Shown here: one piece after another, positions 1-29,869 of the stretch
Layout of the letters: every line of letters begins with the position of its first letter
Numbering within the stretch: the stretch's first letter is position 1
IMG/VR virus record: IMGVR_UViG_3300017734_000051
Coordinates: 1-29,869 of that record
Direction: 5' to 3' (one strand)
Origin: a virus
DNA: 29,869 nucleotides
Notes under the pieces: generated by a model
Database searches by the model: none
The model's input: only the letters and a program-made list of their open reading frames with translations
Told to the model about the DNA's origin: nothing
Made by a program: the position numbers and the translations under genes

Positions 1-30
1 GATTTCGACAACGGTTACATCTTCGCATAA
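1..30 (+). CDS. C-terminal end of an unidentified gene (partial)
   Basis: Frame 1 is open from the window edge and ends in TAA at 28-30, giving only the residues DFDNGYIFA. This looks like the tail of a gene that begins outside the window. Nine residues are too few to identify it, and it could be a chance reading frame. The direction agrees with every other gene here. Confidence 0.35.
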   Translation, partial: DFDNGYIFA

Positions 31-93
31 GATTACAACAGTCCTGGTGATGACTTTAAACCCACCAATCACACACACTATCTAACACTTTCC

Positions 94-186
94 ATGTCTA
101 AGTCTGATCTCTTCTCTGCACTCGAAACCGCACAGAATGGTAATGATATTCTTCTTATTCTTGAGGCAATTGAAGCACTGTATTGA
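94..186 (+). CDS. Small hypothetical protein, 30 aa
   Basis: ATG at 94 opens a 30-codon frame reading MSKSDLFSALETAQNGND followed by ILLILEAIEALY, then TGA at 184-186. The composition resembles an amphipathic helix (Leu/Ile/Ala alternating with Glu/Asp/Lys), and small acidic helical proteins of this kind are common in the accessory stretches of T4-like cyanophages. No good Shine-Dalgarno sequence precedes the ATG. The hairpin at 215-234 lies about 30 bases after the stop, consistent with a gene end. No function can be assigned. It may be spurious because it is short, but the codon pattern and protein composition look real. Confidence 0.45.
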   Translation: MSKSDLFSALETAQNGNDILLILEAIEALY

Positions 187-214
187 TACTTAAGGCAGAC
201 ACTATGTAACACAC

Positions 215-234
215 AGGGCAGTTCATTCTGCCCT
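215..234 (+). terminator. Hairpin, possible terminator after the 30-aa gene
   Basis: AGGGCAG (215-221) pairs perfectly with CTGCCCT (228-234) around the six-base loop TTCATT. Only a weak T-rich tail (TTCTAAG) follows, so it is either an inefficient intrinsic terminator or an RNA-processing or stability hairpin. Confidence 0.4.
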
Positions 235-335
235 TCTAAGTATAGCACAGTCTTATTCGTTCGTCAACAGCAGTTGTTGTTATTATGGGGGTTGTATATA
301 AAAAAGCATAGAGACCCTAACCTACAGAGGTGACA

Positions 336-359
336 ATGAGAGTTCGATATAACGATTAG
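336..359 (+). CDS. Possible leader minipeptide, 7 aa
   Basis: The frame reads MRVRYND and then TAG. It is listed only because the sequence just before it, GAGGTGA at 327-333, matches the anti-Shine-Dalgarno core better than any other start in the window and sits at normal spacing. The following ~100 bases are non-coding leader for the gene at 466. It could be a regulatory leader peptide, a remnant of a lost gene, or chance. Confidence 0.18.
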   Translation: MRVRYND

Positions 360-465
360 AAAAAAAATTCCGAGAGTATAAACCGTCCCTGTAAGGTCGC
401 ATATATAATTCGTCGATGGGTTTCAGAATCCGTCAAAAAATTTCGCAGAAAAAAATTGGTCCTAT

Positions 466-657
466 ATGGAAACACTATATCATATCTACGCAGGGCATAA
501 ATGTCTCTTTCCAAATATTCGGGAAGATGATTTTAGAACGACGTGGAATACTGTAAATGCTATGGTTGGTCTTTTAGAGACTAACTATACTGTAGACGAC
601 TTATCATACGAGGTCGTGACACTCAATCGTCAACAAATGCTCGAAGCATCATATTGA
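466..657 (+). CDS. Small conserved-type cyanophage hypothetical protein, 63 aa
   Basis: The frame starts METLYHIYAGHKCLF and ends in QQMLEASY with TGA at 655-657. The pattern (short aromatic N-terminus, Cys-Leu-Phe, then a helical Trp-Asn-Thr-Val-Asn-Ala-Met-Val segment and an acidic C-terminal half) resembles small proteins of unknown role that I recall from T4-like cyanophage genomes, but I cannot check this here. There is no signal peptide or membrane segment. An A-rich leader rather than a clear Shine-Dalgarno sequence precedes the ATG. The next gene begins 48 bases downstream, so the two are probably co-transcribed. Function unknown. Confidence 0.7.
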   Translation: METLYHIYAGHKCLFPNIREDDFRTTWNTVNAMVGLLETNYTVDDLSYEVVTLNRQQMLEASY

Positions 658-705
658 CAAACAACACATAAACTGATAGAATTGATCTGAAGGTTAACTA
701 AAACT

Positions 706-1479
706 ATGGCAAAAGGATTTACTGTTAAGGCAAATGCACCAAAGAAAAAGAGTGCTGCTGCTGAGTTTGACATCGATGCAATCAAAGAAAGGATGAAAGG
801 TAAGAAGATTGTCTTCTGTTTACCTGGACGTGGTTGCTCATTTACATTTCTCAAGAACTTTGTACAACTGTGCTTTGATCTAGTACAGAACGGCATGAGT
901 ATCCAGATCAGTCAGGATTACTCATCAATGGTTAACTTTGCACGTTGTAAGGTACTTGGTGCAAATGTACTTCGAGGTCCTTCTCAGAAACCCTGGGACG
1001 GCAAACTAGAGTATGATTATCAACTCTGGATTGATAGTGACATTGTATTCAACACTGATAAGTTCTGGCAACTCTGTGATAGTGCCATTGCTGCTGATGG
1101 TACAGAGAAGGAAGTAGTTGCTGGTTGGTATCTCACAGAAGATGGAAAGACTTCTTCTGTTGCCCACTGGCTCGAAGAGGATGACTTCCGTTCCAATGGT
1201 GGAGTCATGAACCATGAAACCATCGAGACACTACCGAATCGTAAGAAACCATTCACAGTAGACTATACAGGTTTTGGATGGGTACTGATCAAGAACGGTG
1301 TATTCGAGAATCTTGAGTATCCCTGGTTTGCTCCTAAGATGCAAGTCTTTGAGTCTGGTGCAGTACAAGACATGTGTGGTGAGGATGTCTCCTTCTGTTT
1401 GGATGCCAAGGAAGCAGGATACGATATCTGGTGTGACCCTCGCATTCGTGTTGGTCATGAAAAGACCCGAGTAATCTGA
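706..1479 (+). CDS. Glycosyltransferase, GT-A fold (family 2-like)
   Basis: This 257-aa protein is a probable nucleotide-sugar-dependent glycosyltransferase acting in the infected cell cytoplasm. After a Lys/Ala-rich N-terminus (residues 1-33) comes a beta strand, KKIVFCLPGRG (33-43), of the kind that opens a Rossmann-like GT-A domain. SQDYSSMVNFAR (69-80) and then WIDSDIVF (108-115) follow; DSD (110-112) fits the metal-binding DxD motif. A late GED (225-227) with CLDAKEAGYDIWCDP fits the usual acceptor-side acidic residue, and H251 in VGHEKTR may be the C-terminal metal ligand. The acceptor cannot be read from sequence: host polysaccharide, phage DNA or a virion protein are all possible. The stop overlaps the next start (ATGA at 1478-1481 region), implying translational coupling. 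Cyanophages often carry such genes near virion clusters. Confidence 0.8.
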   Translation: MAKGFTVKANAPKKKSAAAEFDIDAIKERMKGKKIVFCLPGRGCSFTFLKNFVQLCFDLVQNGMSIQISQDYSSMVNFARCKVLGANVLRGPSQKPWDGKLEYDYQLWIDSDIVFNTDKFWQLCDSAIAADGTEKEVVAGWYLTEDGKTSSVAHWLEEDDFRSNGGVMNHETIETLPNRKKPFTVDYTGFGWVLIKNGVFENLEYPWFAPKMQVFESGAVQDMCGEDVSFCLDAKEAGYDIWCDPRIRVGHEKTRVI

Positions 1480-1643
1480 TGAACATCGACATCTTTTATC
1501 AAGGTAATAAGATGTATTCTAATGTGACTCATGAGGAAGCAGCAGATATTCTTCATGAGTTAGCAATAGAAAGGTATGAAGAAAAGAATGATATTGACTT
1601 AGATCAATTAGAAATTATACAACGTGTTGAGGACTCTGAATAA
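1479..1643 (+). CDS. Small acidic hypothetical protein, 54 aa, coupled to the glycosyltransferase
   Basis: ATG at 1479-1481 overlaps the TGA of the glycosyltransferase, the classic coupling arrangement, and the frame runs 54 codons to TAA at 1641-1643. The protein begins MNIDIFYQGNKMYSNVTHEE and ends in an acidic helical segment rich in Glu/Asp (AADILHELAIERYEEKND, then LDQLEIIQRVEDSE). There is no membrane segment or recognisable domain. The stop codon lies inside the loop of the terminator that follows. Coupling suggests it is needed together with the glycosyltransferase, but that is inference. Confidence 0.65.
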   Translation: MNIDIFYQGNKMYSNVTHEEAADILHELAIERYEEKNDIDLDQLEIIQRVEDSE

Positions 1644-1657
1644 GGGTCCTTTTTTAT
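1629..1657 (+). terminator. Rho-independent terminator after the glycosyltransferase unit
   Basis: GAGGACTC (1629-1636) pairs with GGGTCCTT (1644-1651), with two G-T wobbles, around a seven-base loop. The run of T at 1650-1655 follows directly. This ends the small-gene block that begins upstream and separates it from the promoter at 1750. Confidence 0.8.
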
Positions 1658-1691
1658 GTGCCGCGCGTTTCTCTCCCACCCGTAACCTCTC

Positions 1692-1736
1692 GTCCTCAGA
1701 GACCCTTCTAGAAGGACCTGTAATCTATGTGTAGAT
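1692..1736. promoter_or_regulatory. Clustered dyad symmetries upstream of the 1750 promoter
   Basis: CCTTCTAGAAGG at 1704-1715 is a perfect 12-base palindrome nested in a wider GTCCT/AGGAC inverted repeat (1692-1696 with 1713-1717). ATCTA-TGTG-TAGAT follows at 1723-1736. They lie just upstream of the -35 element, where a regulator might bind. An operator role is inference. Confidence 0.3.
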
Positions 1737-1749
1737 CTGATCAAGACTC

Positions 1750-1778
1750 TTTACATATCTGGAATGATATTGTATAAT
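1750..1778 (+). promoter_or_regulatory. Near-consensus sigma-70 promoter
   Basis: A -35 element TTTACA (1750-1755) and a perfect -10 TATAAT (1773-1778) are separated by exactly 17 bases. It points at the 50-aa basic gene starting at 1804. This is the best host-type promoter in the window and differs from the late-type boxes used by the virion genes, so the small gene is probably transcribed early and strongly. Confidence 0.8.
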
Positions 1779-1803
1779 ATAAGGGTATACACAACGGAGT
1801 GAC

Positions 1804-1956
1804 ATGGCAGTACGTTCAAAGGTTGGATTATCAGGTGCTAGTTTTATGCCTGGTAATCCTAAGAAGACCCGACAGGGTGCGAGTCAGCATACTAAACTTG
1901 CAGCAACCTCACGTAATGGTAAAAAGAAACGTTATCGTGGTCAAGGACGAGGTTAA
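1804..1956 (+). CDS. Small highly basic protein, 50 aa, conserved type in cyanophages
   Basis: The ATG at 1804 follows GGAG (1796-1799) at short spacing, and the frame ends in TAA at 1954-1956. The protein starts MAVRSKVGLSGASFMPGNPK and continues with KKTRQGASQHTK, ending KKKRYRGQGRG: strongly positive, Gly/Ser-rich, with no hydrophobic core, so it is likely disordered and could bind nucleic acid. I recall a near-identical small protein at this place in T4-like cyanophages, but its role is not established. It has its own sigma-70 promoter upstream and a hairpin terminator at 1961-1979, so it forms a single-gene transcription unit inserted just before the virion cluster. Possible roles include DNA or RNA binding early in infection or a packaged basic protein. 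Confidence 0.75.
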   Translation: MAVRSKVGLSGASFMPGNPKKTRQGASQHTKLAATSRNGKKKRYRGQGRG

Positions 1957-1959
1957 ATA
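1953..1959 (+). promoter_or_regulatory. Late-promoter-like box TTAAATA
   Basis: TTAAATA contains the stop codon of the basic gene (TAA at 1954-1956) and lies 21 bases before the ATG at 1981. It is a weaker match to the T4 late box than those at 17967 and 19721, but its position matches the other junctions in the cluster. Confidence 0.4.
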
Positions 1960-1960
1960 G

Positions 1961-1979
1961 AACAGTCTTAACTGTTTTT
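1961..1979 (+). terminator. Rho-independent terminator after the 50-aa gene
   Basis: AACAGT (1961-1966) and ACTGTT (1971-1976) form a perfect six-base-pair stem with loop CTTA, followed by T through 1979. The T run ends directly at the ATG of the next gene (1981). Confidence 0.65.
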
Positions 1980-1980
1980 A

Positions 1981-2655
1981 ATGGCAGCACTTATTTGTAA
2001 TCTTCCATCAACGGAAGTATGGGTTAGAAAAGAATATCTCACAGACCATCAGTTTGGTCATGGTGAATTTGTTAAGGGCGTTTGGGTATCGGCAAAGTCG
2101 ATTCCTGGACGTGCTTTTTATTTTGAGACATATTTACCCGAATATGCAGCAATGTATGATAAATTACCGATCAGTGCCTTTTTATCAGAACCAAAAACTC
2201 CAGATCCTGACATGAATCTTCCAAATCTTCAATTTTGGAACTGTATGGACTATGGAGTAGTAGCAGTTCAGAAGCAATTTATCGGTTCTATGGACTATGA
2301 ACTGTATACAAGAGACTTTGGTGTCCAAAAAGGGACTTATATTTGCACTTTAGACAATTATCACCAAGATCCCGACATTGTTGACTATGCAACAAGTGAA
2401 AATCCTGCTGAACATAAGTCCCATAACCTGATTGAACTCAATAATGGACAGTATGCACTGTATCCAAACAACAGAATTCGTATTTTTGACAATAGTTTGA
2501 CTCCTGAAGATCCAAAGATGCCTGATTTTAAGGTCTCAACAGAATATTATAGTGTTGAAAATGGTTTTGAACGACTTGGTATGGGTAGAGAGGATGAATA
2601 TTTCTGGAAAACTGCAAAAGAACGAGAAAATTTACCTGATATAGATGCTAAATAG
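1981..2655 (+). CDS. Conserved cyanophage virion-cluster protein, 224 aa, function unknown
   Basis: The protein begins MAALICNLPSTEVWVRKEYL and carries a distinctive Trp/Tyr-rich stretch (GEFVKGVWVSAKSIPGRAF near residues 29-47), then LPNLQFWNCMDYG (about 80-92) and ALYPNNRIRIFD (about 159-170). The pattern resembles a conserved protein that sits upstream of gp25 in T4-like cyanophages and is usually left as hypothetical. I see no lysozyme, LysM or nuclease motif, and I do not find enough to call it gp53. There is no signal peptide. The start immediately follows a terminator T run and has no Shine-Dalgarno sequence, while a late-type box lies 21 bases upstream. Its place at the head of the baseplate block suggests a structural or assembly role, but that is inference only. 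Confidence 0.75.
   Translation: MAALICNLPSTEVWVRKEYLTDHQFGHGEFVKGVWVSAKSIPGRAFYFETYLPEYAAMYDKLPISAFLSEPKTPDPDMNLPNLQFWNCMDYGVVAVQKQFIGSMDYELYTRDFGVQKGTYICTLDNYHQDPDIVDYATSENPAEHKSHNLIELNNGQYALYPNNRIRIFDNSLTPEDPKMPDFKVSTEYYSVENGFERLGMGREDEYFWKTAKERENLPDIDAK
2648..2654 (+). promoter_or_regulatory. Late-promoter-like box CTAAATA before gp25
   Basis: CTAAATA overlaps the TAG stop (2653-2655) of the 224-aa gene and lies 29 bases before the chosen gp25 start. It is one base from the T4-late core and has the same placement as the boxes at 17967 and 29729. Confidence 0.5.
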
Positions 2656-2683
2656 GTTGATAATACCTAGTTTGTGTATACTG

Positions 2684-3085
2684 ATGCCTTTAGAACGGGT
2701 AAGTAGAGGATTTAAAGACTTAAGTCTTACATTTAATAGGAATCCTTTATCTAATGACCTAATTCAATTGAAAGATGATGTTGCAATTGCAAGGTCTGTT
2801 CGTAATTTGGTGTTAACTAACACTGGTGAAAGGTTTTTTCGACCCGAAGTTGGATCTAGGATATCCAGATTACTTTTTAATCCTATGACTACAGTTCTTG
2901 CAGATCAAATCAAGGACGAAATTTCATCTACAATTAGTATTAATGAACCAAGAGTTGATCTTAGTGAAGTTAAATGTATACCAAATTATGATGGCAATGA
3001 TTATGAAATAACTATTAGGTATACTATTGTCGGTCTTGACATTCCTGCACAAGAACTCAATTTCGTATTACAACCAACAAGATAA
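2684..3085 (+). CDS. 25: Baseplate wedge subunit gp25
   Basis: This 133-aa protein belongs to the gpW/gp25 family, a small wedge protein that joins the T4-type baseplate to the sheath. NLVLTNTGERFFRPEVGSRI (residues 41-60) is the family's hallmark segment and EPR at 88-90 (SINEPRVDLSEV) is its most conserved motif. The length equals the T4 homologue's range (about 130 aa). The open frame extends to an ATG at 2645, but I chose 2684 because MPLERVSRGFKDLS is the usual N-terminus and the longer frame would add 13 unconserved residues overlapping the upstream gene and the late-type box at 2648. It is followed by gp6 with no gap (TAA then ATG, 3083-3088), suggesting coupled expression. Confidence 0.92.
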   Translation: MPLERVSRGFKDLSLTFNRNPLSNDLIQLKDDVAIARSVRNLVLTNTGERFFRPEVGSRISRLLFNPMTTVLADQIKDEISSTISINEPRVDLSEVKCIPNYDGNDYEITIRYTIVGLDIPAQELNFVLQPTR

Positions 3086-5029
3086 ATGGCAATCACAAAT
3101 TTTACAAGTCTAGATTTTGATCAGATAAAAGATACACTCAAGTCATACTTGCGTTCTAATAGTGCGTTTACTGACTATGACTTTGAAGGGTCTACCTTAT
3201 CGATAATTGTTGACTTACTTGCTTACAACACATATATTGCAGCATACAATGCAAATATGCTTAGCAATGAAGTTTTTATTGATAGTGCAACTCTAAGAGA
3301 AAATGTAGTCTCTCTTGCACGAAATGTTGGTTATCTACCAAAACCCAGAACTTCTTCACAGGCAAGAGTTAGTTTTTTCATTGACAGCAGTGATTTTTCT
3401 ACCAAACCTAAGTCCATAACTCTACGAAAGGGTAACGTTGCAGTTAATACTAATAATAGATCTTCTACTGGGTTTACTTTTTGCATTCCAGATGATATTA
3501 CATCAGCAATTTTTCAGAATAGAGCAACTTTTGATGATGTAACAATATATGAGGGTACTTTACTCAATGAAGAATTTACCGTAGACAGTAGCATTAAAGA
3601 TCAAAGATACATTCTTTCCAATGTAGGTATCGATTATAGTACAATTAGAGTTACTGTGAAAGATAACTTTCTCTCTAATGATTCTATTGTATATAAAATG
3701 GCATCATCAATTACTGAAATTGATGGGAAATCAAAAGTATTCTTTATACAAGAAGTTGAAGATGAAAAATATGAATTAATATTTGGTGATGGTATATTTG
3801 GTAGGGAGTTAGTAAACGATAATTTAGTCCAAGTATCATATATCGTTTGTAATGGTGCAAGTCCGAATGGAGCAGCATCATTTAAAATAAATGGAAACTT
3901 CTATGATAATAACGGTAGTATAATTCAGAGAAACATTTCTGATGCAGTTTTAATACAGTCTGCTAGAGGTGGTTCTAGTATTGAATCCGCACAATCTATT
4001 AAAAATTATGCGACTAGGTTCTATTCATCTCAAGGTAGAGCAGTAACTGCAAGAGATTATGAAACTATTGTGAGAAGTGTATATCCAGAAACAGATTCTA
4101 TTAATGCTTTTGGTGGAGAAGAACTTGACCCACCAAGATTCGGAAAAGTTTTTATTACGATTAAACCAAAATCTGGATTATTTTTATCAAACAGTTTAAA
4201 AGATAGTATCAAGAAAGAACTTAGAAGTTATTCTGTAGCAGGAATTGTACCAGAAATTCTAGATACAAAATTTTTATATGTTGAATCTGATACTAGTGTA
4301 TATTATAATCCATCATTGGCAAAAGATTCATATTCAGTAAATCAAAGTGTAATTAGAACTTTGGAAAATTTTGCTGATAGTGAAGAGATGAATATGTATG
4401 GTTCTAGATTTAGGTATACTAAATTTACAACATTAATTGATCAGTCTGACAAATCAATTACTTCAAATATAACAGAAGTAAGAATTCGTAGAGATATGAG
4501 ATCAATATTAAATAGATTGGCAGAATATGAAGTTTGTTTTGGAAATTCATTCAGAATTTTGAAATCTGCTGGATATAATATTAAATCTAGTGGATTCAAA
4601 GTAAGTGGTATAAGTAAAACCGTATATTTTTCTGATATTCCTGGTCTTAATGGTAAAGGTGAACTTATCTTAATTACTATTCCAGATCCAACAGTCACAG
4701 AATCTGGTACTGAGGATCAACCAAGATCTTCTGCAGAAATTGTGAGGAGGAGAGTTGGAACTGTAGATTATGATAAAGGTGAAATTAATATTAGTGCAAT
4801 AAATATAACATCAACAGAAATTGAAACAAATCAAACAATACAAATATCATCTACTCCTAGATCAAACGATATTATTGGACTTCAGGATTTGTTCTTACAA
4901 TTTGATACTGGTGAATCTAATATAAATGTTATTGAAGATAACATTTTGTCTGGTGCTGATCCCACTGGAAATAGATTTATTTCTACACCATCTAATTTCG
5001 ATAACAACGTCATCCGACCAAGATTCTAA
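3086..5029 (+). CDS. 6: Baseplate wedge subunit gp6
   Basis: This 647-aa protein matches the T4 gp6 / baseplate J-like family, the dimeric wedge component that closes the inner baseplate ring. The N-terminus (MAITNFTSLDFDQIKDTLKS, then the D-F-E-G-S-T-L-S-I-I-VDLLAYNTYIAAYNANM segment at about 31-60) and ATLRENVVSLARNVGYLPKP (about 69-88) are typical. GRAVTARDYETIVRSVYPE (about 317-335) is the other characteristic block, with a J-like core of alternating strands between. T4 gp6 is of similar length (660 aa). It starts one base after the gp25 stop and ends 12 bases before the giant gp7-like gene, so gp25, gp6 and gp7 form one unit. Confidence 0.93.
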   Translation: MAITNFTSLDFDQIKDTLKSYLRSNSAFTDYDFEGSTLSIIVDLLAYNTYIAAYNANMLSNEVFIDSATLRENVVSLARNVGYLPKPRTSSQARVSFFIDSSDFSTKPKSITLRKGNVAVNTNNRSSTGFTFCIPDDITSAIFQNRATFDDVTIYEGTLLNEEFTVDSSIKDQRYILSNVGIDYSTIRVTVKDNFLSNDSIVYKMASSITEIDGKSKVFFIQEVEDEKYELIFGDGIFGRELVNDNLVQVSYIVCNGASPNGAASFKINGNFYDNNGSIIQRNISDAVLIQSARGGSSIESAQSIKNYATRFYSSQGRAVTARDYETIVRSVYPETDSINAFGGEELDPPRFGKVFITIKPKSGLFLSNSLKDSIKKELRSYSVAGIVPEILDTKFLYVESDTSVYYNPSLAKDSYSVNQSVIRTLENFADSEEMNMYGSRFRYTKFTTLIDQSDKSITSNITEVRIRRDMRSILNRLAEYEVCFGNSFRILKSAGYNIKSSGFKVSGISKTVYFSDIPGLNGKGELILITIPDPTVTESGTEDQPRSSAEIVRRRVGTVDYDKGEINISAINITSTEIETNQTIQISSTPRSNDIIGLQDLFLQFDTGESNINVIEDNILSGADPTGNRFISTPSNFDNNVIRPRF

Positions 5030-5041
5030 TTTAAACATAAA

Positions 5042-8000
5042 ATGGATATAAGAAGAATTCGTCTATCTCAGGTTCTGGAAAATCAAATTCCAGATTTTAT
5101 AAATGATGAATTTCCGTTATTTAAGGATTTTCTACGTCAATATCAAGAATCTAATGAAATTCCAGGAGCTTCTTATGATTTGCTGTCCAATATTGACAAA
5201 TATGTCAATTTAGATAATATTTTATTGACTCCAAGGTCAACAACATTACGTGTTACTGGTACTAGTGATAGATTAAATTATGAAGATGATGTAATTAATG
5301 TAGACAGCACCTCAGGATTTCCATATTCTTTTGGTCTACTTAGTCTAGGTAATGTTGGTGAAGATGATTATGAAATTGTAACTTACACATCAAAAACAGA
5401 AACAGAATTTAAAGGAGTTATTCGGGGATTTTCTGGAATAACTGAAATTGGTGATGAGTTAACATTTAGTAGTAGTTTGGTAGGAGAGCATTTTGATGGA
5501 ACAACTGTTATAAATTTAAGTGCATTATTTTTAGACGAGTTCTTTAAAAAATTAAAGTCTCAAATCGCACCAGGATTTGAAGAAAGAATTTTAAACTATG
5601 ATGTAAATGAAAGATTATTCTATAAACATGTTGGTGATTTTTATAGGTCTAAGGGAACAAAAAATTCATTTGAAATCTTATTCAGGGCATTATATAATAA
5701 GTCAGTAGATGTAATTATTCCATCAGATTATATTTTTGAACCCAGTTCCTCATCCAATAGAAAAACTAGAGACTTAGTTCTATATTCTGATGATCAAACA
5801 ACAGATTTTACTGATCTAATTTTACATAGAACTTTAAAGCAACCAGAAATTGATGCAATTAGTGATCCAGATGAAATTACTGCGTACGGAACTATCACTA
5901 ATGTTGAAAGAATTGAAAGGAATGGTATAAGATATTACATTGTAAGTCTTGATGGTGATTATGATAAAGATATCACTGTTGATGGTACTGTCTTTGGACA
6001 ATTCGTTACTACAGCAACTACAAAAGTTATTGAAGACTTTGTAGGTGTCAATGATGTATGGCCAGAGTTTTTACATGTAGACTCTACATTATCATTTCAA
6101 GACAGTGGATCTATCGATGTTTATAATGTTGTTAATAATGAGTTTATTGTAGAAGAATTATCATATTCTGGAAAAACTGTAAATGAGTTATTTGAGATAT
6201 CTGATGTAGAATTTGATATTCCGAGAGGAACTTTATTGTCTTCTAGAAGATATGCATATGTTGATATAAGTGATGAAGAAACCTACTATTTTAGAGTTAC
6301 TCAAGTCTTAAGTGGTATTAAACCAGATCAAAGTTCATACTTTGAGGTAAATGATCCAGTCAAGTTTAATACTTTAGGATTGAAAGAAGAAACTACAAAG
6401 TATAATAATTGGACTAGTAATGCTACTGCCACCTATAATATTTCAAATTTAGAATTATTAAGTTCAACTAATAGAACATATAGATGTAATGTTGATGGTA
6501 ATTTTGACCTAACTACTTTTGATAAATTTTTCTTAATTGACAATAATAACAAATCATATAATGTTTTTGTGTCTGCAAGAGAAAGTGTTGATGAATATAT
6601 CTTAACATCAGAATCTCTAATTGACTTAACTCCACCAAAATCTTTTACAATTGAAAGAAAATTAAATAAAGCAAACTTTACATTCTTCTCAGAAGCAAAT
6701 AATTATGTATCGGATGTTCAAAATATTTACAGACCAGATTCATTTTCTGATGAGATGTATATTGCGGCATCATCATTACCAAATTATTCCAATTCTCCAT
6801 TAAGTACAAATGATAAAAGAATTGCATTTACTGTAAACATTGCAAATGATTTAACTTCAAATAAAGAGATTAAGATTGGACAAGACGGTACTCCAACAGT
6901 TGCAGAAATAAATCATTCTTTTTATACTGGGGATTCGATTATATATTCCGAAGAAGATGAAAATAATAGATTAAACACCTTTGATGGTGATGGAAATTTA
7001 ATCCAATTACCTAACGGTAGATATTACGTTACTGTAGTAAATACTAAAACTATTAAGTTATCTACTAGTTTAAATAGAGTTTATACAAAAGATTATCTTT
7101 CAGTAACGGGAAATGTAACTGATGCAGTTTTCTACTATTCAGATTTCTTTGATATTGAAAAAGTACTTAATATATCCGAACCATTTGTTTTAAAATCAAA
7201 ACGATTAGTTAAAAAAATTATAAAACCAATAGATCAGTCCAATCCTACTGAGACGATTCCAGGAAAGATTGGTATTTTTAAAAATGGAGTTGAACTTTTA
7301 AATTATAAATCAAAAAATAATATTTATTATGGTGGGGTTGAATCTGTAGAGATTTTGTCTGGTGGTGAAGATTATGATATTATTAATCCACCTACACTAG
7401 AATTCTTTGATGGTGAAAATGCTGATGGAGTTAATACTGGTGGTATTGGTGCAACTGGTAATTTTGTAATTGAAGGATCTATAAGAGAACTTAAAGTTCT
7501 TGGTGGTGGATATAACTATGTAAACAATCCAACTATAAAAGTAACTGGTGGAAACGGATCATTGTGCGATGTTTCACCAGTAATGGAGACTTACACTCAT
7601 GGTGTAACCATTGATTCTAGTAGTGGATTTAATGTTGGAATATCTACTGATACGATTATCACTCTTGAGGACCACCTATTTTCACCTGGTGAACGAGTTA
7701 TCTATAATTGTGAATTAAATGACCAAGAGATTGGTGGACTAAAGAACAAATCAATTTATTATATTGGTATAAATGATAATACTTCATTCAAACTTCATAA
7801 TTCAGAAGTTGATGCTAAAAATAATATTAACTCAATTGATCTAACTGAATTTGGAGAAGGATTCCACAAATTTGATGCAGTAAATAAAAAGAAGAGACTT
7901 TCAGCATTAAATGTAAATTATTCATCCGATGACTTCACTTATAGGAATGTTTCATACGATCCATCAATAGTTTCTTCACCGATTGATTTTTATACTAATA

Positions 8001-11000
8001 CAATCAATCTCCCCAATCATGGATTTAATAATGGTGAACTGATTACCTATAATTCAACCACTACACCAATTGCAGGTTTATCGAGTGGAACTGACTATTA
8101 CATTTCTAAAGTAGATTCTAATAATTTCAAATTATCATCTATTGGTATTGGAACTTTACCAAAAGATTATTATTTTAATCAAAGAACTTTTGCTGAACTG
8201 ACTACAAATGGTGTTGGTAGACAATACTTTAGATACCCAAATATAGAAATTAATGTTACATCATCAAGTAGTGATGTTGAATCTATTCAACCTCAAATTT
8301 TGCCAATTGTACGAGGTAAAATCACAGAAGTATTTCTAGAAGGTCATGGTGTTGGATATGGATGCACAAATATCTTTAACTATGAAAGGCAACCAACCAT
8401 AACTGCGGAACCAGGTAAACTTGCTTCTGTAAGACCATTCATTATTGATGGTGAAATTAAGTCAGTTATTGTTCAAAATTCTGGTCAAAAATATGTTTCT
8501 ACACCATCAGTACAAATTTTTACCGATGGTAATGGTTTTGGTGCAGAATTAATTCCAATCATTGCTGATGATGGAAGACTTGAAGATGTGATTGTAAAAA
8601 ATGGTGGTGCTGATTATAATGATTCTACTGAGATAGAAGTTGTATCTGCAGGTGTTGGTGCTAAATTTAAAGCAAAAATTATAAGATGGAATGTAAACGA
8701 AGTAGAGAGAGCAATTAACAGTAACCAAATATATGACGATGATGGATTCTTACACCAAGATTCAACAATATCTATTAGGGAAGCTAATGAATATGGTCTT
8801 ATTCAATATAGTCATTGTTATGCCCCAAGAAAATTAAGACAAACTATTTACAATAAGAAGGTTATTAATGGAAGAACTACATTTAATCCAGATCTAGTTT
8901 TAGATACTCTGAATAGAGAAACTGAGTCTACATTACACTCACCCATTTTGGGATGGGCATATGATGGAAATCCAATTTATGGTCCATATGGATTTACAAA
9001 TTCGGATGGAAGTGGTGGTGTTAAGAGAATGCAAAGTGGATACAAAAAGAGATCTATTGCAAGTAGACCATCAGTTACGATATATCCTTTAGGATTTTTC
9101 TGTAACGACTATGAATGGTTCAGTGATGGTGATCTAGACACGTTTAATGGAAGATTCTGCGTAACACCAGATTATCCAAATGGTGTGTATTGCTACTTTA
9201 CTACTATTGGTAATAATGATTCATCTTTTAAAAACTTTAAGTTGCCAGAATATCCATATGTTATTGGTGAAAGATTTAAATCAAAACCAATTGAATTTAA
9301 TTTCGATTCCTCAATAAATCAATCATCATTCTTCTCAGATGAAAGTGATTTAACAAATGAAAATTATAAGACTAGTGGTCTTTTGAGAAATATTAGTCCT
9401 CAAAATTCATCTACCGAATTTGGTAGTTACAAGTATCTTTTCAATCCAACATCAGTAATTGATATTGATTCAAAGGTAAAATCAGTATCTTTTGGAAAAG
9501 TTGATAATATTTTAGTATTTTCTGGTGGAAAAGACTTTAAAGTAGGTGATAGAGTTATTTTTAGTGAAAGTAGTGGAAATTCTAAGAGACCACTTGCTAA
9601 AGTTGCGAGTATCGGTGGAACAAACGTTTCAAGTGTTTCTATAGCAACTTCAACAATTACAAATGTTGAGATTATTTCTAATCCACAAACTGGAAATGTA
9701 GTTGCAATTTGTAGTGGTCCACATGATCAGTATACTGGACCTGGAAGAATTGATGACCTAAGTAGTGGAAATGAAATTGGTACGGAGTTAGTCGCAGTAA
9801 ATAGAGACCTAGAATTATCTGGGATCGGAACTGGTATTGTAATTGATGTCCCTTCAGTAACTGGTATTGTTACATATGTAAATGTTTTTGGACTGGACTC
9901 CACACAAAATGTTATTAAAATTATTCCTAATGATATCTATAAAATTAAGTATGGGAATTTTGAAGAGCAAGTCAAGATTTTAAATATTGAATTTGAAAAT
10001 TCAAGACTTAGAGTACAAAGAGAGGTTAATGGAACAATTGGAACAAGCTATCCAGTAGGAACTGCATTATCTGAATATACAAGAAAATTCTTAATTGATA
10101 ATTATTTGGAATCTGGTTCCCGTTTTAATACTCAATATTATTTTGATCCTAGAGAATCTATTGGTCTTGGAATTGGATCAACATTAGATATTTTCAATCC
10201 TGGTGCAGGAAGTACTTCAAGATTTGTTGCTGGGGATAGAATTTATATTCCAAATAATACATTACAGGTTAATGATAAAATTTACTATGATTATACTTCT
10301 GGTCCAGTAGAAGTAGAGTCTTTCGGTGATAACTTTGATCTAGTTAAAGATAGACCATATTATGCATATCCTTTCCCCAATGGATTTGTTGGAGTCTCTT
10401 CTAGACCTGTTGGTGTCGGATCAACTGGACCTGTTGGGTTAGGAAGTGTTACGGAACTGTTAACATTTACAAGTCATGGTTTAGGAGATAATCACAGTTT
10501 CTTTACACGATATGATGATGTGAAGAGAGTTGATATAACAACTTATGAGGCAACTTTCACAACTTCTCAGAAACATAATTTAATTTTTGATGATGAAATT
10601 ACGACTGAGTGCCGTCCAAATATTGAACAAACACTTCAAGTTTTTTATAACGAAGAAAACAATAAGTTTGCAATAGGTAAGTTCGATTTTGTTCATGATG
10701 ATATTAATCCTAAGTTCAATACTATCACTATTAATAATCACAGACTACAAGATGGACAAACTTTAATTCTAGAATCAATTACTCCTCCTGGTGGATTATT
10801 GGATGATGGTGTTTATAAAGTTAGTGTTGTCAGTAAGAATACTATCAAACTATTAGAACCAAATAATGGTGGTATTGCAAATATTACAAATCAATCTACA
10901 GGTAGATTGTTAGTAATTAATCCACCAATTAAATTGGTAAGAGATAAAACACTTGTATTTGATGTATCTGACTTTAGTCTTTCTTATGTAAGAAATAACA

Positions 11001-14000
11001 TTAGATATTCTGCATTTGATTTAAAATTCTTTACTGATAAAGAATTGACTCATGAATTTTTATCATCAGAAAAAACTGGAGATTTTAGTATAAGTAAAAC
11101 TGATAGATTGGGTGTAGATTTAACTGCTACAGTAAAATTAAATTATGATACCCATTTTCCAGAGAAACTTTACTATATTTTACAACCACTAAAGAACGCA
11201 CAAGTTCCAGTATCATACTCATTAAGTTCTTTGGATACTGATAACTCTAATATTATTGAGTTTGTTAATAGTTCAATTTCTGGTAATTATAATGTAAGAA
11301 AACCGACAGACACAACATTCTCATATAGACTATTTGATGAACCAGATTCGGATAGTTATGTTTCTGGACTCTCTACAATATCATATTCAACAATTTCAAC
11401 GACTGCTTCTGGTCCAATTAATGAGGTATCATTTATATCTCAAGGATCAAACTTAATAAAACTTCCATTGATTGAAAAGGTGGAATCTGAGTCTGGTGTT
11501 GATTCGATTATTTTTCCAAGAACAAATAGTATTGGTGCTGCTAAAAATATTAAAATCAATGACATTGGATTTGACTTCCCTTCAGATACTACATTAAGAC
11601 CTAGAGCATATACACCTACAATCTATAAGATTGATCCATTAACGTCACTAGGACAAATAGATGTCCTTAAAAAGGGAACTAGATATACAATTTTGCCTGA
11701 TCTAGTTCTTATTGATGGTTATACAAATAAAATTGTTACTGATGTAGATTTACGTTATGTAAATGAAGATGGTTTTAGAGTTGATATTATTAAGAATACT
11801 AAAAATTTATATGATGTAGAACCAAGACTACTTCCAATTAATAATAGTAATGGATATAAGATAATAAGAATGTCTTATGATTCTGGAACTAAAGATGTTA
11901 CTGTTATTTTAGATGTTGTTGGATTTAGTACAGTAACTGATTGGCCTTTCCCTGTGGGATCTCAGTTTATGGTTGAGGGTGTAGTAACTAAATTTCCATC
12001 TACTGATGAAGGATACAATTCTGTAGATTATGACTATAAGAAACTATTTACTGTAAAAACTGCTGATCCAAATATTGGTGGTCAAGTACCATCATTTACA
12101 TATAGTATGGATGGTTTCGTTAAGACAACTTCTGGACCAGGAATATTTAATGATTTATTTACATCTGGTAGGATTATTCCCGAAAGTCTATTCCCAACAT
12201 TTAATGTAAATAGGATTGCTAACAAATACTTTGAGAATGAAATTATTACGAATGAAGTCTCTGAAGACTTAGTAGTTTCTTGGGATATTAAAAATGAATT
12301 ACTAAAAGTATTCACAAGTTTCCCAGAAAGATATCAAATTGGTGATGTTATTAGAGGAAAAACATCTGCATCAAGTGGAACTTTAACAGAAGTTGTGGGT
12401 ATTACTTCTCTTACTTACGAATTTGATTCTTCAAATTCTGATAGGTACAAACCATATGATAGAAGAGGTTATCTAAATGAAGAAACTCAAAGACTTCATG
12501 ATAGTGATTATTACCAATATTTTTCATATTCATTAAAATCGGAAGTAGGAATTAGTAGTTGGAAAGAACCAGTAGAATCTCTAGCACATCCTGGAGGATT
12601 TAAAAAGTTTAGTGAACTTCAATTAATTTCTGCCGATGACTCTCAACTTGGAATTAATAGTACTGGAATTCCTGCTGATCAAAATAATTCTGGTTTCTTG
12701 GGGATTTCAGAATTCACATCAAATTATGATTTAAACTGTGTTCATGATATTGACTTAGTAACGGAAAATAATATTCTCAATAAAGTTTCTGATGAAATTA
12801 GATTTAATTCATTGATCTTAGTTGATTATTTTGAATCTATTGGAAATAGAGTTCTTATTGTCGATGATGTAAGTGATCAATTTAATAGTAATCCAAGAGC
12901 AACTGCTTTTTCAACTGTAGACACTTTTAGTTTGAGAAGGTTTAGATCTAAAAAATATGTGATGTTCACTTCTAATAAGAAGTTCCCTGGTGAAAGGCAA
13001 ATGGTTATTGTGAACGTACTTCATAATAACATTTATGGATTTATATCACAATATGGTAGAGTTGAAACCAATAATGTTCATGGGTATTTTGATATTGGAG
13101 TATTTGAAGATAATGGGTTACTTCTATTCTACCCAATAGAATATAGATTCAGTGATTTTAATATTAGTGGGTATCAATATGCAATTTCAGATGCTATTAG
13201 TGGAGTTTCAACTCATTATATTGGTGGAAATAGTGATTCTATTGGATTTGCAGGAATTCAAACTGCACTACTACCTCAAGGGACATCAACTTCTACAAAA
13301 ATTGTAGGTATTGATTCTTCATATACATCCGCTAAGGTCCTAGTAACACTAGAAAGTTCTGATTTACAATATTATCAATATGATGAATTTAATATTGTTC
13401 ATGATGGGACAGATATTCATACTGTTGAGTTCTCAACATTAGCAACAGATAACTTTTCCAGTCAAGATGTTTCTCTTGGTATTGGAACATATCAATTTGA
13501 ATATAATGGAAACGACATTGAAGTTAAGTTGACACCTAATAGTGGATTGTCAACATACTATGATGTTTCTTCTACTGTTGTAGCAATTTCAAATACATCT
13601 AGAACTGCAATAGGATCTAGTTTGTTTAATACTACATTGACTACTGTTGGACTGGGAACAACAACATCCATTTCACCATTTGCTGGAGTTAATACTTCAA
13701 TTCAACTACTTGAGTTTGGTAAGTCATACAAAGGATTTAATGCTTATGTAAGTATTGAAGACATGACGAATAATATTGTTCAAATGTCTGAATTAGTCTT
13801 TACTCATAATGAAACTGACTCTTATATAACAGAATTTGGTAGAGTTAGTAATCGTGGAATTTTTGAAGACGTTGGACTAGGAACTTTCACGTCTTATGTT
13901 GATGGATCAACTGGAAAAGCAAGATTAGAATTTGTACCATATCCTGCAGATCCTGGATTTACTAGAGAAATTGAAGTTCGTTTGTTTACACATCAACTTC

Positions 14001-17000
14001 AACTAGTTGATCTTGGTATTTCAAATAATTTCTATAATTATGATAATGGTAAATTCTCTACTCTACATGGAACTTACACTGGGACAGAAAATGATATTAA
14101 GAGAAGTTTTGAACTAAGGCATCAGGGTGATTTAATTTTTGAAAGAACGTTTGATGCATCTTCATTGGGAACAACCGTATCTACAGATGAAAATGTTTTA
14201 ATCCTACCAAATCATTTCTTTGTTACTGGTGAACTTATCAATTATACAGTTCCAAATGATGATGATGTTAGAGTTGGTATTGCTACAACTACTATTGCTG
14301 GAATTGGAAGTACTGATAAACTACCAACTAGTTTATATGTCGTAAAAATTAACGATAGTAAGATTAAATTTGCCGTCACCGCAGAGGATGCTCTCAAGTT
14401 CAATCCAGAAACACTCACTCTGAATAATGTTGGTGTTGGAACTTTACACAAAATTACTGCAACTAATAAAGATGCTAAGGGTATCTTTACAATTGATAAT
14501 ATGATGCAATCACCAGTTGTTGGATTAGCAATCACAACATCTGTTTCTGAAGATATTGATTTATCCTTCACATTGATCAATACCGCAGGAATTACTTCAT
14601 TCTTTGCCTATGACGTTATTCAAATTGATGATGAAATAATGTTGATTGAAACTGTCGGTGTTGGAACTCAGGATAAAATTAGAGTCAGAAGACCTTGGTT
14701 AGGAACTGAACTTGGCATTCACACTGCTGGTGCATTAGTAACTAAACTGAAGGGTGATTATAAGATTCTTGGTTCCACAATTAACTTCACATCTGCACCA
14801 TATGGAAAAGTTCCTGTAACAGTAGATGTAAACCAATTTGGAGTTCCATTCGTTGATCCTTCTGATAGAGACTTTACTGGTATTACAACTAACTCATACT
14901 TCCATGGAAGAACCTTTATGAGATCTGGCATTATTGATGAGACTGCAGAGACATATACCAACAATTACATTTTTGATGATATTTCTACCAAGTTTACTGG
15001 TATTAGAACTTCATTCGATATGACTTCTAACGGTCAAGATGTGGTTGGTCTTTCCACCGATAATGCTATTGTTCTTGTTAAGGATATCTTCCAACAACCA
15101 ACAAGACCTGGTGTATCTTCAATTTCAGGAAACTATGAGTTCGTAGAAACTGGTGGAAAAACTAAGATTCTATTTGATGGATCTATTTCTTCTGACGATT
15201 TCACTGCAGCAGATGGTCAAGATATTAACGTCCCCAATTTACCTGTTGGTGGTGTGATTGTAAGTATTGGATCTACTACTGGTCTTGGTTATCAACCTTT
15301 AGTTGCTGCAGGTGCTACTGCAACAATCTCTGGACTTGGATCTATTACTGCTGTTAGTATTGCCAACAGTGGATCTGGATATAGACCTGGTATTCAAACT
15401 CACATCAATGTAATTGCACAGACCTCATCTGATATTTCAATTATTGGTTATGCAACTGCTCTAAATGGTCATATCACTGGAGTTGCAATTACTAATGCAG
15501 GTACTGCATATACAAGCACAAATCCACCACTAATTAGATTCGATTCACCATTAAGTTATACTAATATTCCTTTATTATATTCTAGTGATTCTCCAACCGA
15601 AGGTATTGGAAGAACTGCATCTATTGATATGTTTGTTAGTAGAGATACTAGTATTGGTGAATTTAAGTTCAACAATAATGGATATGCCTATGGTCAAGGT
15701 GAAATATTAACTGTTGCAATTGGAGGAACTACTGGTATTCCTACCGATACATCTAAGACATTTGATGAATTCCAAATCACTGTCAATAGAACTCATAGTG
15801 ATGAATTTAATTCTTGGTCACTTGGACAACTTCAACAATTGGATAGTCTAGATGATCAATTTGATGGATTTAGAAGAGTATTCCCAATTTCTTTCCAAGG
15901 TGATAGATTATCAATCAGAGCAAGACCTGGTAGTCAAATTGATGTATCCGCAACACTAATGATCTTTATTAATGATGTTCTACAAGTTCCTAATCAAGCA
16001 TATACCTTCAAGGGTGGTAGTTTGCTTATATTTGCCGAACCAATTCCTGAGGAATATACTTCCAGAATTATTTTCTATAGAGGAACCAGAGATGTTGACG
16101 TTGAAGAGGTTGATATCGTAGAACCTATTGAGGTTGGAGATAAAGTTAAAATTATGTCTGATGTTGCGTTCCAAACTGAGAATAAGAGAACTGTAGAAGA
16201 CATTCTAGCCTCTGATATTATACTTACAAATCCATATAGTGGTATTGGAAGATTAAATGATGAAACAATTGAAAGACCATTGATGGCATGTAAGCAGACA
16301 GAAGATATCTTTATTAATGGTGAATATGTAGGAAAAAATAGAAGATTGTATGAACCATACATTTTCCCAACAACAAATCTAATTCAACCAGTTGGTGTTG
16401 ATACTACGGTTGCTTGGGTTGAAGCAGTGACTACATTCTTTGATAATACTAAAGAAAATCTAGCAGAAAAGAAACTTGGTCAAATTCAAATTATTTCTCA
16501 AGATGAAACAAGAACTGGAATTGTAAGTGCTACTGTTTCTGGTCTAGGATCTGTTACTAACCTCACAATTGCAAATGCTGGTATTGGTTACACCTTTATA
16601 CCACAAATCTCAGTTGGACCACCGTCATCTGGTGGCACTCAAGCAACTGCAACTTGTACGATTTCTAATGGAGCTATCAATACTGTAACAATTATAAACA
16701 ATGGTATTGGATATACTGGGACTCAAGTACCATCTGTGAACGTTGAACCACCAAGAGTATACATTGAACCCATCAGACAGGTAGAATATGATGGTGATTA
16801 TGGAACTATTGTTTCTGCTGCAAATACAACTATTGGTGCTGGTTTAACTGCAGTAGAACTAAGTCTATACATTCCACCAGATTCTTTCATTAGAGATATT
16901 GGAATTAATCCAGGAGGAATTACAACTGAAGGTATTACTGGTCTAGTAACAAGTTACTATTTTACTGCTTCTAGAACTAATATTGGTTCTGGCATCACTG

Positions 17001-17413
17001 CATTATATAATGATGGAAATACACTTAGTATTTCTACTGATAAGTTCAATAATATCTTCCAAGTTTATGATATTGATAGAATTACAGAATCTGTTCCAGG
17101 AATTGGTACTACTGCTGTTGTTAAGGTTACTACTTTAACAGCAGGTCCTCTTGGACTTTCACAAGATCTTGCTACATTTGATAATGATCTGGAAACTTGG
17201 GATTCAACTGAGTTAACTTTTGATATTGTTGATCAAGAATTTGCTTACTTTGGAAACTTCTCTTGGGGAAGAATTAATTGGCACCCAACCAGAAGTAGAA
17301 AACAACCTTTAGAGTTTACTTCTTACCATAAAAATGCTTTTGCTGGCATTTCAACTTCACCATTCGTTCGTAGAACGTTCCATCTTAGAAGTAAACTATA
17401 TACCCAATATTGA
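5042..17413 (+). CDS. 7: Giant gp7-like baseplate wedge protein with YHYH domain, 4123 aa
   Basis: This is probably the wedge initiator gp7, greatly enlarged (T4 gp7 is about 1030 aa). Support: it lies directly after gp6 and before gp8, the N-terminus (MDIRRIRLSQVLENQIPDFI, then FPLFKDFLRQYQE) is the cyanophage gp7 type, and the C-terminus carries FGNFSWGRINWHPTRSRKQP. A YHYH domain lies around residues 1260-1390: YSHCYAPRKLRQTIY, HSPILGWAYDGNPIYGPYGF (from H1299) and a C-terminal FNGRFCVTPDYPNGVYCYF. The rest is beta modules: NHGF..GE..Y..YYV units (at least five), nGGsGY units (eight here), IDDEI units, and three related ~75-residue domains at about 2635-2968. No membrane segments or catalytic motifs are evident. 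It is uninterrupted over 12.4 kb. The gp7 name rests on position and the N- and YHYH-domain resemblance rather than on alignment. Confidence 0.8.
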   Translation: MDIRRIRLSQVLENQIPDFINDEFPLFKDFLRQYQESNEIPGASYDLLSNIDKYVNLDNILLTPRSTTLRVTGTSDRLNYEDDVINVDSTSGFPYSFGLLSLGNVGEDDYEIVTYTSKTETEFKGVIRGFSGITEIGDELTFSSSLVGEHFDGTTVINLSALFLDEFFKKLKSQIAPGFEERILNYDVNERLFYKHVGDFYRSKGTKNSFEILFRALYNKSVDVIIPSDYIFEPSSSSNRKTRDLVLYSDDQTTDFTDLILHRTLKQPEIDAISDPDEITAYGTITNVERIERNGIRYYIVSLDGDYDKDITVDGTVFGQFVTTATTKVIEDFVGVNDVWPEFLHVDSTLSFQDSGSIDVYNVVNNEFIVEELSYSGKTVNELFEISDVEFDIPRGTLLSSRRYAYVDISDEETYYFRVTQVLSGIKPDQSSYFEVNDPVKFNTLGLKEETTKYNNWTSNATATYNISNLELLSSTNRTYRCNVDGNFDLTTFDKFFLIDNNNKSYNVFVSARESVDEYILTSESLIDLTPPKSFTIERKLNKANFTFFSEANNYVSDVQNIYRPDSFSDEMYIAASSLPNYSNSPLSTNDKRIAFTVNIANDLTSNKEIKIGQDGTPTVAEINHSFYTGDSIIYSEEDENNRLNTFDGDGNLIQLPNGRYYVTVVNTKTIKLSTSLNRVYTKDYLSVTGNVTDAVFYYSDFFDIEKVLNISEPFVLKSKRLVKKIIKPIDQSNPTETIPGKIGIFKNGVELLNYKSKNNIYYGGVESVEILSGGEDYDIINPPTLEFFDGENADGVNTGGIGATGNFVIEGSIRELKVLGGGYNYVNNPTIKVTGGNGSLCDVSPVMETYTHGVTIDSSSGFNVGISTDTIITLEDHLFSPGERVIYNCELNDQEIGGLKNKSIYYIGINDNTSFKLHNSEVDAKNNINSIDLTEFGEGFHKFDAVNKKKRLSALNVNYSSDDFTYRNVSYDPSIVSSPIDFYTNTINLPNHGFNNGELITYNSTTTPIAGLSSGTDYYISKVDSNNFKLSSIGIGTLPKDYYFNQRTFAELTTNGVGRQYFRYPNIEINVTSSSSDVESIQPQILPIVRGKITEVFLEGHGVGYGCTNIFNYERQPTITAEPGKLASVRPFIIDGEIKSVIVQNSGQKYVSTPSVQIFTDGNGFGAELIPIIADDGRLEDVIVKNGGADYNDSTEIEVVSAGVGAKFKAKIIRWNVNEVERAINSNQIYDDDGFLHQDSTISIREANEYGLIQYSHCYAPRKLRQTIYNKKVINGRTTFNPDLVLDTLNRETESTLHSPILGWAYDGNPIYGPYGFTNSDGSGGVKRMQSGYKKRSIASRPSVTIYPLGFFCNDYEWFSDGDLDTFNGRFCVTPDYPNGVYCYFTTIGNNDSSFKNFKLPEYPYVIGERFKSKPIEFNFDSSINQSSFFSDESDLTNENYKTSGLLRNISPQNSSTEFGSYKYLFNPTSVIDIDSKVKSVSFGKVDNILVFSGGKDFKVGDRVIFSESSGNSKRPLAKVASIGGTNVSSVSIATSTITNVEIISNPQTGNVVAICSGPHDQYTGPGRIDDLSSGNEIGTELVAVNRDLELSGIGTGIVIDVPSVTGIVTYVNVFGLDSTQNVIKIIPNDIYKIKYGNFEEQVKILNIEFENSRLRVQREVNGTIGTSYPVGTALSEYTRKFLIDNYLESGSRFNTQYYFDPRESIGLGIGSTLDIFNPGAGSTSRFVAGDRIYIPNNTLQVNDKIYYDYTSGPVEVESFGDNFDLVKDRPYYAYPFPNGFVGVSSRPVGVGSTGPVGLGSVTELLTFTSHGLGDNHSFFTRYDDVKRVDITTYEATFTTSQKHNLIFDDEITTECRPNIEQTLQVFYNEENNKFAIGKFDFVHDDINPKFNTITINNHRLQDGQTLILESITPPGGLLDDGVYKVSVVSKNTIKLLEPNNGGIANITNQSTGRLLVINPPIKLVRDKTLVFDVSDFSLSYVRNNIRYSAFDLKFFTDKELTHEFLSSEKTGDFSISKTDRLGVDLTATVKLNYDTHFPEKLYYILQPLKNAQVPVSYSLSSLDTDNSNIIEFVNSSISGNYNVRKPTDTTFSYRLFDEPDSDSYVSGLSTISYSTISTTASGPINEVSFISQGSNLIKLPLIEKVESESGVDSIIFPRTNSIGAAKNIKINDIGFDFPSDTTLRPRAYTPTIYKIDPLTSLGQIDVLKKGTRYTILPDLVLIDGYTNKIVTDVDLRYVNEDGFRVDIIKNTKNLYDVEPRLLPINNSNGYKIIRMSYDSGTKDVTVILDVVGFSTVTDWPFPVGSQFMVEGVVTKFPSTDEGYNSVDYDYKKLFTVKTADPNIGGQVPSFTYSMDGFVKTTSGPGIFNDLFTSGRIIPESLFPTFNVNRIANKYFENEIITNEVSEDLVVSWDIKNELLKVFTSFPERYQIGDVIRGKTSASSGTLTEVVGITSLTYEFDSSNSDRYKPYDRRGYLNEETQRLHDSDYYQYFSYSLKSEVGISSWKEPVESLAHPGGFKKFSELQLISADDSQLGINSTGIPADQNNSGFLGISEFTSNYDLNCVHDIDLVTENNILNKVSDEIRFNSLILVDYFESIGNRVLIVDDVSDQFNSNPRATAFSTVDTFSLRRFRSKKYVMFTSNKKFPGERQMVIVNVLHNNIYGFISQYGRVETNNVHGYFDIGVFEDNGLLLFYPIEYRFSDFNISGYQYAISDAISGVSTHYIGGNSDSIGFAGIQTALLPQGTSTSTKIVGIDSSYTSAKVLVTLESSDLQYYQYDEFNIVHDGTDIHTVEFSTLATDNFSSQDVSLGIGTYQFEYNGNDIEVKLTPNSGLSTYYDVSSTVVAISNTSRTAIGSSLFNTTLTTVGLGTTTSISPFAGVNTSIQLLEFGKSYKGFNAYVSIEDMTNNIVQMSELVFTHNETDSYITEFGRVSNRGIFEDVGLGTFTSYVDGSTGKARLEFVPYPADPGFTREIEVRLFTHQLQLVDLGISNNFYNYDNGKFSTLHGTYTGTENDIKRSFELRHQGDLIFERTFDASSLGTTVSTDENVLILPNHFFVTGELINYTVPNDDDVRVGIATTTIAGIGSTDKLPTSLYVVKINDSKIKFAVTAEDALKFNPETLTLNNVGVGTLHKITATNKDAKGIFTIDNMMQSPVVGLAITTSVSEDIDLSFTLINTAGITSFFAYDVIQIDDEIMLIETVGVGTQDKIRVRRPWLGTELGIHTAGALVTKLKGDYKILGSTINFTSAPYGKVPVTVDVNQFGVPFVDPSDRDFTGITTNSYFHGRTFMRSGIIDETAETYTNNYIFDDISTKFTGIRTSFDMTSNGQDVVGLSTDNAIVLVKDIFQQPTRPGVSSISGNYEFVETGGKTKILFDGSISSDDFTAADGQDINVPNLPVGGVIVSIGSTTGLGYQPLVAAGATATISGLGSITAVSIANSGSGYRPGIQTHINVIAQTSSDISIIGYATALNGHITGVAITNAGTAYTSTNPPLIRFDSPLSYTNIPLLYSSDSPTEGIGRTASIDMFVSRDTSIGEFKFNNNGYAYGQGEILTVAIGGTTGIPTDTSKTFDEFQITVNRTHSDEFNSWSLGQLQQLDSLDDQFDGFRRVFPISFQGDRLSIRARPGSQIDVSATLMIFINDVLQVPNQAYTFKGGSLLIFAEPIPEEYTSRIIFYRGTRDVDVEEVDIVEPIEVGDKVKIMSDVAFQTENKRTVEDILASDIILTNPYSGIGRLNDETIERPLMACKQTEDIFINGEYVGKNRRLYEPYIFPTTNLIQPVGVDTTVAWVEAVTTFFDNTKENLAEKKLGQIQIISQDETRTGIVSATVSGLGSVTNLTIANAGIGYTFIPQISVGPPSSGGTQATATCTISNGAINTVTIINNGIGYTGTQVPSVNVEPPRVYIEPIRQVEYDGDYGTIVSAANTTIGAGLTAVELSLYIPPDSFIRDIGINPGGITTEGITGLVTSYYFTASRTNIGSGITALYNDGNTLSISTDKFNNIFQVYDIDRITESVPGIGTTAVVKVTTLTAGPLGLSQDLATFDNDLETWDSTELTFDIVDQEFAYFGNFSWGRINWHPTRSRKQPLEFTSYHKNAFAGISTSPFVRRTFHLRSKLYTQY
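6905..14370 (+). repeat. Recurring 'NHGF..GE..Y / YYV..V...FKL' modules in gp7
   Basis: A degenerate protein module recurs at about 6905-7075 (INHSFYTGDSIIY ... RYYVTVVNTKTIKLS), 7650-7800 (EDHLFSPGERVIY ... IYYIGINDNTSFKLH), 8009-8136 (LPNHGFNNGELITY ... DYYISKVDSNNFKLS), 10727-10855 (INNHRLQDGQTLIL ... GVYKVSVVSKNTIKLL) and 14199-14370 (LPNHFFVTGELINY ... LYVVKINDSKIKF). Spacing between the two halves varies. They look like small beta units strung along the protein. The span given covers interspersed unrelated sequence. Confidence 0.65.
7339..16718 (+). repeat. Paired 'v.i.nGGsGY....P.v.i' modules in gp7
   Basis: Short beta modules occur in pairs: 7339-7380 and 7488-7520 (LSGGEDY, LGGGYNY), 8460-8497 and 8581-8620 (NSGQKY, NGGADY), 15343-15387 and 15480-15518 (NSGSGY, NAGTAY), 16553-16594 and 16678-16718 (NAGIGY, NNGIGY). 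Each is followed by a Pro-x-Val/Ile segment, and the two members of a pair are separated by about 95-150 bases. The span covers interspersed sequence. Related copies exist in gp8 and in the 2599-aa protein. Confidence 0.7.
12945..13950 (+). repeat. Three related ~75-residue domains inside gp7
   Basis: Segments at about 12945-13170, 13317-13550 and 13719-13950 share a pattern: a strand with K-(Y/V)-x-V, then ...Q...(V/I)-V-H-(N/D), then an aromatic with (Y/F)-G-R-V or E-F, then a Gly-x-Gly-T-(Y/F) or equivalent turn, and a final hydrophobic strand ending near Pro (LLLFYPIEY, VKLTPN, LEFVPYP). The second and third are the most alike (FNIVHDGTDIHTVEF against LVFTHNETDSYITEF). They appear to be duplicated beta domains; the family is not one I can name. 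Confidence 0.5.
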
Positions 17414-17423
17414 TATTGATAAA

Positions 17424-17975
17424 ATGAGACTACCATTGGTTATATTACATGATTTTGCAAAAATCGGTGAAAGTGATAGAAAACTTATGATTGATGATGT
17501 TCTTTCAAGTAGAAGGCAGCATTTAATTAGAGATTCAAGTGCATATAAATCAAATAACCCAATAGACATAGATCAAACTGGGTTATTTTCTATTTTGTAT
17601 GCAAAGTTTGCTGAAAAATCGGAAGAGTTGTTTGGTAACTTAAATTATGAATCAGATAATAGTGACAAATGTTGGGCATTTTGCACAAATAATGAATATT
17701 GGGCATTTAATCCACATATTCATGATTGCACTATCAATTCTGTATATTACTTGAATGTCCCAAAACATAATGGTCATGAATGTGGACCAATTATGTTTAC
17801 GGATGATCAAGATTCTGGGAAATGGATATCTTATCAACCAAAAAACGATGATTTAATTATTTTTCCTGGGAATCTTTATCATGATCCAAATTTTGTTCCG
17901 ACTGATGAATGGAGAATTTCTGTAAACATGGAAATTCGTTGCAAGAACAATATTAAATGGTCTGCTTATAAATAA
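17424..17975 (+). CDS. 2OG-Fe(II) oxygenase family protein, 183 aa
   Basis: The protein resembles the small 2-oxoglutarate/Fe(II)-dependent dioxygenases found in many cyanophage virion clusters (2OG-FeII_5 type). The double-stranded beta-helix signature is visible: HIHDCTINSVYYLNVP (98-113) supplies the first metal ligands, IIFPGNLYHDPNF (145-157) gives the distal histidine H153, and WRISVNME (163-170) gives R164, expected to bind the 2OG carboxylate. The frame is open from 17334, inside gp7, but ATG at 17424 is chosen: it falls 10 bases after the gp7 stop and removes an unconserved 30-residue extension. The substrate is unknown; relatives hydroxylate amino-acid side chains, often proline. 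Its position between gp7 and a tail fibre suggests a virion-protein substrate, but that is inference. Confidence 0.75.
   Translation: MRLPLVILHDFAKIGESDRKLMIDDVLSSRRQHLIRDSSAYKSNNPIDIDQTGLFSILYAKFAEKSEELFGNLNYESDNSDKCWAFCTNNEYWAFNPHIHDCTINSVYYLNVPKHNGHECGPIMFTDDQDSGKWISYQPKNDDLIIFPGNLYHDPNFVPTDEWRISVNMEIRCKNNIKWSAYK
17967..17974 (+). promoter_or_regulatory. T4-type late promoter box TATAAATA
   Basis: An exact match to the T4 late promoter consensus TATAAATA overlaps the last sense codons and stop of the oxygenase (tat-aaa-taa) and lies 23 bases before the fibre ATG at 17998. T4-like phages use this box with gp55/gp33-type sigma factors, so late transcription of the fibre gene is expected. 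Confidence 0.75.
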
Positions 17976-17997
17976 GTCATAAAGTTAGTCTATCATA

Positions 17998-19719
17998 ATG
18001 GCACTACAAGGTATATCAACTGGAGTTGCACCAAATGACGGTCTTGGAGATACTCTCCTTGTAGGAGCCGTCAAAATAAACAAGAATTTTCAAGAAATTT
18101 ATAATGCTATTGGAAATGGAACTACCATCTTTTCAGGTGATCCTAATATAGACGTTGGATTTATCACTGCTACTGGAGCATATTTCAGTGGCAATGTCAC
18201 GATTGGTTCAACACTTACATATGAAGATGTAACTAATATCGATTCTGTTGGATTGATTACTGCAAGAGATGGTATTGCAGTTCTTGGTGCAGGAATCACT
18301 GTTGCGGGTGTTTCTACATTCTACAATGCAACTACAATTGGTGCAGCAAGCACTTTTACTAATACAGGTCTCTCTGTGGGTTCTGCAGTCACTATAACTG
18401 CAACTGGAGTCAATGTTACTGGTATAGTCACAGCAACAACATTCTCTGGCAATCTACCAACAACGGATCTAACAGGAACTATAACTAATGCTCAACTTGC
18501 TGGTTCTATTGAAAATGGTAAGTTAACAAACTCTAGTATTGGTATTGGAGGACTCACTTTTAGTCTTGGGGACAGTGATACAACACCAGCATTTGATTTA
18601 AGTGATGCTACTAATTATCCCACTAGTAGTCTCAGTGGAACCATATCTAATGCTCAGTTAGCAGGTTCTATTGCGAATGCTAAGTTATCTAATGATAGTG
18701 TCTCATTCGGTGGAGTAAGTTTAGACCTTGGTGGTTCAGATGCAACACCAGCATTTAACTTAAGTGATGCTACTGATTATCCAACTAGTAGTCTTAGTGG
18801 AACCATAACTAATGCTCAACTTGCTGGTTCTATTGCAGATGGTAAGTTAGCAAGTACATTCCTTAAGAATGTTGTAGAAGATACGACTCCACAACTTGGT
18901 GGTAACTTGAGTCTTAATTCCAACACCATCAATGGAACTGGTAACATAAACTTCACTGGAACTCTAACTGCTACATCGATTGTTAAATCTGGTGGCACAT
19001 CTTCCCAATTCTTAAAAGCAAATGGTTCTGTTGATAGCAGCACTTACTTGACATCATTAGGAACTGCTATTCTGGATGGTGATTTTACCAGTAATGGTTT
19101 CATGAAACGAACTGGTGCTGGATCATATACAGTTGACACTAGTACTTATCTGACAACAACAGGAAACGGTTCTGGTCTGACTAATTTAACTGGATCTAAT
19201 ATCTCATCAGGAACAGTTCCTGTAGCACGTATTGGTACTGGTACTAAGAGTGCTTCAACATACTATCGTGGTAATGGAACATTTGCAACCATCTCCTCTA
19301 GTTCCTTGAGTGATACTGTTGAGGGAACATGGACACCCGTATTTGAAGGTGCTACTACGGCTGGAACCTATACTTATGGTTCTCGGACAGGGACCTACAT
19401 TAGGGTCGGAAACTTGGTGACTGCGACATGTAATATGACCAATATTGCTACGAGTAGTGCAGGATCAGGTATAATTCAAATAGGACAACTTCCTGTTAAT
19501 TCTTCATCATCAAAGGGAGTTGCAGTAGGTTCAATTACTATAACTCAATTTAACACCACCACAAATTGTATTAATGTGACTTGTGAACTTGCTGAAGGAG
19601 TTGGAAAAATGACCGTCGTGCAATCAATAGATGCTAGTAATTCTGTAAGTTTGGCGGTTACGGACAAAATAAACGATGGTGCGGATATTCGTCTCACAAT
19701 TACATATTTTGCCGACTAA
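17998..19719 (+). CDS. Tail fibre-like protein with tandem repeats, 573 aa
   Basis: The N-terminus GVAPNDGLGDTLLVGAVKINKNF (residues 8-30) is the 'NDG.GD.L..A..KIN.NF.EIY' motif that opens many cyanophage fibre proteins, probably the attachment region. A Gly/Thr/Ser-rich shaft follows with units such as GLITARDGIAVLG and GIVTATTFSGNL. Next come two and a third copies of a 54-residue tandem repeat (from residue 160). The C-terminal domain from about residue 443 (GTWTPVFEG ... YIRVGNLVTATCNM) is found at the tips of many phage fibres and spikes and probably forms the trimeric receptor-binding tip. There is no membrane segment or enzyme motif. It has its own TATAAATA box, suggesting separately tuned late expression. 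It sits between gp7 and gp8, an insertion relative to T4 gene order. Confidence 0.8.
   Translation: MALQGISTGVAPNDGLGDTLLVGAVKINKNFQEIYNAIGNGTTIFSGDPNIDVGFITATGAYFSGNVTIGSTLTYEDVTNIDSVGLITARDGIAVLGAGITVAGVSTFYNATTIGAASTFTNTGLSVGSAVTITATGVNVTGIVTATTFSGNLPTTDLTGTITNAQLAGSIENGKLTNSSIGIGGLTFSLGDSDTTPAFDLSDATNYPTSSLSGTISNAQLAGSIANAKLSNDSVSFGGVSLDLGGSDATPAFNLSDATDYPTSSLSGTITNAQLAGSIADGKLASTFLKNVVEDTTPQLGGNLSLNSNTINGTGNINFTGTLTATSIVKSGGTSSQFLKANGSVDSSTYLTSLGTAILDGDFTSNGFMKRTGAGSYTVDTSTYLTTTGNGSGLTNLTGSNISSGTVPVARIGTGTKSASTYYRGNGTFATISSSSLSDTVEGTWTPVFEGATTAGTYTYGSRTGTYIRVGNLVTATCNMTNIATSSAGSGIIQIGQLPVNSSSSKGVAVGSITITQFNTTTNCINVTCELAEGVGKMTVVQSIDASNSVSLAVTDKINDGADIRLTITYFAD
18475..18849 (+). repeat. 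Tandem 162-bp (54-aa) repeats in the fibre shaft
   Basis: Unit 1 is 18475-18636, unit 2 is 18637-18798 and a partial unit 3 is 18799-18849. Each begins GTI(T/S)NAQLAGSI and contains G(L/V)(T/S)(F/L)(S/D)LG.SD(T/A)TPAF followed by LSDAT.YPTSSLS. The DNA is also clearly similar between units, with differences mostly synonymous or conservative, so the duplication is fairly recent or kept uniform. Confidence 0.85.
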
Positions 19720-19720
19720 T

Positions 19721-19752
19721 CATAAATAACCTTACAATTAATCTAATAAATA
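19721..19752 (+). promoter_or_regulatory. Two late-promoter-like boxes before gp8
   Basis: CATAAATA (19721-19728) and AATAAATA (19745-19752) both fit the NATAAATA form of the T4-type late box. They fill the 50-base gap between the fibre stop and the gp8 start at 19770. The second is 17 bases from the ATG, so either or both could drive gp8. Confidence 0.65.
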
Positions 19753-19769
19753 ACTAAAAATAATCGATC

Positions 19770-21338
19770 ATGTCTGCAATCGTAACAGATCAACTTAGAA
19801 TATTGAATGCAAAGAATTTCATTGGTGAAATTACTTCTGTTAACAATAACTATTATACATTCGTTGGATTAACAAATCCAAATGAATATCTAAGTAGTTG
19901 GGATGAAGATCCTCCTGCCCCAAAAGATAATTTTGATCAAGAAAATCATAATTGGGATACTATTATTGGCTTGAAGAAAGTTGATACTAATAATGTAAGA
20001 TATGCTTTGAAAAAGAATACTTGGACATCAGGTATTACTTATGATATGTATAGGCACGATATCAATCGTGACAATGTATCACAACCATCACTGGCAACTA
20101 GCTTATACTCTGCTAATTTCTATGTTGTAAACAGAGATTTTAAAGTTTATGCCTGTTTACAGAATGGAACAGATCCAGAAAATCCAAATGGTAGACCGTC
20201 TTTGGACGAACCAACCTTTATTGACTTAGAACCAAGAAGTGCTGGAACTAGTGGTGATGGATATATTTGGAAATATCTCTTTACTATCAATCCAAATGAT
20301 ATTGTTAAATTTGATACTTTAAATTATATCACAGTTGCGACTGATTGGGATACTGCAGACGAATATCAATCAGTAAGATTAAATTCAGCAAATAGTGGTC
20401 AGTTAAAAATTGCTACGGTAAAAACTAGAGGTGTTGATGTAGGATCACCAAACCAAGTATATACTTGCGATATTGTTGGTGATGGTACTGGTGGAGAAGC
20501 AACAATTGTAGTGGATAACCAATCAAAAGTTGATTCTGTTACCATTTCAAATGGTGGATCTGGATATACATATGCACGTATTGATTTAACAACTGGAAAT
20601 TTCCCAACTAGTTCTACAACTACCCCAACTTTTGATGTCATTATTCCACCAAAAGGTGGTCATGGTGCTGATATCTATAGAGAACTTGGTTGTACAAAAG
20701 TCTTAATTTATTCTCAAATCAAAAATGATGCGACGAATCCAGACTTTATTGTTGGAAACAGAGTTTCAAGAATTGGCATCATTGCAAATCCAGAAGAATT
20801 TAATTCTACAGAATCACTTCAAAAAAATCAGGCAAGTGCTTTATATGCATTAAAACTAACTGGTGTTAATGCGTCAACTGATTATATTAATGCCACATTT
20901 GATGCAAATGCAACTATTACACAAACTGTTTCTGCTGGATCAACTGCAATTGGTAGAGTTGTTTCTTACAACAAAAATACTGGAGTTCTAAAGTATTGGC
21001 AAGACAGAATTTCTCATGGATTTAATTATGATCTAGATAATACCGATGGAACTGGAACTTATGGAAATACTTTAATTCATTTTACTGCAACTCCAGGAAC
21101 TGGTGGAACATTAAATATTACTGGTTCTAATCAAGATCTTAAGATTGACACTACATTTAGTGATGATAAATTCGTCATAAATAACCTAAGTTACTATCTT
21201 GGACAGTCATTCACAGATGGTGTTTCTACACCAGAAGTGAAAAAATACTCGGGAGATTTGGTTTATGTTGATAATAGACCATCTATTACAAGGTCTGAAA
21301 ACCAAAGAGAAGATATCAAAATCGTATTGCAGTTCTAA
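19770..21338 (+). CDS. 8: Baseplate wedge subunit gp8
   Basis: This 522-aa protein has the gp8 N-terminus (MSAIVTDQLRILNAKNFIGE, then NNNYYTFVG) and conserved blocks such as WTSGITYDMYRHDIN, NFYVVNRDFKVYACL and GDGYIWKYLFTINP, as in T4 gp8 (334 aa). The C-terminal half is longer than in T4 and includes an NGGSGY module near residues 253-267 and a conserved end (YSGDLVYVDNRPSITRSENQ). gp8 dimers bind gp7 and gp6 in each wedge. It is preceded by two late-type boxes and is followed six bases later by the 2599-aa protein, so those two genes are probably expressed together. Confidence 0.92.
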   Translation: MSAIVTDQLRILNAKNFIGEITSVNNNYYTFVGLTNPNEYLSSWDEDPPAPKDNFDQENHNWDTIIGLKKVDTNNVRYALKKNTWTSGITYDMYRHDINRDNVSQPSLATSLYSANFYVVNRDFKVYACLQNGTDPENPNGRPSLDEPTFIDLEPRSAGTSGDGYIWKYLFTINPNDIVKFDTLNYITVATDWDTADEYQSVRLNSANSGQLKIATVKTRGVDVGSPNQVYTCDIVGDGTGGEATIVVDNQSKVDSVTISNGGSGYTYARIDLTTGNFPTSSTTTPTFDVIIPPKGGHGADIYRELGCTKVLIYSQIKNDATNPDFIVGNRVSRIGIIANPEEFNSTESLQKNQASALYALKLTGVNASTDYINATFDANATITQTVSAGSTAIGRVVSYNKNTGVLKYWQDRISHGFNYDLDNTDGTGTYGNTLIHFTATPGTGGTLNITGSNQDLKIDTTFSDDKFVINNLSYYLGQSFTDGVSTPEVKKYSGDLVYVDNRPSITRSENQREDIKIVLQF

Positions 21339-21344
21339 AGAATT

Positions 21345-24300
21345 ATGCCACAACTAACCAATCTAAACACCTTTCCGTACTTCGACGATTTTGATGAGTC
21401 AAATAACTTTCATAAGGTGCTGTTCAAACCTGGACAACCTGTCCAGGCTAGAGAACTTACAACTCTACAGAGCATTATTCAAAATCAAGTAGAGCAGTTT
21501 GGCAATCATGTATTTAAAGAAGGGTCTGTAGTAATTCCTGGATCTTTAGTTGTATCTGCAGATCAGATTTCTTTAGAACTTGCGAGAACTTTTAATGGAT
21601 TAGATATAACTCAATATCTAAGTTCATTAGTTGGAAAGATTATTGTTGGTGCAGATAGTGGTGTAAAGGCAAAAGTTGAGGGATATCAGAATACACATAT
21701 AATTGTTAGTTTGATTGAGGGTGGTACAGATAATGAACAGCAAGAATTTGAAGTAGACGAAGATATTTTTGTACAGGAATCTATTCCTTTAACTGATGCT
21801 GAAATCACTAGTTTTTCTGCAGGTTCTTCAGTAGCAACAGTAAAGCAATTTGATGAAGGGTGTATTGCAAAAATTACGGAAGGTGTTTTCTTTTTAAGAG
21901 GATACTTTGTTAAAGTTTCAGAGCAGTTTTTAATTGTATCTACAACAGAACCAGAACCATCATTTACATTAGGTTTTGAAGTTGAAGAAGATTTTATTTC
22001 TTCTTATGATGATGAATCACTTTATGATAATTCACAAGGATTTGTTAACTTTGCTGCTCCTGGTGCTGATAGATTAAAAATCTCAGCAAAAATGTCTGCG
22101 ATTATTGATGGTGATGAAATTCCACAGAATTTTGTCGAACTGGCTAAGATTGTAAATGGATCAATTGCTTCTTCAAAAGTAGAAAATCCTGAATATAATG
22201 TTCTTGGGGATGAACTGGCAAGAAGAACATTTGATGAAAGTGGCAATTATTATGTAAAACCATTTACTCTAGAAGTAAAAAATAGTCTACAAGACTTTAA
22301 AGGAAGTAATGGAATATATGCAGAAAATGAAACTACACAGTCTGGTGAAACACCTAGAGATGATCTAGCAGTATATCAACTTTCTGCTGGTAAGGCATAT
22401 GTTCAGGGATATGAAGTAAATATTCCTTCTGGAGCCTCATTAGATATATTAAAGCCAAGAACTACAAAAGAATTTAAGTCTCAGGCAGTAGAATATGCAA
22501 CTGGTTCTACATTAAGACTTAATAATGTATATGGTGCTCCAAAGATTGGATTATCAACAACATATACTATTTCTCTTAGAAGTGAGAGAGTTGGAGCAGC
22601 AGCAACAATTGCGGCAGGTAAAGAAATTGGTCTAGCTAGAGTATATGATTATGCTCTAGAAACTGGATCTTATGATGCTGCAAATCCTCTCACCAATTCG
22701 TGGGATTTGACACTGTTTGATGTTGTTTCATTCACAGATCTAAATCTAAATCAAAATCTAACATCACAACAAATACCAACATTCATTAAGGGTAAGTCAA
22801 GTGGTGCTGTTGGTTATTTAAGGTATGAGGCAACAAATACTGGTATTATTACTGCGTATAATGTAACGGGTAACTTCACTAAAGGTGAAGAACTAATCTT
22901 TAATGGTGAAGATAGTGATAGAATTGTTTTATCTTCAACAAACTATGGTATTTCCAATATCAAGTCAATTCATGGTGAAATTGGAATTACTACATTCTCA
23001 GGTGATGTAAGACAGACTTCTGTATTAGAACTAGGTGCGTGTACATTTAGTGGTGGTGGAGTCACTGTAGAACAAGCAGATAGAGAGTTTACAAAGGATT
23101 TTGTTGTAGGTGATTTAATTTCATTCAAAAAGTCTGGTGATACTCTATCTACACTTAATAGAGTTACAGTAGTAACTACTGATAATCTAACTGTTGAAGC
23201 AATCCAAGCAGTATCAGGTGTCCACAATGGAGCACTATTTGGTAATGGTGAAGTTAATGTTACTAAGGTAACTACACAATTGGGTGACAATGGATCAGAT
23301 ACACTCTATACTCCACTACCCAAAGAAAACGTAGCAAATGTAGTTTTAACAAACTCTTCAATTACCATCAGAAAAACTTTTAATGAACCAATTGTTGCTG
23401 ATGCTACTGGTGGAAGATTAACGATTCTTCCTGCTGATTTGGAAACTGGTGAGACATTTTTACCCTTTGATGAAGAAAGATATATTGTTGTAAATTCTGA
23501 TGGTCAAACAGAAGCACTAACTGAAGATAAAATTACAATTACAAGTGGAAGTAGAGAGTTAATTATTAAAGGTCTAAGTGTCCTTGGTTCTGCAACTGTA
23601 GTTGCTACGTTAAAGAAAAATAGCATAAAAGCACAGAATAAGATTAGAAATAGAGTCAAAACTATTCTTGTCGATAAATCATCCTTAGAAGGATCTGGTG
23701 TTGGTGCGACAACCTTAAATGATGGTTTAACTTATGGTAACTACCCATATGGAACTAGAGTTCAGGACAATGAAATTTGCTTATTAGAACCAGATGTCAC
23801 TAAAATTCATGCGATTTATGAATCATCTACAACTGGAACACCACAATTACCAAGACTTACTTTAAGTGATGTCAGTAGTTTTAATGGAAGTGTTGAAGAT
23901 GCTCTAAACGGTGAAGAAATTATTGGTAGTGAGAGTAATTGTGTTGCTGTTTTAGTTAATAAAGTAACTTCATCAACTGCTGAAGTAGTTTATGTTAATG
24001 GTAAGAAATTTAATATTGGTGAAGAAATTACATTCAAAGAATCTTCAATTACTGCAACTATCAGTCTAGTTGTTGATGGTGATAATGATATTACATCAAA
24101 ATATACTTTCAACAACTCAACAAAATCAACAATTTATGATTATTCTAGAATTGCTAGAAAGGAAAATACAAAACCACCTACAAAAAAAGTAACTGTTGTA
24201 TATGAATATGCAAGTATTGATAGTTCTGATACTGGAACTTTAGTAACTGCAAATTCATATGAAAATTTTGATTATTCAAATATTTCAACAATTAATGGTT

Positions 24301-27300
24301 TAAGACAAAGTGATATTATTGATATCAGACCGAAAGTTAAAACATATTCAGTATCTGAAGGTGTTAGATCTCCTTTTGAATTCTTGGGAAGATCTTTCGA
24401 TTCATCTCAAAATAACAATCTAAATGTATTGGCATCAGATGAGTCAGTTGAACTTGATTATTCAATATACTTAGGTAGAATTGATAGAATTTATCTAGAC
24501 AAATCAAAATCATTCCAAGTTGTTCAAGGAACACCAGAAGAAAGTCCAGAGGCACCAGTTCCTCTTGACAATTCAATGGAGGTTGCCGTAGTAACATATC
24601 CTCCATATTTGACTGATGTGAGTGATGCAAAAATATCTTTGCTAGATCATAAAAGATATAGAATGCAAGATATTGCATTACTGGAAAAGAGAATTGCAAA
24701 TCTTGAATATTATACACAACTATCTCTTTTAGAAACAAATACTGCTAACCTAGAAATTAAAGACTCTGACGGAGCAACAAGATTTAAGTCTGGTTTTTAT
24801 GTTGATAATTTTACATCGACAACAAACCAGATTAAACTTGGTGCTAAGAATGCTATTGATCCAGAGAATAATGAACTAAGACCTTCTTCTTACACCACTG
24901 AACTTGATTTACTGTTAGGTTCAACTGCTTCCACAGGAATCAATGGAGTTGTTGATCCCACATCTGATATACGTTTTGCTCAAGACCTTATTGGTGAAAA
25001 TATTAGAAGGTCTACTATAGATCCAAATGGAAGTGCTGGAACAGATGGTATGGGTGTTATAACCCTAGACTATGAAGAACTTGTAGAAGAAGAGCAACTA
25101 ACTGCAACAAGAGTTGTAAATGCCGCACCATACTTCGTTGATTTTTACACTGGTCAAGTAACACTCAATCCATCTTCAGATATTTGGATTGAGCAAGCAA
25201 GAATTGAAACTCAAACTATTGAAGGATTACTTGGTGGAATTACCCAGACTAATATTACAGCAACTCCTGCAGATCTAGATCCTCAAGCAGGTTGGTCTCC
25301 AACATTGTGGGGTGGATGGAATAAAAATTGGACTGGTAGAACAACTACCAGAAGAACAGTAACTGGAACTGATCGACAAACTTTACCTGGTGGAAGAGGA
25401 ACAAGAGCAGGTAGTGTTACTGCACGTTCTTCTGCAACTGTACAAACCGTCACTAGAACAGGAACTGCAACTCAACAAGGTTTCTCTCAAAGAATACAAA
25501 CAGTACCAGGAAATAATATTAGTCTTGGTGACAAACTTGTATCATCTGATGTTTCTTCCTTTATGAGAGCAAGAAATATCGAAATTATTACAAAAGGTAT
25601 GAAACCTCATACCAGATTATATGCATTCTTTGGTTCAACACGTGTAACTAATTACTGTGTTCCAAAACTTCTTGAAATTGAAATGATTTCTGGAACATTT
25701 AATGTTGGTGAAACAGTTGTTTCTGGTGGAGCAAACTCACTAAGACCAGGTGTAACTCAAGATCTACCATACATTTCTTTCAGAGTTGCCGATTCTCACC
25801 ATAGAACTGGACCATATAATGATCCTCAAGATGTTTATACAGTAAATCCTTACACACGTGAGGAGATGCCTGATCTATATTCCACAACATCAACCATTTT
25901 GAATGTCGATTTGGCATCAATGGCTCTAGCACCATCTGGTGAATATTTTGGATATATTTCCGAGGGCATGATCCTCCAAGGTAGAAATAGTGGTGCAAGA
26001 GCAAGAATTACAACTCAAAGACTTACTAGTGATAATGTTGGAATGATGCAAGCATCTTTCTATATTCCTAATCCAAATGCTGCAGGAGCACCTAAGTTTA
26101 GAGTCGGAAATGTTACATTAAAAGTTGGTGATGCAGATACATTAGATCCTATTGAAGGTGTTTCATATACTGGTGGTGAAAAAGACTTCTTCTCACAAGG
26201 AACAATTAATAATGTTCAAGGTCAAGTAATTTCCACAAGAAATGCTGAAGTTGTTAATGCATATACTCAACAATCTAGACCTATTAGAAGGACTCGTGAA
26301 ACTCTTGTCGATATGAGCATCGATGTTGATGTTACTCTTCCACAACCAGTACCAATTCCACGTCCACAACCACAACCAAGACCTCAGCCACGTCCTAGAC
26401 CACAACCAAGACCAACACCTAATCCATCACCAAGACCTAGACCTAGACCTGTACCAAACCCAACACCCAATCCACGTCCAGCTCCTAGACCTAGACCAAA
26501 TCCACGTCCAAGACCTCAGCCACGTCCTAGACCTAGACCTAGACCTCAACCACGTCCAAGACCAAGACCTAGACCAAGGCCACGTCCTAGACCAAGACCT
26601 AGACCTAGACCTAGACCAAGGCCACGTCCTAGACGCAGACCAAGACCTAGACCAAGGCGTCGTAGAAGAAGAAGAGATCCTATTGCACAGTCTTTCATGA
26701 TTGGTAGTCAGGCAGATCCTACAGGAATCTTTGCAACATCTGTTGATCTGTTCTTTAGAACAACTTCAACAACGGGACAAACGTGTTTTGTTGAATTGAG
26801 ACCTATGGTGAATGGTATTCCTTCAGCAGAAACTATCTACCCAATGTCTCAAGTTATTCTAACGGGTGAGCAAGTTCAAGTTTCTGAAGATGCGAGTGTG
26901 CCGACGACGATAACATTCCCAGCACCAGTTTATCTGGAAGGAAATAAAGAGCATTGTGTTGTTGTTGGATCTAATGCTACAGACTTCACATTATGGGTTT
27001 CTAGACTGGGAGAAGTTGATGTTGCATCATTAGCACTACCTGAGTCACAGCAAATTCCAATTACCAAGCAGTCATCTCTTGGTTCTATGTTCAAGTCTCA
27101 GAATGGTTCCACTTGGACTCCAAGTCAGTATGAAGACCTCAAGTTTAGATTAAATAGAGCAAACTTTATCTCTGAAGGAAATGTTAGTTTCTTCAATCCA
27201 GATCTATCTTCTGGAAATAGACAAGTAGCAACACTAAAGAAAGATTCACTAGAAATGAATTCTAGAAGAATCATCGTTGGACTTGGAACAACTGCTAGAA

Positions 27301-29144
27301 GTTGGGGTAGTGATATTGTTGCGGGAAACACTGTTATCCAAGACAACTCAAATGCATCTGGCAACTTTGTGATGGGTCTTGGCATTGCTACTGGCACGAT
27401 GGCAGTAACCAATGCAGGTCTCGGACTCACACCTTCTAGTGGATTCTTCCAATATAACAATGTCCCACTAACCAAACTAACTGGTAGAGGTGAAAATGCA
27501 ACTGCAAATATCCATATAAACAATGGTGTTGCAGCTGGTGCCACAATCTCAGATGGTGGTAATGGATTCAAAGTTGGTGATGTTCTAACTGCTACTATTG
27601 GTGGTGGAGTTGGTAGAAATCTACAACTTTCAATAACTGGTACTTATGGTATTAGTGAACTTATTCTCGATCAGGTTCAGGGTAACTTCATCGTTGGTGG
27701 TGGAAATACTTTGAGATACATCAATTCTAGTGGTGTAACTACCGAATTCACTGATCAAGGATCTACAGATATTCTAACCTCACCAAGAATAGTAACCGAT
27801 GGATTACATATTAAGGTTAACCATCTAAACCATGGTATGCACTCAGATACAAATAATGTTGTTGTTGATGGTGTTTCTTCTGATATTCCTGTCGTAAGAC
27901 TAGAAGGTGATTATCTACTCAGTTCAACAGATGATCTTATTGTTTCAAATGCTTCTGACTTTGAGAACTTTGAAGGTGTTGGTGTTGGAACCACAAACCC
28001 AGGTTACGTTAAAATTGAAGATGAAATTATTTCCTATACTTCAGTAATTGGTAATAGTCTTGGTGGTATTATAAGACGTGTTGACTCCACATTCGGTGGT
28101 GCATATGAGGATCAATCTATTGTTGAAAAATATGAGGTTGCTGGTATTTCTCTCAGGAGAATCAACAAGTCTCACTCACTACAAGATGCAACTATCACCG
28201 AGGATATTGGTCTAGATCATTATACTTTGAAGGTTGATACTTCATCGGATGGTATTGATAGATCATCTTCAACATCATTCCCAGCACTATACTCAAATGA
28301 GTCCAAGTCTACTGGTGGTGAGAGTGCAACTGCTACACAGAATATTCATTATGAAATCATGAAACCTATTGTTCAGTCAATAGTTCTACAAAAAACTAAT
28401 TTGACTTCAAGAGTAAGAACAGTTACTTCAACTAGCATTGGTGGTAATGAGGTTTCATTCTTAGATTCTGGTTATCAATCAATTAATCTAGAAGATGATA
28501 ATTATTTCGATACACCACGAATGATTGCATCTAAAGCAAATGCTGATGCTTTACTAACAACACTTCCAGGAAATAGATCATTTGAACTTGAACTCAATAT
28601 GACTTCATTTGATCCCAGACTATCACCAGTGGTTGACTTGGATAGAATTGGTTCTATCTTTGTTTCCAATAGAATTAATAGTGTAGTTACTGATTTTGTA
28701 ACTGATCCACGTGTAGCAACTGTTCAGGATGATCCTAGTGCATTCCTATATGCAACTAAACCAATTGGTTTAGAAATTCCAGCAACTAATATTAAGTTGA
28801 TGTGTTCTGCATATATTAATAACTTCTCCGATATTAGAGCATTTTATGCATTGACTAATGATCCATCAGAATCATTGATTTATTATCCATTCCCAGGTTA
28901 TGATAACTTACTAGAAAGTGGTCAAGTAATTGATCCTGCTAAGAACAGTGGTAGATCTGATAAGTTGGTTGTACCAACAGATAATAAAGGATTCCAATCC
29001 ACATCACTAACATTTAAGGATTACTCCTTTACTATTGAAAATCTACCGTCATTCAAGTTCTTCAGTATAAAACTAGTTGGAACATCAACCAACCAATGCT
29101 ACCCACCAAGAGTTCGTGACCTAAGAGCAATCGCATTCGCATAA
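21345..29144 (+). CDS. Giant baseplate/fibre structural protein, DUF4815-type, 2599 aa
   Basis: The N-terminus (FPYFDDFDESNNFHKVLFKPGQPVQARELTTLQ pattern, residues 9-41) marks the DUF4815-type domain of cyanophage fibre and baseplate proteins. In order, one sees a long beta-rich region; a coiled-coil-like DIALLEKRIANLEYYTQ (about 1106-1122); a Thr/Arg-rich stretch near 1330-1385; MRARNIEIITKGMKPHTRLY (from 1407); the Pro/Arg tract (1666-1777); then DPIAQSFMIG (from 1778) with a conserved block ending near FTLWVSRLGEVD; an NGG-type module pair (about 2019-2076); an IEDEIISY module (about 2221-2228); and a conserved C-terminus. By position it replaces gp9/gp10 of T4 and probably anchors or forms fibres, but the exact role is unproven. 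It follows gp8 by six bases. Confidence 0.85.
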   Translation: MPQLTNLNTFPYFDDFDESNNFHKVLFKPGQPVQARELTTLQSIIQNQVEQFGNHVFKEGSVVIPGSLVVSADQISLELARTFNGLDITQYLSSLVGKIIVGADSGVKAKVEGYQNTHIIVSLIEGGTDNEQQEFEVDEDIFVQESIPLTDAEITSFSAGSSVATVKQFDEGCIAKITEGVFFLRGYFVKVSEQFLIVSTTEPEPSFTLGFEVEEDFISSYDDESLYDNSQGFVNFAAPGADRLKISAKMSAIIDGDEIPQNFVELAKIVNGSIASSKVENPEYNVLGDELARRTFDESGNYYVKPFTLEVKNSLQDFKGSNGIYAENETTQSGETPRDDLAVYQLSAGKAYVQGYEVNIPSGASLDILKPRTTKEFKSQAVEYATGSTLRLNNVYGAPKIGLSTTYTISLRSERVGAAATIAAGKEIGLARVYDYALETGSYDAANPLTNSWDLTLFDVVSFTDLNLNQNLTSQQIPTFIKGKSSGAVGYLRYEATNTGIITAYNVTGNFTKGEELIFNGEDSDRIVLSSTNYGISNIKSIHGEIGITTFSGDVRQTSVLELGACTFSGGGVTVEQADREFTKDFVVGDLISFKKSGDTLSTLNRVTVVTTDNLTVEAIQAVSGVHNGALFGNGEVNVTKVTTQLGDNGSDTLYTPLPKENVANVVLTNSSITIRKTFNEPIVADATGGRLTILPADLETGETFLPFDEERYIVVNSDGQTEALTEDKITITSGSRELIIKGLSVLGSATVVATLKKNSIKAQNKIRNRVKTILVDKSSLEGSGVGATTLNDGLTYGNYPYGTRVQDNEICLLEPDVTKIHAIYESSTTGTPQLPRLTLSDVSSFNGSVEDALNGEEIIGSESNCVAVLVNKVTSSTAEVVYVNGKKFNIGEEITFKESSITATISLVVDGDNDITSKYTFNNSTKSTIYDYSRIARKENTKPPTKKVTVVYEYASIDSSDTGTLVTANSYENFDYSNISTINGLRQSDIIDIRPKVKTYSVSEGVRSPFEFLGRSFDSSQNNNLNVLASDESVELDYSIYLGRIDRIYLDKSKSFQVVQGTPEESPEAPVPLDNSMEVAVVTYPPYLTDVSDAKISLLDHKRYRMQDIALLEKRIANLEYYTQLSLLETNTANLEIKDSDGATRFKSGFYVDNFTSTTNQIKLGAKNAIDPENNELRPSSYTTELDLLLGSTASTGINGVVDPTSDIRFAQDLIGENIRRSTIDPNGSAGTDGMGVITLDYEELVEEEQLTATRVVNAAPYFVDFYTGQVTLNPSSDIWIEQARIETQTIEGLLGGITQTNITATPADLDPQAGWSPTLWGGWNKNWTGRTTTRRTVTGTDRQTLPGGRGTRAGSVTARSSATVQTVTRTGTATQQGFSQRIQTVPGNNISLGDKLVSSDVSSFMRARNIEIITKGMKPHTRLYAFFGSTRVTNYCVPKLLEIEMISGTFNVGETVVSGGANSLRPGVTQDLPYISFRVADSHHRTGPYNDPQDVYTVNPYTREEMPDLYSTTSTILNVDLASMALAPSGEYFGYISEGMILQGRNSGARARITTQRLTSDNVGMMQASFYIPNPNAAGAPKFRVGNVTLKVGDADTLDPIEGVSYTGGEKDFFSQGTINNVQGQVISTRNAEVVNAYTQQSRPIRRTRETLVDMSIDVDVTLPQPVPIPRPQPQPRPQPRPRPQPRPTPNPSPRPRPRPVPNPTPNPRPAPRPRPNPRPRPQPRPRPRPRPQPRPRPRPRPRPRPRPRPRPRPRPRPRPRRRPRPRPRRRRRRRDPIAQSFMIGSQADPTGIFATSVDLFFRTTSTTGQTCFVELRPMVNGIPSAETIYPMSQVILTGEQVQVSEDASVPTTITFPAPVYLEGNKEHCVVVGSNATDFTLWVSRLGEVDVASLALPESQQIPITKQSSLGSMFKSQNGSTWTPSQYEDLKFRLNRANFISEGNVSFFNPDLSSGNRQVATLKKDSLEMNSRRIIVGLGTTARSWGSDIVAGNTVIQDNSNASGNFVMGLGIATGTMAVTNAGLGLTPSSGFFQYNNVPLTKLTGRGENATANIHINNGVAAGATISDGGNGFKVGDVLTATIGGGVGRNLQLSITGTYGISELILDQVQGNFIVGGGNTLRYINSSGVTTEFTDQGSTDILTSPRIVTDGLHIKVNHLNHGMHSDTNNVVVDGVSSDIPVVRLEGDYLLSSTDDLIVSNASDFENFEGVGVGTTNPGYVKIEDEIISYTSVIGNSLGGIIRRVDSTFGGAYEDQSIVEKYEVAGISLRRINKSHSLQDATITEDIGLDHYTLKVDTSSDGIDRSSSTSFPALYSNESKSTGGESATATQNIHYEIMKPIVQSIVLQKTNLTSRVRTVTSTSIGGNEVSFLDSGYQSINLEDDNYFDTPRMIASKANADALLTTLPGNRSFELELNMTSFDPRLSPVVDLDRIGSIFVSNRINSVVTDFVTDPRVATVQDDPSAFLYATKPIGLEIPATNIKLMCSAYINNFSDIRAFYALTNDPSESLIYYPFPGYDNLLESGQVIDPAKNSGRSDKLVVPTDNKGFQSTSLTFKDYSFTIENLPSFKFFSIKLVGTSTNQCYPPRVRDLRAIAFA
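26340..26675 (+). repeat. Pro-X / Pro-Arg tract (residues 1666-1777)
   Basis: Proline occupies every second residue for 48 consecutive dipeptides (26340-26627); the partner is Gln, Val, Ile, Arg, Thr, Asn, Ser or Ala at first, then increasingly Arg, and the last 13 dipeptides are all Pro-Arg. It ends PRRRPRPRPRRRRRRR just before DPIAQSF. Synonymous codons are mixed (CCA/CCT; AGA/CGT/AGG), and a 25-base DNA repeat occurs at 26568-26592 and 26610-26634, a 42-base period. Alternating proline favours an extended rod, and the arginines give a very high positive charge. Confidence 0.95.
27399..27572 (+). repeat. NGG-type module pair in the 2599-aa protein
   Basis: MAVTNAGLGLTPSSGFF and ATISDGGNGFKVGD form a pair like those in gp7, with the same beta-turn-Gly layout and about 100 bases between them. 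A single copy (DSVTISNGGSGY) also lies in gp8 at 20528-20570. Confidence 0.55.
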
Positions 29145-29145
29145 C

Positions 29146-29364
29146 ATGTACCTAAAAGTAGAAAACCATTCAAATCTATATCGTGATCCAGCATCGAATG
29201 CAATTGTCAATACCAACATGACAGAATATCAAAATCATATGAACTCCCTCAAACATAAAAAGAGGGAGTTGAAAAGAATGGAAAAACTTGAAGATGATGT
29301 AAAATCCGTCAAGGATGATCTCAAAGAAATTAAGGATCTTCTCAAATGTCTAATCAAAGAATAA
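29146..29364 (+). CDS. Small coiled-coil protein, 72 aa, virion-cluster associated
   Basis: The protein starts MYLKVENHSNLYRDPASNAI and becomes a charged helix from about residue 35, with heptad-like Leu/Val/Ile spacing in LEDDVKSVKDDLKEIKDLL (48-66). Small proteins of this layout (short VEN/VDG..NLYRD head plus coiled coil) are common beside cyanophage structural genes. It starts two bases after the preceding stop and overlaps the next gene by 19 bases, so the three genes are tightly coupled. The head could bind a virion partner while the helix trimerises, but no function is known. A strong hairpin lies inside the gene at 29242-29270. Confidence 0.75.
   Translation: MYLKVENHSNLYRDPASNAIVNTNMTEYQNHMNSLKHKKRELKRMEKLEDDVKSVKDDLKEIKDLLKCLIKE
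29242..29270 (+). other. Perfect 9-bp intragenic hairpin
   Basis: AACTCCCTC (29242-29250) pairs perfectly with GAGGGAGTT (29262-29270) around an 11-base A-rich loop, inside the 72-aa gene. No T run follows on either strand, so it is not a standard terminator. It could affect mRNA processing or stability. Confidence 0.6.
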
Positions 29365-29732
29365 CATTTAATCCAGATGTTAATGCACCATATGGTGTAA
29401 ATTTTTCAATTTATCCAGGTTCAGACTTAAAAGTAAATTTCACTACTTATGATATGAGTAGTGGAAGATATAACTTTGATGGTTGGACAGGTTCTGCCCA
29501 AATGACAAAAAGTGTGGCAATCGGTTCAACCATGTATGCTCATGGAACATTTGATTTTAGTTTTACAAGTGCCTCTACTGGACAATTTAAAATTGCAATG
29601 GGTGCAACAGATACTAGATCACTAACCTCTGGAAGATATTACTATGATGTATTAGTAAGTTCTGGAACAACAACATATAGAATTATAGATGGAAATATCC
29701 TAGTACAACCAGGTATTTCTTCTTCTCCCTAA
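29346..29732 (+). CDS. Probable virion structural protein, beta-sandwich type, 128 aa
   Basis: The protein reads as one beta-rich domain: N-terminal FNPDVNAPYGVNFSIYPGSD (residues 8-27), central NFDGWTGSAQMTKSVA, then STGQFKIAMGATDTRSLTSG and a closing strand pair RYYYDVLVSSG ... RIIDGNILVQPGIS. This arrangement (..NF.iypGsd..., G.f.i....t..l..GrYyYDV, ..viDG.v.V.P) resembles the small N-terminal domain of phage baseplate or fibre accessory proteins such as BppU-like ones. There is no membrane segment or active-site motif. Its ATG lies within the previous gene (19-base overlap), and its stop overlaps the late-type box for the next gene. Confidence 0.7.
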   Translation: MSNQRITFNPDVNAPYGVNFSIYPGSDLKVNFTTYDMSSGRYNFDGWTGSAQMTKSVAIGSTMYAHGTFDFSFTSASTGQFKIAMGATDTRSLTSGRYYYDVLVSSGTTTYRIIDGNILVQPGISSSP

Positions 29733-29735
29733 ATA
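29729..29735 (+). promoter_or_regulatory. Late-promoter-like box CTAAATA
   Basis: CTAAATA contains the TAA stop of the 128-aa gene (29730-29732) and lies 18 bases before the ATG at 29754, the same stop-overlapping layout as at 2648 and 17967. Confidence 0.5.
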
Positions 29736-29753
29736 ATTTTAAACTATAATAAA

Positions 29754-29869
29754 ATGGCACAACCATCATCTAGACAAGATCTAATTAATTATGTCAAGAG
29801 ACAATTAGGTGCTCCTGTTCTAGAAATCAATGTTGCTGATGAGCAGATTGATGATCTAGTTGATGATGC
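29754..29869 (+). CDS. Start of a cyanophage virion-cluster gene (partial)
   Basis: The open frame from ATG at 29754 runs off the window end. The visible N-terminus, MAQPSSRQDLINYVKRQLGA followed by PVLEINVADEQIDDLVDD, matches a conserved cyanophage virion-cluster protein that I recall starting 'MAQPS.R..LI.Y..RQLGAPVLEINV'. It is usually annotated as a structural or hypothetical protein. The first third looks helical and acidic. A late-type box precedes it. Confidence 0.75.
   Translation, partial: MAQPSSRQDLINYVKRQLGAPVLEINVADEQIDDLVDD

What the first reader, a model, noticed from the sequence alone, without database searches (positions are those of the whole stretch)
17424..26675. Possible virion hydroxyproline pathway: 2OG oxygenase (and glycosyltransferase) with a proline-rod substrate
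A 2OG-Fe(II) oxygenase lies in the virion cluster 9 kb from the Pro-X tract, and a GT-A glycosyltransferase lies at 706-1479. Known: some 2OG oxygenases are prolyl hydroxylases and glycosyltransferases can modify hydroxyproline. Inference: the phage may hydroxylate, and perhaps glycosylate, the proline rod, changing its stiffness or host recognition. The link is by neighbourhood and chemistry only; no substrate is shown.
Basis: inference. Interest (0 to 1): 0.7.

Follow-up and report, generated by a model that had tools for sequence, protein, structure and literature searches.

The report
Phage oxygenase paired with proline rod
A marine cyanobacterial phage carries, among its tail genes, an oxygenase shaped like prolyl hydroxylases and a tail protein with a long proline-arginine rod; the two tend to occur together in related phages, which makes the rod a plausible but unproven target, while the suggested sugar step has no support.

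Summary
A 2OG-Fe(II) oxygenase (17424-17975) sits between gp7-like and tail-connector genes of a T4-like cyanophage. The Pro-X tract (26337-26675; 52 Pro and 42 Arg of 113 residues) lies in a 2599-aa DUF4815 protein whose S-SCSM1 relative is annotated as a virion protein. For the link: in all 7 phages where both sites could be read, the oxygenase orthologue and an alternating-Pro tract occur together, and the one close relative readable at both sites that lacks the oxygenase has a coiled-coil-like linker instead of the tract. The oxygenase model (pLDDT 94) resembles prolyl hydroxylases most; the top VIA-align row is the chlorovirus enzyme. Against it: only two independent contrasts; other lineages carry proline tracts without the oxygenase; HxH replaces the HxD iron motif; S-SCSM1 has 24 such oxygenases; further relatives of the enzyme lie on contigs without the tract protein. 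The glycosyltransferase part fails: its gene is in 17 of 19 tract-less cyanophage genomes. Verdict: partly supported; proline hydroxylation of the rod is the leading hypothesis (about 0.35). No substrate is shown, and trypsin-based proteomics would hardly see the tract.

The parts
17424..17975 (+). 2OG-Fe(II) oxygenase (PF13759), candidate protein hydroxylase; invariant H98-x-H100, H153, R164
26337..26675 (+). alternating Pro-X (mostly Pro-Arg) tract, 113 aa, candidate substrate
21345..29144 (+). DUF4815 / VrlC-like virion protein (phrog_358) that carries the tract
17998..19719 (+). baseplate wedge-tail fibre connector-like protein, gene next to the oxygenase
19770..21338 (+). baseplate wedge gp8
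5042..17413 (+). gp7-like baseplate wedge protein, gene just upstream of the oxygenase
706..1479 (+). putative glycosyltransferase (phrog_1574); general cyanophage gene, not linked to the tract

Best explanation
The tract is a strongly basic, extended (polyproline-II type) spacer in a baseplate-cluster virion protein. The oxygenase is made with the virion proteins and acts as a protein hydroxylase; the most likely target is the prolines of this tract, modified before or during tail assembly, which would stiffen or protect the rod. Shown: the genes, their places, purifying selection on the oxygenase, its modelled fold, the co-occurrence at close range. Inferred: joint expression, catalysis, the target, the effect. 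No sugar step is proposed.
For: Orthologue-level oxygenase in 2 of 21 records searched whole, both tract-bearing (S-SCSM1 and the L010 contig, over 315 bits; next best 49 bits). Oxygenase and tract on one sequence in window, S-SCSM1, L010, L155 and L004 (tract cut by the contig end), and by 100% contig overlaps in L006+L143 and L011+L144: 7 of 7. The divergent pair in L155 is rich in P-K where clade A has P-R, so proline is the constant residue. L152 has neither. Tract starts look homologous in both clades (PQP..PRP). VIA-align top rows: chlorovirus prolyl hydroxylase 5c5u Z 14.8, Trichoplax and human PHDs 14.7; Foldseek top row PHD2, E 7.7e-8. dN/dS 0.04-0.19 in 36 of 36 pairs.
Against: HxH replaces the HxD/E iron motif in 17 of 17 aligned rows. 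Alternating tract without slot oxygenase: L072, L169, L183, L184; 19 further loci with 12 or more P in 40 aa, mostly poly-Pro, without it. Only 2 independent contrasts, so no significance possible. With L305, L306 and L308 added, the nesting of the oxygenase-less L152 group is unresolved. L305, L306 and L308 lack the oxygenase and their tract is not readable. Five distant oxygenase relatives (L225-L229) lie on contigs without a gp8 or DUF4815 match. S-SCSM1 has 24 2OG oxygenase ORFs (PMC9602691, section 8). No control shows that other PF13759 paralogues resemble prolyl hydroxylases less: the control model failed.
Confidence: 0.35

Rival explanations
1. The oxygenase is one of the many 2OG oxygenases that cyanophages carry, with a role in host or small-molecule metabolism, and stands in the virion cluster by chance of insertion.
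For: PF13759 matches in 19 of 22 records, many in several copies; 24 2OG ORFs in S-SCSM1, functions untested; Sullivan et al. propose a role through 2OG level (PMC3037559, passages); oxygenase absent from the slot in L305, L306, L308 while the baseplate genes stay.
Against: It is the only one of the PF13759 matches of S-SCSM1 inside the baseplate-tail stretch read (record 5.0-41.1 kb; positions); it stands between gp7 and connector in all oxygenase-bearing loci where both are readable; it co-occurs with the tract.
Confidence: 0.28
2. It is a hydroxylase of another late protein, such as gp7-like, the connector or another part of the DUF4815 protein, and its link with the tract is indirect.
For: Its closest neighbours are the gp7-like and connector genes.
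Against: The connector stays in L152, L305 and L308 without the oxygenase, and its length varies several-fold among oxygenase-bearing loci.
Confidence: 0.25
3. The oxygenase hydroxylates the basic side chains (Arg or Lys) of the tract rather than proline.
For: The tract is basic in both oxygenase-bearing clades.
Against: The basic residue shifts from Arg towards Lys between clades while proline stays; nearest folds are prolyl hydroxylases.
Confidence: 0.08
4. As first proposed, hydroxylation followed by glycosylation of the tract by the gene at 706-1479.
For: Weak glycosyltransferase match.
Against: That gene is in 19 of 21 records, among them 17 of the 19 tract-less ones, and stands 25 kb away.
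Confidence: 0.03

Closest known systems
PBCV-1 chlorovirus prolyl 4-hydroxylase (vCPH, PDB 5c5u/5c5t)
   Same: small virus-encoded 2OG oxygenase; top structural neighbour of the model (Z 14.8); [quoted passage not shown] I recall P-X repeats of the virus among its test peptides (Eriksson 1999, not read)
   Different: eukaryotic algal virus; canonical HxD (recalled); hydroxyproline was sought and not found in virions (PMC7019647); 14% identity here
Mimivirus L230 lysyl hydroxylase-glucosyltransferase
   Same: virus-encoded hydroxylase with viral repeat proteins as substrate, hydroxylysine found in virions (PMC9614988, passages)
   Different: acts on lysine of collagen-like proteins; both activities in one protein; no comparable sugar transferase is linked here
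PF13759 / TIGR02466 proteins, solved as 2rg4 and 3bvc
   Same: same Pfam family (by the match of a phage PF13759 protein to both), same HxH motif, close fold (Z 14.6 and 14.4)
   Different: uncharacterised bacterial proteins; the window protein scores below the TIGR02466 cut-off (32 against 62.5)
Synechococcus phage S-SCSM1 ORF16 and ORF19
   Same: orthologues, 88% identity (oxygenase) and 77.5% (DUF4815), same order
   Different: tract a little longer with an acidic end; already described as one of 24 2OG genes, with no link to the tract in the passages read

Membership tests
2OG-Fe(II) oxygenase, PF13759 | profile match over the curated cut-off | tested here: met
   33.4 bits against 27
2OG-Fe(II) oxygenase, PF13759 | double-stranded beta-helix fold | tested here: met
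   AF2 model pLDDT 94, pTM 0.91; Z over 14 to 2OG oxygenases
2OG-Fe(II) oxygenase superfamily | HxD/E...H iron triad | tested here: not met
   H98-x-H100...H153 in 17 of 17 rows; the same HxH in 2rg4 and 3bvc, so this is a trait of the family rather than of this protein
2OG-Fe(II) oxygenase superfamily | 2OG-binding basic residue after the distal His | tested here: met
   R164 invariant in 17 of 17; its role is inferred from position
Prolyl 4-hydroxylase (PF13640 type) | profile match over the cut-off | tested here: not met
   16.2 bits against 27
Prolyl 4-hydroxylase (PF13640 type) | hydroxylates peptidyl proline | not testable with these tools
   needs an enzyme assay
TIGR02466 | score over the NCBIfam cut-off | tested here: not met
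   32 against 62.5
DUF4815 tail protein | PF16075 match and position after gp8 | tested here: met
   183 bits; gene order
Hydroxyproline glycosylation pathway | glycosyltransferase tied to tract and hydroxylase | tested here: not met
   gene in 17 of 19 tract-less genomes
GT-A glycosyltransferase (706-1479) | curated profile match | tested here: inconclusive
   no Pfam match; phrog_34859 E 4.4e-10

The most novel reading that the evidence does not exclude
A bacteriophage encodes its own prolyl hydroxylase, with a His-x-His...His iron site, dedicated to a proline-arginine (or proline-lysine) rod in its baseplate; enzyme and rod are gained and lost together, making a phage counterpart of the chlorovirus and mimivirus protein-hydroxylation systems.
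Probability: 0.27. Interest if true: 0.78.

Novelty: new variant of a known kind. Interest (0 to 1): 0.5.

Why it matters
Cyanophages carry many 2OG oxygenases whose targets are unknown; [quoted passage not shown] This one comes with a named, testable candidate substrate in a cultivable phage and a natural comparison lineage (L152 type). If confirmed it would be a phage-made hydroxyproline in a virion. The tract also warns about method: nearly all its Arg residues precede Pro, so trypsin cannot cut it and routine virion proteomics would miss any modification.

Tried and rejected
Glycosyltransferase link: rejected on distribution.

General rule 'proline tract needs oxygenase': rejected. In one search, of 301 records 111 had tract and slot judged readable; dropped were 80 without a usable DUF4815 C-terminal match, 18 with too little sequence before it, 44 without gp8, 33 with the slot cut off and 15 duplicates. 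Of the 111: 4 with oxygenase, all with tract; 107 without, of which 24 had 12 or more P in 40 aa, 5 of these alternating. One of the 5, L144, was wrongly called oxygenase-less: its contig starts inside the connector and overlaps L011, which has the oxygenase, at 100% over 632 nt. The true alternating counter-examples are therefore L072, L169, L183 and L184 (the last two near-identical), and all proline-rich ones 23. Absence from the slot does not show absence from the phage; L183's 102-kb and L072's 65-kb records had no PF13759 or PF13640 match.

Concerted loss: one search places the L152 group between two oxygenase-bearing clades (97/96; AU p 0.037; an earlier run gave 0.004 but also forced L244 out). 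One search, with L305, L306, L308, L309, L244 and L303 added, leaves that fork open and needs 3 oxygenase changes, so the loss reading is not robust.

Structural control: a second PF13759 protein (L228) was modelled but failed (pLDDT 33), so I cannot say how special the prolyl-hydroxylase similarity is; PHD2 also fills the PDB list by sheer number. Sequence search of the PDB with the oxygenase gave nothing useful. The HxH scan of paralogues returned only 4 hits from 30 loci, with a pattern that admits only H, D or E. The phage behind the solved DUF4815 homologue 9euf was not identified. Paper searches for phage virion hydroxyproline or prolyl hydroxylase listed no phage report (open-licence library only, listings read).

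Full report
What is there. The window is part of the baseplate gene cluster of a T4-like cyanophage; the closest isolate is Synechococcus phage S-SCSM1. Gene order: putative glycosyltransferase, a PHROG 'ferredoxin', gp25, gp6, a 4123-aa gp7-like protein, the oxygenase, a tail-fibre connector, gp8, a 2599-aa DUF4815 protein and two small genes.

The tract. It occupies 26337-26675: 113 residues, 52 Pro and 42 Arg, no acidic residue, no PP, 49 prolines in strict alternation. By recalled polyproline-II geometry it would be about 35 nm long if fully extended. It lies just before a conserved domain that begins DPIAQSF. Most cyanophages have a variable linker at this place: of 20 isolates read, only S-SCSM1 has the tract; the other 19 have at most 7 P in 40 aa there, L022 and L029 with a single run of six prolines.

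The oxygenase. It passes the PF13759 cut-off. Its model has mean pLDDT 94. VIA-align ranks the chlorovirus prolyl hydroxylase first (Z 14.8), with Trichoplax PHD, human PHD2 and the PF13759 proteins 2rg4 and 3bvc tied within 1 Z. The residues H98, H100, H153 and R164 are invariant in 17 of 17 aligned rows. The second ligand position is His, not Asp or Glu, as in 2rg4 and 3bvc. The gene is under purifying selection: dN/dS 0.04-0.19 in 36 of 36 pairs.

Do they go together? At orthologue level (over 300 bits) the oxygenase is in 2 of 21 records searched whole, both tract-bearing; the best of the rest scores 49 bits. In all, 7 phages show both: window, S-SCSM1, L010, L155 and L004 on one sequence, and L006+L143 and L011+L144 through identical overlaps. 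L222, with oxygenase, overlaps the tract-bearing L154 at 92% over 1162 nt, so near kin rather than one phage. Clade A has P-R tracts, clade B (L155, L218) P-R and P-K. L152 has gp7 and connector matches 44 nt apart with no oxygenase, and a coiled-coil-like linker in place of the tract; L149, L150, L230 and L243 share that linker but their slot is cut off or not held. The connector gene is present in L152, so the oxygenase does not simply follow the connector.

How strong is that? Weak in numbers. There are two independent contrasts; in 200 random pairings the alternating tract goes the same way in 1.9 of 2 on average and never the other way, but two cannot be significant. Whether L152's state is a joint loss depends on sampling. 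Three further oxygenase-less relatives, L305, L306 and L308, end before the tract. Farther away, many lineages carry poly-Pro tracts and at least L072 an alternating P-A/P-Q/P-R tract, with gp7 abutting gp8. So the tract does not need this enzyme; the supported statement is narrower: wherever this enzyme is found next to a readable DUF4815 gene, an alternating, basic proline tract is there too.

The sugar step. The candidate glycosyltransferase is in 19 of 21 records, 17 of 19 tract-less ones among them. It is a general cyanophage gene and no evidence ties it to the tract.

Mechanism. I commit, at 0.35, to proline hydroxylation of the rod before or during assembly. The shift from Arg towards Lys with proline kept argues against Arg or Lys as target. 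The main doubts are the HxH site, the many sister oxygenases, and distant members of the same subfamily on contigs with no DUF4815 or gp8 match.

Known background. Viral protein hydroxylases are known in chloroviruses, where hydroxyproline was sought in virions and not found (PMC7019647, passages), and in mimivirus, where hydroxylysine was found (PMC9614988, passages). In cyanophages 2OG oxygenases have been discussed as regulators of 2OG or as repair enzymes (PMC3037559; PMC2984593; passages). My searches listed no report of a phage prolyl hydroxylase with a virion target (open-licence papers only).

Noticed in passing
26337-26675 and the same place in L061, L159, L165, L183, L213 and others: The linker before the DPLAQSF domain of DUF4815 proteins is a hot spot: Pro-Arg, Pro-Lys, runs of up to 24 prolines, coiled-coil-like or short linkers in related phages.
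   Followed up: partly
L225:6484-12569 and L227: A row of about ten similar-sized ORFs next to tail-like genes; two in L225 score as 2OG oxygenases with the window-derived model, suggesting a tandem oxygenase array.
   Followed up: no
26337-26675: Of 42 Arg in the tract only the last few are not followed by Pro, so trypsin leaves the first 99 residues as one piece.
   Followed up: partly
1981-2655: PHROG labels this family 'ferredoxin' (E 1.6e-114) and some records PurM, yet no Pfam family reaches its cut-off: probably a mislabel.
   Followed up: no
21345-29144: A DUF4815 homologue is solved (9euf and 14 further entries, 'ORF65'), matching both ends of this protein; it could place the rod in a baseplate.
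   Followed up: partly
26337-26675: The tract's composition matches the Pro-Arg dipeptide-repeat peptide PR20 in PDB 7top (E 0.001); low complexity, but Pro-Arg repeats are known (recalled) to bind ribosomes.
   Followed up: no

Follow-up and report, generated by a model that had tools for sequence, protein, structure and literature searches.

A long alternating-proline tract as a probable stiff spacer in a DUF4815/VrlC-type phage baseplate protein

The DUF4815 domain is found in about 1,500 phage records. The closest described system is the DUF4815/VrlC family of baseplate proteins (PHROG 358), among them TmpG of kayviruses and the DUF4815 protein (ORF65) of Staphylococcus phage phi812 (PDB 9euf, 9eui and 9euj); the phi812 protein was resolved in pre- and post-contraction baseplates. 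In a study of pelagimyophages, VrlC appeared to replace T4 gp7 and was considered part of two-layered baseplates (PMC7029224), and a gp8 neighbourhood is common to the DUF4815/VrlC proteins of cyanophages. The protein reported here belongs to the same family and has the same two domains on either side of the junction considered below. However, the phi812-type proteins have 1,152 residues with these domains joined directly, whereas in our protein 112 residues rich in proline and arginine were inserted between them, followed by a C-terminal part of 822 residues.

A literature search yielded no paper describing proline-rich linkers in baseplates. Alternating prolines are known from other proteins. 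The X-Pro repeats of TonB are expected to adopt polyproline II and act as a long spacer (PMC12204202). The present tract resembles TonB in its long alternating-proline run of 49 successive every-second prolines; nevertheless, TonB is a periplasmic transducer with no homology to our protein, which is a virion protein without a TonB domain and whose 98 Pro-X residues run without a break, most of the partners being Arg. The P14 protein of chlorovirus PBCV-1 (PDB 6ncl) is also a virion protein with alternating-proline repeats, but virus and protein are unrelated to ours and the repeats are Pro-Ala and Pro-Lys. The modification of the present tract discussed below is hypothetical; the chlorovirus prolyl 4-hydroxylase, a virus-encoded 2OG oxygenase, offers a possible parallel for such a modifier. 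C9orf72 poly-PR and the Pro-Arg-rich antimicrobial peptides are free peptides that target ribosomes, with toxic or antimicrobial effect. They share the Pro-Arg alternation with the tract (PR20 in 7top), but the tract is an internal, spacer-like segment of a baseplate protein rather than a free peptide.

The window, i.e. the whole stretch of DNA analysed (29,869 nucleotides of the IMG/VR virus record IMGVR_UViG_3300017734_000051), encodes the tract protein of 2,599 residues on the + strand at 21345–29144. Residues 1–2599 matched positions 1–2055 of the 2056 of the PHROG 358 profile (E = 0). In the Pfam scan DUF4815 alone was found, with 183 bits against a gathering cut-off of 30, and the TonB C-terminal domain was absent. 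The gene lies directly 3' of that of baseplate wedge gp8 (19770–21338, + strand; PHROG 438, Pfam Phage-Gp8), and the baseplate module, which is of cyanophage type, was syntenic with that of Synechococcus phage S-SCSM1. The homologue in this phage is labelled 'virion protein' in its GenBank record; 45 virion proteins of S-SCSM1 were identified by mass spectrometry (PMC9602691). Because of the PHROG 358 and DUF4815 matches, the gp8 neighbourhood, the phi812 homologue and the VrlC literature, the tract protein is a baseplate protein and not a fibre. The preliminary description of this DNA, which spoke of a giant baseplate/fibre protein, thus held for the baseplate but not for the fibre. A baseplate wedge protein of 4,123 residues, encoded at 5042–17413, contained a YHYH domain (PF14240 in Pfam, E 2e-25).

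The tract itself comprises residues 1666–1777 (112 residues; 26340–26675, + strand). Its translation contains 52 Pro and 42 Arg; collagen-like Gly at every third residue is absent, the tract having no Gly at all. In its strict Pro-X part (26340–26633, + strand; residues 1666–1762, 98 residues counting the partners) proline occupied 49 consecutive every-second positions, one dipeptide more than the 48 counted previously; when the entire protein, with the tract, was shuffled 500 times, no run of this kind exceeded 4. Of the 49 partners, 31 were Arg, 7 were Gln and 4 were Asn, the remainder being a few other residues. The gradient from mixed Pro-X to Pro-Arg noticed earlier was borne out, as Arg made up 9 of the first 24 partners but 22 of the last 25. 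After the strict part comes RRRPRPRPRRRRRRR, and the run of seven arginines was real in the translation. This Arg-rich end of the tract, RRPRPRPRRRRRRR (26634–26675, + strand), was not conserved: the S-SCSM1 counterpart ends with APRNDDD and that of relative L003 with LPWFRRR. In a survey of 102 phage proteomes, low-complexity regions had a mean length of 33 residues and a maximum of 115, with Arg under-represented (PMC6821194). The tract is therefore near the top length of the surveyed regions and odd in composition, yet it is a spacer within a known family.

Several features would fit a neutral repeat expansion or an assembly artefact without function. The repeat looks hexanucleotide-like, the tract length varied from 102 to 138 residues among relatives, and IMG/VR contigs often contain short ORFs made of Pro-Arg repeats. 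A scan of viral contigs for the Pro-Arg DNA pattern returned mostly such short ORFs, unrelated to the tract protein; the relevant ones were only L110 and a copy of L003. However, the codons were mixed for both Pro (CCA 31, CCT 20, CCC 1) and Arg (AGA 28, CGT 10, AGG 3, CGC 1), and DNA periodicity at 6–48 bases was not above that of synonymous-codon shuffles (z from –1.4 to 1.5), which ruled out a simple microsatellite. In addition, an independent 153.8-kb IMG/VR contig (L230) carried an identical tract, Arg7 included, and the cultured phage S-SCSM1 carried a 114-residue version, so that the assembly artefact also considered in the preliminary description was excluded. A neutral origin is thus extremely improbable. 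A 125-codon ORF in another forward frame (26323–26700) covers the tract. It is open because the CCN-(A/C)GN codon pairs cannot yield stops in that frame; it was interrupted in L006, L014 and L016, and was rejected as a trivial by-product.

The independent copies also allowed selection on the tract to be assessed. L230 was 89.6% identical to the window in DNA over the gene and downstream stretch. Within the tract, all 14 of its 14 DNA differences were synonymous, while the 165 codons just upstream showed 40 synonymous and 20 amino-acid changes. Among 50,697 phage records, S-SCSM1 was the only one with close DNA similarity over the tract. In this comparison the 52 Pro positions had 23 synonymous and no amino-acid changes and the partner positions 13 changes in 60, while 23–31% of flanking codons changed their residue. 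An alignment of repeats may overstate conservation where the tract is pure Pro-Arg, but the mixed first 75 residues are safe in this respect. Taken together, these comparisons showed that the tract is real and selectively preserved. Since all Pro changes against S-SCSM1 were synonymous and the Arg end differed in S-SCSM1 and L003, the alternating Pro is maintained, this clade favours Arg, and the run of Arg at the end is a local feature.

The earlier claim that the tract lies between two folded domains agreed with the AlphaFold2 models, in which beta domains folded on both sides and the tract was unstructured. The N-terminal beta domain (about residues 1406–1637; 25560–26255, + strand) could be aligned in relatives whether or not they carry the tract, and the N-side model had pLDDT values mostly of 70–93 over about segment residues 10–180. 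The part past the spacer (822 residues; 26676–29141, + strand) was modelled as several beta domains with a mean pLDDT of 82.6 and matched the phi812 baseplate protein in Foldseek; in 43 relatives read to the stop codon, the post-junction part had 816–835 residues. Directly C-terminal of the tract is a domain with the motif DP(L/I/V)AQSF (26676–27275, + strand). It matched the phi812 protein (9eui, 9euj and 9euf) with Foldseek E values of 8e-10 to 2e-8, and by sequence corresponded to residues 791–952 of that protein; the next match, to the lectin-like domain of Cwp84, was distant (E 8e-4). The three phi812 entries were the top three Foldseek matches of both models, with one domain fitting well and the remainder superposing poorly. 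The tract and linker had pLDDT values of about 25–50, meaning that the tract was not confidently folded and saying no more on its conformation.

In an alignment of 33 relatives the domains on either side were conserved, while gaps occurred all through the tract, and the homologues tolerated from about 5 to more than 200 residues at the junction. Pro-X with Arg was found in the window, S-SCSM1 and L003–L010. L014 had Pro-X with mostly neutral partners (5 Lys of 33) followed by a small insert containing Lys and Cys, and in L016 and L017 the Lys/Arg-Pro stretches were irregular and exceeded 200 residues. At the same junction of L054, Pro-X with Ser, Thr, Glu and Gly partners (35 every-second prolines, slightly acidic with a net charge of –2) was followed by a large Gly-rich domain. 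A poly-Pro spacer occurred in one 12-row clade and a Gly-rich spacer in L073. In L011, L013 and L229 the tract was replaced by a coiled coil, another kind of rod, with clean heptads (86% hydrophobic at a/d over 49 residues), followed by NVT repeats. Most relatives had short ordinary linkers, and the Staphylococcus and Bacillus phages had no linker, one domain passing directly into the other (...RTRVTVNLV-DPLAQSF). The preliminary description had regarded orthologues without the tract but with intact surrounding domains as speaking against the feature. Such orthologues were found in these phages and in the alignment, but they indicate a replaceable spacer rather than a spurious one.

In the tree of the DPLAQSF domain, the 12 Pro-X rows and the three coiled-coil rows formed one supported clade. 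The poly-Pro rows formed a clade, and L054 stood apart, distant from the main Pro-X clade; on this tree, Pro-X occurs at two separate places. NVT/NIT-like repeats were observed just before DPLAQ(S/T)F in L011, L013, L229, P-TIM68 (L214) and ACG-2014f (L206); these are possibly a beta-fibre type of stalk, placed after the heptad coiled coil in L011–L013. In S-PM2 (L202) the junction had diverged (SPLAQTF), and the domain after it contained a long additional stretch.

It seems probable that two domains of the DUF4815/VrlC protein are separated by the tract as a spacer of polyproline-II type, which would be stiff, extended and positively charged. Of the rigid charged spacer named previously, the spacer role was borne out by the common junction and by selection; the polyproline-II form and the rigidity are suggested by the sequence. 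Because relatives carry Arg, Lys or neutral to acidic partners, the shared property would be the alternating-Pro rod rather than Arg, and because coiled coil, poly-Pro and Pro-X share this place, a rod rather than a ligand seems to be wanted at the junction. On the other hand, most relatives have short linkers, which shows that there is no general need for a long rod. Polyproline II is also a common recognition form, and both the Pro and the X pattern were strongly conserved over the first 75 residues, as would be expected if the tract were not a free rod but a linear ligand docking with another virion protein or a chaperone. Yet unrelated sequences, a coiled coil among them, can occupy the site while the neighbouring genes remain syntenic, and no candidate binding domain was found among the annotated proteins of the window. 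Docking is therefore quite improbable.

The charge itself might be the function: a polycationic tract could attach to anionic LPS or polysaccharide on the surface of the cell, aiding adsorption or triggering the baseplate. The tract has 42 Arg in 112 residues, L230 kept every Arg through its synonymous differences, the long tracts of the clade were nearly all net positive (+5 to +60), and the domain after the tract has the distant lectin-like match. However, the Pro-X tract of L054 is slightly negative and that of L014 nearly neutral, coiled coils stand in place of the tract in L011, L013 and L229, and S-SCSM1 has NDDD where the window has Arg7. Furthermore, S-MbCM25 and S-CAM8, which have the same recorded host as S-SCSM1 (WH7803), have short linkers and no tract, so the tract is not needed to infect WH7803. 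Charge is thus secondary, and the anchor to anionic polysaccharide or LPS proposed in the preliminary description was not supported as the main role; we consider this reading unlikely, although there is room for a charge role, given that Arg is completely conserved in L230 and that almost every clade member is positively charged. The DNA contact proposed alongside it, in which the Arg-rich tract would touch the phage genome or RNA, fared no better as a main role. Poly-PR peptides do bind nucleic acids and ribosomes, but the same composition arguments apply, and the homologue is a baseplate protein, presumably far from the packaged DNA. Such contact is highly unlikely.

As for the stiff spacer, the polyproline-II rise is 0.31 nm per residue, and full extension of the 98 Pro-X residues would give a length of about 30 nm. 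Such a rod would be long beside the S-SCSM1 tail, which is 11 nm wide (PMC9602691). It could hold the C-terminal half off the baseplate core as a stiff tether, and the tethered half might then gain access to partners or the cell surface and change its orientation as the baseplate rearranges. The Arg residues would keep the rod soluble and prevent its aggregation, their charge repulsion would hold it extended, and they may add a weak attraction to the surface. The junction, a hypervariable spacer site, is a defined hinge of a baseplate protein that is widespread. Here evolution swaps alternating Pro, poly-Pro, coiled coil and Gly-rich sequences while the flanks stay constant, which provides a natural series in which the importance of baseplate reach and stiffness can be examined.

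A separate and weaker hypothesis is that regular tracts are hydroxylated by a 2OG-Fe(II) oxygenase of the baseplate operon. The candidate modifier (17424–17975, + strand) is encoded between the genes of the 4,123-residue wedge protein and the connector; its ORF is open from 17334, and a start at Met31 matches the S-SCSM1 annotation. It matched PF13759 above the cut-off (E 9.6e-8), with 15.8 bits in the P4H-like family PF13640, below the cut-off of 27. The HIHD, the distal His and the Arg of WRIS were conserved among the four homologues aligned. By tblastn against the 50,697 phage records, a recognisable relative was found in S-SCSM1 only; this phage has 24 genes of the 2OG oxygenase superfamily in all, and the functions of cyanophage 2OG oxygenases were not specifically investigated (PMC9602691).

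The oxygenase gene, which is restricted to this phage group, was present at the locus in five of the five regular-tract populations covered (the window, S-SCSM1, L230/L296, L279 and L310/L311), which are related phages. The coiled-coil relative L013 had the same gene order (wedge, connector, gp8, VrlC) but no oxygenase, and none was found at the locus in Gly-rich, short poly-Pro and short-linker relatives whose contigs covered both sites. In the tract-less cultured cyanophages searched, no PF13759 gene was near VrlC, while nearly all had such genes elsewhere. None was found within the contig of L054, the distant phage with Ser/Glu Pro-X. L313 and L314, one population (99.5% identical over 5.6 kb), had an irregular Pro/Arg/Lys spacer without the oxygenase at the locus, by which a simple one-to-one link between enzyme and Pro-rich spacer was weakened. 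It is a tentative, rather doubtful proposal that the dedicated oxygenase hydroxylates Pro (or Arg/Lys) of its neighbour's Pro-X rod to give a hydroxylated, stiffened baseplate rod, the absence of the enzyme accompanying the coiled-coil replacement. If this link holds, it would provide a concrete substrate for one of the many cyanophage 2OG oxygenases.

Two further observations were made at the oxygenase position. In the coiled-coil relative L294 (reverse complement 14607–14642), the gap between wedge and connector genes was about 35 bases, exactly where tract-bearing phages encode the oxygenase. L299, whose contig covers the VrlC N-terminus but not the spacer, was of window type in this N-terminus, yet its oxygenase (L299:4672–5259) was of L312 type (83% identical to that of L312), which suggests an apparent exchange of this gene.
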